Assembly: GCF_014201145.1 (NCBI RefSeq)
Contig: NZ_JACHDP010000001.1
Coordinates: 3,782,001-3,846,000, forward strand
From: Micromonospora parathelypteridis
Lineage (GTDB): Bacteria > Actinomycetota > Actinomycetes > Mycobacteriales > Micromonosporaceae
Reading direction: 5' to 3'
Length of the DNA stretch: 64,000 nt
In this document: piece by piece, positions 1 to 64,000 of the stretch
Layout of the letters: each line of letters opens with the position of its first letter
Position numbering within the stretch: the first letter of the stretch is position 1
The notes under the pieces: generated by a model
Seen by the model: only the letters and a program-made list of their open reading frames with translations
The model's database searches: none
What the model was told of the DNA's origin: nothing
Program-made: the position numbers and the translations under genes

Positions 1-1269
1 GAAGACCAGTCGGGCCGGCCCGACGCCGGTCTCACCCATGCCGGCACCGGTGATGGTGGTGCCGTTGCCGAGGGTGAGCTTCCGGTTGTTCTGCTGGTCC
101 GTGGTGCTCGCGGCCACCGTGGTCAGCCACGGGGTCGAGTTGTCGACGGTGTTGGCGAACGGGCCGGAGTTGCCGGCGGCGGCGGCGACGAACACCCCGG
201 CGGCGGCAGCGTTGAAGAACGTCGCGTCGACCGCGCCGAACCGCTCGGTGTCGTCGCCGATCGAGTAGTTGATCACGTCGACGCCGTCGGCGACCGCGTC
301 GTCGATGGCGTGCACGATGTCGATGTCGGTACCGGTCGCCCCGCCCGCACCGTTGTCGTACAGCGCCTTGTAGATCGCCAGTCGCGCGGCCGGCGCCATA
401 CCGGAGATCGTGCCCAGGTCCTGGGTGCCCGACGTCGCCCGCACGCCGTTGAGGCCGGCCGCGGTGCTGGCCGTGTGGGTGCCGTGGCCGTTGCGGTCAC
501 GGGGCGAGGAGTAGTCGTCGGGGAACGCGTCGGCGATGCCGCTGTCGTTGTACCAGCGGGCTCCGATCACCTTGTTGTTGCAGGTGACCGGCGCCTCGAT
601 GCCAACGTCGCAGGTGCCCTTCCACTTGGCGTCGATGATGGCCTGGTCGGGGCGAGGGCTGGGCAGGGGTGCGAAGCTCGCGCTCTCCGGCCAGTAGCCA
701 CTGTCGATGACCCCGACGATGACGCCTTCACCAGCGCGGGAGTCACCGCCGAACTGCTTCTTCCACACCCCGCCCTTGCCGGTCAGGCCCAGGTAGTCGG
801 GGGTGTGCGAGGTGGTCGCGTGTACCTTCTGGCTCTCGTACACCGCTCGCACGCCCTGGGTGGCGCGCAGCCGGGCGGCCTGCGGTCCGGTCAGGTCGGC
901 GGCGAAGCCGTTGAACGCGGTCTCCATGGTGACGCGGGTGCGGTCGGCCGGCACGCCGACCCGGTCCAGCACGGACTTGCGCTTCTGGCGCAGGTGATCC
1001 CGGTACGCGTTCGCGCTGCCCGACGTGCGGTTCAGCTTGGCGCCGTCGGTTGGCTTGGTCGCGGCGATGCCGGGGACACCGCCGGTGTAGGTGGCCAGCG
1101 GCTCCTCGTCGAGCTGCACCAGGTAGCGGGCGGTCGGTCCACTGCTGGTCGGCGCGGCGGTGGCGCTGCCGGGCAGGCTGGTCAGGCCGGCCGCGGTCAG
1201 CGCAACGGCGGCCAGCATGCTGACCCCGCGCCTGGCCCGTCCGGTCCGATGTGTGTTCGGTTGTGGCAC
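1..1269 (-). CDS. S8 (subtilisin-like) secreted serine peptidase, C-terminus cut by window edge
   Basis: Secreted endopeptidase precursor; 423 residues are visible and the 3' end lies beyond the window. The N-terminus is a signal peptide (RRG, then a hydrophobic stretch ending near SATA-A). An inhibitor I9-type prodomain follows (YLVQLDEEP onward). In the catalytic domain the Asp is in VIDSGYWPE (about residue 190), the His in NGHGTHTAS (about 263) and the oxyanion Asn in AAAGNSGP. The catalytic Ser would lie past the window. The GTG start at 1269 was chosen because GGAGG sits 5-7 bases upstream and the signal peptide starts there. The arrangement resembles cucumisin/pyrolysin-type subtilases. 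The family is certain; the substrate is unknown. Confidence 0.93.
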   Translation of the reverse strand, partial: MPQPNTHRTGRARRGVSMLAAVALTAAGLTSLPGSATAAPTSSGPTARYLVQLDEEPLATYTGGVPGIAATKPTDGAKLNRTSGSANAYRDHLRQKRKSVLDRVGVPADRTRVTMETAFNGFAADLTGPQAARLRATQGVRAVYESQKVHATTSHTPDYLGLTGKGGVWKKQFGGDSRAGEGVIVGVIDSGYWPESASFAPLPSPRPDQAIIDAKWKGTCDVGIEAPVTCNNKVIGARWYNDSGIADAFPDDYSSPRDRNGHGTHTASTAAGLNGVRATSGTQDLGTISGMAPAARLAIYKALYDNGAGGATGTDIDIVHAIDDAVADGVDVINYSIGDDTERFGAVDATFFNAAAAGVFVAAAAGNSGPFANTVDNSTPWLTTVAASTTDQQNNRKLTLGNGTTITGAGMGETGVGPARLVF

Positions 1270-1579
1270 GTCGTTGCCTCCACGTTCGGTGCCGGCCGCC
1301 ACGACTGATGACGGTGGCCGAAACCTAGGATCGCTATCGATCTTCGAGAAGCACTCGTAACCTGCCCGTAATCTTGGAAACAAGCTCGTAACGCAACGGG
1401 TACTTTGCGCGTCATTTTGGGTCGCCCGCCCGGCCGTCCCCGCCCGACCGTCCCCGCGCGGCGCTGTCCCTGCGCGGCGCTGTCCCTGCGCGGCGCTGTC
1501 CCTGCGCGGCGCTGTCCCCGCGCGGCGCTGTCCCTGCGCGGCGCCCCTCGTCTGTAGGCGAGCGCCGTAGTCTCGTCGG
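1270..1579. other. Divergent intergenic region, subtilase / kinase-like gene
   Basis: No gene seen. On the subtilase side, minus-strand GTTACGAG occurs twice (reverse complements at 1353-1360 and 1384-1391) with a related ATTACGGG between them, suggesting a direct-repeat activator site. Bases 1457-1544 hold a 16-bp tandem repeat described separately. Confidence 0.5.
1457..1544. repeat. 16-bp tandem repeat, five full copies plus a partial sixth
   Basis: The unit CGCGGCGCTGTCCCTG repeats head to tail at 1457, 1473, 1489, 1505 and 1521, with one base change (CCCCG) in copy 4, and breaks down after 1544. Degenerate copies (CCGTCCCCG) precede it. It ends about 35 bases before the GTG of the kinase-like gene. 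There are no spacers, so it is not a CRISPR array. Confidence 0.9.
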
Positions 1580-2302
1580 GTGTCCGTGCCATCGATCGAG
1601 TCGGCTTACGCGGTCTTCGATGCGCAGGACTCCGGCTGCCTGTCCTACGCAGTCGAGGAGGCGGGCCGGCGCTGGTTCGTCAAGACGGCCACCACGGCTG
1701 AGGGGCGAGCATCCCTCGGCCGGGCCTGCGCGGTGCACGCCGCAGTCCGTCACCCGGTGATCGTCAGTCCAACACGGACAGTCCTTGGCGAGGTCGGCCC
1801 GACGCTCGTCTACCCCTGGTACGACGGCAGCGTGCTGAACCACGCCACCGTGCACGGCACGGACCGTACCGGGCTGACCCGGTTTCACCGTCTGCCGGTG
1901 CCGCAGGTCGAGGTGGCGCTCGACGCGATCCTCGACGCCCATCTCGCCGTCAGCGCTGCCGGCCTGCTCGCCGTCGACCTCTACGACGGTTGCTTCCTGT
2001 ACGACTTTGCCGCCGGTCGGTTGCGGTTGATCGACCTGGACGAGTACCGACCCGGCCCGTTCGTACTCGACGCCGATCGGTTGCCCGGCTCACGCAGCTA
2101 CATGGCTCCGGAGGAGTTCGTTCGCGGCGCGGTGATCGACCAGCGGACCACCGTGCACCTGCTCGGCCGCACCCTGCATCACCTCCTTGACTCGGCCCAG
2201 GGCTGGCGCGGCAACGGTGCCCAGCGCCGCGTCGTGGAGCGGGCGACCGGCGTCGAACCTGCCATGCGGTATCCCGACGTGCCGGCGCTGGTCCGAGCCT
2301 GA
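1580..2302 (+). CDS. Degenerate serine/threonine protein kinase-fold protein
   Basis: A 240-residue protein with the outline of a protein-kinase domain but lacking the usual N-terminal glycine loop. The beta-3 Lys appears to be K35 (RWFVKTA). The catalytic loop reads VDLYDGCF instead of HRDLKPxN, keeping the Asp but losing the Lys and Asn. The DFG position reads IDLDEY (about residue 154). An activation-segment end SRSYMAPEE (about 175) is present. It is shorter than a typical 260-300 residue domain and has no membrane helix or PASTA repeats. It may be a pseudokinase or an atypical small-molecule or protein kinase. The GTG start is preceded by no clear ribosome site. It is transcribed away from the subtilase. 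Confidence 0.7.
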   Translation: MSVPSIESAYAVFDAQDSGCLSYAVEEAGRRWFVKTATTAEGRASLGRACAVHAAVRHPVIVSPTRTVLGEVGPTLVYPWYDGSVLNHATVHGTDRTGLTRFHRLPVPQVEVALDAILDAHLAVSAAGLLAVDLYDGCFLYDFAAGRLRLIDLDEYRPGPFVLDADRLPGSRSYMAPEEFVRGAVIDQRTTVHLLGRTLHHLLDSAQGWRGNGAQRRVVERATGVEPAMRYPDVPALVRA

Positions 2303-2402
2303 CGGCTGGCGACACCCTGACTCGACGTCGGTAAGCCAAGCGCGCTTGGCAGGCCGACCAGCGTGAATGAAGTCGATCAGTGTCCAGGCGTGTTCGCCGT
2401 GC

Positions 2403-3752
2403 TCACGTCCTCCGGTGGTAGTGGTTGCGGCGGGGGACCTGTTCGGGGTTCAGCCAGGCGGGTGGGATGAACTCGGGGTGGCCGTCGCTGGCGAGGTGGA
2501 CGGTCCAGTCGCTGTGGTGGAGGTGTCGGTGGTGGTGGCCGCAGAGCAGCACAGCGTTGTCGAGGCTGGTCTGGCCGCCGTCGGCCCAGTGGTGGATGTG
2601 GTGGGCGTCGCACCAGCGGGGTGGTCGGTCGCAGCCGGGGAAGGCGCAGCCACGGTCGCGCAGGACCAGCGCCCGTCGTAGGGGTCCCGTTATGAGCCGT
2701 CGTTGTCGGCCCACGTCGAGTGGTTGGCCAGCTCCGGCGAGGACGGCGGGCAGGATGGTGGCGTCGCAGGCGAGGCGGCGCACGGTTTCCGGGGTCAGCT
2801 GAAGGCCGGTGTCGAGGGTGCCCGCGCCGAGGTGGAGACCGGTGTCGAGGGTGCCCGCGCCGAGGTGGAGACCGGTGTCGAGAGCGCCCGCGCCGAATGG
2901 GAGGCCGGTGTCCAGAGTGCCGTTCTGCAGTTGCCGGGCGAGGCCGTCGTAGCTGGTGGTGACGACGATCTGGGCCGAGTCGCCGCCGTGTTCGGGTAGC
3001 TCGCCGGTGCGCAGGGTGAGCCGGCAGACGTCCGCGAGGGCGTCGTGGCGGCGTTGTCCGGGGGTGCGGGTGTCGTCGGAGCCTGCGGGTGCGCTCAGCG
3101 GGTCGATGGCGGCGCGCAGCAGGCCGGCGGCTTCGGCGTCGAGGGTGCCGCTGAGCCGCAAACGGCCACCGGTCTGCTCGGAGATGGTGAGGTGCCTGTC
3201 GCGGGCTGCCCGGGCGGCTTCGGCTTGCAGGGCTGCTGCTGCGGCGGCGTCGGCGATGTCGGGGGCGACGTGGTCGAGGATGCGGGTGCTGAGTTTGCGC
3301 AGGAGGACGGGGTCGAACTGCCCGGCCCAGTGGACCAGCACGCCGATGGCCTTGTCGGCGGCCTCGGCGCCGGCAGTGGCTTGCACCGTGTCGACGGTGT
3401 CGGCGATGACCCGAGCCTGGTCGAGGGTGATGTCGGCGCTGGCCAGTGCGTGTCGTACCCCTGGGTTGCCGGTGTCGAGCGCGGCGGCGAGGTCGACGAG
3501 CCGGCGGGCGGTGGGGACGGTGAGCCGGAGCCGGTCGCGCAGCCAGACCGGCGTCGACGAGGCGCCCTGCGCGCGGGCGGTGCCGCGGGCGTCGAGCTCG
3601 CGGATCAGGGCGAGTTTCACGGCGGCGAGGCGTTGCTCCAGGCGGTGCGCGGCATCGAGCGCGGCGATCAGCTCGTGCTCGGCCAGGGCCCAGGCGGCGG
3701 CATTGACGCAGGCGGCGACGGCGTCGTCTGCCTGCGCCAACTCCTCAACCAT
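2403..3752 (-). CDS. DUF222 domain-containing HNH endonuclease
   Basis: A 449-residue protein of the DUF222/HNH family that occurs in many copies in actinobacterial genomes. The helical DUF222 region fills roughly residues 1-260. The C-terminus carries the HNH nuclease core: CAFPGCDRPPRWCDAHH, then HWADGG, LDNAVLLC and GHHHRHLH, which supply metal-binding His/Cys and the catalytic His. Between the two lies a linker of 11-residue repeats (LDTGLHLGAGT type). The ATG at 3752 gives a standard start (MVEELAQADD). The biological role of the family is unsettled; these are not clearly homing or restriction enzymes. No intron or intein context is seen. Confidence 0.9.
   Translation of the reverse strand: MVEELAQADDAVAACVNAAAWALAEHELIAALDAAHRLEQRLAAVKLALIRELDARGTARAQGASSTPVWLRDRLRLTVPTARRLVDLAAALDTGNPGVRHALASADITLDQARVIADTVDTVQATAGAEAADKAIGVLVHWAGQFDPVLLRKLSTRILDHVAPDIADAAAAAALQAEAARAARDRHLTISEQTGGRLRLSGTLDAEAAGLLRAAIDPLSAPAGSDDTRTPGQRRHDALADVCRLTLRTGELPEHGGDSAQIVVTTSYDGLARQLQNGTLDTGLPFGAGALDTGLHLGAGTLDTGLHLGAGTLDTGLQLTPETVRRLACDATILPAVLAGAGQPLDVGRQRRLITGPLRRALVLRDRGCAFPGCDRPPRWCDAHHIHHWADGGQTSLDNAVLLCGHHHRHLHHSDWTVHLASDGHPEFIPPAWLNPEQVPRRNHYHRRT
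2806..2921 (-). repeat. 33-bp in-frame tandem repeat inside the DUF222/HNH gene
   Basis: Three copies of a 33-bp unit start at 2806, 2839 and 2872, with a truncated fourth from 2905. They encode 11-residue units (GTLDTGLHLGA type) in the linker between DUF222 and HNH. Copies 1 and 2 are identical, which points to recent slippage or unequal exchange. Confidence 0.9.
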
Positions 3753-3801
3753 GACCCAAGATTAGAACAGGTGTACGACAAGTTCGATGTGCTCCGAGGC
3801 G

Positions 3802-4281
3802 TCAGTCGCGCCGGATCCGGCCCGGCCCGGCGCTGATGTCGATCTCGCCGTCCTCTATCTCGTGGCCGGCCGCACAGCGGAGCACCGCCCGGATCGGCTG
3901 GCCACAGTCGTGGTGGGTGGCGACGACGGATGGCCCGGCGTCGTCGGCGGCCCAGGTGTCTCCCCAGTTGCGCAGTGCGGTGATGACCGGCAGCAGTTCG
4001 CGGCCCTTGCGCGTGAGCTGGTACTCGTGGCGGGTGCGCTGCCCCGGCTCCCGGTACGGGATCCGTTCGAGCAGGTCCGCGGCGACCATCTCCCTGAGTC
4101 GGGCGGCCATGGCGGGCTCGCCGACGCCGACCCGGCGGACGAAGTCGTCGAAGCGTCGCGTGCCGAGCAGGGCCTCGCGCATGATCAGGACCGTCGACCT
4201 GCCGCCCACGATGTCCATCGCCCGGGCCACCGAGCAGTTCGCATTCGACCAGGAGTCGCGGTCGTCCCTCAGGTCCTCCAT
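3802..4281 (-). CDS. HxlR-family transcriptional regulator
   Basis: A 159-residue winged-helix regulator. The N-terminal Cys (SNANCSVARAM) and the sequence IVGGRSTVLIMREAL..GTRRFDDF are typical of HxlR proteins, followed by the recognition region (EPAMAARLREMVAADLLER) and the wing (REPGQRTRHEYQLTRKG). A C-terminal extension has a Cys/His pair (HHDCGQPI, CAAGHEI). HxlR proteins often sense reactive electrophiles or redox state. The gene is transcribed away from the DHA2 exporter at 4387, and the 105 bases between contain nested inverted repeats. It probably controls that exporter and itself. No Shine-Dalgarno is seen before the ATG. Confidence 0.9.
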   Translation of the reverse strand: MEDLRDDRDSWSNANCSVARAMDIVGGRSTVLIMREALLGTRRFDDFVRRVGVGEPAMAARLREMVAADLLERIPYREPGQRTRHEYQLTRKGRELLPVITALRNWGDTWAADDAGPSVVATHHDCGQPIRAVLRCAAGHEIEDGEIDISAGPGRIRRD

Positions 4282-4293
4282 GCCGTCAAGCGT

Positions 4294-4362
4294 ACCTGAC
4301 TTGCGTTGAAGCTAGTCAGGTGCTTCACTGGGACGCTGCTGACTTCAGCAGACGCAAGTCAG
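4294..4362. promoter_or_regulatory. Nested inverted repeats, candidate HxlR operator
   Basis: Three exact inverted repeats lie between the divergent regulator and exporter: ACCTGACT/AGTCAGGT (4294-4301 / 4314-4321), CTGACTTGCGT/ACGCAAGTCAG (4296-4306 / 4352-4362) and CTGCTGA/TCAGCAG (4336-4342 / 4345-4351). A repeated TGACTT core links them. The operator role is inferred. Confidence 0.6.
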
Positions 4363-4386
4363 CCCGACCAGCCCTGAGGACGCCCA

Positions 4387-5934
4387 GTGACCACCAGCAC
4401 AGCGGCCCCGCCCGCACCCGAATCGGCCGGCACCGCCCGCTCATCCGTCCGCGGCTCCCGCCCGGTGACCCTGATCGCCATGTGCCTGGGCGCGATGATC
4501 ACGTTCCTGCAGATCACCGCGACGGTCTCCGCCCTGACCACGATCCAGCAGGACCTGCAGGTCGACCCGACCACCCTGGTCTGGATCCCCAGCGCCTACA
4601 CCCTGATGGTGGCGAGCGTGGTGCTGTCCGCCGCCACCCTGGGTAACCGCTACGGACGCAAGCGCATGTTCGGTGCCGGCGTCATCGCGATGATCGTCGG
4701 CGCCGCCGTCGTGGCCGGCGCTCCGACCGTGGCCTGGGTCATCGTCGGGCAGTTGGTGGCGGGCCTCGGCGGTGCACTGATCCTGCCGAACAGCCTCGCG
4801 ATCCTCGGCGCGACCTTCACCGACCCGCACCGACGTACCGAGGTCATCACCGCCTGGTCGGCGGCCTCCGGTATCGGGCTCGCGATCGGCCCACTCATCG
4901 CCGGCACGCTGCTGCGGCACTACCAGTGGCACAGCGTCTACCTGTCGACGATCGTGCTCGGCGTGATCACCCTCGTCGTCGCCGCCATCGGGGTGGCCGA
5001 GTCGAGGCCGAGCGCCGCCCGGCTCGACGTGCCCGGCCTGCTGCTCGGCACCGTCGCCATCGCCGCGGCCGTCTACGCGATGATCCAGGGTGGCAAGGAC
5101 GGCTACACCAGCCCGGTGGTGACGGCGGCCTGGATCATCGCGGTTGTCGCACTGGTCGGGTTCGTACTGGTCGAGCTGCGGACCAACGCTCCGATGCTCG
5201 ACGTACGGCTGTTCCGGTCCGCGTCGTTCAGCGCCGTCATGGTCGTCGGCGCGGTGTCGCTGTTCGGCTTCACCGGCGTGGCGATCCTGCTGGTCCTCTT
5301 CCACGAACGTGCCCAGGCCCTCAGCCCGCTGGACACCGGCTGGCGGATGCTGGTGCTCTTCGGCGCCTACGTGGTCGTCGCCTTCGGTGCCGGGCGCGTG
5401 ATCCGTCGTACCGGCTTCAAGGCGCCGCTCACCGTCGGCCTGGTCCTCGGTGCGGTGGCCAGCTTCGCCCTGGCGGCCCAGGGCCCGACCGCGTCATTCG
5501 GTCACCGCTGGGCGCTGTTCGCGTTGTTCGGTGCGGCCAGCGGTCTGGTGGTGGCCCCGGCGACAGCGGCGGCGTTGGCCAGCGTCGCGCCCGCCCAGGC
5601 AGGCATGGCCTCCGGAGCGGTCAACGCCGCCCGCCAGGTCGGCTCGGTGCTCGGCTCGTCCCTGCTGGGCACGCTGCTCACCACCACGATGCTGGCCGAC
5701 CTGCCGGACCGGCTCGTCGCCCACCAGGTCGACGAACCCACCCGGGCCGTCGTGCAGGCGGCGGCGGCCACCGGCGCCACCGGCGACCAGCCGCTGCCCG
5801 ATTCGGTACGCGCGGCGCTCGCGGAAGCACTGACCTCCGGCGTCCAGGCTGGGTTGCGAGTCAACGGCATCGTCTTCCTCGTCACCGCCGTGCTCGTGCT
5901 CGTGCTCGTCCGCAACCGGCCGCACAAACACTAG
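4387..5934 (+). CDS. MFS drug exporter, DHA2 (EmrB/QacA) family, 14 TM
   Basis: A 515-residue proton-coupled efflux pump. The hydrophobic pattern fits 14 membrane helices. Motif A appears as LGNRYGRKRMFGAG after TM2, and motif C-like Gly/Pro runs (SGIGLAIGPLIAGTLL) lie in TM5. The family exports drugs, dyes or secondary metabolites; the substrate here is unknown. The GTG start at 4387 gives MTTSTAAPPAPES. It is divergent from the HxlR gene, the probable repressor. Its TAG stop overlaps the opposing stop of the aldo/keto reductase in the palindrome CTAG at 5931-5934, so the two convergent genes have no room for a terminator. Confidence 0.93.
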   Translation: MTTSTAAPPAPESAGTARSSVRGSRPVTLIAMCLGAMITFLQITATVSALTTIQQDLQVDPTTLVWIPSAYTLMVASVVLSAATLGNRYGRKRMFGAGVIAMIVGAAVVAGAPTVAWVIVGQLVAGLGGALILPNSLAILGATFTDPHRRTEVITAWSAASGIGLAIGPLIAGTLLRHYQWHSVYLSTIVLGVITLVVAAIGVAESRPSAARLDVPGLLLGTVAIAAAVYAMIQGGKDGYTSPVVTAAWIIAVVALVGFVLVELRTNAPMLDVRLFRSASFSAVMVVGAVSLFGFTGVAILLVLFHERAQALSPLDTGWRMLVLFGAYVVVAFGAGRVIRRTGFKAPLTVGLVLGAVASFALAAQGPTASFGHRWALFALFGAASGLVVAPATAAALASVAPAQAGMASGAVNAARQVGSVLGSSLLGTLLTTTMLADLPDRLVAHQVDEPTRAVVQAAAATGATGDQPLPDSVRAALAEALTSGVQAGLRVNGIVFLVTAVLVLVLVRNRPHKH

Positions 5935-6797
5935 GAAGCCAACGCGTCCAACTCCTCGATCGCGTCGGCCGGCAGCTTCAGGTCGGCCGCCGCCACGTTC
6001 TCCCGCAGGTGCGCCACGCTTGAGGTGCCGGGGATCAGCACGGTGGTGGGGGAACGCTGCAGGAGCCAGGCGAGGGCGACCTTCTGCGGCGAGGCCCCGA
6101 GCCGGGCGGCCACGTCGTCGAGCGTGCCGGACTGCAGCGGCGTGAACCCACCGAGCGGGAAGAACGAGGCGAACGCGATGTTCTCCGCCGCGCACCTGTC
6201 GACCAGGGCGTCGTCGCGCCGGTTGGCCAGGTTGTAGAGGTTCTGCACGGTCACCACCGGCGCGATCGCCTGGGCCTCGGTGAGCTGGTCGAGTGTGACG
6301 TTGCTGAGCCCGAGGTGGCGGATCAGGCCCTCCTGCCGCAACTCCGCCAGGGCGGCGAACTGCTCGGTGAGGGGCGCGTCGGTGGTGGTCTCCGTCGCGC
6401 CCACCCGCAGGTTGACCACGTCGAGCACATCCAGGCCGAGGTGCTGGAGGTTTTCGCGGACCTGGGCCTTGAGGTCGTCGGGGGCAAGAGACATGATCCA
6501 GGAGCCGTCGTCGCCGCGCCGCGCGCCGACCTTGGTGACCAGGTGCAGGTCATCGGGGTACGGGTGCAGCGCCTCGCGGATCAGCTCGTTGACCACCCTC
6601 GGGCCGTAGAAGTCGCTGGTGTCGATGTGCCGGACACCGAGATCGACGGCCTCGCGGAGCACGGCGAGCGCCTGCTCGCGGTCGCGGGGTGGGCCGAAGA
6701 CGCCCGGGCCGGCCAACTGCATCGCCCCGAAGCCCATCCGGCTCAGGGTGAGGCCGTCGGCCACGGTCAGGGCGCCGCCGGGAAGGTTCTCGCTCAT
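5931..6797 (-). CDS. Aldo/keto reductase
   Basis: A 288-residue NADP-dependent oxidoreductase with an (alpha/beta)8 barrel. Family marks are GVRHIDTSDFYGP (catalytic Asp and Tyr), a Lys in LVTKVGARRG, LGLSNVTLDQL, VVTVQNLYNLANR, and the C-terminal cofactor-binding segment VLIPGTSSVAHLREN. The ATG at 6797 (MSENLPGGAL) was chosen over an upstream start because GAGG lies 8 bases before it and homologous sequence begins here. It is divergent from the XRE regulator at 6964. Its physiological substrate is unknown; such reductases detoxify aldehydes and ketones. Confidence 0.92.
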   Translation of the reverse strand: MSENLPGGALTVADGLTLSRMGFGAMQLAGPGVFGPPRDREQALAVLREAVDLGVRHIDTSDFYGPRVVNELIREALHPYPDDLHLVTKVGARRGDDGSWIMSLAPDDLKAQVRENLQHLGLDVLDVVNLRVGATETTTDAPLTEQFAALAELRQEGLIRHLGLSNVTLDQLTEAQAIAPVVTVQNLYNLANRRDDALVDRCAAENIAFASFFPLGGFTPLQSGTLDDVAARLGASPQKVALAWLLQRSPTTVLIPGTSSVAHLRENVAAADLKLPADAIEELDALAS

Positions 6798-6963
6798 GTC
6801 GTCCTCTATCCGCTCTCGCAGGGGGTACGCGGTCGTCCCGGGAGGACCGGGCTCGCCGCGCCCTGACGACTGTGCGCCGCCATCCGACCGACCGGCAGGG
6901 CGAGATGTTCCTGGTAGTGACACGACCAGTCACCGGTCGGCGAAGCGGCCTACCGTCGAGGGC

Positions 6964-7845
6964 ATGGACGCGACCAATCAGCTCGGCGACTTTCTGCGTG
7001 CCCGTCGAGAGCAGGTCCGGCCCGAGGACGTCGGGCTCGGCCCGGGTGTGGGCCTGCGCCGGGTGCCGGGGCTGCGCCGCGAGGAGGTGGCGATGTTGGC
7101 CGGCATCAGCGCCGACTACTACCTGCGGTTGGAGCAGGGTCGTGAACGGCACCCCTCGGTGCAGGTCCTCGACGCCCTCGCCGGGGTGCTCCGGTTGGAC
7201 CCGGAGGCGACCGCGTACATGATCGGTCTGACCCGTCCCCGGTCGCGGCGGGCGGCCCGGCCGGCCGCCGAGCGGGTGCCGGCCAGCATCCTGCACCTGC
7301 TGCGGCAGCTCGCCATGCCGGCCTTCGTGCAGAACCGCTACCTCGACATCCTGGCCTCGAACCCGATGGCGAGGGCACTGTCGCCGAACCTCGCCCCGGG
7401 CGCCAACCGGCTCCGCGCGGTGTTTCTGGACCCGGCCGAGCGGGAGCTGTTCCGCGACTGGCGGCAGGCGATGCAGAGCGTCGTGGGGCAGATGCGCGCC
7501 GACTCGGGCGGGGACACCGACGACCCACGGTTGACGGCGCTGGTGGGGGAGCTGTCCCTCAAGAGCGACTGTTTCCGCCGGTTGTGGGCGCGGCACGAGG
7601 TGCGTCGGCGGGAGGGCGTGGTCAGCCGGCTGCACCATCCCGAGGTGGGTGACCTCGACCTGTACTGCGACAAGCTCGCGGTCGCGGGCGCTGACGGGCA
7701 GCTCCTGGTGATCTACCACGCCGAGCCCGGTACGGAGTCCGCGCGATCGTTGGCACTGCTCGGCTCGATCGCCGCCAGCACTCGGGACGACATCCCGGAC
7801 AGCCTTCGGCCAGGCGATCCGGCCCGCCTCTACCCGCTGGAGTGA
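6964..7845 (+). CDS. XRE-family regulator with MmyB-like ligand-binding domain
   Basis: A 293-residue regulator. The N-terminal helix-turn-helix covers about residues 5-80 (LGDFLRARREQVRPEDVGL, GLRREEVAMLAGIS, YYLRLEQGRERHPS). The remainder matches the MmyB-like PAS-type domain, including FVQNRYLDILASNPMARAL and a C-terminal segment LHHPEVGDLDLY..L. The family typically controls an adjacent divergent dehydrogenase or reductase, here the aldo/keto reductase. The ligand is unknown and may be a fatty acid or aldehyde. The ATG at 6964 follows the inverted-repeat region GTGAC..GTCAC near 6917-6933, a possible operator. Confidence 0.9.
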   Translation: MDATNQLGDFLRARREQVRPEDVGLGPGVGLRRVPGLRREEVAMLAGISADYYLRLEQGRERHPSVQVLDALAGVLRLDPEATAYMIGLTRPRSRRAARPAAERVPASILHLLRQLAMPAFVQNRYLDILASNPMARALSPNLAPGANRLRAVFLDPAERELFRDWRQAMQSVVGQMRADSGGDTDDPRLTALVGELSLKSDCFRRLWARHEVRRREGVVSRLHHPEVGDLDLYCDKLAVAGADGQLLVIYHAEPGTESARSLALLGSIAASTRDDIPDSLRPGDPARLYPLE

Positions 7846-7858
7846 GCCGCGCGACGAC

Positions 7859-8353
7859 TCACCCCTGGGTGGGGATGTGCTCGTAGCGCTTGCGCATGGT
7901 CTCGCTGGCGGCCGGGCCGGCGGCGAAGACGAAGTCGGCGTCGTCGAGCGGACGCCCGGTGCCGCGGTCCACGATCACCGGGTCGGCCTCCACCCCGGTG
8001 GTCCGGTCGACCAGGATCATGCTGCGTTCACTCGGGTCGAGGCGTGAGTTGCCCCAGGCGGCGAGGGCCACGACGACGGGCCGCAGGCTGCGGCCGAGGT
8101 CGGTGAGGACGTACTCGTAGCGGTCGGGCCTGGTCTGGTAGCGGCGTCGTTCCAGCAGGCCCTGGCTCGTGAGGGTCTTGAGTCGGCTGGTCAGGATGCT
8201 GGACGAGACGCCCAGGTTGGCCTGGAACTGGTCGAATCGGGTGTAGCCGTCAAAGGCGTCATGCAGGATCAGGAGCGTCCACCACTCGCCCACGTGGCCC
8301 AGTGCGCTGGAGAGCGGGCATTCGCGGTCCTCCAGGCGGATCTTTCCTGCCAC
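7859..8353 (-). CDS. HxlR-family transcriptional regulator
   Basis: A 164-residue winged-helix regulator starting with GTG at 8353, preceded by GAGAGG at good spacing. HxlR marks are DRECPLSSALGHVGEWWTLLI (with the conserved Cys), GYTRFDQFQANLGVSSSILTSRL (recognition helix) and the wing YQTRPDRYEYVLTDLG. The C-terminus (DRGTGRPLDDADFVFAAGP) is typical of the longer subfamily. It is divergent from the SDR gene at 8468, and a direct repeat in the 114-base gap is its likely operator. It is unrelated in detail to the HxlR at 3802. Confidence 0.9.
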   Translation of the reverse strand: MAGKIRLEDRECPLSSALGHVGEWWTLLILHDAFDGYTRFDQFQANLGVSSSILTSRLKTLTSQGLLERRRYQTRPDRYEYVLTDLGRSLRPVVVALAAWGNSRLDPSERSMILVDRTTGVEADPVIVDRGTGRPLDDADFVFAAGPAASETMRKRYEHIPTQG

Positions 8354-8369
8354 AACTGTGCCTCTCCCG

Positions 8370-8401
8370 AGTAGGTGCTAGTGTCGAAGTCAGTAGGTGC
8401 T
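8370..8401. promoter_or_regulatory. Direct repeat AGTAGGTGCT x2, candidate HxlR operator
   Basis: AGTAGGTGCT occurs at 8370-8379 and again at 8392-8401, 22 bases apart (about two helical turns, same face). It sits between the divergent HxlR and SDR genes, where a dimeric regulator would act. Function is inferred. Confidence 0.6.
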
Positions 8402-8467
8402 GTTTCAGAAGTAACTATACGACGTCGTGACGACGTCAGCTTCACGCTGCCTAGACGGGGGTAACAG

Positions 8468-9247
8468 ATGTCTGACCGGGACTCGCTGCACGGCCGACGT
8501 GCCCTGGTGACCGGAGGGACGAAGGGTGCCGGAGCGGCGATCGCTGACCGACTGCGCGAAATGGGCGCGGACGTGTGGGTCAGCGCCCGCAGCAGGCCCG
8601 ACAGCTTCGAGTTCGCCGACCGGTTCATCGCCGCCGACACGTCGAGTGTCGACGGCGCGGAGACCGTGGCCGAGCGTCTGCTCGGCCTCGGTGGTGCCGA
8701 CATCATCGTGCACGTGGTCGGCGGTTCGCACGCACCGGCCGGTGGCTTCGCCGCGCTGACCGAGCAGGCCTGGATGGAGGAGTTGAACCTCAACCTCCTC
8801 GGCGCCGTACGCCTCGACCGGCGCCTCATCCCATCCATGATCGAAAAGCGTGCCGGTGTGATCGTGCACCTCTCCTCGATCCAGCGCCGCAAGCCGATGT
8901 ACCAGGCCACCCTGGGGTACGCGGCAGCCAAGGCGGCGCTGACCGCCTACAGCAAGGGCCTGGCCAACGAGGTTGCGCAGTACGGCATCCGGGTCAACAG
9001 CGTTGCGCCGGGCTTCATCCAGACCACCGCCGCCGACGCGCTCGTCGACCGCCTCGCCGCCGGGAACGGGGTCGACCGCGACACCGCCCTCGGACAGTTG
9101 ATGGACTCCCTTGGCGGGATCCCGCTGGGCCGCCCGGCTCGGCCGGCCGAGGTGGCCGATTTGGTGGCTTTCCTCGTCTCCGAGCGCGCCTCGGCGATCG
9201 TCGGCGCCGAACACGTCATCGACGGCGGCACCATTCCCACGGTCTGA
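8468..9247 (+). CDS. SDR-family NAD(P)-dependent oxidoreductase
   Basis: A 259-residue classical short-chain dehydrogenase/reductase. The cofactor motif TGGTKGAG is at residues 17-24. The catalytic Ser is in [10 protein letters not shown] and the YxxxK pair is in GYAAAKAAL (about residues 151-155), followed by [17 protein letters not shown]. The C-terminal [13 protein letters not shown] matches the family end. The ATG at 8468 follows GGGGGTAAC. It probably forms an operon with the SnoaL-like gene 36 bases downstream and is controlled by the divergent HxlR. Similar pairs act on quinones or aromatic or terpenoid alcohols; the substrate is unknown. Confidence 0.92.
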
Positions 9248-9283
9248 ACCGAACCACTGCGACGTCCAGAAGGGACACCAGCC

Positions 9284-9616
9284 ATGACCAGCGACAGAGA
9301 AACGCCGACTGTCATTCGTCGCTACTTCGAGCTTGCCGGCCAGCCGGACTCCGAGGACTACTTCGCTCTCTTCGCCGAGGACGCCGTCGTCGAGGACGAG
9401 TCGACCGAGTACCGCGGCATGGCGGCCATTCGGCGGTGGCGCCGTGCGGTGCCGGTGGTGTCGTACGAGATCACCGACGTGGAGAACACTCCCGCCGGCA
9501 CCATCGTGACCGCGACGATCACCGGAGATTTCCCCGGCAGCCCGTTCGCCGGGCTCCGGTACCGCTTCGCTGACTACGACGACAGCGCGATCCGGCGCCT
9601 GCGCATCGCGCCCTGA
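9284..9616 (+). CDS. SnoaL-like / NTF2-fold protein
   Basis: A 110-residue protein with the cone-shaped NTF2/SnoaL-like pattern: an N-terminal helix (TVIRRYFELAGQP), FALFAEDAVVEDESTEYRGMAAIRRWRR, then alternating beta strands. Members are small cyclases, isomerases or ligand carriers, so activity cannot be read from sequence. It follows the SDR gene by 36 bases with a ribosome site (AAGGGA) before the ATG, so a shared transcript is likely. Confidence 0.8.
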   Translation: MTSDRETPTVIRRYFELAGQPDSEDYFALFAEDAVVEDESTEYRGMAAIRRWRRAVPVVSYEITDVENTPAGTIVTATITGDFPGSPFAGLRYRFADYDDSAIRRLRIAP

Positions 9617-9650
9617 GCGACGTCCTGTTCCGGCGGGCTTGACGGGCAAA

Positions 9651-9674
9651 GTTTGTGAGTGCACACTTACAAAC
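9651..9674 (+). promoter_or_regulatory. TetR operator copy 1 (palindrome abutting the tetR start codon)
   Basis: A 24-bp near-palindrome, GTTTGTGAGTGC followed by ACACTTACAAAC, ends immediately before the ATG at 9675. It matches 22 of 24 bases of the site at 10270-10293. The placement implies autoregulation and an mRNA with little or no leader. Confidence 0.75.
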
Positions 9675-10217
9675 ATGCGATCGACTGCCGAGGCCCGCCG
9701 GGCCACCGTCCTGAAGGCCGCGGTGTCGGCGTTCGCGCGTTCCGGCTTCCACGCCACCCCGGTCACCACCGTGGCCGCCGCCGCCGGCATCTCCGAGGCG
9801 TACGTCTTCCGGCTCTTCTCCGGCAAGCTCGGGTTGTTCGTGGCCGCCGCCGGCGCGTGTTTCGAACGGATCGCCGTCGCGATCGAGGAGGGTGCCGAGC
9901 GTGCCGCGGGCACCAGCCCGGAGGAGATCCTCGACGCGATGGGCGGGGCCTACGCCGAGCTGATCGCCGACCGCGATCTGCTGCTCTTCCAGGTCCAGGC
10001 CCAGGCCGTCACGGACATTCCGGAGATCGCCGAGGCGGTGCGGGCCGGCTACCGCCGGGTCGCGACCTTCGTGCAGGACCGGGCCGGCGCCAGCGACGCG
10101 CAGGTGCAGCAGTTCTTCGCGTACGGCCAGCTCTGCCACCTGATCGTGACCGCCGGCCTGGAGCAGGTGCCCGAGCCGTGGGCTCGCGCGCTGACCGCCG
10201 GCATCCGCCACCCCTGA
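9675..10217 (+). CDS. TetR-family transcriptional regulator
   Basis: A 180-residue regulator. The N-terminal helix-turn-helix is clear: RRATVLKAAVSAFARSGFHATPVTTVAAAAGISEAYVFRLFSGKLGLF. The C-terminal ligand pocket is divergent. The ATG at 9675 was chosen over a start 36 bases upstream because the upstream choice would translate through the operator palindrome, and MRSTAEARRA is the expected TetR N-terminus. No Shine-Dalgarno is present, consistent with a leaderless transcript. The same operator precedes the MDR oxidoreductase downstream, so this protein very likely represses both itself and that enzyme. Confidence 0.9.
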   Translation: MRSTAEARRATVLKAAVSAFARSGFHATPVTTVAAAAGISEAYVFRLFSGKLGLFVAAAGACFERIAVAIEEGAERAAGTSPEEILDAMGGAYAELIADRDLLLFQVQAQAVTDIPEIAEAVRAGYRRVATFVQDRAGASDAQVQQFFAYGQLCHLIVTAGLEQVPEPWARALTAGIRHP

Positions 10218-10269
10218 CCCGACTCCCGACCCTGGGCCGCGACGGCGGCCCACTTTTCGACCTTGATAA

Positions 10270-10293
10270 GTGTGTGAGTGCACACTTACTAAC
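10270..10293 (+). promoter_or_regulatory. TetR operator copy 2, upstream of the MDR oxidoreductase
   Basis: GTGTGTGAGTGC followed by ACACTTACTAAC differs from copy 1 (9651-9674) at two of 24 positions. It ends just before the ribosome site AAAGGAG (10294-10300) of the oxidoreductase, so bound repressor would block initiation. Confidence 0.75.
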
Positions 10294-10306
10294 AAAGGAG
10301 CAGCTG

Positions 10307-11338
10307 ATGACGACCGACACGATGATCACCGAAGTGGTACTGCCCGGCGTGGTGGAGCCGGACGGGCTCCAGCTGCACCGACGTGCCATGCCCGTCCCCG
10401 CCCGGGGGCAGGCGCTCATCGAGGTCGAGGCCACCGGCATCTCGTACGCCGAGCAGCAGATGCGCCGAGACCGCTACCCCGGCCAGCCGAAGTTCCCGTT
10501 CGTGCCCGGCTACGACCTGGTCGGCAAGGTCCGGGCGGTCGGTCCCGGCGGCGACGAATCACTGGTCGGCACCCGGGTCGCGGCGGTCACCAAGACCGGC
10601 GGCTGGGCCACCCACGCGCTGGTCGACACCGAGGTCCTCGCCCCCGTACCCGCGGATCTGGATCCCGCCGCCGCCGAGACCGTCGTCGTCAACGGGGTGA
10701 CCGCATGGCAGATGCTGCAGGGCGCCAACCTGCGGGCCGGGCAGAGCATCCTCGTGCACGGGGCGAACGGCGGCGTCGGAACGGTGCTCGTCCAACTCGG
10801 ACGCCACCTCGGCCTGCGGGTCATCGGCACCGCCGCCGCACGGCATCACGCCGCGCTGCGCGAACTCGGCGTCGAACCCGTGGACTACCGCGACCCGGAC
10901 ATGGCCGCGCGCATCCGTGCGCTGTCGCCGGGCGGTGTCGACGCCGTCTTCGACCCGGTCGCCGGCCCGGGCGTACGCACCTCGTACGACCTGCTCGCCC
11001 CCGGCGGCAAGCTGGTCGTCTACGGCAACGCCGGAGCACTGGGCTCGGCCCGGTCGGTCGTGTGGGTCTTCATGAAGCTGCTGACCCGCCTCTACACCTG
11101 GAACGCGCTGCCGAACGGCCACCGGGCCGGTTTCTACAACTTCTGGGCCGGTCAGCTCACCGCCCGCGCCGCGTTCCGGCGTCGCCTACGCACCGACCTC
11201 GGCATCGTGCTCGACCTGTTGCGGCAAGGAGTGATCGTGCCGCAGATCGCCGCCCGCTACCCGCTCAGCGAGGTCACCGCCGCACTGGTGTTCGCCGAGA
11301 CCCGCAGTCGAGCGGGCAAGGTGGTGCTGGAGCCCTGA
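10307..11338 (+). CDS. Medium-chain dehydrogenase/reductase, quinone-oxidoreductase type
   Basis: A 343-residue zinc-independent MDR enzyme. The N-terminal GroES-like domain (ATGISYAEQQMRRDRYPGQPK..PGYDLVGKV) and the Rossmann motif HGANGGVGTVLVQLGRHLG (about residue 150) are clear, followed by DAVFDPVAGPG and YPLSEVTAALVFAETRSRAGKVVL. No Cys/His zinc-site residues are seen, which fits NADPH:quinone oxidoreductases and enoyl reductases. The ATG at 10307 lies 6 bases after AAAGGAG. It is probably induced when the upstream TetR protein releases its operator. Its stop is 7 bases from the convergent LtrA gene. Confidence 0.92.
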   Translation: MTTDTMITEVVLPGVVEPDGLQLHRRAMPVPARGQALIEVEATGISYAEQQMRRDRYPGQPKFPFVPGYDLVGKVRAVGPGGDESLVGTRVAAVTKTGGWATHALVDTEVLAPVPADLDPAAAETVVVNGVTAWQMLQGANLRAGQSILVHGANGGVGTVLVQLGRHLGLRVIGTAAARHHAALRELGVEPVDYRDPDMAARIRALSPGGVDAVFDPVAGPGVRTSYDLLAPGGKLVVYGNAGALGSARSVVWVFMKLLTRLYTWNALPNGHRAGFYNFWAGQLTARAAFRRRLRTDLGIVLDLLRQGVIVPQIAARYPLSEVTAALVFAETRSRAGKVVLEP

Positions 11339-11345
11339 CCTCCGA

Positions 11346-12524
11346 CTACGTCGAGGGCATCGGCGGTTCGGGCGGGCTGCCACGGGCCCGGACGCTGTCG
11401 CCGACGGCGACCCCGGCGAGCACGAGAGTGGCGGTGAGGCCGGCCACCAGCGCGGGTGTGAGCAGCAGGACCGGTCCCACGACCGCCAGCACGAGCAGCG
11501 CGACCAGTCGGGAGGGCGAGACGCGGCTGAACACCTCGTACTCGAACCGGGCGCGTCCGAGCAGGAACAACGCCGGCCCGCCGAGGATGACGCCGACCAG
11601 CCAGGGCGACGTCTTCTGGGCGGGGTCGGTGATGAGGGCTTCGAAGCCGGCCGAGGCGGCCACCACGCCAGCCACCATGAGCAGGTGGGTGTTGGGCGCG
11701 GACCGCACGAAACCGCCCGGATCCCGGGAGGCCTCGATGGCGGCCTTCAACAGGGCCCCGGCGCGGTGGACGTAGACCTGCCACAACAGCACGGTCGCGG
11801 CGAACCCGATCAGGAGTGCCGCCGTGCGGTCGACCGTCAGGTCGCTGGCGGCGTAGGTGAGGGTGATGACGAGAATGAGATCGCCGAGGGCGATCGTGAA
11901 GATCTGCTGGTAGCGCTCCGCCAGGTGGTCGGCTGCCACCGCGTACTGGGGTGTGGGCAGTCGACCGAGCCTCGGCGTGGGGTAACGGAACAGGGCCGCC
12001 CCGTAGTCGATGGCGAGCGCGGCGGCCCACAGCAGGCCCCGCGCCGGACCGGTCACGAAGGCGCCCGCGAGCCACGGCACGGCCGACACGCAGTTCCAGA
12101 AGAGGAGTCGATTCGAGAGTTGCTGCGCCGATGGGCCGGCCAGCGCGACGACGACGATGCCACGTCCCACCTGGATCGCCACGTACGCGCCCGCGAACAC
12201 CAGGCCGTGCTCGGCGAAGGCTCCGGGCAGCGCCCCCGCCATCAGGATCGTCCCGAACATGACCCAGACCGTCGTGACGAAGATCGGGGGTCGGCCTGGG
12301 TGGTGCAGCTCGGTTGCCAGCGCGCTCGCGGCCCACACCCACCAGATCGCCATCAACAGCACCGCGGTCTCGAAGACCCCGACCCAGTCGAGACGCTGTG
12401 CCAGGGTGCGCGAGATCAGGGCGAGTGCGGCGACGAACACCAGATCGAGGAAGAGCTCCAGCAGCGTCGCCCGCTGGGGTCCCTCATCTCCGCGGGTCAG
12501 CCCTACCGCTTGGTCGGTCGTCAT
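11346..12524 (-). CDS. Low-temperature-requirement A (LtrA) family membrane protein
   Basis: A 392-residue polytopic membrane protein of the LtrA family. Signatures are ATLLELFLDLVFVAALALIS near the N-terminus and LAERYQQIFTIALGDLILVIT in the middle, with about 10-12 hydrophobic helices. The family was named from a Listeria cold-growth mutant; its biochemical role is unknown. It starts with ATG at 12524. A second LtrA paralogue lies at 48498. It is convergent with the MDR gene. Confidence 0.88.
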   Translation of the reverse strand: MTTDQAVGLTRGDEGPQRATLLELFLDLVFVAALALISRTLAQRLDWVGVFETAVLLMAIWWVWAASALATELHHPGRPPIFVTTVWVMFGTILMAGALPGAFAEHGLVFAGAYVAIQVGRGIVVVALAGPSAQQLSNRLLFWNCVSAVPWLAGAFVTGPARGLLWAAALAIDYGAALFRYPTPRLGRLPTPQYAVAADHLAERYQQIFTIALGDLILVITLTYAASDLTVDRTAALLIGFAATVLLWQVYVHRAGALLKAAIEASRDPGGFVRSAPNTHLLMVAGVVAASAGFEALITDPAQKTSPWLVGVILGGPALFLLGRARFEYEVFSRVSPSRLVALLVLAVVGPVLLLTPALVAGLTATLVLAGVAVGDSVRARGSPPEPPMPST

Positions 12525-12962
12525 CAGGTGCCCCGCCTACGCGTTCCGGGTCCTCAATGCTAGTGAGGTTTCAGCCGAAAATTGGGCAAAGTCACAGGCT
12601 GGCCTCGCTGGGGTGCCGGATCCGGCCGTGCCGCTCCGATAGGGCGAGGATGAGCCCTCTTTCGACAGGCCCTGCTGCCCGTGGATGTGCAGCCGCGCAC
12701 CACGAGGGCGTACGGTGAACACGTCGCCCGGGATCCCGGTGGCCGCCAGACGCCGTCGCCACCAGCCCATCAGGGGCGTTATCGATCGTCATCCCCATCG
12801 CCGCGACGTGCTGGTCGTGTTGGTTGATCGCCGACCACGTCCCAGCTGTCGGATTCGCCGCTCGTCGCGGCCGGGACGGCTGGTGGTCCGGATGTTTGCA
12901 GGCGCTCACACCGCTGTCTGCGCGAATGATCGTTCTGAACGCCTTAACCAGGGGAGCACCAG
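12525..12962. other. Intergenic region without a supported gene
   Basis: Frames on the minus strand stay open (around 12537-12909) but show no recognised domain, no ribosome site and Arg/Pro/Ser-rich composition typical of high-GC shadow frames. The right end must carry the promoter of the glycosyltransferase operon; GGGGAG before the ATG at 12963 is its ribosome site. Confidence 0.4.
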
Positions 12963-13136
12963 ATGAGGATCGCCAGGCACAGGATCGTCAGCGCACTTCG
13001 CGACCGGGGCCAGCAGGCCAGGGCCGACTGGGTCGAGCGCGAGCTGCCCGAGCGGGTGGACCCGGCGAAGCACTCCGGGCTACTCGCCACCCTGCACCTC
13101 GACCCGGCTGACCTCGCCGACGCGCCATCCCCGTGA
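12963..13136 (+). CDS. Small protein, first gene of the glycosyltransferase operon
   Basis: A 57-residue protein (MRIARHRIVSALRDRG...LADAPSP). A good ribosome site (AGGGGAG, about 6 bases before the ATG) and a GTGA overlap with the next gene's GTG start support translation. The first half is basic (Arg-rich helix) and the second half acidic (HLDPADLADA). No family is recognised and no signal or membrane segment is seen. Translational coupling suggests it works with, or sets the level of, the downstream glycosyltransferase. Confidence 0.6.
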   Translation: MRIARHRIVSALRDRGQQARADWVERELPERVDPAKHSGLLATLHLDPADLADAPSP

Positions 13137-14137
13137 GGGTGGCGCTGCTCGGACCGATCGCCTGGCGTACGCCCCCGCACCACTATGGACCGTGGGAGCA
13201 GGTGACCGGCCTGCTCGCCGAAGGGCTGGCCAGCCGCGGCGTCGACGTGACGCTCTTCGCGACACTGGACTCCGTCACCTCCGCCCAACTCGACGGCGTC
13301 AGCCCACGGGGGTACGCGGACGACCCGGACCTGGACGGTCGGGTGTGGGAGGCGATGCACGTCTCCCACGCGATGGCCCGCTCGGGGCAGTTCGATCTGG
13401 TGCACAGCCACCTCGACTGGCTGCCACTGGCGTTCGCGAAGCACTGCGACGCGCCGCTGCTGACCACAGTGCACGGCTTCTCCGGCGCGGGAATCCTGCC
13501 CGCCTACGCACGCGCCCGCTCGTCGTACGTGTCGATCTCCGACGCCGACCGGGCACCGGAGCTCGACTACGTCGCCACGGTGCACCACGGCGTCGACGTC
13601 GGCGGGCTGCCGTTCACCAATGCCGCCGGCCCCGGGCTGGCCGCCTTCGGTCGGATCCACCCCGACAAGGGCACCCACACCGCGATCGAGATCGCCCGCG
13701 CCGCAGGGCGACCCCTGACCATCTGCGGGATCGTGCAGGACGAGCGGTACTTCGCCGAGCAGGTGGCCCCGCACATCGACGGCGATCAGGTCGTCTTCCT
13801 CGGCTCGGTGAGCCCACGGCGGCGTGCCGAGGTGCTGGGAGGCAGCACCGCTCTGCTGCACCCGATCGCCTTCGACGAGCCGTTCGGGCTGTCGGTGGTG
13901 GAGTCGATGGTCTGCGGCACTCCGGTCGTCGCGTACAAGCGGGGGTCGATGCCGGAGGTCGTCGACGACGGGGTGACGGGCTTCCTCGTCCACACCGTCG
14001 ACCAGGCCGTCGACGCGGTCACCCGGGTCGCCGACCTCGATCGGGCCGAGTGCCGGGCGCGGGCGCAGCAGCGCTTCAGCGCGGACCGGATGGTCACCGA
14101 CTATCTCGCGGTCTACGACCACCTCGTCCACGGCTGA
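13133..14137 (+). CDS. Glycosyltransferase family 4 (GT-B fold)
   Basis: A 334-residue retaining glycosyltransferase. The N-terminal domain begins MRVALLGPIAWRTPPHHYGPWEQVTGLLAEGL, the usual GT4 donor-sugar opening, followed by DLVHSHLDWLPLAF and TTVHGFSG. The C-terminal domain carries AAFGRIHPDKGTHTAIEIAR and the EPFGLSVVESMVCGTPVVAY motif (E-x7-E). It is soluble and probably cytoplasmic. The GTG start at 13133 overlaps the stop of the small upstream gene. The sugar donor is unresolved (NDP-mannose or NDP-glucose are likely in this family). It is part of the 12963-17917 operon. Confidence 0.9.
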   Translation: MRVALLGPIAWRTPPHHYGPWEQVTGLLAEGLASRGVDVTLFATLDSVTSAQLDGVSPRGYADDPDLDGRVWEAMHVSHAMARSGQFDLVHSHLDWLPLAFAKHCDAPLLTTVHGFSGAGILPAYARARSSYVSISDADRAPELDYVATVHHGVDVGGLPFTNAAGPGLAAFGRIHPDKGTHTAIEIARAAGRPLTICGIVQDERYFAEQVAPHIDGDQVVFLGSVSPRRRAEVLGGSTALLHPIAFDEPFGLSVVESMVCGTPVVAYKRGSMPEVVDDGVTGFLVHTVDQAVDAVTRVADLDRAECRARAQQRFSADRMVTDYLAVYDHLVHG

Positions 14138-14244
14138 ACCAACCGTTCCGCCGGTCACACACGCTGACCGGTGTGCGCCGTCACCGCGTGAGGCCCGGCC
14201 CTCTGCTCAGGGGGCCGGCCGACAACCGGAAGGCCCCGAGTTAC

Positions 14245-15381
14245 ATGCCCAGCTACGGATTCCTCAGCACCCACCCACCGACCCGGTGCGGACTCGCCAC
14301 GTTCAACTCCGCCCTCGCCGCCCAGTTGACCGCCGACGGCACACACGGTGGCATCGTTCGGGTCACCGACCACGGCGACGACCAGCGGCCGGTGCCCGGG
14401 GTCGTGCACACCTGGTCGGCGCGTACCCCGGCCGGCTGGCGGGACGCCGCGGCTGCCCTGAACGCCTTCGACGTGGCGATCGTCCAGCACGAGTACGGCA
14501 TCTACCCCGGCAACGATGGCGAGGACGTCCTGCCTCTGCTGCGGCGGCTCACCGTGCCGACCATCGTGGTCCTGCACACCGTGCTCCGTCAGCCCTCCGC
14601 TCGCCAGAAGTCCCTGTTGGAGCAGATCGTGGCCACCGCCGGGGCCGTCGTCACGATGACCGACACCGCCCGCGACCGGCTGCTCGTCGGATACGCCGTC
14701 ACCGCCAGCAAGGTGACGGTCATCCCGCACGGTGCCGCCGAGCTTGCCGGCGTACCGGTCGAGCGGCGTACCCGCCCGCACCTGCTGACCTGGGGGCTGC
14801 TCGGCCCCGGCAAGGGCATCGAGTGGTCGTTGCGAGCCGTCGCGCGGTTGCAGGATCTCGAACCGACGCCGACCTACACGGTGGCCGGGCGGACCCACCC
14901 GAAGGTGATCGAGCACCACGGCGAGTCGTACCGGGCCGGACTGCACCAGCTCGGCGCCCAGCTGGGCATCGCGCACGCCGTCGACTACCAGGACATCTAC
15001 CACGACCAGGAGGCACTGGGCCTTCTGATCCGCTCCGCGGACGTGGTCGTCCTGCCCTACGACTCCCGCGAACAGGTCACCTCCGGCGTACTCATCGAAG
15101 CGGTCGCCGCCGGGGTACCCGTCGTGGCGACGGCGTTCCCGCACGCCGTCGAGTTACTGACCGGTGGGCCGGGACTTGTCGTACCCCACCAGAACCCGGC
15201 GGCGCTGGCCGCGGCGATCCGGCGGGTCCTGACCGAACCGGGCCTGACCGCCCGGTTGGCCGGCCGGGTTCGCCCGCTGGCCGCGCACCTGCGCTGGCCG
15301 GCGGTGGCAGCCCGCTACGCCGCGCTCGCCGAGAAGCTCAGTGACGCCCGCTCGCCTGCGGTCAGCGCGGTGTCGGCGTGA
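14245..15381 (+). CDS. Glycosyltransferase, GT4-like (GT-B fold)
   Basis: A 378-residue second GT-B enzyme of the operon, only distantly similar to the first. It opens MPSYGFLSTHPPTRCGLATF, with the Gly-rich loop of GT-B N-domains, followed by VAIVQHEYGIYPG and LTWGLLGPGKGIEWSLRAV. The C-terminal nucleotide-sugar site is SADVVVLPYDSREQVTSGVL then IEAVAAGVPVVATAFPHAVELL. This opening is common in uncharacterised actinobacterial mannosyl- or glucosyltransferases. The ATG at 14245 was chosen because the recognisable fold starts there; the upstream open frame is a shadow of the preceding gene. The next gene overlaps by 4 bases. Confidence 0.85.
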   Translation: MPSYGFLSTHPPTRCGLATFNSALAAQLTADGTHGGIVRVTDHGDDQRPVPGVVHTWSARTPAGWRDAAAALNAFDVAIVQHEYGIYPGNDGEDVLPLLRRLTVPTIVVLHTVLRQPSARQKSLLEQIVATAGAVVTMTDTARDRLLVGYAVTASKVTVIPHGAAELAGVPVERRTRPHLLTWGLLGPGKGIEWSLRAVARLQDLEPTPTYTVAGRTHPKVIEHHGESYRAGLHQLGAQLGIAHAVDYQDIYHDQEALGLLIRSADVVVLPYDSREQVTSGVLIEAVAAGVPVVATAFPHAVELLTGGPGLVVPHQNPAALAAAIRRVLTEPGLTARLAGRVRPLAAHLRWPAVAARYAALAEKLSDARSPAVSAVSA

Positions 15382-16430
15382 CCGCGACCACCGGCCTTCC
15401 CCGAACACCAACGCGTGGGCGCTGGGTTACGGCACCCCCGCCGAGCTTCGCCCACCTGGCTCGGCTGAGCGACGACACCGGTCTGTTCGAGCATGCCCGG
15501 CACGCCATCGTCCGCCGCGAGCACGGCTACTGCACCGACGACGTGGCCCGCGGCCTGGTCGTGATCAGCCGCGAGCCGGAGCCGAGCGAGGAGTTGCTCC
15601 GGCTCGCGGAGTGCTATCTCGCCTTCCTGACCCACGCGCAGAACGCCGACGGCGCCTTCCGCAACCGGCTCGGGCACGACCGGCACTGGGCCGACGAACC
15701 AGGGCTCGGCGACTGGTGGGGTCGGGCGCTGTGGGGCCTGGGCACGGCCGTCGCCCGCAGCCCCGCGCCCTGGGTACGGGAGGAGGCGCTTGTGGCGTTC
15801 AGCCGAGGTGCCACGCGGCGCACCAAGTTCCCACACGCGATGGCCTTCGCCGGGCTGGGCGCGGCCGAGGTGCTCCGTCGGCACCCGGGCCACGTCGCCG
15901 CGGCGTCCCTGCTGTCGGACGCGGCCAGCACGGTTGGCCCCGCCGGGTCCGACCCGCGGTGGCCGTGGCCGCGGCAGGAGCTGACCTACGCCAACGGGGC
16001 GCTCGCCGAGGTGGTCATCGCCGCCAGCCAGCTGCGCCACGGTGGCCCGCCCCTCGACGATGGTCTGCGGATGTTGGCCTGGTTGCGCGATGTCCAGCTC
16101 CGGGACGGGCGGCTGTCGGTCGTACCCGTCCGGGGATGGCGGCACGGCGGGCTCCGCCTGCACCACGACCAGCAGCCGATCGAGGTCGCCGCATTCGCCG
16201 ATGCCTGCGCCACGGCGGCCACGGTCACCGGCGATCCCGAGTGGGACGACGGGGTGCGGCAGGCCGTCGGGTGGTTCCTCGGCGACAACGACTTCGGCGC
16301 ACCGATGTGGGATCCGGAGACCGGCGGCGGCTACGACGGGTTGACCGCGCACGGACCCAACCTCAATCAGGGCGCCGAATCGACCCTCGCGCTCATCTCC
16401 ACGCTGCAGCACGCCCGGCGTTGGTCGTGA
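15378..16430 (+). CDS. Glycosidase-like (alpha/alpha-barrel) protein of the GH130 operon
   Basis: A 350-residue soluble protein with repeated helical segments and many aromatic/acidic pairs: SDDTGLFEHARHAIVRREHGYCTDDVARGLV, DWWGRALWGLG, RTKFPHAMAFAGLG, EVAAFADACATAA and GAESTLALISTLQHAR. The pattern resembles (alpha/alpha)6 glycosidase-like proteins found beside glycosyltransferases and GH130 enzymes, but no CAZy family is firmly recognised. The repeated TDDVARG and PNLNQGAEST blocks may line a sugar-binding cleft. GTG start overlaps the previous stop (GTGA) and its own stop overlaps the GH130 start, so all are translated in concert. Confidence 0.6.
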   Translation: MTATTGLPRTPTRGRWVTAPPPSFAHLARLSDDTGLFEHARHAIVRREHGYCTDDVARGLVVISREPEPSEELLRLAECYLAFLTHAQNADGAFRNRLGHDRHWADEPGLGDWWGRALWGLGTAVARSPAPWVREEALVAFSRGATRRTKFPHAMAFAGLGAAEVLRRHPGHVAAASLLSDAASTVGPAGSDPRWPWPRQELTYANGALAEVVIAASQLRHGGPPLDDGLRMLAWLRDVQLRDGRLSVVPVRGWRHGGLRLHHDQQPIEVAAFADACATAATVTGDPEWDDGVRQAVGWFLGDNDFGAPMWDPETGGGYDGLTAHGPNLNQGAESTLALISTLQHARRWS

Positions 16431-17917
16431 CCCGGAGTCTGGCCGTCCGGCAGGACGTCACGCTCGCCCCGGATCCACGCCGGGTCATCGTCAAGCTCTT
16501 CGTTCCGGGCGAGGACGCCGCGGTGGTCCGCACCCGGGCGAGGGCACTCATCGATCGGGTCGCGCAGCTGGACGAGGAGGAGACCGGCCGGCTGCTGCGG
16601 GACACCTTGGACCGCTTCGGCCCCCGGCATCGCGACCTGGCCGGCACGTTCCGCCACCATTACGACCTCGTCCGGCACCGGGCCGCCCGGGCCGGGGATC
16701 TCTCGCCCACCAGCCGCCTGCTGGTCGGCGCCTACTTCAGCCACGAGTACGCCGTCGAGGCCGCCGCCCTGTGCAACCCGTCGATGGTGGCCCACCCCGA
16801 CCAGACGGATCTGGCCACCGGGCAGTTGCGCGTCGCGGTCAGCCTGCGTCAGATCGGCGAGGGACACCTGTCGTCCATCGGGTTCGCCACCGCGGTCCTC
16901 GGACCCGGGCGACAGCTCACCGTCGCCGACCGGGACGGGCCGCTGGCCCTGGGGCAGCGATCGGGCGTGCGGCACCGCCGGGACCTGCTCGTTGCCGGCC
17001 TCGCCGAGGAGGACTGCGACAACGAGGTCACGGCCACGGTGCTGAACGCCCTGCCCGAGCGGTACGACGAGGCCACCTTCGAGCGGGTGCTCGGCAACCT
17101 GCCACCCGATCTGCTCTCCCGCAGTACCGGGTTGGGCACCCTCGAACAACTGCGTCGTACCAACGTCGGCAGCTACGCCACGGCCTTCCCCGCCGACACG
17201 GCTCTGCACCAACGGGTGCTCTGGCCGGCCACCCCTGGTGAGAGCCACGGCATGGAGGACGCCCGGTTCGTCCGTTTCATCGATGAGTCGGGGCCGGTGT
17301 ACCGGGCCACCTACACCGCCTACGACGGCCGGAGCATCGCCACCCGTGCGCTGGTCAGCGACGACCTGTGCCGCTTCGAGATGACCCCGATGCGTGGGCC
17401 GGGCGCCCGCAACAAGGGTCTCGCGCTGTTTCCGCGTACCGTCGGCGGCCGGCACCTCGCGTTGTGCCGCGCGGACGGGGAGACCATCGGTCTGACCACC
17501 CTGGACGGCGAGAACCGCTGGCAGTCTCCGACCCCGCTGCACGCCCCGCGCGAAAGCTGGGAGTTGATCCAGGTCGGCAACTGCGGGTCTCCGATCGAGA
17601 CCGACGCCGGCTGGCTCGTCCTCACCCACGGTGTCGGGCCGATGCGCCGGTACGCGATCGGCGCGCTCCTGCTCGACCTGCATCGACCGGAGCGGGTCGT
17701 CGCGCGCCTTGCCGGTGCGCTCCTGTCACCCGACGAGAACGACCGGGACGGTTACGTACCCAACGTCGTCTACTCCTGCGGGGCGGTCATCCACGACGGT
17801 GAGCTGTGGTTGCCGTACGGGGCAGGTGACACCCGGGTGGGTTTCGCCACCGTGCCGGTGGGCGCTCTCCTCGCCGCGATGGTGGACTCCCCGGCAACGG
17901 GTGACCGGGACGGATGA
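16427..17917 (+). CDS. Glycoside hydrolase family 130 (beta-mannoside phosphorylase/hydrolase family)
   Basis: A 496-residue protein with a GH130-type five-bladed propeller. Conserved blocks are GEGHLSSIGFATAV, ESHGMEDARFVRF (the G-x-E-D signature), ATYTAYDGRS, RNKGLALFP, LIQVGNCGSPIETDAGWLVLTHGVG and LPYGAGDTRVG. Residues 1-100 form a helical extension seen in some subgroups. Known members phosphorolyse or hydrolyse beta-1,2- or beta-1,4-mannosides. Without an alignment I cannot assign phosphorylase versus hydrolase. There is no signal peptide, so it acts in the cytoplasm on an endogenous or imported mannoside. GTG start at 16427, overlapping the upstream stop. Last gene of the operon. Confidence 0.88.
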   Translation: MTRSLAVRQDVTLAPDPRRVIVKLFVPGEDAAVVRTRARALIDRVAQLDEEETGRLLRDTLDRFGPRHRDLAGTFRHHYDLVRHRAARAGDLSPTSRLLVGAYFSHEYAVEAAALCNPSMVAHPDQTDLATGQLRVAVSLRQIGEGHLSSIGFATAVLGPGRQLTVADRDGPLALGQRSGVRHRRDLLVAGLAEEDCDNEVTATVLNALPERYDEATFERVLGNLPPDLLSRSTGLGTLEQLRRTNVGSYATAFPADTALHQRVLWPATPGESHGMEDARFVRFIDESGPVYRATYTAYDGRSIATRALVSDDLCRFEMTPMRGPGARNKGLALFPRTVGGRHLALCRADGETIGLTTLDGENRWQSPTPLHAPRESWELIQVGNCGSPIETDAGWLVLTHGVGPMRRYAIGALLLDLHRPERVVARLAGALLSPDENDRDGYVPNVVYSCGAVIHDGELWLPYGAGDTRVGFATVPVGALLAAMVDSPATGDRDG

Positions 17918-17930
17918 ACCTCGGTGGTGC

Positions 17931-17967
17931 TGCCCCGGCGGCCGGTTGGTTACCGGCCGCCGGGGCA
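17931..17967. terminator. Bidirectional hairpin terminator, GH130 / DUF3494 genes
   Basis: A perfect 15-bp stem (17931-17945 with 17953-17967, TGCCCCGGCGGCCGG and its complement) with a 7-base loop sits between two convergent genes. No T-run follows on either side, as is common in actinomycetes. Confidence 0.8.
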
Positions 17968-17973
17968 CCTCGG

Positions 17974-19032
17974 TCAGGAGTTGGTCGTCCGGCGTCGGTA
18001 GAGGAGCAGCAGAGCTGCGCCGCTGATGACGGCGACGCCGCCGATCCCGCTCAGGACGGGCACCAGAGCGCTACCGCCGCTACCGCCGGTGACCGGCAGC
18101 TTCGTGCGGGTGGGTGTGGGTTGGCCGGTGGGCTGTCCGGTCGGCGTGCCCGTGGGCTGGCCGGTCGGAGTCCCCGTCGGTGTCCCGGTCGGTGTCCCGG
18201 TCGGTGTGCCGGTCGGTGTCCCCGTGGGCGTGCTCGTCGGCGTGCCCGTGGGCTGCCCGGTCGGTGTGCCGGTGGGCTGGGTGGGCGTTCCGGTCGGCTG
18301 GAGGCAGACGGGGGCGTTGATGGTGTTGGTCTGGAGGGTGACAGCGCCGGTCTGTGCCAGGGCGCGGCCCTGGAGGGTGGCGCCGGTGTTCATGGTGATC
18401 GAGGTCTGGGCCAGGATGTTGCCCATGAACCGGGTGCCCGTGCCGATCGTGGCCGAGCTGCCGATCTGCCAGTAGACGTTGCAGGGCGAGGACCCGTTGA
18501 TGAACACGACGCTGCTGTTGGGCGCGGTGGTGAGGGTGGAGTCGATCTGGAAGATGAACACCGCCGCCGGATCACCCTGGCTGTTGAGCGTCAGGTTTCC
18601 GGTCAGTTGTGCGGCGCCGATCCGGTAGACCCCGGGGATCAGCGTGCTGCCGCCCAGTTCGGCCGGAAGGTTGGTGAACGGAGTCCGGCCGGCCGCGTCG
18701 TTGTAGGCGGTGGTCAGGTCGAGCTTGGCCTGTTGAGCGACGCCGTCGTCGAGGTGGACCTCACCGCCGACGAGTCCGGGCGGGAAGCCGGGGTTGGTGT
18801 CGCCGGGGCTGACGCCGAGGCTCTGGGCGAGGAAGGTCGGCCCGGTGTTGGTGACCGTGGAGCCGGCCAGCACGGAGAAGTCCGCCGCTGTTCCCAGGCC
18901 GACCGGTGCCTCGGCGGCGCTCGCGCCGGTGCCACTGAAGATCAATACGGCGACGGCTGTGCCGCTGGCCGCAACGGCCGCCAGTGCGGACAAGGCCGCG
19001 CGTCGCCGATGGCTGAATAGTTTGGTTGTCAC
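17974..19032 (-). CDS. DUF3494 ice-binding-like protein with LPXTG-type wall anchor
   Basis: A 352-residue exported protein. An N-terminal signal (RRRAALSALAAVAASGTAVA) is followed by a DUF3494 domain (about residues 40-245: VGLGTAADFSVLAGSTVTNTG, GVYRIGAAQLTGNLTLN, AVFIFQIDSTLTTAPNSSV, NVYWQIGSSATIGTGTRFMGN, GATLQGRALAQTGAVTL). DUF3494 is the beta-solenoid of bacterial and fungal ice-binding proteins, though many members are adhesins of unknown ligand. A Pro-Thr-Gly stalk of 4-residue repeats leads to LPVTGG, a membrane helix and RRRTTNS, a sortase sorting signal. GTG start at 19032 with AAAGGG upstream. Monocistronic. Confidence 0.9.
   Translation of the reverse strand: MTTKLFSHRRRAALSALAAVAASGTAVAVLIFSGTGASAAEAPVGLGTAADFSVLAGSTVTNTGPTFLAQSLGVSPGDTNPGFPPGLVGGEVHLDDGVAQQAKLDLTTAYNDAAGRTPFTNLPAELGGSTLIPGVYRIGAAQLTGNLTLNSQGDPAAVFIFQIDSTLTTAPNSSVVFINGSSPCNVYWQIGSSATIGTGTRFMGNILAQTSITMNTGATLQGRALAQTGAVTLQTNTINAPVCLQPTGTPTQPTGTPTGQPTGTPTSTPTGTPTGTPTGTPTGTPTGTPTGQPTGTPTGQPTGQPTPTRTKLPVTGGSGGSALVPVLSGIGGVAVISGAALLLLYRRRTTNS
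18112..18302 (-). repeat. 12-bp repeats encoding the PTGT/PTGQ wall-spanning stalk
   Basis: About 15 tandem 12-bp units (CCGGTCGGTGTC-like on the plus strand) encode PTGT, PTGQ or PTST. The array lies between the DUF3494 domain and the LPVTGG sorting signal and probably spans the peptidoglycan. It is likely to vary in length between strains. Confidence 0.9.
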
Positions 19033-19304
19033 GACGTGCCCTTTCGCGAAGGCATCTCACCAGACGCCTGGTGTGCGGCGGTTGGAGGCCGCACCGAACC
19101 CCAGGGGTTTGCTCAATCGGACTTTTGCACACCTAATACGCAAAGGTTGCAAAAACCGCGAGATGGGTGAGGCGGGTGGGACGAAGGGGTGCCCGATCGG
19201 CCAGCAGTGAGCGATCGGCACGGAGTGAACGCGGCGGGGCAAGGTAGCCTCACCGCTCGTCCTGCCGTGGCCGTACGGTCGGGGAGGACAGGGGGAGGCG
19301 CAAC

Positions 19305-20519
19305 GTGGTCGACGTCGGCGAGATGGTGCGTTGGCTGCAGCTCAATGCACCCCGAGGTGGGCCGGACGAACTGTCCCAGTTGGTCGCCCGGGCCGCTCCC
19401 GCCATCGACGCCAGCGAGATCGTGATCTATCTCGCCGACTACACGCAGTCCCTCCTCGTGCCACTGCTCGGCGCGGGTCTCGTCCGGGACGAGTTGTCGA
19501 TCGAGACGACCCTCGCCGGCCGAGCCTTCACCAACCTCGACATCCAGCGCGCGCCCGACAACCCGGATCGGGTCTGGGTGCCACTGCTGCTCGGCTGCGA
19601 ACGGATGGGCGTGTTGGAGATCGTCTCGCCGGCGGCCGCCGACGAGACCCTGGACGGGGCGGCCTGGGAGGTGGCGGTCAACATCGCCCAGATCCTGGTC
19701 AACCGCCGGCTCTACGGTGACGTGGTCGAGCGGATGCGGCGACGTCTCCCGATGCAGGTCGCGGCCGAGATCGTGTGGGGCCTGCTCCCGCCGCTGACCT
19801 TCGCCACCGACGACCTGGTGATCACCGCCATCCTCGAACCCTGTTACGACGTCGGCGGCGACATCTTCGACTACGCGCTGAACGACGACGTGCTCAGTGT
19901 CGGGCTCTTCGACACCTGCGGGCACGGCATCAAGGCCAGCACCCTGGCCTCGCTGGTGGTCAGCGCGTACCGCAACGCCCGTCGGTGTGGCCTCGACCTG
20001 GTCGACACGGCGATCAGCATCGACCGGTGGGTGCGTTCCGAGCACCCGAACTTCTTCGCGACCGGGCTGCTCATCGAGTTGGACCGCCAGACCGGCCGGC
20101 TAAGCGTGATCAACGCGGGTCATCCCGGCGCGATGCTGCTGCGCGACGGCAAGGCCATTCGGGAGTTGCCGGGGCCGACCGCGTTGCCGCTCGGTCTGGG
20201 CCACCTGTCCGCCCGCCGCCCGCGGGTGCACGTGGAGGATCTGCACCCCGGCGACCGCATCCTCGCCTACACCGACGGCATCACCGATGCGCGTAGCGCG
20301 GACGGGGAGCAGTTCGGGCTGGACCGGCTCGTCGACTTCGTCAACCGTGCCCTCAACGACGGGTTGCCCAGCCCGGAGACGATGCGTCGCCTGGTACGCG
20401 CCGTCGTCGGATACCAGGACGACAAGCTTGAGGACGACGCCACGGCCCTCTTCGTGGAGTGGCGCCCGCCGCACCTGCCGCTCGCGCATCTTCGCGACCT
20501 CGCCGCGACCCGGTCCTGA
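19305..20519 (+). CDS. PP2C-type (SpoIIE/RsbU-like) protein phosphatase with N-terminal GAF-like domain
   Basis: A 404-residue cytoplasmic phosphatase. The N-terminal sensor resembles GAF (ASEIVIYLADYTQSLLVPLLG, DRVWVPLLLGCERMGVLEIV) over residues 25-140. The PPM catalytic domain follows with metal-binding Asp motifs DVGGDIFDY, DTCGHGIKAS, YTDGITDAR and EDDATALF. Such enzymes dephosphorylate STAS anti-anti-sigma factors in partner-switching control of SigB/SigF. GTG start at 19305. A SigF-like factor lies at 21668 and a STAS protein at 39462. A second similar phosphatase is at 39819. The partner is inferred, not shown. Confidence 0.9.
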   Translation: MVDVGEMVRWLQLNAPRGGPDELSQLVARAAPAIDASEIVIYLADYTQSLLVPLLGAGLVRDELSIETTLAGRAFTNLDIQRAPDNPDRVWVPLLLGCERMGVLEIVSPAAADETLDGAAWEVAVNIAQILVNRRLYGDVVERMRRRLPMQVAAEIVWGLLPPLTFATDDLVITAILEPCYDVGGDIFDYALNDDVLSVGLFDTCGHGIKASTLASLVVSAYRNARRCGLDLVDTAISIDRWVRSEHPNFFATGLLIELDRQTGRLSVINAGHPGAMLLRDGKAIRELPGPTALPLGLGHLSARRPRVHVEDLHPGDRILAYTDGITDARSADGEQFGLDRLVDFVNRALNDGLPSPETMRRLVRAVVGYQDDKLEDDATALFVEWRPPHLPLAHLRDLAATRS

Positions 20520-20588
20520 CCGTACCCAGTGGGATTTTGCACTCGCAGTGCACTTGTCTCCGCTGAGGCTGCTGTCTAGCGTCACCTC

Positions 20589-21656
20589 ATGGCTGACTCA
20601 TGGACCTTCGCCGTCGCGCGTGACGACCTCGGGCAGACCACGATCGTCGATGGTGCCACGCCCGCTCTGGCCGACGGCGAGGCGCTGCTGCGCGTGGACC
20701 GCGTCGGCCTCACCGCCAACAACGTGACCTACGCGGTGCTCGGCGACTCCATGCGCTACTGGGAGTTCTTCCCGCCGGCTGCCGGGGGGCTCGGGCCGCA
20801 GTGGGGCCTTCCGCCGCTCTGGGGCTTCGCCGACGTGGTCGCGTCGACGGTCGCCGGGGTCGAGGTGGGGCAGCGGGTCTACGGTTACCTCCCACCCGCG
20901 GGTCACCTGTTGGTGCGGCCGGACCGGGTGGACGCGTCCGGGTTCCGCGACGCGAGCCCGCACCGGGCCGAGTTGCCGTCGCCGTACAACGCGTACCGGT
21001 CGACCATCGGCGACCCGGCGTACCAGCCCGACCAGGAGGATCTGCTGATCCTCTTCCGGCCGTTGTTCTTCACCTCGTTCATGCTGGCCGACCAGGTCGT
21101 CGACAACGACTTCTACGGCGCCGAGTCGTTGCTGCTGTCGTCGGCGTCGAGCAAGACCGCGTACGCCGCCGCGTTCGAACTACGCCGGCGCGGGCCGCGC
21201 GTGGTCGGGCTCACCTCACCTGGCAACGTGGCCTTCACCCGTTCGCTCGGCTGCTACGACGAGGTCGTCTCGTACGACGACGTCGCCACCCTCGACGTGG
21301 TCCCGACCGTCTACCTCGACCTGTCCGGCGCGCACTCGACCCGTCTAGCCCTGCGTCAGCACCTCGGTGACCGGCTCGTCCGGGACATCGCGGTCGGGCT
21401 CACCAACCAGACGCCGAACGCCGACGCCGCCGAGGAGGTGTTCTTCGCGCCGGTCCAGATGCGCAAGCGCAGCCACGACTGGGGCCGCGACGGGCTCGAC
21501 CAGCGGTTCACCGAGGCCTGGCAGCGCTTCACCGCCGTCGTGAGCGGGTGGCTCGACGTGCAGGTCGGCGCCGGACCGGAGGCTCTCCAGCACGCGTGGC
21601 TCGACGTCCTCGCGGGTCGTACGCCGCCTCGGGTGGGTCACGTCGTCCAGCTCTGA
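20589..21656 (+). CDS. DUF2855 family protein
   Basis: A 355-residue soluble protein of the DUF2855 family, which looks like a diverged medium-chain dehydrogenase. VDRVGLTANNVTYAVLGDSMRYWEFFP and WGFADVVASTVAGVEVGQRVYGYLPPAGHLLV correspond to a GroES-like half. ESLLLSSASSKTAYAAAFELRRRGPRVVGLTS corresponds to a Rossmann half without the classical GxGxxG. Function is unknown; an oxidoreductase role is inferred only from fold resemblance. ATG at 20589, 69 bases after the phosphatase stop, so its promoter is probably separate. Confidence 0.85.
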   Translation: MADSWTFAVARDDLGQTTIVDGATPALADGEALLRVDRVGLTANNVTYAVLGDSMRYWEFFPPAAGGLGPQWGLPPLWGFADVVASTVAGVEVGQRVYGYLPPAGHLLVRPDRVDASGFRDASPHRAELPSPYNAYRSTIGDPAYQPDQEDLLILFRPLFFTSFMLADQVVDNDFYGAESLLLSSASSKTAYAAAFELRRRGPRVVGLTSPGNVAFTRSLGCYDEVVSYDDVATLDVVPTVYLDLSGAHSTRLALRQHLGDRLVRDIAVGLTNQTPNADAAEEVFFAPVQMRKRSHDWGRDGLDQRFTEAWQRFTAVVSGWLDVQVGAGPEALQHAWLDVLAGRTPPRVGHVVQL

Positions 21657-21667
21657 CGGCGCTGACC

Positions 21668-22480
21668 TCAGAACGCGCTGTAGTCAGAACCGGCGAGGTG
21701 CTGACGCAGCGTGGCCAGCGATCGGGTGATCAGCCGGGAGACGTGCATCTGCGAGACGCCGATCCGCTCGGCGATCTGGGCCTGGGTCAGGTTGCCGTGG
21801 AAGCGCAGGCTCAGGATCTGACGCTCGCGCTCCGGCAGCGTGGCGAGGGCCGGGCCGAGGGCGACGCGGATCTCGACGAGGTTGAATTCGTGGTCGTCGC
21901 CGCCGAGGGTGTCCCCGAGCTCCCGGTTGCCGTCGGCCCCGGCCGGAGTGGAGAGCGAGGTGGCCCGGTAGGCGCGCGCACCTTCCAACCCTTCCAGGAC
22001 GGTCTCCTCGGACAGGTCGAGGTAGGACGCGATGTCGGCCACGGTCGGCGAGCGACCGAGGGTCTGGGTCAGGGTGTTGTTCGCCGCGCTGATCGAGAGA
22101 CGCAGCTCCTGGAGGCGGCGGGGCACGCGCACCGCCCAGGTGCGATCCCGGAAGTACCGCTTGATCTCACCGATGATGGTGGGGATGGCGTACCCGCTGA
22201 AGTCGACACCCCGGCTGTGGTCGAAGTTGTCCACGGCCTTGATGAGCCCGACCGAGGCGGTCTGGGCCAGGTCCTCGTCGGGTGCGCCGCGGCCGGCGTA
22301 GCGGCGCGCCAGGTGCCGGGCGAGCGGCAGCCATGCCTCGATGGCGCGGTCCCGCAGCGCGGGGCGTTGCGGGTCGTTCGCCGGGGTCGCCGCCAGGGCG
22401 GCCAGGAGGTCGTCCGGGCTCTGGTCGTGGCTCGGCTGGTCGACGCGGGTGCTGGTCGCGGTCTCGACGATGATGGCCAT
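21668..22480 (-). CDS. RNA polymerase sigma factor, SigB/SigF/SigG subfamily
   Basis: A 270-residue alternative sigma factor. Region 2 is GAPDEDLAQTASVGLIKAVDNFDHSRGVDFSGYAIPTIIGEIKRYFRDRTWAVRVPRRLQEL, the classical SigB/SigF hallmark. Region 3 is LTQTLGRSPTVADIASYLDLSEETVLEGLEG. Region 4 is LPERERQILSLRFHGNLTQAQIAERIGVSQMHVSRLITRSL. The ATG at 22480 was chosen because it starts 30-40 residues before region 1.2 and AAGGA lies 8 bases upstream. No anti-sigma gene (RsbW type) adjoins, which is unusual. The PP2C phosphatases and STAS factor in the window are candidate regulators. A GGGTAG element (minus strand, 22645-22640) might be an autoregulated -10 but the -35 is weak. Confidence 0.93.
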   Translation of the reverse strand: MAIIVETATSTRVDQPSHDQSPDDLLAALAATPANDPQRPALRDRAIEAWLPLARHLARRYAGRGAPDEDLAQTASVGLIKAVDNFDHSRGVDFSGYAIPTIIGEIKRYFRDRTWAVRVPRRLQELRLSISAANNTLTQTLGRSPTVADIASYLDLSEETVLEGLEGARAYRATSLSTPAGADGNRELGDTLGGDDHEFNLVEIRVALGPALATLPERERQILSLRFHGNLTQAQIAERIGVSQMHVSRLITRSLATLRQHLAGSDYSAF

Positions 22481-22716
22481 GTGGGTGGTCCTTCCCGCAA
22501 GCGCCCGTCGAACGAATCGACCGGAAGGATCTCCGAACCGGCTGCCGCCGGAGCGCACGTACGGGCGAAATGCGCTGTCGCAAGGCCACGATCACGGGCC
22601 TCGCCACCGCGTCATGTCGTTCAAATGATGACCCGGACACTACCCGAAAGATTGATTAATTACTAGCCGAAAGTATGAACCCGAGTGGTGCTAACGACGG
22701 GTGCGGGCTCGCCGGA

Positions 22717-22902
22717 TCAGCCGCGCCGATCCGCGTCGTCGCGTGCGATCGGGGCTTGTGGGGCGGGCGTCACCGCGAACGGGTGGCGCAGCCGGCGCAT
22801 GGCCTCCTCGCTGCCGTCGAAGGTCACCGCGGACCCGTCGAGCCCGTTGGCGTTCGACGTGGCGAGAAACAGGGCGGGTCGAGCGTCATCGTTCGATGTC
22901 AT
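22717..22902 (-). CDS. Small hypothetical protein
   Basis: A 61-residue open frame (MTSNDDARPALFLATSNANG...) with an AGGA ribosome site 8 bases before its ATG. It lies upstream of the sigma factor on the same strand. It contains an evenly spaced hydrophobic strand and an acidic GSAVTFDGSEEAMRRLRHP segment. No family recognised. Kept because translation signals and composition look natural; it could still be a chance frame. Confidence 0.35.
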   Translation of the reverse strand: MTSNDDARPALFLATSNANGLDGSAVTFDGSEEAMRRLRHPFAVTPAPQAPIARDDADRRG

Positions 22903-23218
22903 GCAGGGATTCCTGTCTTCCATGAAGGAGTGGGTCCGGGCCTCGGCAACTCTCGCCGTGCGACCTCGGGACGGTTCGGCGCTCACACTGGCGCCCGATC
23001 AGGGTGCTTGTGCACGGGCGAATGCCCGGCGACACCGACACCCGGCACCATACCCGGCGTCGTCGCCCCCTATGCACCACCGGCGGCCCCGGGTGGCATC
23101 TGACCGACCGCAGTCACACAATTCTGTAATCCGATCCGCTGGTGCAAGTCTCCGATCTTGAGGGCGGTCAGCGCACAGCGTGGGCGCCGCGCGGAAGAGC
23201 ACACAAGGAGTGACACCC
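22903..23218. other. Intergenic region upstream of the ECF-hydrolase fusion gene
   Basis: No gene seen. It should contain the promoter of the fusion gene; AAGGAG at 23205-23210 is its ribosome site. A lower-GC patch (CACACAATTCTGTAATCCG, 23114-23132) is the best place for a promoter. Confidence 0.4.
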
Positions 23219-25105
23219 ATGTCGTCAGCCGGTCGAGCACTACCCGATACCGGGTTGGTCGTCGCGGCCAGACAGGGTGACCAGCGCGCTCTCGACGAGG
23301 TCGTCGCGGCCTCGCTTCCGCTGGTCTACAACATCGTCGGGCGAGCGCTCCGCGGTCACGCCGACGTCGACGACGTGGTCCAGGAGACCTTGGTACGGGT
23401 CATCCGGTACCTGCCCGCGCTCAACGACCCGACGGCATACCGGTCCTGGCTGGTGGCGATCGCCATCCGCCAGGTGCGCGACTGGGAGCAGCGCCGACGA
23501 ATCGCGCTCAACCGCGACGCCGGGCTCGACGCCATCCACAATGTGCCCGACCCCGCCTCCGACTTCGCCGGGATGACCATCCTCCGGCTCGGCCTCACCG
23601 ACCAACGACGCGAGGTCGCCGAGGCGACCCGCTGGCTCGACCCGGACGACCAGGAGCTGCTCTCGCTGTGGTGGCTGGAGGAGACCGGCGAGATCGCCCG
23701 AACCGAGGTCGCCGACGCGCTCGGGCTGTCGCCCGGCCACGTCGCGGTGCGGATCCACCGGATGAAGGAGCAGATTCAGAGCGCTCGGGGCGTCGTACGC
23801 GCGCTGCGCGCCCGCCCCGGTTGCCCGGACCTGCGCACCGTGAGCGCCGAGTGGGACGGCGTTCCCAGCCCGCTGTGGCGCAAGCGGCTGGCCCGACACG
23901 TCCGCGAGTGCGCGTTCTGTGGACGACTGAACGCCAACCTCCTGCCGATCGACCGGCTGCTCGCCGGCCTGCCGTTGCTGCCACTGCCGGCGGGTCTGAG
24001 CGCCCACTTTCCGAGCGCCGCGTCCCCGGCGGCCTCGCAGGCCTTCGGGCATCAACCCCCGGGCCTGTCGGCCGAGCAGACGGTCGGGCAAGCCCCGGCG
24101 GGCGGTGTGCCCACCGACGCGGGCGGCGGCCCGAGCGTCGTCGACCTTGCGGTGCACCGTCCTCGCGGCCTTGTCCCATCCCTCGCGGCCGGGGTGGCCG
24201 CCGCCGTCCTCGCCATCACCCTGGCGGTGGTGATCCTGCCGGAGGATCCGGCCGCACCCTCGTGGGCTGCCCCGCCGTCCCCCGCGCCCACCGCCGTCGC
24301 CTCCCCGAGCAGCGCACCGTCGCGGAGCGCACGACCGTCGTCGAGGGCTCCGGTCGCGCCGGCGGTCAGCTCCGCGCGTAAGGGCGTCGGAGTGTGGAAC
24401 TTCGCCGGGGCCAGCCAGGCGTTGGCGAGTTCCAAGGCTGGTTGGTACTACACCTGGGGCACCCAGCACCCGGGGATCAGCACTCCGCAGGGTGTGGCGT
24501 TCGTGCCGATGATCCGCAGCGCGGAGAACGTCACCGCCGCCGAGTTGGCCCGAGCCAGGGCGGCCGGGCCCTATCTGCTCACCTTCAACGAGCCGGACCT
24601 GGCGGAACAGGCGAACATGACCGTTGAGCAGGCACTGGACCTGTGGCCGCAGTTGATGGCCACGGGGAGCAAGCTGGGTAGCCCGGCGGTCGCCTGGGGT
24701 GGCCCGGAGCCGCAGGGTTGGTTGGACAGGTTCATGACCGGCGCCCAGGCCCGCGGTCACCGGGTGGACTTCATCACGCTGCACTGGTTCGGTGCCGACT
24801 TCGCGACCACCACCGCCGTCGACCAGCTCCGTCAGTATCTGCAGGCGGTGTACCAGCGGTACAAAAAACCGATCTGGCTGACCGAGTTCGCACTGATCCG
24901 CTTCGACGGCGGCGGTCCACAGTTCCCGCGCCAGGAGCAGCAGGCGGCCTTCCTCACCGCGGCCACCGCCATGCTCGGTCAGTTGTCCTACGTGCAGCGA
25001 TACGCCTGGTTCGGGCTGCCCGCCACCGACAAGGACCGGTCCGGTTTGTTCACCGACGGCACCGAGGCAACCCTGGTCGGCCGCGCATTCCAAGCGGCCC
25101 GTTGA
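23219..25105 (+). CDS. ECF sigma factor fused to zinc-finger-like segment, membrane helix and GH128-type glycoside hydrolase
   Basis: A 628-residue fusion. Residues 1-95 are sigma region 2 (VVAARQGDQRALDEVVAAS, HADVDDVVQETLVRVIRYLP) and about 140-195 region 4 (EIARTEVADALGLSPGHVAVRIHRMKEQI). HVRECAFC (about 226-233) matches the H-x3-C-x2-C of zinc-binding anti-sigma domains. One membrane helix (LVPSLAAGVAAAVLAITLAVVIL, about 317-340) and a Pro/Ser/Ala linker follow. Residues 387-628 form a GH128/asl1-like barrel with catalytic Glu in LTFNEPDL (about 456) and WLTEFALI (about 555). Predicted topology puts sigma inside and hydrolase outside. ATG at 23219, 8 bases after AAGGAG. The frame is continuous, so this is not two genes. 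Confidence 0.9.
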   Translation: MSSAGRALPDTGLVVAARQGDQRALDEVVAASLPLVYNIVGRALRGHADVDDVVQETLVRVIRYLPALNDPTAYRSWLVAIAIRQVRDWEQRRRIALNRDAGLDAIHNVPDPASDFAGMTILRLGLTDQRREVAEATRWLDPDDQELLSLWWLEETGEIARTEVADALGLSPGHVAVRIHRMKEQIQSARGVVRALRARPGCPDLRTVSAEWDGVPSPLWRKRLARHVRECAFCGRLNANLLPIDRLLAGLPLLPLPAGLSAHFPSAASPAASQAFGHQPPGLSAEQTVGQAPAGGVPTDAGGGPSVVDLAVHRPRGLVPSLAAGVAAAVLAITLAVVILPEDPAAPSWAAPPSPAPTAVASPSSAPSRSARPSSRAPVAPAVSSARKGVGVWNFAGASQALASSKAGWYYTWGTQHPGISTPQGVAFVPMIRSAENVTAAELARARAAGPYLLTFNEPDLAEQANMTVEQALDLWPQLMATGSKLGSPAVAWGGPEPQGWLDRFMTGAQARGHRVDFITLHWFGADFATTTAVDQLRQYLQAVYQRYKKPIWLTEFALIRFDGGGPQFPRQEQQAAFLTAATAMLGQLSYVQRYAWFGLPATDKDRSGLFTDGTEATLVGRAFQAAR

Positions 25106-25119
25106 ACAGGGGCGGACGG

Positions 25120-25803
25120 ATGGACGAGCAGATCGTGGCGGGGCGTCCCGGGTCTCGGGCGCGCGTCGGGCGGATCATCGGTGTCGTCGCGACTCTGGTC
25201 GCCACGGCGCTGGCCGTCGGTCTCGCCCAGGGTTGGGGCCGCACCGACCGTGCACCGGAGGCCCCGCCGGCCGCTGGCCCGCCGGCCGCAGCCCCGCCGG
25301 CTGCTCCGGTGACGACCGCGTCCGTGCTGCTCAACAGCACCGACGACGCCTTCATTCAACTGCTGATCCCGATGAACGAGGGCGCGCTCGCGCTGATCGA
25401 CCAGTTCGAGACCCGACCAGCGGACGCGGATCCGTCGCTGCGCGCCCTGCTCGCCGACGTCCGGGTGGCGCATCAGGCCGAGTTGCGGGACCTGCGCGGG
25501 CTGCTGGCCGCAGGCAACGTTGCGGAGCTGAACATCCACGAGGGGCATCAGATGCCCGGCATGGTCACCGACACCAGTCTCGCCGAACTGCGCGCCGCGC
25601 CCGACGCCGAGGTGTCGTCCCGGGCGGCTGCTCTGCTCCGGGCGCACCTCGCACAGACCGTGGTGCTGTGCCGGGGCGAGCAGAACGCGGGCGGAAGCCC
25701 GGAGTTGAAGGCGCTCGCCGGGCGGATCCAGCAGGCGCGGGCTGCCGAGCTGAGCACTCTGGACGGCCGGCCTGGCGCGACCACGGCTGCACCGGTCAAC
25801 TGA
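25120..25803 (+). CDS. DUF305-like membrane-anchored exported protein
   Basis: A 227-residue protein: an N-terminal membrane anchor (VGRIIGVVATLVATALAVGLAQ), a Pro/Ala-rich spacer, and a helical domain like DUF305. The domain has DDAFIQLLIPMNEGALALIDQF and a second half (LLADVRVAHQAELRDLRGLL). A His/Met-rich segment, HEGHQMPGM, could bind metal. DUF305 proteins usually carry HH pairs; here they are mostly lost. The ATG at 25120 follows AGGGG and is 14 bases after the sigma-hydrolase fusion, so they probably share a transcript. Function unknown. Confidence 0.65.
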   Translation: MDEQIVAGRPGSRARVGRIIGVVATLVATALAVGLAQGWGRTDRAPEAPPAAGPPAAAPPAAPVTTASVLLNSTDDAFIQLLIPMNEGALALIDQFETRPADADPSLRALLADVRVAHQAELRDLRGLLAAGNVAELNIHEGHQMPGMVTDTSLAELRAAPDAEVSSRAAALLRAHLAQTVVLCRGEQNAGGSPELKALAGRIQQARAAELSTLDGRPGATTAAPVN

Positions 25804-25827
25804 GCATGCCGCCCAGAAGACCGGCCG

Positions 25828-26526
25828 ATGCGGACGTCTGACCTGCACGCCGACGCCCTAGCCCCGGCCCGGGTGTCCCGTCCCGCCCACCGCGCCGCCA
25901 CGTCGGACCGCGCCCGCCCTATCCGGCCCGCGACGCACCCCACCCGGAGCATGTCGCCGCCCAGCGCGGTCTCCTCGGCACCGGCGTCAGGTTGGCGCGG
26001 TGGCCATCGTCGAGCCGCCGGCCGCGCCACGGTCGTCGCGTCGGTGCTGACGGTCAGCGCCGGGTGGCTGCTCGCGATCCTCGTCGCGCCGCACGTCGCC
26101 CTCTCTCCGGGTGGACGGATGGTTGCGCTCTTCTGCCACCTGACCTGCCTCGTGGTGGGCTTCGGTGCGGTGTTGACGGTGGACTGGTTCAGCCTGCGCT
26201 GGCTGCTGCGCCGGGAACCGCTCGGCACCGTGCTGGTCGCCGCACGCGGCGCGCACCTGCTCATCTGGCTGGGCCTGGTGGGTCTCCTCGCCAGCGGGGC
26301 CGCCCTGGGTCCGGACACGTCGTCCGGGTTGGTCTGGGTCAAGCTGCTCGCGGTGCTGGTGGTCGGCGTCAACGGGCTGTTCCTCGGCCGGGTCCGGGAT
26401 CGACTCGTGGCGGTGGAGGGTCGCCCACCCTGGTCCGTCCTGCTACCCGGTGTCGCCGCCGCCACGATCTCGCAGATCGCCTGGTGGACCGCGACCCTCG
26501 TCGGCTTCCTGAACGCCAACAGTTGA
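25828..26526 (+). CDS. Polytopic membrane protein, function unknown
   Basis: A 232-residue protein with a basic, Pro/Ala-rich N-terminus of about 65 residues and then four to five hydrophobic helices (VVASVLTVSAGWLLAILVAP, FCHLTCLVVGFGAVLTVDWF, LLIWLGLVGLLASGAALG, LLAVLVVGVNGLFLG, GVAAATISQIAWWTATLVGF). No domain is recognised. Start uncertain: ATG 25828 has AGAAG upstream; ATG 25951 gives 191 residues. It is 25 bases after the DUF305-like gene and may be third in that operon. Confidence 0.6.
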   Translation: MRTSDLHADALAPARVSRPAHRAATSDRARPIRPATHPTRSMSPPSAVSSAPASGWRGGHRRAAGRATVVASVLTVSAGWLLAILVAPHVALSPGGRMVALFCHLTCLVVGFGAVLTVDWFSLRWLLRREPLGTVLVAARGAHLLIWLGLVGLLASGAALGPDTSSGLVWVKLLAVLVVGVNGLFLGRVRDRLVAVEGRPPWSVLLPGVAAATISQIAWWTATLVGFLNANS

Positions 26527-26548
26527 CGGCCGCCGGCCGCCTCGGTGG

Positions 26549-27109
26549 TCAGGCCGGCGTCGGGTGTCTCGCCGCGAACCGGGCGCGCGTCAGAAACGCG
26601 AGTTGGGCGAGCTTGTCCGGCATGTCGATCTCCGAGTCGAAGGTGAAGCCCTCGATCTCGAGCCGGCGTAGGGCGAGGTGGTTGCGGACGTCCGGCTCGA
26701 CCACGATCCGTTGGGCGGCCGGGTCACCGAACAGGAATCGGGCGAGGGCGGGGCCGACGGCGTTGGTGAGGCCGCGTGCGATGCGCCGGTCCGGGCTGAG
26801 CAGCAGGTGCATCCCGACGTCTCCGGGCTGCACCGGGTAGCGCTCGCCGACCGGGTCCGCCTCGGGCTGGTAGGTCTGGAACAGGCCAACCGGCTCCGCG
26901 TCCACCATGATCAGGTACGCGTGGTGCGTCGGCAGGCCGTCCACGAAGGTGTAGGTCTCGTGTACCTCTTCGAGGGTGTGCGAGCCCATGCCCCAGAAGG
27001 AGTTGCGGGGGCGGGTGACCCAGTCGTGCAGAAGCGCGGCGTCCCGGTCGGGGTCCACGGTCACCAACGACAACTCACCGAGGCCGGCGATCTTCTCCAG
27101 GTGCGTCAT
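26549..27109 (-). CDS. GNAT acyltransferase of siderophore biosynthesis (IucB/RhbD/MbtK-like)
   Basis: A 186-residue N-acyltransferase. The core includes WVTRPRNSFWGMGSHTLEEVHETYT, a hallmark of siderophore acyltransferases, then HHAYLIMVDAEPVGLFQTYQP, DVGMHLLLSP and AQRIVVEPDVRNHLALRRLEIEGF. Such enzymes acylate N-hydroxylated side-chain amines. Here no N-hydroxylase gene is nearby, so the acceptor may be a plain amine. ATG at 27109 with GAGGA 9 bases upstream. It is divergent from the siderophore-interacting gene and shares the iron box at 27144-27162. Confidence 0.9.
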   Translation of the reverse strand: MTHLEKIAGLGELSLVTVDPDRDAALLHDWVTRPRNSFWGMGSHTLEEVHETYTFVDGLPTHHAYLIMVDAEPVGLFQTYQPEADPVGERYPVQPGDVGMHLLLSPDRRIARGLTNAVGPALARFLFGDPAAQRIVVEPDVRNHLALRRLEIEGFTFDSEIDMPDKLAQLAFLTRARFAARHPTPA

Positions 27110-27143
27110 CGCGAGCTGTCCTCTGTTCCATCGGGGGCGCAAC

Positions 27144-27162
27144 TTAGGTTAACCTCCCCTAA
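27144..27162. promoter_or_regulatory. Iron box 1 (IdeR/DmdR type)
   Basis: TTAGGTTAACCTCCCCTAA matches the 19-bp IdeR/DmdR consensus at about 15 of 19 positions with intact TTAGGTTA and CTAA ends. It lies between the divergent acyltransferase and siderophore-interacting genes and would repress both when iron is plentiful. Confidence 0.85.
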
Positions 27163-27190
27163 CCAAGGATGACCTTACCTGGAGGGGTGC

Positions 27191-27901
27191 GTGAAACGGA
27201 ACTGGGAGGCCCTGGTCCTCAAGGCCATGGGAGGCCGGGACTTTCGGTTGACCGTGTTGAGCACCGAATCGATCGACGGGCACTACCAGCGGCTTCTCCT
27301 CGACGGAGGCGGCCTGCTGGAGGCGTGCGGGGTGCACCCCACGATGTGGATCCGACTGTGGTTCGACAACGACGGCCGGGCACACCAGCGCGCGTACACG
27401 CTGGTGGACCCCGACCCGGCCACCGGCCGGTTCACCCTCGAATTCGCCATCCACGACGGCTGCGCCACCCGCTGGGCCACCGCGGCCCAGGTCGGTGACA
27501 CCATCACCGCGACCGTTCAGGGCAGCGCGTTCGAGCTGCCCGATCCCGCGCCCGAGCACCTCTACCTCGTCGGCGACGCGGCGTCCCTGCCCGCGGTGAA
27601 CAGCCTGCTCGACGCCGGCGCCGACATCCCGGCGACGGTCTGGCTGGAGTACGCGCACGAGGGCGAGAAGGCGCTCGTGCCACGGGCCCGCGCGCACCAC
27701 GACGTCACCTGGGTGCCTCGACGCGACGACGGTCAACACCTCGTCGACACGGTCTGCGCGGCGCTGCCGACCACCGGGGCGGGTCACTACTGGGTGGCCT
27801 GCGAGGCGGCCAGCACCCGCGGCATCACCCGACACATCCGGCGGACGCTCGGCGTCGACAAGGACCGGTTGACCTCCCTCGGCTACTGGAAAGCGGCATG
27901 A
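27191..27901 (+). CDS. Siderophore-interacting protein (FAD-dependent ferric-siderophore reductase)
   Basis: A 236-residue flavoreductase of the ViuB/FscN/SIP family. The N-terminal FAD-binding barrel (HYQRLLLDGGGLLEAC, RAYTLVDPDPATGRFTLEFAIHD) leads to HLYLVGDAASLPAVNSLLDA and a C-terminal NAD(P)H-binding part ending TRHIRRTLGVDKDRLTSLGYW, the signature SIP end. It releases iron from imported ferric siderophore in the cytoplasm. GTG start at 27191 with GGAGG at 27181-27185. It overlaps the next gene (ATGA). Iron box 1 lies just upstream. Confidence 0.93.
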   Translation: MKRNWEALVLKAMGGRDFRLTVLSTESIDGHYQRLLLDGGGLLEACGVHPTMWIRLWFDNDGRAHQRAYTLVDPDPATGRFTLEFAIHDGCATRWATAAQVGDTITATVQGSAFELPDPAPEHLYLVGDAASLPAVNSLLDAGADIPATVWLEYAHEGEKALVPRARAHHDVTWVPRRDDGQHLVDTVCAALPTTGAGHYWVACEAASTRGITRHIRRTLGVDKDRLTSLGYWKAA

Positions 27902-29157
27902 AGGGCCGCCTCGGCACCCTGACCGCCCTGTACGTCACCCAGTACCTCGGCGTCGGCTTCATCACCGTCGGGCTGACCGCCATCCTGCGCGACGGCGGCA
28001 CCTCGCTGGACACTCTGGCGCTGTTGCAGATCGTCGGCCTGATCTGGCCCATCAAGTTCCTCTGGGCGCCGATCCTCGACCGGTACGGCTCGCGGCACCG
28101 CGGCCACTACCGATCCTGGTTGCTCGTGCTCCAGACCGCCCTGGTGCTCGCCCTGCTGGCGCTGCTGCCGTTCTCCAATCCGGCCGACGCGCTCGGCCCG
28201 ATCATCGCCATCTGCGCCGCGTACGTCTTCTTCTCCGCCACGCAGGACATCGCCGTGGACGCCGTCGCCGTCCGGATGCTCGCCGAGTCGGCGCGGGGGA
28301 CCGGCAACGGCATTCAGGTCGCCGCCAGCTACCTCGGCAACCTGCTGGGCGGCGGTGCCTGCGTCCTGGTCTACGACCAGTTCGGGTGGGCGCCGGCGAT
28401 CGGTTTGCTGGCCGCGATGACGGCGGTCGGCCTGCTGGTGGTGTGGCGGTTCCGGGAGCCTCCGCGTACCGATCGGGTGGCCCGGGTCGGCACGGCCTAC
28501 CGGGCGCTGCTGTCGGTGTTCGGCCAGCCGGGCTGCCGGTGGTGGACGTTCGGCGTGGTGCCACTGGTCTACGTCGGTGCGGGGATGGCGTACGCCCTGG
28601 TGACGCCGGCTCTGGTCGACGCGGGGTGGTCGTTGGGTCGGATCGGTGTCGTCACGGGCGTGGTGACCAGTGCCCCGGCCATCGTGGCGGGTCTGGTCGC
28701 GGGGCTCGGCATCGGGCGGTTCGGGCGTAGTGGCGTGCTCGTGGTCGGCGGCGTGGCCCTCACGGTGTCGACGCTGCTGCTGTTGCCGCTGATGAACGGC
28801 CGCGCGCCGCTGGGTACGACGGTTGCCGCGCTCTGCTGCTTCATGGTGGCCTACACCATCGCCAACGTCGTGCTCTACACGGTGAACATGGACTACTCGC
28901 GGCCCGACACCGGCGGCACCGACTTCACCGTCCTGTCGTCGTTCGGCCTGGTCTGCTCGTTCGTGGCCGCTTCCATCGGTCTCGCGGCCGCCGACCAGGT
29001 CGGCTACCCGGCCGTCGCGGTCGCCGCCATCGTGCTGGTGGCCGCCGGCGTCGCCCTCGGCCTCGCCCACCAGCGGCGATTCCCGCACCAGCCTGGTCCG
29101 GTCGCCGGTTCGGCGGCAGAGCCACCGACGGTGGACGGCGTTAAGGCTGCGGCGTGA
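27898..29157 (+). CDS. MFS transporter, AmpG-like, in the siderophore locus
   Basis: A 419-residue, 12-TM major facilitator. It opens LGTLTALYVTQYLGVGFITVGL and has LIWPIKFLWAPILDRYGSRHRGHYRSWL, a signature of AmpG-like and siderophore-uptake MFS carriers. ATQDIAVDAVAVRML in TM4 is also typical. Its place between a reductase and an exporter suggests uptake of the ferric siderophore. No ABC importer or binding protein is in the window. It overlaps its neighbours by 4 bases on both sides. Direction of transport is inferred. Confidence 0.88.
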   Translation: MKGRLGTLTALYVTQYLGVGFITVGLTAILRDGGTSLDTLALLQIVGLIWPIKFLWAPILDRYGSRHRGHYRSWLLVLQTALVLALLALLPFSNPADALGPIIAICAAYVFFSATQDIAVDAVAVRMLAESARGTGNGIQVAASYLGNLLGGGACVLVYDQFGWAPAIGLLAAMTAVGLLVVWRFREPPRTDRVARVGTAYRALLSVFGQPGCRWWTFGVVPLVYVGAGMAYALVTPALVDAGWSLGRIGVVTGVVTSAPAIVAGLVAGLGIGRFGRSGVLVVGGVALTVSTLLLLPLMNGRAPLGTTVAALCCFMVAYTIANVVLYTVNMDYSRPDTGGTDFTVLSSFGLVCSFVAASIGLAAADQVGYPAVAVAAIVLVAAGVALGLAHQRRFPHQPGPVAGSAAEPPTVDGVKAAA

Positions 29158-30656
29158 CCGCGGTTCAACCAGCCGCGGACACCACGACATCGGCACGACT
29201 GCCGCAGCGGTGGCTCATCCTGGCCGTGCTGTGCGTCGCGCAGCTCGTCGTGGTGCTGGACAACACAGTGCTGACCGTGGCGGTGCCGGTGCTCACCACC
29301 GAGTTGGGCGCCAGCACCGCCGAGGTGCAATGGATGATCAACGCGTACGCGTTGGTGCTGTCCGGGTTGCTGCTCACCGCCGGCAGTGCCGCCGACCGGT
29401 ACGGCCGGCGTCGGATGCTGCTCGCCGGGCTCGTCCTGTTCGGGCTCGGTTCGTTGGCCGCCGGGCTCGCCAGCACCAGCGGGCAACTGATCGCCGCCCG
29501 GGCCGGAATGGGCGTTGGCGGTGCGCTGCTGGTCACCTCGACGCTCGCGGTCGCGATGCAGGTCTTCGACGCCGCCGAGCGGTCCCGGGCGATCGGCATC
29601 TGGGCTGCGACCAGCGCGTTGGGCTTCGCCATCGGGCCACCGATCGGCGGCACCATCCTCGCGCATCTGCCGTGGGGCGCCATCTTCGGGATGAACGTTC
29701 CCATCGTGCTGATCTGCCTGCTCGTCGGTCGTGCGCTGATACCCGAGTCCCGTGGCCCGGCCGGTGGCCGCCTCGACGTGGTGGGCGCGGCGCTCTCCAC
29801 CGCGGGCCTGACCGCGGTCGTGTGGGCGATCATCTCCGGGCCGGAGCGGGGGTGGGCGTCGGTCGAGGTGCTCGGCGCGGCGGTTGTCGGCGTACTCCTG
29901 CTCGGGTTCTTCGTCGGCTGGGAGCGGCGGATCACCCACCCCATGCTGGACATGCACTTCTTCCGGGACCGGCGCTTCGTCGGCGCGATCTCCGGGGTCG
30001 TGCTGATCACCTTCGGCGCGACCGGCGCGCTGTTCCTGCTCACCCAGCATCTGCAGTTCGTTCGCGGTTACCCCGCCTGGGAAGCCGGCCTGCGGATGGC
30101 GCCCTTCGCGCTGTCCATCGTGCTGCTCAACGTCAGCGGCGTCGTCGCGATGGTGATCCGCCGACTCGGCCTGGCGGCCGCCATCGTCGTCGGCATGACG
30201 CTGCTCGCGGCTGGTCTCGCGGTGGTCACCCTCTCTCCGTCGGAGGGGTACGGGGTGCTGCTGGGTGGGCTGCTCGTCATGGGTGTCGGTTGCGCGCTGG
30301 CCAACCCGGCCATCGTCGAGGCCGTGATGAGCGCGATCCCGGCGGAGAAGGCCGGTGCGGGCGCGGGTGTCGACGGCACCATGACCGAGGTTGGCAGCAG
30401 CCTCGGCATCGCGGTGCTCGGCGCCGTGCTGAACGCCCGGTTCGCCGCCCTGCTCCCGGCAGGGCTGGCCGGTGCCGGATCGTTCCCCGCCGCCCTTGCC
30501 GCCGCGCGTGGAGGGGCCGAACGGGAGGCCGTCACCGTGGCCTTCGCCTCGGCGCTGGAGACGGGACAGTTGGTGGGCGCGGGCGCGGTTCTGGTGGGTG
30601 GCCTCGTCGCCGCCGGCTTGCTGCACCGGGCAGACCGCCCCATACTCGCCCAATAA
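29154..30656 (+). CDS. MFS exporter, DHA2 family (14 TM), probable siderophore exporter
   Basis: A 500-residue proton-coupled exporter. Motif A is ADRYGRRRMLLAGLVLFGLG and motif C-like WAATSALGFAIGPPIGGTILA. Its position in an iron-box operon with the SIP and MFS genes suggests it exports the apo-siderophore. GTG start at 29154 overlaps the preceding stop. Its TAA stop (30654-30656) is the first part of iron box 2, so the export and biosynthesis operons are packed tightly. Confidence 0.9.
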   Translation: MTAVQPAADTTTSARLPQRWLILAVLCVAQLVVVLDNTVLTVAVPVLTTELGASTAEVQWMINAYALVLSGLLLTAGSAADRYGRRRMLLAGLVLFGLGSLAAGLASTSGQLIAARAGMGVGGALLVTSTLAVAMQVFDAAERSRAIGIWAATSALGFAIGPPIGGTILAHLPWGAIFGMNVPIVLICLLVGRALIPESRGPAGGRLDVVGAALSTAGLTAVVWAIISGPERGWASVEVLGAAVVGVLLLGFFVGWERRITHPMLDMHFFRDRRFVGAISGVVLITFGATGALFLLTQHLQFVRGYPAWEAGLRMAPFALSIVLLNVSGVVAMVIRRLGLAAAIVVGMTLLAAGLAVVTLSPSEGYGVLLGGLLVMGVGCALANPAIVEAVMSAIPAEKAGAGAGVDGTMTEVGSSLGIAVLGAVLNARFAALLPAGLAGAGSFPAALAAARGGAEREAVTVAFASALETGQLVGAGAVLVGGLVAAGLLHRADRPILAQ

Positions 30657-30672
30657 GGGTAGGCTACCCTAA
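30654..30672 (+). promoter_or_regulatory. Iron box 2 (IdeR/DmdR type)
   Basis: TAAGGGTAGGCTACCCTAA matches the IdeR/DmdR consensus at about 16 of 19 positions, including the central TAGGCTA. It overlaps the TAA stop of the exporter and lies 32 bases before the ATG of the ATP-grasp gene, where it would control the biosynthetic genes separately from iron box 1. Confidence 0.88.
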
Positions 30673-30704
30673 TTGCGACAATCGTCGTCGACGACGGAGG
30701 CGGT

Positions 30705-31874
30705 ATGCGGCTGTACCTGACCGCGCTCAACCCCACCGACGCCGTCCTGGAGGGGTTTCTCCCGGCGGCGGCGGCGCTCGGGCTGTCGGCCACCGTGCTG
30801 ACCGACCGGCCAGCGGAATGGCCGTCGGACGCGCCCGTGGTGCGGTGCGCGGTCCGGGACGCGACTGCGGTGGTCGCGGCGACGGCACCAACCCGACCGG
30901 TGGCGCTACTGTCCAATAGCGACCACCTTCAGGAGGCCACCGCGATCGCCGCACGGAAGCTCGGCCTGCCCGGCAAGGATCCCGACGCCGCCCGTCTCTG
31001 CAAGGACAAGGCGGCGGCCCGCCGGGCGATCGCCGCTGCCGGGCTCGATCTGGTACGCACCATCACCATCGACCCCGGCATCGCACCGGAGGTGCCGGTC
31101 GAGATGTTCCCGGCGGTGGTCAAACCCCGCGAGGGGGTGGCCAGCGAGGACGCGTACCTGGTGGCAGACCACTCAGAACTGGTCGCCCGGGTCACCGAGA
31201 TCCGTGGCCGGCGGCCGGACGTGGCCCTGGTGGTCGAGGAGTATCTCGCCGGGGAGCTGCGAACCTTCGAGACCCTCGGTGACGGCACCGCGCTGGCCTC
31301 CCTCGGCGGATGGCGCACCAGCCTCGGTCCGCCGCCGACCTTCACCGAGGAGAGCCTGCACTGGTCGCCTCCGGCGGAGTCGGCGAGCACCCAGCTGCGG
31401 GCGCGGCTCGACGCGCTCGGGGTCGGCTTCGGCGCCTGCCACACCGAGTACGTCATCGCCGACGGCCGGGTCCGGCTGATCGAGGTCAACTACCGCCTCA
31501 TCGGCGACCGGATGGACCTGATCCTCGCTGAACTGCTCGGCGTGCCGCTGTTCGAACACGTCATCCGGCTGCACCTCGGCGAGCCACTGGCCGCCCTCAG
31601 CCTGCCCACCACCGTCGACCGGTACGCCCAGGTCGAGTACGTCTGCGCGGAAACCTCGGGCCGGCTCACCGCCGCACCGGGCCGGCTGGACACCGTGCAC
31701 GGCGATGTCCGGCTGGGCTGCCGACCGCTGCGTGCGGTGGGCCGCGTCGCCGAGCACACCGGGACGAACCGCGACTACCTCGCCGTGCTGCACGCGATCG
31801 GCCCTGACCAGGCCACCGTCCGGCAGTCGATGGCCGCTTTCCGCAGCGACCTGCAGTGGACCATCGTCGAGTGA
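30705..31874 (+). CDS. ATP-grasp ligase of the NIS siderophore locus
   Basis: A 389-residue ATP-grasp enzyme. Marks are ALLSNSDHLQEATAIAARKLGLPGKD, the ATP-binding Lys in CKDKAAARRAIAAAGL and FPAVVKPREGVASEDAY, VVEEYLAGELRTFETL, and metal-ligand acidic residues in VRLIEVNYRLIGDR. The family forms amide bonds through acyl phosphates, so it may add an amino acid or polyamine to the siderophore, beyond the two NIS synthetases. The ATG at 30705 follows GGAGG by 4 bases. The next gene overlaps by 4 bases (GTGA). Specific substrates unknown. Confidence 0.85.
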   Translation: MRLYLTALNPTDAVLEGFLPAAAALGLSATVLTDRPAEWPSDAPVVRCAVRDATAVVAATAPTRPVALLSNSDHLQEATAIAARKLGLPGKDPDAARLCKDKAAARRAIAAAGLDLVRTITIDPGIAPEVPVEMFPAVVKPREGVASEDAYLVADHSELVARVTEIRGRRPDVALVVEEYLAGELRTFETLGDGTALASLGGWRTSLGPPPTFTEESLHWSPPAESASTQLRARLDALGVGFGACHTEYVIADGRVRLIEVNYRLIGDRMDLILAELLGVPLFEHVIRLHLGEPLAALSLPTTVDRYAQVEYVCAETSGRLTAAPGRLDTVHGDVRLGCRPLRAVGRVAEHTGTNRDYLAVLHAIGPDQATVRQSMAAFRSDLQWTIVE

Positions 31875-33526
31875 CCGACGACTGCGAGCGGGAGGTGTTC
31901 GGCCGGGTGCTCGACGCCCTGCTCCGCGAGGATCACCTCGGCCTCCTCAGCACCGGCCGACTGGACGGGCCAGACCTCAGCACCGGCCGACCGGACGGGC
32001 CCGACTGGTGGCAGGTGCCGCGCCCCGATGGCCTGCTGCGCATCCCGGTCCGAGCGGACGGCTTCCAGCAGACCCTGCGCAGCACGGCGCCGATGGTGCT
32101 GGTGCTCGCCAACGGCACCACCCACCGCGCGGACACCCTGGAAGGGCTGTTGACGGTGCTCGCCCCGCACGGCAACGAAGAGGCCGAGGCCGGCTGGCGG
32201 GACTTCGGCACCGAGTGCCGCGCCGACCTGCGCGCCCGGCGGCTCGCAGCCCGCAACCGAGCACGGGTGCTCGCCGAGGTGTCCAGCGCACGCGCGATCA
32301 CCCCGACCGGTCTGCCGGCGGCGCTCCTGGACGACGTGCTCGCCGCCCACCACGGCCACCCGGTCTACCCCACCGACCGGTGCCGGCACGGTCTCAGCGA
32401 CGACGAACTGCTCCGGTACGCCCCGGAGCACGCCCCGCGTTTCGCGCTGCGGTGGTACGCCGTACCTGCCGAGGGCGTCCGGCTCACCGGTGAACTCCCG
32501 TCGTGGTGGCCGCGTGCACCGCGACCGGATCAGCTTCTGTTGCCGGCGCATCCGATCACTGCGGCACGCGACGCGCTACCGGTGACGGATCTGCCCGTGA
32601 TCTCCGCGCGACCCACCCTCTCCATGCGGACCGTGGCGCTCGACGACGACCCGTACCTGCACCTCAAACTGCCGCTGCCCACCGCGAGCCTCGGCGCCCG
32701 CAACCGACGCACGCTGCAGCCGGGCTCGCTCGCCGACGGCGCGGCCGTCGCCGCGCTGCTCGACCGGATCGCCAGCGCGGAACCCGCCTTCGCCGGCCGG
32801 ATCCGGCATGCCGACGAGAGCACCTGGGCGCACGTCGACGGCGACGAGCGGCGCAGCTTCCTGCTGCGCCGATTCCCGCGCGACCTGGCCGGCGTCCAGG
32901 TGGTGCCGGTCGCGGCCCTCGCCGCGGCCGACCCGGTCGCCGGCACGGTCCTCGAACGGATCAGCCCCGAGCGGCCCGGGACGCTGCTGGAGTCCTACCT
33001 GGACCTGCTGCTCGACTGGCACGTCTTCCTGTGGCTACGCCACGGAATCGCCCTTGAGGCGCACCCGCAGAACATCCACCTGCTGGTACACCCCGACGGC
33101 ACGGTCGGCCTGCTCTACAAGGACAACGACGGTGCCCGACTCGATGCGCGGCACGGCGGCCCGGGCGGGCTCGTCCTGGACGACGACCGGATGTGGGCGC
33201 GCGAGCCGCAGGAGCTGGCCGACGTGTTCATCACCATCACCCTGCACCTGGCCGCCGCCGCGCCGCTGATCGCCCTGGCCGCCCGAGGGCTGCCCGTGCC
33301 GACACCCGCCGAAGCGCTGGCACCCCGCCTCGCCGCCGCCCGTGACCGTTGGGGCGACGGCCCCGCGGTACGAACCTTCACCGAGCGGGTCCTGCGGGCC
33401 GCCCACCTGCCCATCAAGGCGATGCTCACCGCCGGCACCCTGTTACCCAAACAGCGGCTGGGCTGCGCCGACATCAACAAGTACTACCTGCGTACCGGCC
33501 CGAACTACCTCCGGGAGACACGATGA
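31871..33526 (+). CDS. IucA/IucC-family NIS synthetase 1
   Basis: A 551-residue carboxylate-amine ligase. The adenylation motif is GHPVYPTDRCRHGL (about residue 160), where the family norm is GHPxHPxxKxRxG; the second His and the Lys are replaced by Tyr and Arg. ALRWYAVPAE and LLLPAHPITAARDALP follow. The C-terminal FhuF-like part reads IALEAHPQNIHLLV and GLLYKDNDGARL. The changed motif suggests altered nucleotide or carboxylate binding, or a partner role. A 30-bp duplication lies near the N-terminus. GTG start at 31871 overlaps the ATP-grasp stop; the next gene overlaps by ATGA. Confidence 0.92.
   Translation: MTDDCEREVFGRVLDALLREDHLGLLSTGRLDGPDLSTGRPDGPDWWQVPRPDGLLRIPVRADGFQQTLRSTAPMVLVLANGTTHRADTLEGLLTVLAPHGNEEAEAGWRDFGTECRADLRARRLAARNRARVLAEVSSARAITPTGLPAALLDDVLAAHHGHPVYPTDRCRHGLSDDELLRYAPEHAPRFALRWYAVPAEGVRLTGELPSWWPRAPRPDQLLLPAHPITAARDALPVTDLPVISARPTLSMRTVALDDDPYLHLKLPLPTASLGARNRRTLQPGSLADGAAVAALLDRIASAEPAFAGRIRHADESTWAHVDGDERRSFLLRRFPRDLAGVQVVPVAALAAADPVAGTVLERISPERPGTLLESYLDLLLDWHVFLWLRHGIALEAHPQNIHLLVHPDGTVGLLYKDNDGARLDARHGGPGGLVLDDDRMWAREPQELADVFITITLHLAAAAPLIALAARGLPVPTPAEALAPRLAAARDRWGDGPAVRTFTERVLRAAHLPIKAMLTAGTLLPKQRLGCADINKYYLRTGPNYLRETR
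31946..32005 (+). repeat. 30-bp in-frame tandem duplication in NIS synthetase 1
   Basis: Units 31946-31975 and 31976-32005 share 28 of 30 bases and encode LSTGRLDGPD and LSTGRPDGPD in succession. It looks like a recent slippage event adding 10 residues in a surface loop before the core. Confidence 0.9.
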
Positions 33527-35121
33527 CGTGCGCACAGTTGCGCTCCCGGCCGGCCAGCGCCACCGGCAAGCTCGCCGACCTGGCCGCCGCCCACGCCGTC
33601 TTCGGCTGCCTGATCCGCGAACTTGCCCTGCCGGACGGCACCCCGAGCGTGGTCGACAATGCCGTCCGTGTGCCGCTGCGGCACCTCGGCGTCACGTTGC
33701 GCTGCGTCGTCGCCCGATCCTCACCGCTCGGCGCGCACCGCTACGCCGGCCCGGTGCAGCGGCTGACCGACGACGGACGGTGGGAGGACCTGGACGCGGA
33801 CGGCCTGGCCAGCCTGGTCGCGGCGGAACTCACCACCCGTACCGGCCTGGCGAACGACGAGTTCATCGAGCAGGTCCGGGCCAGCCGGGACACCGTGGCC
33901 CGGCTACTTGCCGAGCGACCGGCCGACGATCCGACCCCCACCGGTGATCCCGCCATCGACGCGTACGTCGACTCCGAGCAGTCACTGGTCTTCGGCCACC
34001 CGCACCACCCCACCCCGAAATGGCGCAGCGGTGACCCGGACGGTTGGCGGGCGTACGCGCCGGAGCTGCGCACGTCGTTCCGGCTGCACTGGCTCGCCGT
34101 ACCGGACGAGCTTGTCGCCGGTGCCGGACCGTTCGATCCGCTCGTGGCTGCTCTCGACCCGCCACGACCCCCGGTCGGGCACCGCGTCCTGCCGGTGCAT
34201 CCCTGGCAGCTCTCGCTCCTCCCACCGGCGCACCCACGGCTGCGCGATCTGGGGGCGGCCGGTGTGCCGGTACGGCCGACGGCGAGCGTCCGCACCCTCT
34301 ACGCCCCCGACGCCGACCTGTTCGTCAAGACCAGCCTGCACGTCCGCATCACCAACTGCCTGCGCAAGAACGCCCGGTACGAACTCGCGGGCGCGGTCGC
34401 CCTGACCGACCTGCTGGCCGGGGTGCCGATGCCGGACGGGGTGGGGCTGCTCGCCGAGCCCGCCTACCGCACTGTCGACGTGCCCGGTCCGGACGAGGCG
34501 TACGGGACGATCCTGCGCAGCGGTCTACGCCCGCACCTGCGTCCCGGGGACACCCCGCTGCTGGCGGCGGCGCTGGCCGCCACGCCGCTGCTGACACCGG
34601 ACCCGGTGGCCTGGTGGCGCGCGTACGTCGGGCTGCTGGTGCCGGCGGTGCTGCGCTGCTGGCTCAGCCACGGGGTCGTGCACGAGGCGCACCTGCAGAA
34701 CGTGGTCGTCGTGCTCGACCGGAACCGCCACCCGGTACGCATGCTGCTGCGCGATCTGGAGGGGGTCAAGCTCGACACCGAGCGGTGGGCCACCTGGCCG
34801 GACGGCATCCCACCGCAGGTTCGCTACAGCCCTCGGGACGCCCGCCGCCGGATCGTCTACTGCCTGTTCGTCAATCACCTCGGCGGCATCTGCGGGGCCC
34901 TCGCCGATGCGCGACCGGGCATCGAGCAGCGACTGTGGCGCGAGTTGCGGGCCGTCGTCGAGGCGGTGGCCGCCGACCTCGACGATCCGCCCGAGCTGCG
35001 CGCGCTGCTGCACGGTGAGCCGCTGGTGGCCAAGGCGAACCTGCTGGTCCGATGGCGGCGTGACGCGGACCGGGCCGCACCGTTCGTGCCGGTGCCCAAC
35101 CCGTTGGGCCGGCCACGGTGA
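33523..35121 (+). CDS. IucA/IucC-family NIS synthetase 2
   Basis: A 532-residue ligase with intact family motifs: GHPHHPTPKWRSGD (about residue 157), SFRLHWLAVPDELV, LPVHPWQLSLLPPAHP, TASVRTLYAPDADLFVKTSL with ATP/substrate-binding residues, then HGVVHEAHLQNVVVVL and LLRDLEGVKLDTERW. It condenses a citrate- or dicarboxylate-type unit with an amine or alcohol. It shares fold but little sequence with synthetase 1, suggesting two different steps. ATG at 33523 overlaps the previous stop (ATGA) and its TGA overlaps the decarboxylase GTG. Confidence 0.93.
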   Translation: MTCAQLRSRPASATGKLADLAAAHAVFGCLIRELALPDGTPSVVDNAVRVPLRHLGVTLRCVVARSSPLGAHRYAGPVQRLTDDGRWEDLDADGLASLVAAELTTRTGLANDEFIEQVRASRDTVARLLAERPADDPTPTGDPAIDAYVDSEQSLVFGHPHHPTPKWRSGDPDGWRAYAPELRTSFRLHWLAVPDELVAGAGPFDPLVAALDPPRPPVGHRVLPVHPWQLSLLPPAHPRLRDLGAAGVPVRPTASVRTLYAPDADLFVKTSLHVRITNCLRKNARYELAGAVALTDLLAGVPMPDGVGLLAEPAYRTVDVPGPDEAYGTILRSGLRPHLRPGDTPLLAAALAATPLLTPDPVAWWRAYVGLLVPAVLRCWLSHGVVHEAHLQNVVVVLDRNRHPVRMLLRDLEGVKLDTERWATWPDGIPPQVRYSPRDARRRIVYCLFVNHLGGICGALADARPGIEQRLWRELRAVVEAVAADLDDPPELRALLHGEPLVAKANLLVRWRRDADRAAPFVPVPNPLGRPR

Positions 35122-36263
35122 CGAGACCGGTCTACGTCCACGACCTCGACGCGCTGACCGCGCAGGCCACAGCCATCCGGGCGGCGCTGCCCCGGCAGGT
35201 CGAGCTGCTCTACGCGGTCAAGGCCAACCCGGACCCCGGCGTGCTGCGTACCCTCGCTCCGATCGTCGACGGGTTCGAGGCCGCGAGCCGTGGCGAACTG
35301 CGGAGGTTGGCCGAGGTGCTGCCGGGCCGGCCCCCGGCCGCGTACGCCGGGCCGGGCAAGACCGACGCGGACCTCGCCGCCGCCCTCGCTGCCGGCGTGC
35401 GCCGCATCCACGTCGAGTCGCCCGCCGAGCTTCGGCGACTCGGCGCGCTGGCCACCGCCTCGGGCCGGTCCGCCCAGGTGCTGCTGCGGGTGAACCTGCC
35501 GGTCGCCGCGCCCGGCGCGAGCCTGCTCATGGGTGGCGGACCCAGCCCGTTCGGCATGGACCCGGCCGACGTGGTCGAGTGCGTCCGCCGCCCGCCCGCA
35601 GGCATCGACGTACGCGGAATCCACGCCCACCTGGCCAGCGGGTTGGACGCGCCGCTCGCCGCCACGGTCGCCGCCGCCGTGGTTCGCTGGGCCGCCGCGG
35701 AGATGGGCGCCGTCGAGGTCGACGTCGGCGGAGGCATGGCCGTGGACTACGCCGACCCGGCGGCGCGATTCGACTGGGCCGACTACGGCCGGGCGCTGGC
35801 CGGCGTCCTCGAAGCGCACCCGGGGGTGCGGCTGCGCATCGAGCCGGGCCGGTCGGTGACCGCCTACTGCGGGGCGTACCTCACCGAGGTCATCGACGTG
35901 AAGCGCTCCTACGGCGAGTGGTTCGTGGTGGTCGCCGGCGGCACCCACCACCTGCGCACACCGGCGGCGAAGGGGCACCCGCAGCCGTTCACCGTGCACC
36001 GGCGCCGCGGCCCTGACGGCCCGCACACCGACGGAGGGCCGGTCACTGTGGTCGGGCAGCTCTGCACCCCGAAGGACGTGTTGTCCCGATCGACCACCGC
36101 CGGGCCGATCGGCGTGGGTGACGTGCTGGCCTTCGCCATGGCCGGCGCGTACGCCTGGAACATCAGCCACCGCGACTTCCTGCTGCACGAACCGCCGCTC
36201 TTTCGCACCGGTGACCCGGAGGAACTGGCCGGTGAGTGGGCCGCCCGACCGCCGGGATCGTGA
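35118..36263 (+). CDS. PLP-dependent fold-III amino acid decarboxylase
   Basis: A 381-residue decarboxylase of the LysA/ODC class. The PLP Lys is in LLYAVKANPDPGVL (about residue 35). FEAASRGELRRLAE, GPGKTDADLAAA, IHAHLASGLDAPL, DVGGGMAVDYADP and EPGRSVTAYCGAYLTEV follow, and CTPKDVLSRS completes the second active-site loop. In related NIS loci such an enzyme decarboxylates a citryl-diamino-acid intermediate or supplies a diamine (as SbnH does for staphyloferrin B). Its place after both synthetases favours the former. GTG start overlaps the upstream stop. Last gene of the biosynthetic operon. Confidence 0.9.
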   Translation: MTRPVYVHDLDALTAQATAIRAALPRQVELLYAVKANPDPGVLRTLAPIVDGFEAASRGELRRLAEVLPGRPPAAYAGPGKTDADLAAALAAGVRRIHVESPAELRRLGALATASGRSAQVLLRVNLPVAAPGASLLMGGGPSPFGMDPADVVECVRRPPAGIDVRGIHAHLASGLDAPLAATVAAAVVRWAAAEMGAVEVDVGGGMAVDYADPAARFDWADYGRALAGVLEAHPGVRLRIEPGRSVTAYCGAYLTEVIDVKRSYGEWFVVVAGGTHHLRTPAAKGHPQPFTVHRRRGPDGPHTDGGPVTVVGQLCTPKDVLSRSTTAGPIGVGDVLAFAMAGAYAWNISHRDFLLHEPPLFRTGDPEELAGEWAARPPGS

Positions 36264-36379
36264 CCTCGGTCCGCTTCGTTCCACAATGGAATGCAGGGGC
36301 AAAATCTGTGGCGGCCGTCGATACGATGACGCCGACCGGCGCCGACACAGGCTCCGTCATGGGGGAGGTCAACGTCCAG

Positions 36380-39232
36380 ATGAAACGCATCGGTTCAGCG
36401 ATGCTGGCAATGGCGGTCGGTGTCACCACCGCCGTCCTGGCCACCGGCCAGCCGGCCCTCGCCGCCACCTCGGCCAATTCACCTCTGTCGAGCTGGGCGT
36501 ATCTCGACTCGCAGAGCCCGACGAAGAAGTTCGTCAACCCGAGCGTCGCGCCGCCCGTCGGCACACTTGTCGACAGCGCAAACAAGGCACACACCTACCG
36601 CTCCTACTTCACCTACGACCTGACCCAGCTCAAGGGCGCGGTGGTGCACAACTCGTACCTCTACACCAATGAGGACACGGTCACCGACTGCTCTGCCGCC
36701 GCGACGATCGAGGTGTGGCGTACCTCCGCGGTCAAGTCCGGGACGACCTGGAACAACCCGCCCGCCGAGCTTGAGAAGTTGATTTCCGCCGACCGCGGCC
36801 CGGGTTCCATCTACTGCCCCGGCTTCCTGGGCATCGACATGGTGTCGACCCTCAACGCCGCGCTCAGCCGGCGCGACAAGTCGATCACCATCGAATACCG
36901 GATCACGGCAGCCCAGGAGACGGACCCGCGCGCCGGCCGCACCTTTCAGCAGCCGACGCTGAGCTCCACCTCGAACTACCCGCCGACTGTGACCGACCCG
37001 CGCCTCGAGGCTCCGGACCGGCCGTGCGGCACGGTCACCAAGCCGTCGCCAGCGGCGGCGTCAACCCTGTTCAGGGCTACCGCGAACGACCCCGACGAGG
37101 ACGACTACCCGTCGATCCTCTACGCGATCTGGCCGGTCGACCATCCGGACCAGCGCCGTGAGTTCTACAGCTACAACTTCGTCACGGACCTCAGTCAATA
37201 CACCCACGGTGAGCTCCTCGCCTGGCAGGCCCGCGCCAGTGACTACTACGACGCCGGCCCGTGGAGCAAGGTCTGCTACATCGTCATGGACAAGGCGGCA
37301 CCGGCCAACCCGCCGGCGGTCTCCTCGAAGCTCTACCCCGAGGGCGGAACGCCCGGCGGCGGCAGCGGTCTCAAGGGCAAGTTCCGCCTCGACGCGGACG
37401 GCGACCGCGACGTGGTCGCCTTCGCGTGGCGTGACTCGATGGGTGACTCCGGTCAGATCAAGGCGCGTCGCCCGGGCGGTTCGGCCATCCTCGAATACAC
37501 CCCGAAGCGGGACTGGTTGGAGGAGCTCTACGTCAACTCGATCGATGCGGCGGGCAACCGTGGGCCGGAGAGGACCTACCGGTTCTGGATCGCCGACACC
37601 GCGCCGAGCGCGCAGATCGAGCTGGGTGGGGTCGGGCTGCCGAGCACGATCACGCTCTCCGCGCCGAAGCCCGAGACGACCGCCTTCGGCTATCAGATCA
37701 AGGGTGCCCCTGAGTCCCGGGTGCCGGCCGTCGACGGTAAGGCGACCGGGCAGCTCACCTTCACCGAGGTCGGCGAGGTCGAGGTCGTCGTCAGCAGCTA
37801 CGCGAAGAACAAACTGATCGGGCAGGACACCCTGCGGATCATGGTCACCGACGCCCCCGGGGTCGAGTCCGCCGAGTTCAACTTCGACAGCGAGCCGATC
37901 GCCGGCAAGACCGGTTCGTTCACGTTCACGCCGCGCATCACCGACGTCGTTTCCTACGAGTACGCCCTGGACGACACCCTGCAGACCGTGCCGGCGGCGG
38001 CGGACGACACCGCCGTGGTGCCGTGGACGGCGACCGCGGGATGGCACACCATGGTCGTACGGTCGGTGCAGGCGGACGGCTCGAAGTCCTTGGAGACCTA
38101 CTACCAGTTCAGCGTCCTCGATCCGGTCCCGTCCGTGTTCTCGCCGACACTGGAACACCTGACGCGGATCGACGGCGTCGGCCTGCCAGTGGAGTTCTAT
38201 CTGAACAGCCAGCTGCCGAACGTGACCGGCTACGTCTACCGGTTCGACGGCGGCCCGGAAACCATCGTCGACTCCTACGGTGCCAGCGTGACGATCAACG
38301 TCACGCCGGTGCACACCGGCGACAACACGCTGCTCGTCCGGGCGCTGCTGGCTGACGGCACCCGGTCGCCCGAGAAGAGCTTCACCTGGCAGCCGTTCGA
38401 GGCACCGGTCATCGTCACCGACCCGCCGAACGGTGGCGCGGCCGCTCAGCCGATGACGCTGACGTTCCGTTCGGCGCTACCGGACACCAAGGAGTTCCGC
38501 TATTCGCTGGACTTCGGCGAATACCAGGTCATCGCGGCGGGGCCGGACGGCACGGCGACCGTGTCGTTCACACCGCAGTGGGATGGCTGGTTCTCGGCCC
38601 GGGTCACCGGTATCGCTCAGGACGGCACGACGTCGCCGGAACGCGAGATGACCGTCCCGGTCCGCGACACCCGGGTTTCGGTGTGGAGCCAGTACAACGA
38701 GTGGAACCCGAGGGGCGGCATCGGCGTGCCCGGCGACTTCGCCCTCAGCACCTCCTGGACGCCGGAGGTGGTGGAGTACCGCTACCGGCTCAACGATGGC
38801 CCGGAGCTGAGCGCACCCAGAGGGGACAGCTGGAACACCCTGGTCACGCTCGTGCCGGACCGTAACGGGCTCAACACCCTCACCGTGCGGGGTCGCACCT
38901 CGGACGGCCGGCTCTCCCCGGTCACCGAATACGCGTTCCAGGTCGGCACCGCGCCGCACGTCTTCTCCGAGACGTACCCGCGGGACACGCCCGGCGGGGG
39001 AGTCGGCGTCGAAGGCCGCTTCGAGTTCAGTGGCGGCACGGCCGGGATCACGTCCTTCGAGTACACGATCGGCGGCACCGCGGGCACGGTCGCCGCCGAC
39101 GCGCAGGGCCGTGCGTCGATCACCTGGACCCCGACCGAGGCGACCAGCCTCTACCTGGTCGTCAAGGGGCACAAGGCGGACGGCAGCGTGACCGACGAGG
39201 CCGGGTACTACATCTCGGTTAATCCGGGCTGA
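36380..39232 (+). CDS. Large secreted protein with DNRLRE-like N-domain and Ig-like repeats
   Basis: A 950-residue exported protein. MKRIGSAMLAMAVGVTTAVLATGQPALA is a signal peptide. Residues 30-230 resemble the DNRLRE-type beta-sandwich of secreted actinobacterial proteins (SWAYLDSQSPTK, YLYTNEDTVTDCSAAATIEVWR). The rest is at least six ~95-residue Ig-like repeats, each starting near a G(V/I)G(L/V)P-like turn and containing YxYxLDxG (GVGLPVEFYLNSQLPNV, GGIGVPGDFALSTSW, GGGVGVEGRFEFSGG). No membrane anchor or catalytic motif. ATG at 36380 chosen for GGGGGAGG 11 bases upstream and signal-peptide start. A terminator follows. Confidence 0.85.
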   Translation: MKRIGSAMLAMAVGVTTAVLATGQPALAATSANSPLSSWAYLDSQSPTKKFVNPSVAPPVGTLVDSANKAHTYRSYFTYDLTQLKGAVVHNSYLYTNEDTVTDCSAAATIEVWRTSAVKSGTTWNNPPAELEKLISADRGPGSIYCPGFLGIDMVSTLNAALSRRDKSITIEYRITAAQETDPRAGRTFQQPTLSSTSNYPPTVTDPRLEAPDRPCGTVTKPSPAAASTLFRATANDPDEDDYPSILYAIWPVDHPDQRREFYSYNFVTDLSQYTHGELLAWQARASDYYDAGPWSKVCYIVMDKAAPANPPAVSSKLYPEGGTPGGGSGLKGKFRLDADGDRDVVAFAWRDSMGDSGQIKARRPGGSAILEYTPKRDWLEELYVNSIDAAGNRGPERTYRFWIADTAPSAQIELGGVGLPSTITLSAPKPETTAFGYQIKGAPESRVPAVDGKATGQLTFTEVGEVEVVVSSYAKNKLIGQDTLRIMVTDAPGVESAEFNFDSEPIAGKTGSFTFTPRITDVVSYEYALDDTLQTVPAAADDTAVVPWTATAGWHTMVVRSVQADGSKSLETYYQFSVLDPVPSVFSPTLEHLTRIDGVGLPVEFYLNSQLPNVTGYVYRFDGGPETIVDSYGASVTINVTPVHTGDNTLLVRALLADGTRSPEKSFTWQPFEAPVIVTDPPNGGAAAQPMTLTFRSALPDTKEFRYSLDFGEYQVIAAGPDGTATVSFTPQWDGWFSARVTGIAQDGTTSPEREMTVPVRDTRVSVWSQYNEWNPRGGIGVPGDFALSTSWTPEVVEYRYRLNDGPELSAPRGDSWNTLVTLVPDRNGLNTLTVRGRTSDGRLSPVTEYAFQVGTAPHVFSETYPRDTPGGGVGVEGRFEFSGGTAGITSFEYTIGGTAGTVAADAQGRASITWTPTEATSLYLVVKGHKADGSVTDEAGYYISVNPG

Positions 39233-39270
39233 TCGATTCCCGGTGCGTTTAGCTCCACCATTGATCGGAT

Positions 39271-39307
39271 GACGCCCCGCAGGCCGGGTAACCGCCTGCG
39301 GGGCGTC
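39271..39307 (+). terminator. Hairpin terminator after the secreted repeat protein
   Basis: A perfect 13-bp stem GACGCCCCGCAGG (39271-39283) pairs with CCTGCGGGGCGTC (39295-39307) around an 11-base loop, 39 bases after the stop codon of the secreted protein. Confidence 0.85.
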
Positions 39308-39461
39308 ACCGTCTCGACGCACTCCGGTCTCCGCGTCGGTGCGACGGACGGCTGACGCGGCGGCGGCGCACGTCGACGAGCGGTCGGAGCGGATTTCTGG
39401 CACCGTTGGTACGGCGCGCAGTGTCGCCGAGCTGCCGGTGACGCCGTATCGAGGGGGTTTC

Positions 39462-39812
39462 GTGGACTTCACGCTGTCGACGCGGCAGGGGCGGATCGGC
39501 ACAGTGGTGGAGGTCGCTGGCGACCTGGACATGAGCACCACACCCGAACTGCGTGACCAGCTGCGCAAGCTGGTGGAGAGCGGCGCCCAGGTGGTGGTGG
39601 TCGACCTGACCGGGGTCGGATTCATGGACTCCAGTGGCCTCGGCGTGCTCGTGGTCGCCTACAAGGACCTGCGGGAACGGAACGGTCGGCTCGCCCTGGC
39701 CGGAGTCAGTGAGCCGGTGCGTACGGTGTTGTCGATCACCTCGGTGGACCGGGTCATCGGCATCTTCGAGACGGTGCACGACGCCGAGGAGGCATCCGCC
39801 GCGGTGTCGTGA
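39462..39812 (+). CDS. STAS-domain anti-sigma factor antagonist
   Basis: A 116-residue anti-anti-sigma factor. TVVEVAGDLDMSTTPELRDQL and VVVVDLTGVGFMDSSGLGVLVVAYKDLRE are the STAS core; the phospho-acceptor Ser is in MDSSGLG. LALAGVSEPVRTVLSITSVDRVIGIFET ends the domain. When unphosphorylated it would bind an RsbW-type anti-sigma and free a SigB/SigF factor. GTG start at 39462, 6 bases after GAGGGGG; the longer frame upstream is Arg/Ala-rich and not STAS-like. It is convergent with, and 6 bases from, the PP2C phosphatase at 39819, its likely activator. Confidence 0.93.
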   Translation: MDFTLSTRQGRIGTVVEVAGDLDMSTTPELRDQLRKLVESGAQVVVVDLTGVGFMDSSGLGVLVVAYKDLRERNGRLALAGVSEPVRTVLSITSVDRVIGIFETVHDAEEASAAVS

Positions 39813-39818
39813 TCACCG

Positions 39819-41066
39819 TCACCAAGGAAGGCTGCTGGCGCGGTCGGTGTCAGCGCCAGCAATGCTCGATCGCGGCCCGTGGCCGCCGTACCAGTCGACG
39901 ATGAGCAGGGTGGCGTCGTCGGCCAGGATCGGTCCGGCGGTTGCCAGCACCGCGTCGGACAGCGCCCGGACCGCCTCACGGGGATGCAGGTGGGCGATGC
40001 GGAGCAGGGCGGCGGGCAGGTCCAAGTCGGCGGCGTTGCGTTCGCGCATTCCGTCGGTGACGATGACCAGCCGGTCGCCGGGTAGCAGGGTGACCTCGCC
40101 GCTGCGATAGCCCTCGTCGGGAAACATGCCCAGCGGGAAGTTGGCGGGCAGTTCCAGCGGCGTGGCCCGCCCCTTCCGGACCAGCATCGGCGGAACGTGC
40201 CCGGCATTGAGCAGCTCGCAACGCCCGGTGGTCAGATCGATGCGGCCGAGCACGGCCGTCACGTAGGCGCCGCGAACGTTGGCGTGTTCGGCGACGGCAC
40301 GGTTGGCCAACTGCGCCTGAGTAATGAGGCTGTCGCCGTGGCGGCGGGTGTTGCGCAGGCTGCCCACCCCGAGGGTGGCGGTCAGAGCACTGGCCACGCC
40401 ATGGCCCATCGCGTCGGTGACGCTGACGTGCAGCGTGTCGCGGGCCACGCTGTAGTCGAAGGTGTCCCCTCCGATGCTCGCGGCCGGCTCCAGCCAACCG
40501 GAGAGGGCGAACGCGCCGGCCTCGCACGTGAACGAGGCGGGCAGCAGGCGGCGTTGGATCTCGGCGGAGAGGGTGAAAGGAGCGCTGCGCTGCCCCCACT
40601 CGAACAGGTCGGTGTGTCGGCGGTTGGCGATGACCACGAACGCCAGCGCGTGTGCGGTGCGGGCGATCCGCGCGGTCACGGCGGCGTCCGGCTCGTCGGG
40701 CAGGTCGATCTCCAGCAGGCCAATTGCCTCGCCGCGTTCGGTGACGGGTGCGAGCACCGTCCACCGGTCATCGCCGGGTAGCACCACGGCGGCCTGTTGG
40801 CGCAGCGCCTGCTCGTACGGCCCGCCGTCGAAGGGGAGAACCTCGGCGGTCTCCTCGCCCTGACGCCGGCCGGCGCGACCGATGGCCGTTTGGTGGGTCA
40901 GTCGGACCAGTGCCCGGCCGCTGAGGTCAGCGATGAGCAGCGAAACGCCGAGCGCGTTCAACGCCGCAACGATGGCGCCAGTGACGGCTTGAACCGCCTC
41001 GACCGGTGCGGCTTCCTCGGCCGCCTGCAGCATCTCGGCCAGCACGGCCTGCTCGTTCTCCTCCAC
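39819..41066 (-). CDS. PP2C-type (SpoIIE/RsbU-like) phosphatase with GAF-like domain
   Basis: A 415-residue phosphatase. Residues 20-170 look like a GAF sensor (ALGVSLLIADLSGRALVRLTHQ, VLAPVTERGEAIGLLEIDLP). The PPM domain holds SIGGDTFDYSVARDTLHVSVTDAMGHGVAS, LLNAGHVPPMLVRKG, VIVTDGMRERN and LADDATLLIVDW, with all metal-binding Asp present. Its neighbour and probable substrate is the STAS protein at 39462. GTG start at 41066. It differs in sequence from the phosphatase at 19305. Confidence 0.92.
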   Translation of the reverse strand: MEENEQAVLAEMLQAAEEAAPVEAVQAVTGAIVAALNALGVSLLIADLSGRALVRLTHQTAIGRAGRRQGEETAEVLPFDGGPYEQALRQQAAVVLPGDDRWTVLAPVTERGEAIGLLEIDLPDEPDAAVTARIARTAHALAFVVIANRRHTDLFEWGQRSAPFTLSAEIQRRLLPASFTCEAGAFALSGWLEPAASIGGDTFDYSVARDTLHVSVTDAMGHGVASALTATLGVGSLRNTRRHGDSLITQAQLANRAVAEHANVRGAYVTAVLGRIDLTTGRCELLNAGHVPPMLVRKGRATPLELPANFPLGMFPDEGYRSGEVTLLPGDRLVIVTDGMRERNAADLDLPAALLRIAHLHPREAVRALSDAVLATAGPILADDATLLIVDWYGGHGPRSSIAGADTDRASSLPW

Positions 41067-41113
41067 CCGTCGAGCATAGGCAACTGCTGTTCCGGGCGTC
41101 CCGGCCCGATTGG

Positions 41114-44100
41114 CTACGAGGGATCCGCCTGGCCCTCATCCGTTGGCGGCAGTCGGAGGCCCAGGGCTCGCCCCCGGGTCGGCGTCTCACGCAGGATGGC
41201 CACGTCGCGGGCGCGGGAGCTGTCGCCCAGGCCGGTGTAAATGTCGATCGCCTCGGTCCACGCCTGGTCGGCGGCGAGCGGGTCGCTCTCCCGGTACGCC
41301 CTGCCGATGATCGCCAGGGCGGCAGCGAGCAGCGAAGGCCACCCACGGGTCCGCCACAGCCGCACCGACTCCTCGAGGTGCTCGACCGCCTCGCTCGGCC
41401 GACCCTCGTCCAACTCGATCTCGCCGAGCACCTGGAGAGCGTCCGCGATGTGGTGGGTCATCGCGTACTCCCGGGCCAGCACGAGGGAGGCCCGCGCGGC
41501 ATCCCGAGCTGCCCCCGGGTCACCGTTGCGCAGGTGTACGCGGGCCAGCGCCAGCATCGTCAACACCTCTGGGTAGTGGTCGCGGTAGCGCCGGGTGATC
41601 TCCAGCGACTCGGCCAGGGCTCGGCGGCTGGAGTCGAAGTCACCGCCCTCCCGGTGGACGATGCCGAGGAACTGCAGCACGGTGGACTCGTATCGCGGGT
41701 TGCCCAGGGTGCGGGCCAGCGCCAGAGCTGCGTTGAGGTGACTGAGCGACAGATCCAGTCGAACCTGCTCGCTGTGGGCGAGCGCGAGCGCGACGTGGGC
41801 ACGGGCCTGCCCACCGATGTGCTGGGTCTCCTCGGCGAGACGCAGCGAGCGTTCAGCCATCGCCATCGCCTCCTCGACCGCGCCCTGCGCGGAGAGCCCC
41901 CAGGAGCAGATGACGCTTGCGTCCGCCATCCCCCGCCGCTCTCCCAGGTCGGTGAACATCTCCAGCAGACGGGCCCCGTCCGTCCGTAGTACCGCCATCG
42001 CCTCGCCGGCATGGGAGCCGCTGCTCCAGGTCCGCACGTCGACGAGGCCGCGCAGCATGACAGCCTCGCCGAGCAGGTTGCCGTTGCGCCGGCAGCTCTC
42101 CAGCACCAACTCGTTGGTTTCGGCCCATTCGATGTACATCCCGCGGATGTCGAAGTACTTCTCCAGGCAACCGGCCAGCCCGAACGCCAACTCGTCCAGG
42201 CCCAGATCGCAGGCCTGACGGACCGAGGCGCGCAACGCCGACCGTTCGGCGTCAAACCAGTCCAGCGCCTCGAACCGAGGCAGCGATCCGTCCGTGACGA
42301 AGCCGATCGGAGTACGGGGTGCCGACCCGTGGATGGGCGCGTAGCAGGGACCGGGCACATCGGTCGCCATCTGCTCGGCCATCGCAAACCATGCCCCGAG
42401 GCCGTGTGCCAGCATTGCCGCACAACCGTCCACGCCGTCCTCCGCCTCGGCGCGCTCCCGCGCGTAGAGCCGCACGAGATCGTGGAAGCGGTAACGGGTC
42501 TGGCCGATCTCGTCGGGCGCTGCCAGGGCCAACAACTGGGCATCGATCAGCGCGTCGACATGCTCGGTGGCGTCGTCGAGGGAGGTGCCAAGCAGGCAAG
42601 CGGCCAGCCAGTGCGGAAAGTCCTGTGTGGTGAACAGCCCGAGCATCCGGAACAGTCGCCGGGCGGTGTCGGGGAGGCCCCGGTAACTCAACTCCAGCGA
42701 CGCGCGAACCTCCAGGTCGCCGGTGGCCAGCCGGTCGAGCCGACGCCGCTCGTCGGCGAGCAGCCCCGCGAACTGCGCCAGGCGCCATCCGGGCCGAGTG
42801 GTGAGGCGAGCACCGGCGACCCGTACCGCCAGCGGCAGGCCGCCGCACAGCCGCACGATCTCGGCCGCGTCGGCGTGCTCCGCCTCGATCCGCTGCCTGC
42901 CGCCGATCCGGCCCAGCAGACGCAGGGCGTTGTCCGGGTCGAACACATCCAGGTCGATCCGGCGCGCACCCTCGATCCCGGTCAGGCGGGCCCGGCCGGT
43001 GACCAGCACCCCGCAGGTGGCCGCGCCGGGTAGCAGCGGCCGAATCTGCTCCTCGGAGGCCGCGTTGTCCAGCACGACCAGCACGCGCCGGTCGGCCAGG
43101 CGGCTCCGGTACAGGGCGGCCCGCTCCACCACGTCGTCGGGTACCACCCGGTTGTCGACACCCAGCGCCCGTAGGAACCGCGCCAGGACCTCGCCCGGCT
43201 CCAACGGGTGCGGCTCCGAACCGCGCAGGTTCACGTGGAGCTGCCCGTCGGGGTAGGACCTGGCGGCCAGGTGCGCCACATGGATGGCGAGTGCGGTCTT
43301 GCCGATCCCGCCCATCCCGGCGATCGCCACGATCACCAGGGCCGTCGACCTACCTGTGAGCAGCTTCCGCACCTCCTCGACCGGCTTCTCCCGGCCGGTG
43401 AAGTCGGCGATGTCCGGTGGCAGCAGCGAGGGCACCACCCATGGGTCGCGCCGCGTTGGGCGGACCGGGGTGGCCGGCACGTCGCCGTCGGACGCACCAT
43501 CCTTCTCGGGTATCTCGTTGCGCAGCACCCGGACGTGCGCGGCCTGCATCTCCTGAGCCGGCTCCACCCCGAGTTCGTCGATGAGGCGGTCGCGGAACTC
43601 GGCGAACAGGTGTAGCGCCGTGGCCCGCTCGCCACCCCCGGCAAGGGCCAGGATGAGCCGGGCGTGGATTCCTTCGTGGTAGGGCGCGTCCTGGGCAAGA
43701 TGACGCAGCGGCGCCACGGCCCGATCGTATCGACGAAGCTCGACCGCGATGTCGGCCAGCAGCAGGGCGGCATCCAGGCGCTGCTGGCTGGCTTCGGCTG
43801 CGACCGGGTGATCACGCAACCGGGGGTTGGTATCGGCCAGCACCGGGCCTCGCCACCAGAGCAGCGCCTGGTCGAGCAGGTCCAGGACCTCGGCGGGTTG
43901 ACGTTTTCGCAGGCTACGGGCCCGCGCGAGCACAGCGGTGAACCGGGCCAGGTCGACGTGCTCGTCGGCCAGGTGCAACAGGTAGCCGGCGTGGTCAAGT
44001 TGGATCAGCCCACCGACCGTGCGCTGAGCGCGGGCCGGCTCCAGCATGGTGCGTAGCTGCCCAATCGCCATGTGGATCTGTGTGGCCGCGGTCTTGGGCG

Positions 44101-44518
44101 GCGCAGCTCCCCACAGCATCTCGACGATCTCGTCCCGGCCCACCGGGCGGTTGAGCCGTAACGCCAGCAGGCCGAGCAACCCACGCTGGGCTGATGTGGC
44201 GAGGGCGACAGCCCTGCCACCGCGGCTCACCACGAGCGGACCGAGCACATCGATGCGGAGCTGGTCGCCGCCGGGGCGGCTCTCGACACACGCCGCGGAC
44301 CGCAGTTCGTCCCGGTCGGCCGTCGACAGGTCGAGTGCCGTCGCCAGCCGCTCCAGTGAATCGACGTGCGGTTGCCGCACTCGATCCTTCTCAATGTCGC
44401 GGAGCGCCCGGACGCTGACGCCGCTGCGCTCGGCGAGCGCGTCCTGGGTCAGTCCAATCCTTCGACGGTGGCGCTCAACCAGCTCGCCCACTCGTGCGCG
44501 AGACGCGGAAGCATCCAT
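41114..44518 (-). CDS. AfsR/SARP-type regulator with XRE, BTAD, NB-ARC and TPR domains
   Basis: A 1134-residue STAND-type regulator. Residues 5-70 form an XRE helix-turn-helix (RIGLTQDALAERSGVSVRALRDIEKDRV). A SARP-like winged helix (RIDVLGPLVVSRGGRAVALATSAQRGLLGLLALRLNRPVGRDEIVEMLWG) and BTAD follow (about 90-340). The NB-ARC P-loop GMGGIGKTALAIHVAHL is at about 395-410, with VVLDNAASEEQIRPLLPG (Walker B) and CGGLPLAVRVAGARL (GLPL motif). C-terminal TPR-like repeats (about 800-1120) include AVMLRGLVDVRTW and ALAHSEQVRLDLSLSHLNAALALA. It probably activates a secondary-metabolite or stress gene set after ATP-dependent oligomerisation. ATG at 44518; target unknown. Confidence 0.9.
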   Translation of the reverse strand: MDASASRARVGELVERHRRRIGLTQDALAERSGVSVRALRDIEKDRVRQPHVDSLERLATALDLSTADRDELRSAACVESRPGGDQLRIDVLGPLVVSRGGRAVALATSAQRGLLGLLALRLNRPVGRDEIVEMLWGAAPPKTAATQIHMAIGQLRTMLEPARAQRTVGGLIQLDHAGYLLHLADEHVDLARFTAVLARARSLRKRQPAEVLDLLDQALLWWRGPVLADTNPRLRDHPVAAEASQQRLDAALLLADIAVELRRYDRAVAPLRHLAQDAPYHEGIHARLILALAGGGERATALHLFAEFRDRLIDELGVEPAQEMQAAHVRVLRNEIPEKDGASDGDVPATPVRPTRRDPWVVPSLLPPDIADFTGREKPVEEVRKLLTGRSTALVIVAIAGMGGIGKTALAIHVAHLAARSYPDGQLHVNLRGSEPHPLEPGEVLARFLRALGVDNRVVPDDVVERAALYRSRLADRRVLVVLDNAASEEQIRPLLPGAATCGVLVTGRARLTGIEGARRIDLDVFDPDNALRLLGRIGGRQRIEAEHADAAEIVRLCGGLPLAVRVAGARLTTRPGWRLAQFAGLLADERRRLDRLATGDLEVRASLELSYRGLPDTARRLFRMLGLFTTQDFPHWLAACLLGTSLDDATEHVDALIDAQLLALAAPDEIGQTRYRFHDLVRLYARERAEAEDGVDGCAAMLAHGLGAWFAMAEQMATDVPGPCYAPIHGSAPRTPIGFVTDGSLPRFEALDWFDAERSALRASVRQACDLGLDELAFGLAGCLEKYFDIRGMYIEWAETNELVLESCRRNGNLLGEAVMLRGLVDVRTWSSGSHAGEAMAVLRTDGARLLEMFTDLGERRGMADASVICSWGLSAQGAVEEAMAMAERSLRLAEETQHIGGQARAHVALALAHSEQVRLDLSLSHLNAALALARTLGNPRYESTVLQFLGIVHREGGDFDSSRRALAESLEITRRYRDHYPEVLTMLALARVHLRNGDPGAARDAARASLVLAREYAMTHHIADALQVLGEIELDEGRPSEAVEHLEESVRLWRTRGWPSLLAAALAIIGRAYRESDPLAADQAWTEAIDIYTGLGDSSRARDVAILRETPTRGRALGLRLPPTDEGQADPS

Positions 44519-44913
44519 ACCGACATCACTCCTGCGTCGATGAGTCCCAGAGCTCCCACGGACCGGCACTTTATCTGCCTTTATCGATTCTGCCGGTTTG
44601 CTGCACCTCGGTCCAGAGCCGGACCCGACCATCCTGGTAGACGAGATCATGCGGGCGTACGACCGAACTTACCGGGGTCATGATCGACATAGTCAGGGTT
44701 GAGCGGCAGCAGTAACGGCCCGCCGAAGCCGGCCGGAGTACGTCGACGGCATAGTCACCGATTGCGAAAGCGCTTAGCGGCGACCGGAACCCTGAGCCCC
44801 GTAGGACACACACGGTACGGGGGCGGGCCCGGTGATCGCCTCGAGCAGCGGTCACCGGGCCCGGTGTGGTCGGGATCCATCGGCTCAGAGCGAAGCCAAT
44901 GGCATCTGCCAGG
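44519..44913. other. Intergenic region, regulator / small ESX-linked gene
   Basis: No gene seen. It carries the promoter of the large regulator, two copies of CATAGTCA (44689-44696 and 44750-44757) that could be regulatory, and the hairpin at 44825-44862 behind the small gene 44914-45216. Confidence 0.4.
44825..44862 (-). terminator. Hairpin terminator after the ESX-linked operon
   Basis: GGGCCCGGTGA (44825-44835) pairs perfectly with TCACCGGGCCC (44852-44862) around a 16-base loop. It is 50-90 bases past the stop of the last operon gene on the minus strand. No T-run follows. Confidence 0.7.
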
Positions 44914-45216
44914 TCAGCGGCTTGTCGTACCGGTGGATTCGCCGGCGGAGCCGCTCTCGTCCACGAACTTGTAGTAGCTCATTCGGAAACGTTGTAGCAG
45001 GGCACGCATGAATTCCGGACCGGCCTCCGGCGGCACCCGCCCCGCGCCGACCGGCACGCCGTTGTCGTAGAAGTCCTGTGCCAGCGCGCCCCACTCGGGG
45101 TCGAGGACGGTCAGCGAGACCGCCTGGCCCGGCTGCCAACGGAACTCGGCCACCCGCCGGTTGGTGTGCTGGGCGAACGTGTAGAGCGCCACGCGGGTCA
45201 GCGCCTGCTCGGTCAT
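44914..45216 (-). CDS. Small protein downstream of the kinase-type toxin, candidate immunity or partner protein
   Basis: A 100-residue protein: TEQALTRVALYTFAQHTNRRVAEFRWQPGQ..SLTVLDPEWGALAQDFYDNGVP and a helical end FMRALLQRFRMSYYKFVDESG. No recognised domain; no signal or membrane helix. ATG at 45216 with AGGAGG 7 bases upstream. It starts 32 bases after the toxin stop on the same strand. By position it fits an immunity protein, but it could be a chaperone. The evidence is positional only. Confidence 0.65.
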   Translation of the reverse strand: MTEQALTRVALYTFAQHTNRRVAEFRWQPGQAVSLTVLDPEWGALAQDFYDNGVPVGAGRVPPEAGPEFMRALLQRFRMSYYKFVDESGSAGESTGTTSR

Positions 45217-45248
45217 GCCTGCCTCCTGGTTCACCACGGCTCCTCCGG

Positions 45249-47081
45249 TCACCAAGGGCTCGGCGGACGGAAGGCATTCCACGCCTCGCCCGTGATCATG
45301 CCTCGACTGCGGATCTCGTTGAAGCGGTCCATCGCACCGGCCAGCGCCTGCTCGCTGAGGCCGGTGCCGCGCAACCGGTCGGCCAGCACGGCAGGGTCGG
45401 TGGCCTGGATCTGGGCCATCGTTTCAGGGCTGAGCGGACGGTTCATCTGCTGCTGAACGAAGTCCGAGCGCAGCGGCTCGGCGTTCGACTCGGGGAACGA
45501 GTAGCCGTGGTCGATGGCGACCAGGCGGCCATCAGGGCCGGTCAGGTAGTTACCCATGTGCCGGTCGGTGTTGCCGCTGACGTAGTCGAGCACCGCCATC
45601 CGCTCGCTCTCCACGGCAGGGTAGGCGTTTGCGGGACGACCCGGGCTCGCATTCTCCACGAACTCCTGCATCGAGCCGGCCCCGTGCGGACCGTCCCAGC
45701 GGGCGGTCGTCGGCACCAGGCCGAAGCCCAGGTCCTCGTCCAGACGTGAGGCGGCGACCTCCCGGGCGGCCAACTCATTCTCCGGGATGGTGGAGCGCAC
45801 CTGGACAAACTCGTTCTCCGGCACATTCGGCTTGTAGACGCCGTGCGTGCCGTCGGTGAACGTGACGTCGTACGCGTCGTTGACGTGCCCACCGGGGTCG
45901 AGTTCGGTCATGCTGTGCACCTCTCTGCCGAGCAGCCGCAACTCGGCCTCACTGGCATGATCGGGCACCGCTGGATCGGTGGTGGACCCGGACTCCGGTG
46001 TAGTGGAGCCGTCGGGGTCCGGCGGCTCCGCGCTGCCGGGTGCGCTATCGCCGTCGTGCGGCGGGCCGGCGTCCTGCCCTCGGCCGCCGTCGTGCGGCGG
46101 GCCACCGGCGGGCCCGGCTCCGCCGGGCGCCGGGCCGCCGCCGCCGACCGGTCCCGGCTCACCGCTTGAGCCGGTGGGCGCGGGCCCGTCCTGCCCGGCC
46201 GGCGGCGGTGACTCACCGCCCCGGCCACCACCGGCCGGGTCGTCGTAGCCGTGCGCTCCCGGGCCGGGGGCCGGCATGTCGGTGGGGTCTGCTCCGCCGG
46301 GGGTACGCCGGAGGCCGTTCAGGGCCGTGCGGAGGGTGTCGAGCAGCTCGCCGAGCTTGGACAGGATCGGCCGGAGTCGGCTGACGCTGCGGGCCAGCGC
46401 CGTGAGCAACTCGGCGACCTTCGCCGCCCACTTGGCGACCAGCGCGGAGACCTGCGCCGCGACCAGCGGGGTGGCCGCGCCCAGGGTCAGCCCCGCCTCG
46501 GCGAGCCACTGCCACAGCCGGACGGCGAGGACCGAGACGAAGTCGGCGATCAGGTCCCGGACCAGCTCCCGGACCAGCGCCACCAGCAGGCCCGCGCCCT
46601 CGACGACGGTGCCGATCAGACCGGCGGCGTCCGCCACGCCGGTGAGGTTGTGCACGTGCTGGTCGCTGTAGCGGCGGTACGCCTCGGACGCGGGGCCCGT
46701 CCAGGTGGCGATCTCGGTGCGCACCGCCTCGGACAGGGCGGTGACCTGACCGGTGACGTGCCGGGAGACGTTGTGCCACGTCTGCGCGTACGCGGTGATC
46801 TGGTCCGGGTCGCCGGCCAGCCAGTCGAGGGCGTCGGAGAGGGGCTCGACGTGCTCGATGAGCCAGGCGACTCCCCACGAGACGATCGACCCGATCGGGT
46901 CGACGCAGGTCACCAGCACCTCCATCGACGTACCGAAGCCGCCGATGGTCGTATCGATCCAGGACCCGTTCTCGATGCCGTTGCGGAGGTCGACCAGGCT
47001 CTCGACGATGCCGACGCCGCTGTACGCGGTGGTGGTGTCCTGCCGGGCAGCGATCAGCGGGTTCGCGACGTCGGCGCTCAT
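45249..47081 (-). CDS. ESX-type polymorphic toxin with C-terminal PI3/PI4-kinase-like domain
   Basis: A 610-residue protein. Residues 1-130 are helical with WHNVSRHVTGQVTALSEAV and TWTGPASEAYRRY (WxG-type turn), as in type VII (ESX) substrates. A hydrophobic helical region (130-260) precedes a Pro/Gly linker (about 265-380). The C-terminus (about 385-610) has GVYKPNVPENE (nucleotide Lys), GSMQEFVENA, SGNTDRHMGNYL (matches the PI3/PI4-kinase catalytic loop DRHxxN) and VAIDHGYSFPES (activation D-x-G). It is therefore a predicted kinase effector or toxin. Lipid or protein substrate unknown. Start ATG 47081 overlaps the previous stop (ATGA). Confidence 0.8.
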   Translation of the reverse strand: MSADVANPLIAARQDTTTAYSGVGIVESLVDLRNGIENGSWIDTTIGGFGTSMEVLVTCVDPIGSIVSWGVAWLIEHVEPLSDALDWLAGDPDQITAYAQTWHNVSRHVTGQVTALSEAVRTEIATWTGPASEAYRRYSDQHVHNLTGVADAAGLIGTVVEGAGLLVALVRELVRDLIADFVSVLAVRLWQWLAEAGLTLGAATPLVAAQVSALVAKWAAKVAELLTALARSVSRLRPILSKLGELLDTLRTALNGLRRTPGGADPTDMPAPGPGAHGYDDPAGGGRGGESPPPAGQDGPAPTGSSGEPGPVGGGGPAPGGAGPAGGPPHDGGRGQDAGPPHDGDSAPGSAEPPDPDGSTTPESGSTTDPAVPDHASEAELRLLGREVHSMTELDPGGHVNDAYDVTFTDGTHGVYKPNVPENEFVQVRSTIPENELAAREVAASRLDEDLGFGLVPTTARWDGPHGAGSMQEFVENASPGRPANAYPAVESERMAVLDYVSGNTDRHMGNYLTGPDGRLVAIDHGYSFPESNAEPLRSDFVQQQMNRPLSPETMAQIQATDPAVLADRLRGTGLSEQALAGAMDRFNEIRSRGMITGEAWNAFRPPSPW

Positions 47082-47407
47082 CGGTGCATCTGCCCGAGGG
47101 AGGCGGAGATCGTCCCGTCCGTGTCGTCGTAGGCGTCCACCGTCGCGTCGAGCGCCCCGGCCGCGCTGTGCAACGCCTCCTGCGCCGCCGCGAGCGCGTC
47201 CACGGCCGGACCTTGGAGGAAGTCCAACAGGAAGGGAATCGCCTGGCAGATGGGCAGTTTTCCGTAAGCGTCGGCGCCCATCCGGACGTGCGCCCCCGCG
47301 TCGTGTGCGGTGTCGATCGCCTCGGCGATCCGGTCGACGGAGCGGGCGTGCTGGGTCAACGCCGCCGTCGTGACCTCGAACCCGGTTGCCTCAGCGCCCA
47401 CGGCCAC
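47078..47407 (-). CDS. ESX/WXG100-like secretion-target protein
   Basis: A 109-residue helical protein: TTAALTQHARSVDRIAEAIDTAHDAGA and AAAQEALHSAAGALDATVDAYDDTDGT with an interrupted middle. It resembles DUF2580/ESX-1 secretion-associated proteins. No WxG is evident, so assignment rests on the helical pattern and the operon. Overlaps the toxin by 4 bases and the YbaB-like gene by 17 bases. It may be a chaperone or carrier for toxin export. Confidence 0.7.
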   Translation of the reverse strand: MAVGAEATGFEVTTAALTQHARSVDRIAEAIDTAHDAGAHVRMGADAYGKLPICQAIPFLLDFLQGPAVDALAAAQEALHSAAGALDATVDAYDDTDGTISASLGQMHR

Positions 47408-47822
47408 CCCTCGGGGGGTACCCGGGATCGGCCTCCTCGGCCACCTCGGGGAAGCGCGACTCGTAGCTGCCGACGACGGCCCGCGCGGTCTCGGAGTCGG
47501 TGCCGACGGTCGACGCCGCGGCCTCCGCCACCTGCGCGGGCAACCGCCCCTGCGCCCGGCGCATCACCGTCAGCACCTCGGCGGCGATCTCGTCCGCCCG
47601 CCAGCGCAGCACCCGGTCGTCGAGCCGGAGGTCGGTCATGGCGCCGGACGAGGCGACTGTCACCTGGACCGCGCCCTGTGCACCCTCGGCGGTCGCCGAC
47701 ATCGCCGCGACGCGGTCCGACAACTCCTGTGCCCGGGCGGCCCGCTCGGAGATGCCTGCCGCCCAGGAGGCGACGAACCGCTCGGTCGCCCCGTCGAAAT
47801 CACCGCCCGGAAACTGCGCCAT
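47391..47822 (-). CDS. YbaB/EbfC-like protein heading the ESX-toxin operon
   Basis: A 143-residue helical protein resembling the YbaB/EbfC nucleoid-associated fold (AQELSDRVAAMSATAEGAQGAVQVTVASSGAMTDLRLDDRVLR, with a beta hairpin) plus a C-terminal extension (VVGSYESRFPEVAEEADPGY). In actinomycetes such genes often head ESX-effector operons. ATG at 47822 with GGGGGAGG upstream. The DNA-binding role is inferred. Confidence 0.75.
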   Translation of the reverse strand: MAQFPGGDFDGATERFVASWAAGISERAARAQELSDRVAAMSATAEGAQGAVQVTVASSGAMTDLRLDDRVLRWRADEIAAEVLTVMRRAQGRLPAQVAEAAASTVGTDSETARAVVGSYESRFPEVAEEADPGYPPRGGRGR

Positions 47823-48497
47823 CAGACCTCCCCCGTGTGACGGCTGCCGGCCGTCTCCAGGTGACACCGGGGTGCGGCGCGGTCAACGTACGATACGCCA
47901 GCGCCCTCCGATGTGGAGTCCGCCGATTACGTCGGCCGACTCCGCTGACGGAAATTGGACATAGGCGCAAAGCAAATTCTCGACTGTTTGGCGATGTGCT
48001 GGCCGGTCGCGACCGGGGGTCGGTGTGTGCGCCGGCTATGGTCCTGGGCTGGACCAACAGGGGTACAGGACACGTGGGTGAAGGCCGGCCACTCCCTGCC
48101 ATCCCAGGTGGACGCTAAACGTCAATCAATTGCCGCGCGTCGCTCGTCACGATCGATCAACCACTGTTCATCGTCTGCGACGAGCCGGTAATCCTTTGCA
48201 CCTGCGCACCGCGACAACCGGACCCGTTGGGCCGCTGCGGTCGTGGCGGCGGGTAGGCGCGAAGGCCGCTGGATCACCGATGAGCGCAACTGACACTTCT
48301 GCCCGCATCGGCGGGACGCGGCGTTGGAAGGGGCGGCTGCCAAGCCGGCCGGCTGCACCTCGATCACGTCGTCCGGTGCGGTTCCGGCCTGCGTTCGGCC
48401 ACCAGGTGACACTTCGTCGCGATTACGCATATCACCCTATTTGATCACCATGCGTGGTAAAAACGACTGCCGAGCGAGCAGACGAGGCGGCGATCCG
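47823..48497. other. Intergenic region without a supported gene
   Basis: It separates the minus-strand ESX operon from the plus-strand LtrA gene. A minus-strand frame (about 48122-48430) ends in KDYRLVADDEQWLIDRDERRAAID, of plausible protein composition, but its upstream part is Ala/Arg-rich with no ribosome site; it may be a decayed remnant. Lower-GC DNA near 48425-48460 likely holds the LtrA promoter. Confidence 0.4.
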
Positions 48498-49679
48498 GTG
48501 GCAAAGAGCAGCCCTGCACGGCTCCTGCGCAAACGGGAGTCATCGCGCCAGGCATCGGCCCTCGAACTCTTCTTCGACCTGACGTTCATCTTCGCGCTGA
48601 CGCGCCTGTCGGGCCGACTGCTGAACGACCCCAGTTGGCTCAACGTCGTACAGACGACGGTCCTGCTCGGCGCCGTCTGGTGGGTCTGGGTCGCCACGGC
48701 CTGGTCCACCGACTGGTTCAACCCCAACGAAGCGCTGATCCAGCGGCTCGTGGTGGGGGTGATGCTCGTCGGGCTGCTGATGGCCGCCGCGGTGACCCAG
48801 GCATTCGGCACGCACGGCATCTTCTTCGCCGGCGCGTACGTCCTCGTTCACCTCGGCCGAGCGGCGACCCTGCTGCCGGCCCTGCGCGGGCATCCCGCGC
48901 AGCGGCGCACCCTGGTCGTCGCGGTCTGGTTCGGGGTGTCCGCCATTCCCTGGCTGGTCGGGGCGTTCCTACCGGCCGGCCCCCGCCTGGCATTGTGGAT
49001 CGTGGCGCTGGGCATCGACTTCACCGTCGCCTACCTGGGGTGGCCCGTGCCGAAGGTCGGGCAGGTCGCCGACGAGCAACTCCGGGTCGTAGGCGAGCAC
49101 CTGGCCGAACGCTTCGGCCAGATCAGCATCGTCGCGCTGGGCGAGCTCATCCTGGTCAGCGGCACCACCTACGCCAGCGGCCCGTTCGATCTGCCGCGCA
49201 CCGGCGCGGCCGTCCTGGCCTTCGCCAACGCGGTGGCGCTGTGGCGGCTCTACTTCCTGCCGGAACATCGTGCCCTCAGTAACCCCTTCGAGAAGCAGGG
49301 TGCTCGGATCGCCGTGGTCTCGGCCTATCGGCACCTGTCCTTCGTCGCCGGCGTCGTCTTCCTCGCGGTGGGGGACGAAATCGTCATCGGGCTGTCAACC
49401 GAGGGCCTCGAACGTCGGTGGGGTGCCGGCCTGATCGTCGCCGGGGCGGTGCTCGTCCTCTGCGGCCGGATCGCGTTCAAGGCCACCAGCGGGATCTGGT
49501 CGCTGGGCTCACTGCTCGGGATCGTCGTCCTCCTGGCACTGACCCCGGTTCTGCTGCGGCTGCCACCGATGGTGGCTCTGGCAATCACGACCCTCGTGCT
49601 GGGCGCGGTCGCCTTCGCGCCCAGCACGAAAGGCCGCCGGGCAACCCAGGCCGGCGGGATCGGCCTTGACCGCACCTGA
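48498..49679 (+). CDS. Low-temperature-requirement A (LtrA) family membrane protein, paralogue 2
   Basis: A 393-residue LtrA protein with the N-terminal SALELFFDLTFIFALTRLSG signature, WWVWVATAWSTDWFNPNEALIQRL, and LAERFGQISIVALGELILVSGT. About 10-12 membrane helices. Start uncertain: GTG 48498 (VAKSSPARLL) with GAGGCGG upstream is preferred; ATG 48450 would add 16 residues. It shares the family motifs with the LtrA at 11346 but is clearly diverged. Confidence 0.88.
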   Translation: MAKSSPARLLRKRESSRQASALELFFDLTFIFALTRLSGRLLNDPSWLNVVQTTVLLGAVWWVWVATAWSTDWFNPNEALIQRLVVGVMLVGLLMAAAVTQAFGTHGIFFAGAYVLVHLGRAATLLPALRGHPAQRRTLVVAVWFGVSAIPWLVGAFLPAGPRLALWIVALGIDFTVAYLGWPVPKVGQVADEQLRVVGEHLAERFGQISIVALGELILVSGTTYASGPFDLPRTGAAVLAFANAVALWRLYFLPEHRALSNPFEKQGARIAVVSAYRHLSFVAGVVFLAVGDEIVIGLSTEGLERRWGAGLIVAGAVLVLCGRIAFKATSGIWSLGSLLGIVVLLALTPVLLRLPPMVALAITTLVLGAVAFAPSTKGRRATQAGGIGLDRT

Positions 49680-49815
49680 GGGCCGGTACCGGCCGTGCCG
49701 GGCGGTGACGACCGTCGGTCTGTCGGTCGGGGTGGTTCGCCGCCCAACGCAGGTCAACGCGGGTCACTCCCTGCCAACGCGGGCTGACCCGCAGGTCGTT
49801 ACACTGGCCACTCGC

Positions 49816-49891
49816 GCCCCCGTAGCTCAGGGGATAGAGCATCGGTTTCCTAAACCGTGTGTCGCAGGTTCGAATCCTGCCGGGGGCACCA
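49816..49891 (+). tRNA. tRNA-Arg (anticodon CCU), CCA encoded
   Basis: Acceptor stem GCCCCCG (49816-49822) pairs with CGGGGGC (49881-49887). The D-arm, anticodon CCT at 49849-49851, TTCGAATC T-loop (GGTTCGAATCC) and encoded CCA (49889-49891) are all present. It reads AGG. The upstream TACACT (49800-49805) may be a -10 box. Confidence 0.97.
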
Positions 49892-50268
49892 ATGGCAGGC
49901 CCTGACCAGCAATAACCCAGCCAGGGCCTCGACGTCTGTCGATCCGATTTCAATCGTCCCCGCAAGCACGCGGCCGACGCTGCTGTCTTCCTGGCGGTGC
50001 GGCTGGTTGGGCGCTGGCCGGTGTCGTTGTGCATGGCTGGCGAGTCGCGTCGGCCCTGGTGGGCGCCATCATTTCGTCCCGGGCCATGAGCGCGAGACCG
50101 TGCGTCCGCTGGTCGAGTTGGTAGGTGGGCTTCGGCGGCACCATCAATGTAGGCATTGTGCGGAACGGAACGTTCCGCTACGCTGGGAGGTAGCGGAACG
50201 GCATGTTCGGTTCCGGACCGCCAGCAAGATCGCACCAGCTTCCGCCCGCCCGCTATCGAGGAGAGACG
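49892..50268. other. Intergenic region after tRNA-Arg
   Basis: No integrase or attachment repeat is seen beside the tRNA. A minus-strand frame (49950-50156) looks random. The right half carries the palindromes at 50166-50200 and the promoter of the next gene. Confidence 0.5.
50166..50200 (+). promoter_or_regulatory. Overlapping palindromes, candidate repressor operator
   Basis: CGGAACGTTCCG (50166-50177) is a perfect 12-bp palindrome. CGTTCCGCTAC (50171-50181) is repeated inverted as GTAGCGGAACG (50190-50200) after an 8-base gap. A TetR- or HTH-type dimer could bind both. No cognate regulator gene adjoins. Confidence 0.6.
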
Positions 50269-50862
50269 ATGAACGCGACCAGCTCTTGGGCGATCCTGGA
50301 CCGTGCCCACACCGCACTGCGCGACGTAACCGCCGCGCTGACCGCCGCAGACCTCGGCCAGCCGACTCCCTGCGCCGAGTGGAACGTCGCACAGGTCCTT
50401 CAGCACTCGGCCGGCGACCAGCTCGCCTACGTCGCGGCGATCACTGGGCAGAACGGCCCGACGGAGAACCCGTTCACCCCGTCGGGCGTGCTGGCAGGCA
50501 CCCCGGCTGAGCTGGTGGAGCCGACCCTCACCGCCTCGGCCGCCGCGTTCGCCACTGTCGACCCGGCCGACAAGGCTCCCACCCCGCTGCCGCACGGTGC
50601 CCTGCCCGCCGCAACGGCGGCCGGTGCCGCCGCCCTCGACGCCGGTGTTCACGCCTGGGACATCGCGATCGCGACCGGTCAGCCGTCGCCGCTTGACGAC
50701 GACCTCGCGGCGCAACTCCTGCCCGTGGCGAGGGCGATCGTCGAGCTGTTGCGCCCATACGGCGCCTACGCGCCCGCGCTGGAGCCCCGCGAGAACGACG
50801 GCCCGGTGGCGGAACTGCTCCGCTACCTCGGCCGCGACCCACACTGGACGCCGGCGAGCTGA
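50269..50862 (+). CDS. TIGR03086-type / mycothiol-dependent maleylpyruvate isomerase-like protein
   Basis: A 197-residue DinB-fold protein. AILDRAHTALRDVTAALTAADLGQPTPCAEWNVAQVLQHSAGDQLAYV is the family's N-terminal helix bundle, with the metal-ligand pattern H (LQHSAGD), and AGVHAWDIAIATGQ supplies the second His. It may be a mycothiol-dependent isomerase or bacillithiol/mycothiol transferase-type enzyme. ATG at 50269 preceded by GAGGAG. A pair of palindromes lies upstream. Specific reaction unknown. Confidence 0.85.
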   Translation: MNATSSWAILDRAHTALRDVTAALTAADLGQPTPCAEWNVAQVLQHSAGDQLAYVAAITGQNGPTENPFTPSGVLAGTPAELVEPTLTASAAAFATVDPADKAPTPLPHGALPAATAAGAAALDAGVHAWDIAIATGQPSPLDDDLAAQLLPVARAIVELLRPYGAYAPALEPRENDGPVAELLRYLGRDPHWTPAS

Positions 50863-50916
50863 TCCGTCCCGGTCGGCCCGGACCGGCCTCGCCTTCTCCT
50901 GCCGACGGGCCGTCGA

Positions 50917-52200
50917 TTACCGGTCAGGTGTCGTGATTCCGGGGAGACCGTGCCCATGGTCCGGATACCTGCTCGCCCTCTCGGGCGAACCTGTCCGGGC
51001 CGGATCGATGTCGTGGCTCGTGACACCGCGCCCGGTCAGGACGGCATCGCGCTGAAGGACCACCGTGGGTGCCTCGTGCGGCGCCAGCGGTGCTTGCGGC
51101 CCCTGCGGTGCGGGCGGGACACGGCGCGGGTAGAGGTTGCGCAGGAACCGCTCCACCGGGTGTTCGACCCATCGGTAGCAGGCCCACGCCAGGGCGATGC
51201 CCAGCACCGTCCAGACCAGCAGCACCTTGAGGTTCATCCAGCTCGCAGGGCCGGTCTTCACCGTGCCCATCAGCCAGTAGATGACCGACAGGTGGACCAG
51301 GTAGAAGGCGTAGGACCAGGCGCCGAGGGAGACCAACGGCTTGCTGCGGAGGAACGACGGCCGCCCGGAGACGTCGCGAAGCGCCGCCGCGAGCACCACG
51401 AGCACACAGGCGGGGATCAGACCCTGCTGCGACCAGTGCGCAGCCCACCAGCCCTGCCGTGCACCCCACCACAGCAGCAGCACCGATGCCGGCACCGTTG
51501 CCAGGGCGAGCCACAGATTGATTCGTGGCCGCCATCCGCGTAGGAGCGCAGCGGCGGCGATCATTCCCAGCAGGAATTCGATGAATCGGACCGGCGGGAA
51601 ACGGATGAACCAGGAGAGCTGGATCCAGTACTGCTTCGGGTCGATGAAATCCTGCACGAAGAACCAGTAGGCCCACTCGATGGCCATGCCGGCCGCAGCG
51701 ATGATCGCGAGCGCTGGCAGCCGCAGCCGCAGCAGCGGCCGGATGATGAACGGGAACAGCAGGTAGAAGAACGCTTCGCAGGAGACCGACCAGGCCACCG
51801 GGTTGGCGACGAGATGGGCCGCCGGGGGGAACCACGACTCGGTCAGCGACAGACTCAGCAGGGTGCGTTTCCAGGAGTCGTGCCAGACCTGGTCGAAGGC
51901 CACCCAGGCGATGACGGTGCTGACCGCGAGAGCGGGCCAGACCCGGGCGAACCGGCGCCAGTAGAACGTCCCGGTGCTCACCGAGGGGGAGAACGACCAG
52001 GTCAGCACGAAGCCCGAGAGAACATAGAAGAACGTGACCCCGGCGTCACCGAATCGGAAGAAGTCGCCGAGCCTGATGTCATTGACCGTGGGCAACTTGA
52101 TGATCTGGTTAGCGTGGAACAGGAACACGGCGAACGCTGCAAACCAGCGCAGCCCGGTCAGTGACTCAACCCGGGGCATACGTTCTTTGGGAGAACTCAT
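50917..52200 (-). CDS. Acyltransferase-3 (OafA/YrhL-type) integral membrane protein
   Basis: A 427-residue membrane acyltransferase. RVESLTGLRWFAAFAVFLFHA (catalytic-type His near TM1), FFRFGDAGVTFFYVLSGFVLTW, and NPVAWSVSCEAFFYLLFPFI are the family signatures. Ten or so membrane helices. The C-terminal tail is Pro-rich and cytoplasmic. It O-acylates a sugar, glycopeptide or lipid outside or inside the membrane; the substrate is unknown. ATG at 52200 chosen because the family core starts at residue 10. Confidence 0.9.
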   Translation of the reverse strand: MSSPKERMPRVESLTGLRWFAAFAVFLFHANQIIKLPTVNDIRLGDFFRFGDAGVTFFYVLSGFVLTWSFSPSVSTGTFYWRRFARVWPALAVSTVIAWVAFDQVWHDSWKRTLLSLSLTESWFPPAAHLVANPVAWSVSCEAFFYLLFPFIIRPLLRLRLPALAIIAAAGMAIEWAYWFFVQDFIDPKQYWIQLSWFIRFPPVRFIEFLLGMIAAAALLRGWRPRINLWLALATVPASVLLLWWGARQGWWAAHWSQQGLIPACVLVVLAAALRDVSGRPSFLRSKPLVSLGAWSYAFYLVHLSVIYWLMGTVKTGPASWMNLKVLLVWTVLGIALAWACYRWVEHPVERFLRNLYPRRVPPAPQGPQAPLAPHEAPTVVLQRDAVLTGRGVTSHDIDPARTGSPERASRYPDHGHGLPGITTPDR

Positions 52201-52304
52201 CGTGATGTAGCACCTTTGGGGCATCCGCGTGACCGGGGGTCGGCTGGGGCTCCAGGCATAATGCCAGGTTTCCCGGTGGCGTGGCGGACGGGCCAGGCTG
52301 CTGC

Positions 52305-52652
52305 TCAGTGGTAGCCCAGGTTCACGACCAGTGCGGCCACCACGGTGGTGAAGAACACCGCCCACCCCACGAGCTGGCGGGAACCCACCCGCAGGTGCGC
52401 GATGAGCGCACCGACGAAGTACAGCACGAGGCCAGCGGCGGCGAGCGTCCCCAACAGTGGCACGGCGAACCCGGCCAGCAGTCCCAGAGAGCCGGCCGCC
52501 AGCACCATGCCCAACCGTGGCACCCACGACCGGGGTATCCGCTTCATGTCCGCCTGGGCCTTCGGGTAGTCGTGGCCGATCAGGTAGGTGACCGCGGCGA
52601 TGCCGGTGAAGACCGAGGCGAGGATGGTGACCGTGACGTACGCGGCGAACAT
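52305..52652 (-). CDS. DoxX-like small membrane protein
   Basis: A 115-residue protein with four membrane helices (FAAYVTVTILASVFTGIAAVTYLIG, GMVLAAGSLGLLAGFAVPLLG, TLAAAGLVLYFVGALIAHL, LVGWAVFFTTVVAALVVNLGYH). The pattern and length fit the DoxX-like family. ATG at 52652 preceded by AAGGAGGG at correct spacing; an upstream ATG was rejected because the added 35 residues are Ser/Thr-rich without function. Role unknown. Confidence 0.85.
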   Translation of the reverse strand: MFAAYVTVTILASVFTGIAAVTYLIGHDYPKAQADMKRIPRSWVPRLGMVLAAGSLGLLAGFAVPLLGTLAAAGLVLYFVGALIAHLRVGSRQLVGWAVFFTTVVAALVVNLGYH

Positions 52653-52780
52653 GTTGCCCTCCTTGGTGGCTGTCTGCCTCAAGGACGGGGTGGCGCTGCG
52701 GAATGTTACCTGCGCTGCTGTGACCTGAGACACTGTCTGGCCGCACGCCGAAACCACGCCGCGCCGGTTACGAAATCAAA

Positions 52781-52810
52781 GCGTGGGCCACGGAAAACCG
52801 CAGCCCACGC
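52781..52810 (-). terminator. Rho-independent terminator for the lipoprotein gene
   Basis: GCGTGGGC (52781-52788) pairs with GCCCACGC (52803-52810). On the minus strand the hairpin is followed by TTTGATTTC, a T-rich tract, and it begins 32 bases past the lipoprotein stop. Confidence 0.85.
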
Positions 52811-52841
52811 TCGACGGTGACGCCCAGGACGTGCCAGCGCG

Positions 52842-53609
52842 TCAGAAGTACTTGTACATCTCCTCGGAGGCCGCTTCGGTCTCGCCGGCCGGCGGTGCTT
52901 CCACCGTGACGGGCTTGCCGAAGTCGCTCATGCGCATCTCGGTGACGAGGTCACCCAGCGACTTCGTGGCAATCGTGTAGGAGAGCGCGGTGAGGCGCCC
53001 CTCGGCGTCGAGAGTCGCTTCGAACGGGATCGCCGTCGGGTCCTTCGCCAGCTTGGCGGACGACTCGAGGCCTTCCCGCATGCCGGCCTCGGTGCTGGCG
53101 GCCTCGGCGGCCTTACCCAGGTCGGCGACGCCGGTGTAACGGCCGTCGCTCACCTCCTGGGCGGACACGACGCCGCCGATGATGCCGGTCTGCGACTTCA
53201 TGTCGAAGGACTGGCGCAGCGAGCTGTTCGGCTTGAGCTTGGTGAGGTCGAGCTTCATCCACGGCTTCTCACCCTCGAGCGAGTCCGACTTGAGGTAGGC
53301 GGCGTCGCCGATCAGCCGCGCCTCGATCGGTTCCGGGGCCTTGCCGGTGATGAGGAACATGCGGGCGGCGGGGTCCATCTTCCCGCTGAGGGTGATCGAC
53401 TGGTTGCCGGCCTTGACCGAGGCCTCCATGCTGAGCTGTCCAGCGAGGCTGCGGTCCATGCCCTGCTTGATGGCGGCGACCGGCTCGAGTTTGGACGTTG
53501 CCGGGGCGGCGGACGGAGCGGACGCCCCCGGGTCGTCGGAGTTGGTGCCGCAGCCACTGATGAGGGCGACGGCGAGAGCAATCGAAAGGGTAGGGATCAG
53601 TCGGCGCAT
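52842..53609 (-). CDS. LppX/LprAFG-like exported lipoprotein
   Basis: A 255-residue lipoprotein. The signal RRLIPTLSIALAVALISGC ends in lipobox LISG-C (about residue 20). A beta-rich cup domain follows: AIKQGMDRSLAGQLSMEASVKAGNQSITLSGKMDPAARMFLITG, DAAYLKSDSLEGEKPWMKLDLTKL, GRYTGVADLGKAAEA, and FEATLDAEGRLTALSYTIATKSLG. LppX/LprG proteins carry glycolipids in mycobacteria; in other actinomycetes the ligand is unknown. ATG at 53609. It is monocistronic, ends in a terminator, and is 85 bases downstream of clpP on the same strand. Confidence 0.88.
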   Translation of the reverse strand: MRRLIPTLSIALAVALISGCGTNSDDPGASAPSAAPATSKLEPVAAIKQGMDRSLAGQLSMEASVKAGNQSITLSGKMDPAARMFLITGKAPEPIEARLIGDAAYLKSDSLEGEKPWMKLDLTKLKPNSSLRQSFDMKSQTGIIGGVVSAQEVSDGRYTGVADLGKAAEAASTEAGMREGLESSAKLAKDPTAIPFEATLDAEGRLTALSYTIATKSLGDLVTEMRMSDFGKPVTVEAPPAGETEAASEEMYKYF

Positions 53610-53694
53610 AGACGTGACCCTAATAGGCGACCGCCACCGGATTTCCGCGAGAGGCGGCAGCGCCACGCACGGTAGGGCGCGGCAGCCGCCGGCA

Positions 53695-54294
53695 TCAGAC
53701 CGTCGGTAGCTGTTCGGCTCGGCTGAGCACCTCATCGATCAGGCCGTACTCCCGAGCCTGCTCGGCCGTGAACCAACGGTCCCGGTCCCAGTCCTGCTGA
53801 ATCTCGTCGAGCGTCCGTCCACTGTGCTGTGCGATCAGCTCCTGCATCGTCCGCTTCACGTGCAGCATGTTCTCCGCCTGGATGGTGATGTCCGCGGCGG
53901 TTCCGCCCATCCCGCCGGACGGCTGATGCATCATGATCCGCGAATGCGGCAGCGCGTACCGCTTGCCGGCCGCGCCCGCACAGAGCAGGAACTGCCCCAT
54001 CGAGCCGGCGAACCCGAGCGCCAGCGTCGCCACGTCGTTGCGGACGTATCGCATCGTGTCGTAGACCGCCATCCCCGCACTCACCGACCCGCCCGGCGAG
54101 TTGATGTAGAGGAAGATGTCCCGGTCGGCGTCCTCGGCGGCGAGCAGCAGGATCTGCGCACAGATCTGGTTGGCCGACTCCTCCGTCACCTCGGTGCCGA
54201 GGAAGACGATCCGCTCACGCAACAGCCGCTCGAACACCTGGTCACCGAAGGACGGCTGCCCGCCGTCCAGCATTCGCACGTCGTACCCGATCAT
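53695..54294 (-). CDS. clpP3: ATP-dependent Clp protease proteolytic subunit, ClpP3-type
   Basis: A 199-residue serine protease subunit. The catalytic Ser is in LGFAGSMGQFLLCAGA, the His in SRIMMHQPSGGMGG, and the Asp in QDWDRDRWFTAEQA. DIFLYINSPGGSVSAGMAVYDTM is conserved. The active-site GFAGSM replaces the canonical GQAASM of ClpP1/2, which fits the ClpP3/ClpP4 branch of actinomycetes. PopR boxes lie 96-125 bases upstream of the ATG and popR lies directly upstream, so the gene is predicted to be induced by PopR. No clpP4 partner follows; the next gene is a lipoprotein. Confidence 0.93.
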   Translation of the reverse strand: MIGYDVRMLDGGQPSFGDQVFERLLRERIVFLGTEVTEESANQICAQILLLAAEDADRDIFLYINSPGGSVSAGMAVYDTMRYVRNDVATLALGFAGSMGQFLLCAGAAGKRYALPHSRIMMHQPSGGMGGTAADITIQAENMLHVKRTMQELIAQHSGRTLDEIQQDWDRDRWFTAEQAREYGLIDEVLSRAEQLPTV

Positions 54295-54389
54295 GTGCCG
54301 TCGCCTTCCGCCACGCCGGCGGGCGGTGGGACCGCCCGGTGAACCGGCCCCTTCAGCGTGCGTGCGACGGCAGTGGCTGGACCAGGGAT

Positions 54390-54419
54390 TCTGCCGCCGG
54401 CAGATCCGCCGACGGCAGA
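54390..54419 (-). promoter_or_regulatory. Tandem PopR-box pair upstream of clpP3
   Basis: TCTGCC-GCC-GGCAGA (54390-54404) and TCCGCC-GAC-GGCAGA (54405-54419) are adjacent 15-bp palindromes. The form TCTGCC-N3-GGCAGA is the reported PopR target at Streptomyces clpP3. The first copy is exact; the second has one mismatch. They lie between popR and clpP3. Confidence 0.85.
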
Positions 54420-54430
54420 ACCGACGCGGC

Positions 54431-54928
54431 CTATGCGGCGGTCAGCCGCCGCAGGCCCAGGCGGGTCTGCGTGCTGTCGGCCAGGGCGGCGGTACGCGGA
54501 CCGGGGCGCGAGCCACCAGCGGAGGCCATCGTGTCGACGCTGAGGGCCGGCTCGTTCGCCCCCGGCCCGCGGTGCAGGACGAACCCGCCGATGCGTGGAC
54601 CCACCAGCAGGGTGGCGTTGCCGATTTCGCGTCGAGTCGCGTCGACCCGCTCCAGGTGGGTCAGCACGGCGCGCGGCGCGGACGGAAGGCGAGGCTCGAC
54701 CCGGCGCATGTCGTCGCGGGCCTCCCCGAGCAGGTCGGCGAGGCTGATGCCGAGCGCCCGGCAGATCGCCGCGAGCACCTCGGACGAGGCCTCCTTGCGG
54801 CCCCGCTCCACCTCCGACAGGTAGGGCACCGAGACGTCGGCCGACGCGGCCACCTCGCGCAGCGTGCGGCCCTGACGCTGGCGGTGGCGGCGCAGCACCC
54901 CGCCGATCACTCGTCGTAGTAACGACAT
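54431..54928 (-). CDS. popR: PopR/ClgR-type XRE activator of clp genes
   Basis: A 165-residue regulator. MSLLRRVIGGVLRRHRQRQGRTLREVAASADVSVPYLSEVERGRKEASSEVLAAICRALGISLADLL is the ClgR/PopR helix-turn-helix. The protein ends in TAA residues (LRRLTAA); in Streptomyces, two terminal alanines target PopR for ClpP degradation. That feature, with the adjacent PopR boxes, favours PopR over ClgR. It activates clpP3 when the main ClpP is absent or busy. ATG at 54928 preceded by GAGG. Confidence 0.88.
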   Translation of the reverse strand: MSLLRRVIGGVLRRHRQRQGRTLREVAASADVSVPYLSEVERGRKEASSEVLAAICRALGISLADLLGEARDDMRRVEPRLPSAPRAVLTHLERVDATRREIGNATLLVGPRIGGFVLHRGPGANEPALSVDTMASAGGSRPGPRTAALADSTQTRLGLRRLTAA

Positions 54929-55121
54929 GGGACCTCACCCTCGCGGTCGTCGTCGGCGAACACTCCCATCATGCCCGCTGCCGGACCCGTCGGCGGTCCC
55001 GTGCGGTCCCGGTGCCGTTTGGACCGGTGCCGGTTGTCCGCTGTGCAACCCGGACGTCCCGGGCACGAAGTACCCGCTATGTTGTGGGCGTGCAGGCGAC
55101 GGTGGCGGAACAGGTTCGACG

Positions 55122-56135
55122 GTGATCCATTTTCCCGCGCAGCGCCGGGGCCCGCTGAGCGCGCTGAGCCTCCGGCTCGCCGCTGCCCTGGGCCTGGTCT
55201 TCGCCGTGGTCGCCGCGGTTTACCTGGGCCGGGACGGCTACCGCGATGTCAACGAGGATGGCCTCACCCTGCTCGACTGCTTCTACTACGCGGTCGTGTC
55301 GCTCTCGACCACCGGCTACGGGGACATCACCCCGGCCGCGCCGTCGGCCCGGCTGGTCAACGTCCTCTTCATCACCCCGGCCCGCGTGATCTTCCTGATC
55401 ATCCTGGTCGGCACCACCCTGGAAGTTCTGACCGAGCAGTACCGGACCGGCCGTCGCCTGTCGCGGTGGAGGAGAGCCGTGAAGGACCACGTCATCATCT
55501 GCGGCTACGGCACCAAGGGGCGCAGCGCGGTCTCCGCCCTGATGGAGAACGGTCTGGATCGGTCGCGGATCGTGGTGGTGGAGCGCAGTGCCGCCGCCCT
55601 GCGGCAGGCCACCTCGGCCGGGCTGGTGGCGATCGAGGGCTCGGCGACCCGCTCGTCGGTGTTGAACGAGGCGCACGTCAAGAACGCGAAGGCCGTGATC
55701 ATCGCGACCGACAGTGACGACGCTTCGGTGCTGGTCGCGCTGACGGTACGGCAGCTCACCGCCGGGCAGGTCCGGATCATCGCGGCGGCACGGGAGGCGG
55801 AGAACGCGCCGTTGCTCAAGCAGAGCGGCGCACACCACGTGATCGTCTCCTCGGCGACCGCGGGCCGGCTGCTCGGCCTGTCCACCTCGGCGCCGCCGCT
55901 GATCGACGTCGTGGAGGATCTGCTCACTCCGGGCCAGGGCATGGCGCTGGCGATGCGTTCGGCGGAGCGGGATGAGGTAGGCCGCTCGCCGCGCGAGCTG
56001 GAGTCACTGGTGATCGCCCTGGTGCGGCGGGGCAAGGTGGTCACCCTGGCCGACCGGGCCGGCGCGGTGATCGAGACCGGCGACATGTTGGTGCACGTGC
56101 GCGACGACCGCCCGCAGTCGGCGACGACCGCCTGA
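55122..56135 (+). CDS. Potassium channel with RCK (TrkA-N) domain
   Basis: A 337-residue two-TM K+ channel. TM1 is LSLRLAAALGLVFAVVAAVYLG, the selectivity filter is STTGYGDITP, and TM2 is LFITPARVIFLIILVGTTL. A cytoplasmic RCK/TrkA-N domain (VIICGYGTKGRSAVSALMENG) binds NAD or nucleotide, and a TrkA-C part ends the protein (SLVIALVRRGKVVTLADR). GTG start at 55122 was chosen because the upstream frame is Cys/Pro-rich and not channel-like. It gates on ligand binding to maintain cytoplasmic K+. Confidence 0.9.
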   Translation: MIHFPAQRRGPLSALSLRLAAALGLVFAVVAAVYLGRDGYRDVNEDGLTLLDCFYYAVVSLSTTGYGDITPAAPSARLVNVLFITPARVIFLIILVGTTLEVLTEQYRTGRRLSRWRRAVKDHVIICGYGTKGRSAVSALMENGLDRSRIVVVERSAAALRQATSAGLVAIEGSATRSSVLNEAHVKNAKAVIIATDSDDASVLVALTVRQLTAGQVRIIAAAREAENAPLLKQSGAHHVIVSSATAGRLLGLSTSAPPLIDVVEDLLTPGQGMALAMRSAERDEVGRSPRELESLVIALVRRGKVVTLADRAGAVIETGDMLVHVRDDRPQSATTA

Positions 56136-56171
56136 CCGTTCCGCCGCCGCCCTGGCTGGCAGTTTGCGGCG

Positions 56172-56651
56172 TCAGAGCGGGTCGTCGGCCGCGCAGATCG
56201 CCGCGGTGCAGTCCGTCGGCGTCGTGGCGGCGGCCCGCCGAAGCAGCTCGTAGAGCGTCTCCCGCTCGGTGGGATCCAGTGCCCCCAGCACCTCGTTCTC
56301 GGCACCGGCGAGGGCGCATTCGGCCTCACTGAGGCGCTTCGCCCCGTCTTGGGTGAGTTCGACGACGTGTCGGCGGCGGTCCTCGGGTGAGCGGCGCCGC
56401 TCGACCAGCTGTTCCGCTTCCAGGTCGTTGAGCAGCCCGACGATGTTGGTGCTGTCCATTTCGAGGATGGTGGCGAGCGCCTGTTGGCTGGTGCCGCCGC
56501 CGGCCCGCAGCACGGTGAGCGCGACGAGATGCCGGGGGCGCAGGCCCAGCGGCGCCAGCACCGTCTCGGACCGCAGTCGCATCCGCCGGGCCAGGTGATC
56601 CAGGAGTGCGCCCGAACGGTGCTCCGAGGGGTCAAGCGGCGGGGCGGACAT
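56172..56651 (-). CDS. MarR-family transcriptional regulator
   Basis: A 159-residue winged-helix regulator: LRPRHLVALTVLRAGGGTSQQALATILEMDSTNIVGLLNDLEAEQLVERRRSPEDRRRHVVELT, with the DxRxR-type wing. The C-terminal helices dimerise; a Cys in TDCTAAICAADDPL may be redox active. ATG at 56651, though a longer start (MFQRLGRLGH) is possible. It is divergent from the azoreductase at 56734 and is its likely repressor; the gap has a TATAAA-type -10 region. Confidence 0.9.
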   Translation of the reverse strand: MSAPPLDPSEHRSGALLDHLARRMRLRSETVLAPLGLRPRHLVALTVLRAGGGTSQQALATILEMDSTNIVGLLNDLEAEQLVERRRSPEDRRRHVVELTQDGAKRLSEAECALAGAENEVLGALDPTERETLYELLRRAAATTPTDCTAAICAADDPL

Positions 56652-56733
56652 GTGACCCAGTCTACCGAGCCGCTGGAACATCTGCCTGCTATAAATAGTT
56701 GATGCTGCACAGACGATCCTTGGAGGAGGAATA

Positions 56734-57378
56734 ATGCATCTGCTGCATATCGACTCAAGCATTCGGGGTGACTGGTCGGTCAGCCGGCGGCTCACCGCCC
56801 GCGCGGTCGCCACGTGGCGTGCGGCGCATCCGGACGGCACGGTGACCTACCGGGACCTGGGCGCAGAACCGCTGCCGCACCTGGACGCGGCGGGCGGGCT
56901 GGCCCGGATGACGCCGCCGGACCAGCACAGCCCGGCGCAGCGTGAATCCTGGGAGCTCAGCGAGCGGCTGGTCGACGAGGTGAAGCAGGCCGACGTGGTG
57001 CTGCTCGGGCTGCCGCTCTACAACTACGGCGCGCCCAGCAGTGTCAAGGCGTGGGTCGACCACCTGATCCTGCCCGGCCTGGCCTACGACCCGACGACCC
57101 AGCAGGGCCTGCTCGGCGAGCGCGAGTTCGTCGTGCTGGCGACCCGGGGTGGCGGCTACGGCGAGGGCACCCCGCGCAACGGCTGGGACCACGCCGAGCC
57201 GTGGCTCCCGCACGGCCTGTCGCTGACCGGCATGGAGCCGCGCTTCATCAGCACCGAGCTGACTCTGGCCCCCTCCGTCCCGGCGATGGCCGAGTTGATC
57301 CCGCTGCACGAGGCGAGCCTCGCGGCGACCGAGAAGGAGATCGACAACCTCTGGACGCCGGCCTCCGCCCAGCGCTGA
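56734..57378 (+). CDS. FMN-dependent NADH-azoreductase / NAD(P)H dehydrogenase (AzoR family)
   Basis: A 214-residue flavodoxin-fold enzyme. HLLHIDSSIRGDWSVSRRLTARAVATWR is the FMN-phosphate loop, LPLYNYGAPSSVKAWVDHLILPG the flavin-contact region, and ATRGGGYGEG the second. It reduces quinones and azo compounds with NADH. ATG at 56734 with GGAGGAGG upstream; a TATAAA at 56690-56695 may be the -10. Its neighbour MarR regulator probably responds to quinones. A strong terminator follows. Confidence 0.9.
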   Translation: MHLLHIDSSIRGDWSVSRRLTARAVATWRAAHPDGTVTYRDLGAEPLPHLDAAGGLARMTPPDQHSPAQRESWELSERLVDEVKQADVVLLGLPLYNYGAPSSVKAWVDHLILPGLAYDPTTQQGLLGEREFVVLATRGGGYGEGTPRNGWDHAEPWLPHGLSLTGMEPRFISTELTLAPSVPAMAELIPLHEASLAATEKEIDNLWTPASAQR

Positions 57379-57392
57379 ACCAACGCCGGTAC

Positions 57393-57435
57393 GACGAGAG
57401 CGGCCGCCCCCGATCCGGGGACGGCCGCTCTCGTC
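57393..57435. terminator. Bidirectional hairpin terminator, azoR / korB
   Basis: GACGAGAGCGGCCG (57393-57406) and CGGCCGCTCTCGTC (57422-57435) form a perfect 14-bp stem between two convergent genes. Confidence 0.88.
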
Positions 57436-57448
57436 TGGGAAGTTCAGG

Positions 57449-58483
57449 TCAGAGGATCGTCCAGGTGTCGCCGCTGGCCAGCAGCCCGGCGAGCTGCTGC
57501 TCGGGGGTCTTGGTGACCTTCGCCTTGGCGGCCGCGAGCTGACTCTGCACCACGCTGTCGTAGGACGGCCGGTCCACCGAGCGGAACACCCCGATCGGAG
57601 TGTTGCGCAGGTCCAGGCCGGGCAGCCGGGACAGCGCGAAGGCGTACGCCGGGTCGGTCACCGTCGCGTCGTGCACGACGATCTCCTCCGGGCGGACCGA
57701 ACTGGTCTCCCGGACCTCCAGGCCGAACGCGCCCGGCGGGTGCACCACGCAGAACCGACCGTCAGCGCCGAAGGTGATGGGCTGCCCGTGCTCAAGGCGG
57801 ATCAGGTAGTCGTCCCGGGTGGCCGGGTCCTTGAGCTGGTCGAACGCCCCATCGTTGAAGATGTTGCAGTTCTGGTAGATCTCCACGAACGCCGAACCCT
57901 CGTGCTCGGCGGCGGCCCGCAGCACCGACTGCAGGTGCTTGCGGTCGGAGTCGATGGTCCGGCCGACGAAGCTGGCCTCCGCCCCGAGAGCGAGCGAGAG
58001 CGGGTTGAACGGGGCATCCGCCGAGCCGGCCGGAGTCGACTTGGTGACCTTGCCGACCTCGGACGTCGGGGAGTACTGACCCTTGGTCAGACCGTAGATC
58101 CGGTTGTTGAACAGCAGGATCTTGAGGTTGACGTTGCGCCGCAACGCGTGGATCAGGTGGTTGCCACCGATGGACAGGGCGTCACCGTCGCCGGTCACCA
58201 CCCACACCGACAGGTCCGGCCGGGACACCGACAGGCCGGTCGCGATCGCCGGGGCGCGGCCGTGGATCGAGTGCATCCCGTACGTGTTCATGTAGTACGG
58301 GAAGCGGGACGAGCAGCCGATCCCGGAAACGAAGACGGTCCGCTCGCGGGGGATGTTCAGCTCCGGCATGAACTGCTGGATGGCCGCCAGGATGGCGTAG
58401 TCACCGCAGCCGGGGCACCAGCGCACCTCCTGGTCGGACTTGAAGTCCTTGGCGGTGAGCTTGAGAGCGACGGGCTCAGACAT
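57449..58483 (-). CDS. korB: 2-oxoacid:ferredoxin oxidoreductase, beta subunit
   Basis: A 344-residue TPP-binding subunit. VRWCPGCGDYAILAAIQQFM holds the Cys pair for the Fe-S cluster or TPP contact, GIGCSSRFPYYMNTYGMHSIHGRAPAIATGL and WVVTGDGDALSIGGNHLIHALRRN are TPP-binding motifs, and NCNIFNDGAFDQL follows. With KorA it oxidises 2-oxoglutarate or pyruvate with CoA and ferredoxin, an alternative to the dehydrogenase complex. ATG at 58483 overlaps korA by 8 bases. A terminator sits downstream. Confidence 0.95.
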   Translation of the reverse strand: MSEPVALKLTAKDFKSDQEVRWCPGCGDYAILAAIQQFMPELNIPRERTVFVSGIGCSSRFPYYMNTYGMHSIHGRAPAIATGLSVSRPDLSVWVVTGDGDALSIGGNHLIHALRRNVNLKILLFNNRIYGLTKGQYSPTSEVGKVTKSTPAGSADAPFNPLSLALGAEASFVGRTIDSDRKHLQSVLRAAAEHEGSAFVEIYQNCNIFNDGAFDQLKDPATRDDYLIRLEHGQPITFGADGRFCVVHPPGAFGLEVRETSSVRPEEIVVHDATVTDPAYAFALSRLPGLDLRNTPIGVFRSVDRPSYDSVVQSQLAAAKAKVTKTPEQQLAGLLASGDTWTIL

Positions 58484-60323
58484 TCTTCAGCACCTCTTCC
58501 AGCGTCGTCTCCAGCTCGGCGGCCGTGAACGGCAGGCCGCGGACCTGGTTGTAGCTGATCGCGTCGACCAGGTAGCGGGCCCGGATGACGTGGGCGAGCT
58601 GGCCCAGGTTCATCTCCGGGATGACCACCTTGTCGTACGAGCGCAGCACCTCACCGAGGTTGGCCGGCATCGGTGCGAGGTGCCGCAGGTGCGCCTGGGC
58701 GATGGACAGGCCGCGCTGGCGGATCCCGCGGCAGGCGGCGCCGATCGGCCCGTACGTCGAGCCCCAGCCGAGGACCAGCACCCGGGCGTCGCCGTCCGGG
58801 TCCTCGACCTCGATGTCCGGCACCGGAATCGTCTCGATCCGGGCGGCCCGGGTGCGCACCATGAAGTCATGGTTGGCCGGGTCGTAGGAGATGTCGCCGG
58901 TCTTGTCGGCCTTCTCCAGGCCGCCGATCCGGTGCTCCAGCCCTGCCGTGCCCGGGATCGCCCACGGGCGGGCCAGGGTCTCCGGATCGCGCAGGTAGGG
59001 CAGGAAGGTGGTGCCGTCCTCGCCGTTGGGTTCGGTGGCGAACTCGACCCGCAGGTCGGGCAGCGACTCCACGTCGGGCAGCAGCCACGGCTCGGAACCG
59101 TTGGCGACGTAGTTGTCGGACAGCAGGATCACCGGGGTGCGGTAGGTCAGCGCGATCCGGGCCGCCTCCAGCGCTGCGAAGAAGCAGTCCGATGGTGACC
59201 GGGGCGCGATCACCGCGACCGGCGCCTCGCCGTGCCGACCATAGAGCGCCATGTTGAGGTCGGCCTGCTCGGTCTTGGTCGGCATACCGGTCGACGGGCC
59301 GGCACGCTGCACGTCCACGATCACCAACGGCAGCTCCAGCGCCACCGCGAGCGAGATCGTCTCGCTCTTGAGTGCCACGCCCGGGCCGCTGGTGGTGGTC
59401 ACCCCGAGTGACCCGCCGTACGACGCGCCCAGCGCGGCGCCGACCGCGGCGATCTCGTCCTCGGCCTGCACGGTGAGGACGCCGAAGCGCTTGTGCTTGC
59501 TCAGCTCGTGCAGGATGTCCGACGCGGGCGTGATCGGGTACGCGCCGAGGAAGACCGGCAGCCCGGAGCGGACCCCGGCGGCGACCAGCCCCAGCGAGAG
59601 CGCCGCGTTGCCGGTGATGTTGCGGTAGGTGCCCGGCTTCATCTTCGCCGGCTTGACCTCGTAGCGGACCGCGAAGTCCTCGGTGGTCTCGCCGAAGTTC
59701 CAGCCGGCCTTGAAGGCGGCGACGTTCGCCGCGACCAGCTCCGGGCGGGCCGCGAACTTGCGCTCCAGGAAGCGCAGCGTCGACTCGTAGGGTCGCGAAT
59801 ACATCCAGGAGAGCAGGCCGAGCGCGAACATGTTCTTCGACCGCTCGGCGTCCTTCTTGGACACCTGGTAGGCGGCGAGCGCGCCGACCGTCATCGAGGT
59901 CAGCGCCACCGGGTGCACGACGTAACCGGCCAGCGAGTCGTCGTCCAGAGGGCTGGCCTGGTAGCCGACCTTGGCGAGGTTGCGCTTGGTGAACTCATCG
60001 GTGTTGACGATGATGTCCGCGCCGCGAGGCAGGTCGGCCAGGTTGGCCTTGAGGGCCGCCGGGTTCATCGCCACCAGCACGTTGGGCGCGTCGCCCGGGG
60101 TGAGGATGTCGTAGTCGGCGAAGTGCACCTGGAAGCTCGACACGCCGGGCAGGGTGCCGGCAGGGGCCCGGATCTCGGCGGGGAAGTTTGGCAGCGTGGA
60201 AATGTCGTTGCCGAGTTGCGCGGTTTCCGAGGTGAACCGGTCGCCGGTCAGCTGCATGCCGTCGCCGGAGTCACCGGCGAACCGGATGACCACCCGGTCG
60301 AGTTGACGGATCTGCTTGGTCAC
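58476..60323 (-). CDS. korA: 2-oxoacid:ferredoxin oxidoreductase, alpha subunit (gamma-alpha fusion)
   Basis: A 615-residue subunit with the gamma domain first (VIRFAGDSGDGMQLTGDRFTSE, then NFPAEIRAPAGTLPGVSSFQVHFAD) and the alpha domain after about residue 200 (GNAALSLGLVAAGVRSGLPVFLGAYPITPASDILHELS, GVTTTSGPGVALKSETISLAVALELPLVIVDVQRAGPSTGMPTKTEQADL). The CoA/TPP-binding YPITP motif is intact. GTG start at 60323 preceded by GGTGGC. Transcribed first, translationally coupled to korB by an 8-base overlap. In mycobacteria KorAB supports the TCA cycle on non-glycolytic carbon. Confidence 0.95.
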   Translation of the reverse strand: MTKQIRQLDRVVIRFAGDSGDGMQLTGDRFTSETAQLGNDISTLPNFPAEIRAPAGTLPGVSSFQVHFADYDILTPGDAPNVLVAMNPAALKANLADLPRGADIIVNTDEFTKRNLAKVGYQASPLDDDSLAGYVVHPVALTSMTVGALAAYQVSKKDAERSKNMFALGLLSWMYSRPYESTLRFLERKFAARPELVAANVAAFKAGWNFGETTEDFAVRYEVKPAKMKPGTYRNITGNAALSLGLVAAGVRSGLPVFLGAYPITPASDILHELSKHKRFGVLTVQAEDEIAAVGAALGASYGGSLGVTTTSGPGVALKSETISLAVALELPLVIVDVQRAGPSTGMPTKTEQADLNMALYGRHGEAPVAVIAPRSPSDCFFAALEAARIALTYRTPVILLSDNYVANGSEPWLLPDVESLPDLRVEFATEPNGEDGTTFLPYLRDPETLARPWAIPGTAGLEHRIGGLEKADKTGDISYDPANHDFMVRTRAARIETIPVPDIEVEDPDGDARVLVLGWGSTYGPIGAACRGIRQRGLSIAQAHLRHLAPMPANLGEVLRSYDKVVIPEMNLGQLAHVIRARYLVDAISYNQVRGLPFTAAELETTLEEVLKNV

Positions 60324-60661
60324 TGTGCCACCTTCGTTCGCGACTGCGGGGCTCGCAAAACCGGCTCACTCCTCGCGCTCACGCCGGCACCTCGCTTCGC
60401 TGGGCGCGGTCGCGCGGGCGGCTGAACATGATGGTGACCTCGCCTTGCCCGGCCACGGGACCTCCTTGACGCAACGTTTCACCGCACCGCCCCAGGCTGG
60501 TCCGGCCGCTGTCGTTCCTCACCTGAGAGCCTACGTCCAAGCGGCCCCCAACCCTCCCCGGAGGTCCGCCGACTGGGACCCAACTAGGCCGACGAATGCC
60601 CCAGTTTGCGCTGATACGCCCCGCCCGCCGTAATTCAGATCACCACCGGGTCGTCCGTCGA
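60324..60661. other. Intergenic region upstream of korA
   Basis: No gene is supported. It must carry the korA promoter and the 3' end of the Pro-rich protein's transcript. No clear regulatory repeat or hairpin was seen. Confidence 0.4.
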
Positions 60662-62113
60662 TCAGTCGACGGGGTTGGCGGCGGGCTCGGCCGCCGGGCC
60701 GGAGAGCCGGCGGCGCAGCGAGGTGGTGGCCAGCGTGAGGGCCAGCACCACCAGCAGCGAAGAGACCGCGATCAGGATGATCGCGGTGCGCTGCGCCGAG
60801 GTCATCCCGCCGTCGCCGTCGGCAGCCCCGCCAGGGAGTACGCCCTGGGAGCCGGTCGGCGCGGGCGGTGAGACCACCGGCGTGGCCAGCGCGGCCGCCG
60901 CGGTGATCCGGAAACTCATCTGCACCTGTCGGGTCGGGCCGCTGCGCGGGTCGAGTTGGCCGATCACGGCACCGGACAACGGCGCTTGCCGCTGGGCCTG
61001 CGGCGTCGCCTCCACCGGCAGCCGTAACTCGGCGGTCCTGCCCGCCAGCACCGGGCCCGTCTCGCAGCGGGTCCGGGTCTCGTCGACCACCAAGCAGCCG
61101 GGCGGTGGGGTCGGGATGGTCACCCCGGCCGGCAGGACGACCTCGACCTGGCCGGCGGCGTCCACCGGGCCGGTGTTGCCCAGCCGGAGCGCGAGGGTGC
61201 TCGCGGCGCCGCTGATGTCGAAGGCCACCTCGTCGGCGGCCAGCGCGATCCCGGGCACCGGCGGGCCGGGTGGGAAGAGCACCGCGAAGCCCTGGTCGTC
61301 GGCCGCTTCCCCGGGCACGCCCGACGCGTCCGCGACGACCTGGACGGAGCCGGCGAGGGGCATCAGCCTCCACGCGGCGCCGTCGACCCGCAGGCGGAGC
61401 AGAGCGCTGAACCGGACGCCAGCCTCGGCCGTCCAGGCCCCACAGCGGTACGTGCCGCCGCCGGCGGCGGTGCAGCCCTTCGTCCCGGCGTCGGTCAGCC
61501 CGGCCGGCAGCGTGTACGTGAGCCGGATCCGTTGCGTGGTCGTGCCGGTGTTGTTGACCGTGACCTGCAAGGTGGTGTTCGTGCTGGCCGCGTTCCAGTA
61601 CGCCGCGGTGAGGGTGACGTCCTGCGTGGTGACCTGTACGCCCAGCGGGTTCGGCGCCGGCGCCGGCGGACCCGGGGCGGGCGGGCGGACCGGCGGGACC
61701 GGCGGGACCGGGGGAACTGGTGGCACCGGGGGCGCTGCTGTGGGTGGCCCGCCCGGCACGGGCGCGGTGGTGGTCGGTGGCGGCGGCACCTCGGGGGCGG
61801 TGGTCTCCGGCGCCGGCGGTGTCGTCTCCGGCGGCGGCGCGGTGGTCTCGGGCGCCGGGTCGGTCGGTACCGGATCGCCGGGCTCCTCGGTCGGGGGCGG
61901 TTCCTCCGACGGGGTGGTCTCGGGGTCGTTCCCGGGTTCGCTGACCGGGTCGGTCAGCGCCACGATCGGGTCCGCGTCCGGCGTTGCCGCGCTGGCCCAG
62001 GCCGGCCCGACGGCGAGCGCCGCGAGCAGGCCGAGCGCGAGCGCGGTCGCCAGCAGGGGCGTGGAACGCCGCACCTGGGCCCGGTCACCGGGTGATGCCT
62101 TCACGCGGGCCAT
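60662..62113 (-). CDS. Pro-rich exported protein with C-terminal membrane anchor
   Basis: A 483-residue surface protein: signal peptide (TPLLATALALGLLAALAVGPAWASA), a long Pro/Thr/Glu stalk (about residues 45-150: PETTAPPPETTPPAPE, PPVPPVPPVPPVPPV), two beta-sandwich regions with cysteine pairs (GCTAAGGGTYRCGAWTAEAG and PGCLVVDETRTRCETG), and a C-terminal TM helix plus basic tail (TAIILIAVSSLLVVLALTLATTSLRRRL). No LPXTG. The beta domains resemble DUF11-like adhesion modules. ATG at 62113, preceded by GGAGGA. Function unknown; probably a cell-envelope structural protein. Confidence 0.8.
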   Translation of the reverse strand: MARVKASPGDRAQVRRSTPLLATALALGLLAALAVGPAWASAATPDADPIVALTDPVSEPGNDPETTPSEEPPPTEEPGDPVPTDPAPETTAPPPETTPPAPETTAPEVPPPPTTTAPVPGGPPTAAPPVPPVPPVPPVPPVRPPAPGPPAPAPNPLGVQVTTQDVTLTAAYWNAASTNTTLQVTVNNTGTTTQRIRLTYTLPAGLTDAGTKGCTAAGGGTYRCGAWTAEAGVRFSALLRLRVDGAAWRLMPLAGSVQVVADASGVPGEAADDQGFAVLFPPGPPVPGIALAADEVAFDISGAASTLALRLGNTGPVDAAGQVEVVLPAGVTIPTPPPGCLVVDETRTRCETGPVLAGRTAELRLPVEATPQAQRQAPLSGAVIGQLDPRSGPTRQVQMSFRITAAAALATPVVSPPAPTGSQGVLPGGAADGDGGMTSAQRTAIILIAVSSLLVVLALTLATTSLRRRLSGPAAEPAANPVD

Positions 62114-62242
62114 CTGTCCTCCGGTGACATGGGTGGGTGTCCAATGTTCGGTAACAGTTGCCCCAGTGCACTAGTCCCGCCCGGAAACAAATCCGTAACG
62201 TGTTTGGGACGGCCCTTCCGGACGGACGGTAAGCTCCCGGCT

Positions 62243-62620
62243 GTGACCGGATACCTGGGCTCGTACGCGACGCTTGGGCTCCTGCTGCTCGCCAGCGTTC
62301 TGTTCTTCGTTACGGCGTTCTCGGCCAATCGGGTGTTACGCCCGGCGCGTCCGGCCGATCCGCCCGGCAAACGGGCCAGCTACGAGTGTGGGCTCGACCC
62401 GGTCGGCGCGGACTGGGCACAGATGCAGATCCGCTACTACGTCTACGCGTACCTGTATGTGCTGTTCGCGGTCGAGGCGGTGTTCCTCTTCCCCTGGGCG
62501 GTGGTCTTCGACCGGCCGGGCTTCGGCCTGGTGACGGTGGTGGAGATGGCGGTGTTCGTGGCGGTGCTCGCGCTCGGCATCCTCTATGCCTGGCGTAGGA
62601 ACATCCTCCGCTGGACCTGA
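62243..62620 (+). CDS. nuoA: NADH-quinone oxidoreductase subunit A (orphan NuoA)
   Basis: A 125-residue subunit with three membrane helices and the family Cys loop RASYECGLDPVGADWAQMQIRYYVYAYLYVLFAVEAVFLFPWA. ATG-less start: GTG at 62243 chosen because upstream residues are not NuoA-like. It is a NuoA of complex I, but no nuoB-N genes are near; the next gene is opposite-strand folP. It is probably an extra copy with a separate role, or the stray end of a lost operon. Confidence 0.93.
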   Translation: MTGYLGSYATLGLLLLASVLFFVTAFSANRVLRPARPADPPGKRASYECGLDPVGADWAQMQIRYYVYAYLYVLFAVEAVFLFPWAVVFDRPGFGLVTVVEMAVFVAVLALGILYAWRRNILRWT

Positions 62621-62687
62621 GCGTCGCGACCTCCGGCGATCGTGCCGGTCGATCCGGCCGTTCGCGGTCGGTTATGGCGACAACCGG

Positions 62688-63557
62688 TCAGGCCAGGCCC
62701 CGGCGGGTCGCCGCGGGCGGCCGGTCACCTCGGATCGAGGCCACCATGTCCAGCACCCGGCGGGTCGGGCCGACCTGGTGGGCCCGGAACACCCGAGCGC
62801 CCAGCCAGGCCGAGACCGCCGTCGCGGCGAGCGTCCCCTCCAGCCGTTCGGGCACCGGCAAATCCAGCGTCTCACCGATGAAGTCCTTGTTGGAGAGCGC
62901 CACCAGCACCGGCCAGCCGGTTCCGGTCAGCTCGTCCAACCGGCGGGTGATCTCCAGGGAGTGTCGGGTGTTCTTGCCGAAGTCGTGGGCGGGGTCGATG
63001 AGGATGCCGTCGGGGCGTACCCCTGCCGCCACCGCTCGCTCGGCGAGCCCGGTCACCGTCGCGACCACGTCGGCCACCACGTCCTCGAAGGCCGCCCGGT
63101 GCGGCCTGGTCCGTGGGACGAGGCCGCCGGCGTGCGAGCAGACCAGGCCCGCGCCGGTCTGCGCGGCCACCCCGGCCAGGGTCGGGTCGGCGCCCGACCA
63201 GGTGTCGTTGAGGAGGTCGGCGCCGGCGGCCACGGCCTCCGTCGCCACCTCGGCACGCCAGGTGTCGATGGAGATCACCACCTCCGGGAACGCGGCCCGG
63301 ACGGCGGCGATGGTGTCCACCGTGCGGCGGATCTCCTCGGCGACGCCGACGTCCACCCCGGGGCCGGCCTTGACCCCGCCGATGTCGATGATCGCCGCGC
63401 CTTCGTCCACGGCCCGCTCCACCGCGCGCAGCGCGCTGTCGGCGGCGAAGGTGGCCCCTCGGTCGAAGAACGAGTCCGGTGTGCGGTTGATGATCGCCAT
63501 CACCACCAGCTCGCCGGGGGCGAACGTGCGCCCACCCAGCCGAAGCGCCCCGGCCAT
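62688..63557 (-). CDS. folP2: Dihydropteroate synthase homologue, FolP2 type
   Basis: A 289-residue pterin-binding-fold protein. VVMAIINRTPDSFFDRGATF differs from the canonical GIVNVTPDSFSDGG, and GADLLNDTWSGADP, VCSHAGGLVPRTRPHRA, ILIDPAHDFGKNTRHSLEI and GTLAATAVSAWLGARVFRAHQVGPTRRVLDMVASI match the mycobacterial FolP2 (Rv1207) branch. FolP2 lacks dihydropteroate synthase activity in Mycobacterium leprae. ATG at 63557 with AGGAGG 5 bases upstream. Its divergent neighbour is a DivIVA-domain protein as in M. tuberculosis (Rv1209 near Rv1207), supporting the assignment. Catalysis here is doubtful. Confidence 0.9.
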   Translation of the reverse strand: MAGALRLGGRTFAPGELVVMAIINRTPDSFFDRGATFAADSALRAVERAVDEGAAIIDIGGVKAGPGVDVGVAEEIRRTVDTIAAVRAAFPEVVISIDTWRAEVATEAVAAGADLLNDTWSGADPTLAGVAAQTGAGLVCSHAGGLVPRTRPHRAAFEDVVADVVATVTGLAERAVAAGVRPDGILIDPAHDFGKNTRHSLEITRRLDELTGTGWPVLVALSNKDFIGETLDLPVPERLEGTLAATAVSAWLGARVFRAHQVGPTRRVLDMVASIRGDRPPAATRRGLA

Positions 63558-63713
63558 GCCCGCCTCCTGAGAATCCGCACCGTCGCCGCCGCGCCGGCCG
63601 ATCCCGACGCTAGTCCGTCGGCCGACCGCGACTCCGGGCGGGCGTCGGCACGGATCCTCATCGGGGCGGGTGGCGGGGTCGCTCCTGGCCCCCGGCCATG
63701 CCACGATCAGTAC

Positions 63714-64000
63714 ATGGGTCAGCTTCTGCTCCTTCTGGTCGTGGCGTTGACCGTCGCGGCGGTGATATTCGGTGTGACGGTGCTGGTCAGTGGCCGTGAT
63801 CCCGGCCTGGCGCCCGCCGAGCCGGATTCGCAGGCCGTGGCGTTGCCGACCACCCGGCCGTTGCGCGAATCCGATGTGGGTGGGGTCCGTTTCGACACCG
63901 GGTTGCGCGGGTACCGGATGGCCCAGGTCGATCAGGCGATGCGCCGCGCCGCCTACGACATCGGCTACAAGTCGGAGCTGATCGGCGTGCTGGAGGCGGA
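63714..64000 (+). CDS. DivIVA-domain membrane protein (Rv1209-like), 3' end beyond window
   Basis: The first 95 residues are visible. An N-terminal membrane helix (LLLLLVVALTVAAVIFGVTVLV) is followed by a Pro/Ala spacer and the start of a DivIVA-like domain, VGGVRFDTGLRGYRMAQVDQAMRRAAYDI (the FxxxLRGY-x-x-x-VD pattern), and a coiled coil begins. Such proteins mark growth poles or curved membranes. ATG at 63714 has no clear Shine-Dalgarno, so a leaderless transcript is possible. Divergent from folP2. Confidence 0.85.
   Translation, partial: MGQLLLLLVVALTVAAVIFGVTVLVSGRDPGLAPAEPDSQAVALPTTRPLRESDVGGVRFDTGLRGYRMAQVDQAMRRAAYDIGYKSELIGVLEA

Follow-up and report, generated by a model that had tools for sequence, protein, structure and literature searches.

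The window, a 64,000-nucleotide stretch of the Micromonospora parathelypteridis genome, contains a siderophore locus between positions 26549 and 36263. All eight genes named there by a first-pass annotation (two IucA/IucC-type NIS synthetases, a GNAT acyltransferase, a PLP decarboxylase, an ATP-grasp ligase, a SIP reductase, and two MFS carriers) are intact reading frames. The stretch looks like two neighboring transcription units with one iron box apiece. Unit 1 (26549–30656) consists of the GNAT, SIP, MFS, and MFS genes, and unit 2 (30654–36263) of genes resembling pvsA, pvsB, pvsD, and pvsE. The features are listed in Table 1.

Table 1. Genes and iron boxes of the locus, with positions in the window.
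Feature	Position	Strand	Basis or remark
GNAT acyltransferase, DesH-like	26549..27109	-	PF13523, 167 bits
Iron box, IdeR/DmdR type	27144..27162		Between the GNAT and SIP genes; 3 mismatches
Siderophore-interacting flavin reductase (SIP)	27191..27901	+	PF04954, PF08021
MFS carrier, RhtX/FptX-like	27898..29157	+	TIGR02718, 154 bits (cut-off 356)
MFS carrier, DHA2-like	29154..30656	+	TIGR00711, 218 bits (cut-off 230)
Iron box	30654..30672		Upstream of the pvsA-like gene
pvsA-like ATP-grasp ligase	30705..31874	+	Reciprocal best match to PvsA, 33-53% identity
pvsB-like NIS synthetase (NIS1)	31871..33526	+	Reciprocal best match to PvsB, 30-45% identity
pvsD-like NIS synthetase (NIS2)	33523..35121	+	Reciprocal best match to PvsD, 27-48% identity
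pvsE-like PLP decarboxylase, Orn/DAP type	35118..36263	+	Reciprocal best match to PvsE, 42-53% identity; 101 bits

The absences described in the first-pass annotation are also borne out. No flavin N-monooxygenase is present in the 64-kb window. Three PF13434 matches exist in the genome, each of them outside this window, and a hydroxylase hidden in the window was rejected on this basis. The N-hydroxylase at the locus that is a feature of hydroxamate systems of the aerobactin or rhizobactin type is likewise missing. Neither an aminotransferase nor a citrate synthase was identified among the reading frames scanned from 21548 to 44650.

In five of five reference loci, all four unit 2 enzymes pair by reciprocal best match with PvsA, PvsB, PvsD, and PvsE, and the genes follow the same order. 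These loci were classed as pvs-type by gene order and annotation rather than by proven production. Pfam recognizes the ATP-grasp ligase only weakly (PF18130 at 20.3 bits, against a cut-off of 27), and the assignment is backed by solved L-amino-acid ligases (E 1e-8) and by the PvsA match. Its residues K140, E260, and N262 are among 78 that are invariant in a six-row alignment. K35, the presumed PLP lysine of the decarboxylase, is also invariant in six rows. The two IucA/IucC domains score 92 and 145 bits. The refined start of NIS1 is the GTG at 31871, with an ORF that could begin at 31856. NIS2 probably starts with the ATG at 33523; the ORF list gives 33349 and the gene finder preferred 33538.

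A tree was constructed from 40 NIS synthetase rows. NIS1 falls in the PvsB group with support of 100/100, and NIS2 falls in the PvsD group with support of 93/88, which is under the usual 95. For PvsB and PvsD alike, rows from actinobacteria are separated from those of proteobacteria.

Achromobactin is assembled with other partner enzymes and is not known to involve a PvsA. Its synthetase AcsD aligns with NIS2 in two long stretches (E 7e-64), and AcsD residues R305, E442, H444, R501, and K563 correspond to R281, E388, H390, R443, and K504 of NIS2. These five AcsD residues have been implicated in esterifying citrate with L-serine (PMC3323832). NIS2 is predicted to be an O-citryl-L-serine synthetase. 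In two reviews, it is PvsA and not PvsD that forms the ester bond; the comparison suggests that the citrate ester is made by PvsD rather than PvsA.

The order ATP-grasp ligase, NIS, NIS, PLP decarboxylase is that of the vibrioferrin genes pvsA-B-(C)-D-E, and the earlier statement that the locus matches no named siderophore does not stand. Orthologues of PvsA, PvsB, PvsD, and PvsE lie in the same order as in pvsABCDE of Vibrio parahaemolyticus, with Vibrio fortis and Vibrio sp. THAF190c supplying the pvs-type operons for the Vibrio comparison. In pvsABCDE, PvsC is located between B and D, whereas the window locus has no PvsC orthologue and carries an unrelated MFS gene upstream instead. The DHA2-like carrier aligns with PvsC at E 0.004 in the forward and 4e-4 in the reverse direction, over about 100 residues only. 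Judged from this alignment, the carrier is not a PvsC orthologue and the likeness is a weak, general MFS similarity. PvsC is taken as accessory here, following the wording "vibrioferrin (encoded by pvsABDE)" that appears in PMC5812596. The window also differs from pvsABCDE in having a box of the IdeR/DmdR type, and the neighboring genes scanned include neither a TonB receptor nor an ABC uptake set. Apart from the exporter, the gene order is that of a known pathway.

Vibrioferrin-type genes have been described in other bacteria. The xss operon of Xanthomonas is given as vibrioferrin-type in PMC5130282. The avs cluster of Streptomyces avermitilis, called "vibrioferrin-like" in PMC9394381, is by its description an actinobacterial carboxylate cluster like that of the window, and it combines a DAP-type decarboxylase with three "siderophore synthetase components." The name vibrioferrin-like is already in use for clusters in Streptomyces. 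No paper among the literature matches listed ties vibrioferrin to a Micromonospora locus; where vibrioferrin appears in PMC8304108, PMC12093950, and PMC9225448, the subject is Vibrio, metagenome functions, or heterologous expression. One antiSMASH table of a Micromonospora study (PMC11965639) labels its NI-siderophore regions, which may or may not include the window cluster, as FW0622, putrebactin/avaroferrin, or peucechelin (10%) and none as vibrioferrin. By orthology, the gene set of unit 2 represents, in a soil actinobacterium, a known pathway for scavenging iron with a citrate-based siderophore. A pvsA-like gene is present in 61 of the 151 Micromonospora genomes searched, and the assignment would give a concrete product class to this widespread second NIS cluster of the genus.

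Counts for relative loci rest on 80 loci kept out of 171 found. The genes A-B-D-E occur in order on one strand in 67 of the 80, and pvsE was not seen beside A-B-D in seven. Iron boxes were located with what we take to be the consensus of the IdeR/DmdR type, giving two matches in the window and none in 100 shuffles. An upstream box accompanies the SIP gene in 23 of 24 testable loci and pvsA in 67 of 79, compared with 67 of 4000 random stretches. Both units would be regulated by iron.

The GNAT of unit 1 has a refined start at the ATG at 27109, with an ORF that could begin at the TTG at 27142. It is 70–78% identical to four GNATs adjoining, or fused to, an acylase, 50% identical to the GNAT adjoining a penicillin-acylase gene in its own genome, and 40–43% identical to DesC. 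In the GNAT tree, which contains no Streptomyces DesH row, it groups with the acylase-adjacent or fused GNATs and apart from DesC (fork 89/92). A continuous acylase-GNAT frame is found only in genomes G008, G017, and G018; in G006 and G115 the two are separate neighboring frames. The penicillin-amidase DesG is absent at the window locus. A DesG remnant adjoining the GNAT was considered and rejected, as the best match between 20001 and 40000 has an E value of 0.88 and nothing rises above chance. DesG and DesH act in the desferrioxamine B pathway, according to PMC12161575. The desJGH genes of Streptomyces coelicolor, described in the same paper, likewise place a SIP-type reductase beside a DesC-like acyltransferase with an iron box; the window differs in lacking the desG acylase and in having two MFS carriers.

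The RhtX/FptX-like carrier is a probable ferri-siderophore importer. It is 28% identical to a reading frame near NIS genes of S. meliloti pSymA (the record is unannotated), which we take to be RhtX. The DHA2-like carrier is a probable siderophore exporter.

The first-pass annotation had pointed to an acyltransferase without a hydroxylase and proposed a search of the genome for a distant N-monooxygenase. The description is true of the locus, but a DesB hydroxylase sits in a distant des cluster. This clear N-hydroxylase belongs to the desferrioxamine cluster, which is on the same contig at a distance of 3.65 Mb and has desABCD at C1:153–158 kb with the same kind of iron box. Together with the pvs gene order, this largely bears out the two observations that the first-pass annotation had named as refuting a new product. 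A penicillin acylase is located at C1:162130, and the acylase and GNAT pair spans C1:162–165 kb. In some other Micromonospora, genes of the unit 1 type bracket desABCD; the position of desABCD between importer and exporter is Pfam-confirmed in one locus (L106). Two siderophore modules were probably misread as one pathway. The apparent lack of a hydroxylase would follow from joining two modules, and the locus would look incomplete because two units were taken as one. The GNAT probably lies outside the vibrioferrin-type core.

Orthology, gene order, residues, iron boxes, and neighborhoods together make it very probable that unit 2 is a vibrioferrin-type core and unit 1 a separate transport and accessory set. 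The substrates, the product, the regulation, and the siderophore carried by the transporters we infer from sequence. NIS2, as PvsD, would activate citrate and esterify it with L-serine. The decarboxylase, as PvsE, would convert the serine part to ethanolamine, either before or after ester formation. The PvsA-like ligase and NIS1, as PvsB, would attach the remaining parts, which in vibrioferrin are alanine and 2-ketoglutarate. The product would be vibrioferrin or a closely analogous carboxylate siderophore and would require no N-hydroxylase; the carboxylate type proposed in the first-pass annotation agrees with this. The DesH-like acyltransferase, SIP reductase, MFS importer, and MFS exporter of unit 1 would have a transport or accessory role, with the acyltransferase most likely acetylating N-hydroxycadaverine supplied by DesA and DesB.

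A tentative variant, compatible with a vibrioferrin-type core, is that PvsA and PvsB use another amino or keto acid and that the product is a new analogue. The building blocks could differ because NIS1 and NIS2 share only 27–30% identity with their Vibrio counterparts PvsB and PvsD. With Pantoea included, PvsA, PvsB, and PvsD are 27–37% identical to those of the window, and the separation of actinobacterial from proteobacterial rows in the NIS tree and the loci without an adjacent pvsE, a sign that the pathway varies, point the same way. The serine and citrate residues of NIS2 are nevertheless intact, and of the four proteins it is PvsE that comes closest to its counterparts in the two Vibrio loci (42–43%).

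It is improbable that all four genes of unit 1 (GNAT, SIP, and the two MFS carriers) are part of the pvs pathway itself, with the acyltransferase decorating the product and the carriers moving it. Unit 1 is directly adjacent with its own iron box, and in 36 of the 61 pvsA genomes the GNAT and pvsA are no more than 15 kb apart. Importer and pvsA are found together in 35 genomes, more often than chance (Fisher p = 0.004, uncorrected for relatedness). However, unit 1 can be separated from the pvs core: the importer is present in 65 of the 151 Micromonospora genomes, and the gene found no more than 15 kb from it is pvsA in 33 of these, desD in 27 (5 near both), and neither in 10. GNAT orthologues (at least 65% identity) occur in 50 genomes without pvsA, 37 of 89 genomes have the GNAT close to desD, and in 23 of the 61 pvsA genomes neither the GNAT nor the importer nor desD is found near pvsA. 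The GNAT also groups with presumed DesH-type enzymes, not with DesC. This distribution makes it unlikely that the GNAT acts on the pvs product. Unit 1 as a set may also serve that product, because the co-occurrence of importer and pvsA exceeds chance. Recruitment of the acyltransferase and carriers to the pvs core within this clade of Micromonospora, yielding an acylated vibrioferrin analogue or a secretion and uptake route shared by the carboxylate siderophore and the chemically unrelated desferrioxamine, is improbable.

Staphyloferrin B is produced by three Sbn synthetases together with SbnA and SbnB. The staphyloferrin-like reading first proposed, in which an ATP-grasp ligase contributes an extra amide bond, fits the carboxylate type, the PLP decarboxylase, and the NIS synthetases, but the likeness is weak and the reading was rejected as having almost no probability, given the synthetase models and the genes present: the locus has only two NIS genes, the SbnC and SbnF models score 31–35 bits against cut-offs of 700–900, no SbnA/SbnB-like, third-synthetase, or SbnG-like gene is found among the neighboring frames scanned, and all four biosynthetic Pvs proteins match reciprocally.

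With unit 2 read as a vibrioferrin-type core and unit 1 as a separate set, the neighbors of a siderophore core need not be members of the core pathway. No transporter was recognized beside the pvs core among the frames scanned, many of them spurious, in a Nonomuraea (L036) and a Streptomyces (L035) locus, nor in the two frames scanned in a Micromonospora locus (L021). A FhuF-type protein adjoins the Streptomyces core. A NIS1 search at E 1e-5 matched 12 of 72,556 plasmid records; in the ATP-grasp search, which gave 114 records, these 12 accessions took the first twelve places.

The core of the locus, made up of the genes for an ATP-grasp ligase, two synthetases (NIS1 and NIS2) and a decarboxylase, is of the vibrioferrin type by sequence comparison. 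A search of plasmid records with the ATP-grasp protein matched 114 records, and the twelve top-ranked include Pantoea soli, two Vibrio, Cupriavidus necator, and Rhodococcus. A search with NIS1 (E 1e-5) matched 12 of 72,556 plasmid records, and these are the accessions of the same twelve. The Pantoea soli match to the ATP-grasp protein is annotated as "siderophore biosynthesis protein PvsA"; this annotation and gene position are the basis for equating the ATP-grasp member with PvsA. The five reference loci read all contain, in this order, ATP-grasp, IucA/IucC, MFS, IucA/IucC, and type III PLP enzyme genes, which is the pvsABCDE arrangement of the vibrioferrin genes (PMC5577590, PMC5812596).

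Two-way BLAST gave one-to-one best matches for all four core enzymes in each of the five loci, with identities of 33-53% (ATP-grasp and PvsA), 30-45% (NIS1 and PvsB), 27-48% (NIS2 and PvsD), and 42-53% (decarboxylase and PvsE). The first-pass annotation had matched the locus to no named siderophore, a statement that this pairing overturns. In a 40-row synthetase tree, NIS1 groups with PvsB (support 100/100) and NIS2 with PvsD (93/88). Both are separate from the genome's own DesD, from Phaeobacter and Halorussus synthetases, and from one Sinorhizobium pSymA synthetase, which we take to be RhbC. The MFS carrier ahead of the core was rejected as PvsC; it is DHA2-like, and its similarity to PvsC is weak and partial (E 0.004 forward, 4e-4 reverse).

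The window (C1:3782001-3846000, C1 being contig NZ_JACHDP010000001.1) lies within a single 7.01-Mb contig. Reading frames and domain matches bear out as real every gene that had been named in the locus. The ATP-grasp protein has 94% identity to a Micromonospora luteifusca protein and 95% to its M. arborensis counterpart. At five junctions, adjacent frames share four bases, so the SIP/MFS/MFS set and the ATP-grasp/NIS1/NIS2/decarboxylase set each look like one operon. The iron-box pattern, an IdeR/DmdR-type consensus, has 14 matches at ten sites genome-wide with at most 3 mismatches; the reversed-pattern control has zero.

Junctions and iron-box matches of the locus (window positions)
Feature	Position	Description
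SIP/MFS junction	27898	4-base overlap
MFS/MFS junction	29154	4-base overlap
ATP-grasp/NIS1 junction	31871	4-base overlap
NIS1/NIS2 junction	33523	4-base overlap
NIS2/decarboxylase junction	35118	4-base overlap
Iron box 1	27144-27162	pattern match between divergent GNAT and SIP genes
Iron box 2	30654-30672	pattern match ahead of ATP-grasp gene

Two neighboring frames were also observed. Close to the start of the 641-residue frame at 23180-25105 lies a sigma-70 region 2 domain, and the frame ends in a glycosyl hydrolase catalytic core; it apparently encodes a sigma factor with a fused hydrolase domain. The long frame at 36236-39232, immediately 3' of the decarboxylase, has weak, sub-cut-off carbohydrate-binding and Ig-like matches; a counterpart is shown in just three of 80 relative loci (L004, L006, and L011).

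The nearest solved relatives of NIS2 are AcsD structures (E 7e-64), followed by IucA (E 2e-16). AcsD joins citrate to L-serine as an ester (PMC3323832); that study mutated E442, R501, and K563 and quotes R305 and H444 from earlier work. By hand count on the AcsD alignment, with the residue letters verified in NIS2, R305, E442, H444, R501, and K563 correspond to NIS2 R281, E388, H390, R443, and K504, respectively, and all five are invariant across six compared PvsD rows. Given this likeness and the five kept residues, NIS2 would form O-citryl-L-serine. The decarboxylase would supply the ethanolamine part, and the ATP-grasp ligase and NIS1 would be left for the alanine and 2-ketoglutarate joins. 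This proposed order, with the PvsD-like enzyme making the ester, departs from two reviews (one is PMC5577590) in which PvsA makes the ester while PvsB and PvsD form the amides; one of the two states that specific Pvs enzyme functions have not yet been tested.

The first-pass annotation had noted an acyltransferase without a hydroxylase in the locus. The genome itself carries desABCD at C1:153-158 kb (domain matches). A binding-protein gene (C1:157996-159027) comes before these genes, and about 50 bp upstream of it is an iron box, at 159077; an acylase and GNAT pair lies at C1:162-165 kb. DesB is therefore the most likely candidate for the overlooked hydroxylase, and the best interpretation of the lone GNAT in the window is a second enzyme of the DesH-like type. 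In Streptomyces coelicolor, desferrioxamine B falls strongly when desG or desH is lost, and DesG/DesH are proposed to turn a succinylated precursor into an acetylated one; the adjoining desJ is paralogous to desF, DmdR1 controls the locus, and desGH fusions are reported from S. atratus and from two strains of Micrococcus (PMC12161575).

Among loci around GNAT homologues, G008 encodes an 887-residue protein that starts with a penicillin-amidase domain (PF01804, 482 bits) and has the homologue as its C-terminal portion. An acylase part likewise lies next to, or in frame with, GNAT in G006, G115, G017, and G018, the frame being continuous in G008, G017, and G018; in G023 it adjoins SIP. It was not found in the window or in the stretches of G039, G027, G119, and G045. 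In a 17-row GNAT tree, the window copy and its kin stand apart from DesC (fork 89/92), with weak support for its exact place inside the group. In the relative locus L106, a single protein of DesGH type (887 residues; 6751-9414), encoded near desABCD, combines a penicillin-amidase domain with a GNAT domain, and the gene immediately upstream of desA encodes an RhtX-like MFS carrier; continuous penicillin-amidase/GNAT frames also occur in L111 and L112.

The GNAT, SIP, importer, and exporter genes are probably a module distinct from the pvs core. Matches to the own desABCD lie between SIP and an exporter-pvs run in both Micromonospora thermarum (L024) and M. endolithica (L028); the importer accompanies SIP in L028 but not in L024. 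Other Micromonospora loci (L106, L110, and L112) have GNAT, SIP, importer, desA-B-C-D, and exporter, followed or not by pvs; des genes were assigned by domain in L106 (DesA PF00282, DesB PF13434, DesC PF13523, DesD PF04183) and elsewhere by similarity to the own cluster. L108, L113, and L116 have the accessory unit without a pvs or des core in the stretch read. Across 151 genomes, pvsA is present in 61, the importer in 65, GNAT (at least 65% identity) in 89, and desD in 130. Same-contig neighbors up to 15 kb away were counted, as lower bounds given broken contigs: the importer neighbors pvsA in 33 of 65 genomes, desD in 27, both in 5, and neither in 10; the GNAT counts are 36 of 89, 37, 5, and 21; and 23 of 61 pvsA genomes have no GNAT, importer, or desD nearby. 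Against separate modules, the importer and pvsA co-occur somewhat above chance (Fisher p = 0.004, kinship ignored). An apparent MFS-exporter remnant (38 residues, 92% identity) lies ahead of pvsA in Salinispora pacifica (L029:8366-8941).

In print, PMC9394381 gives Streptomyces avermitilis a "vibrioferrin-like polyhydroxycarboxylate siderophore avs", and a Streptomyces draft genome has an antiSMASH region labeled "vibrioferrin 18%" (PMC7385001). A Micromonospora pan-genome counts NI-siderophore genes as mostly accessory, with products unnamed in the passages seen (PMC12915310). Among the papers listed by the literature searches, none was seen to describe the window locus or its product in Micromonospora. 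Vibrioferrin-type clusters are thus already known, and the Micromonospora locus adds a further member with an instructive neighborhood.

The best 80 of 171 named-genome relatives were kept and include Micromonospora, Salinispora, Verrucosispora, Streptomyces, Nonomuraea, Planobispora, Streptosporangium, and others. The pvsA, pvsB, pvsD, and pvsE genes occur in that order in 67 of these 80 loci. Among the remainder, five end at contig edges, L013 is disrupted past the NIS1 start, and no PvsE match was found in the 19-kb loci L037, L042, L046, L047, L054, L066, and L075, where the first three genes are present (about 9000-13550). The product of these seven would retain the serine carboxylate, unless a PvsE-like decarboxylase is encoded elsewhere in the genome. 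In an even draw across the class, pvsA is present in 23 of 345 genomes, with 5 first-look candidates scored per genome. Of the testable loci, 67 of 79 have an iron box (at most 4 mismatches, within 200 bp upstream) ahead of pvsA, and 23 of 24 have one ahead of SIP, close relatives each being counted singly and the loci thus non-independent; the same criteria give 67 of 4000 random stretches. In L021 (1068-8753), the neighbors of a pvs-type core are a 2084-residue frame and a gene for a chorismate-binding enzyme, which may represent a second siderophore cluster, of aryl-capped type.
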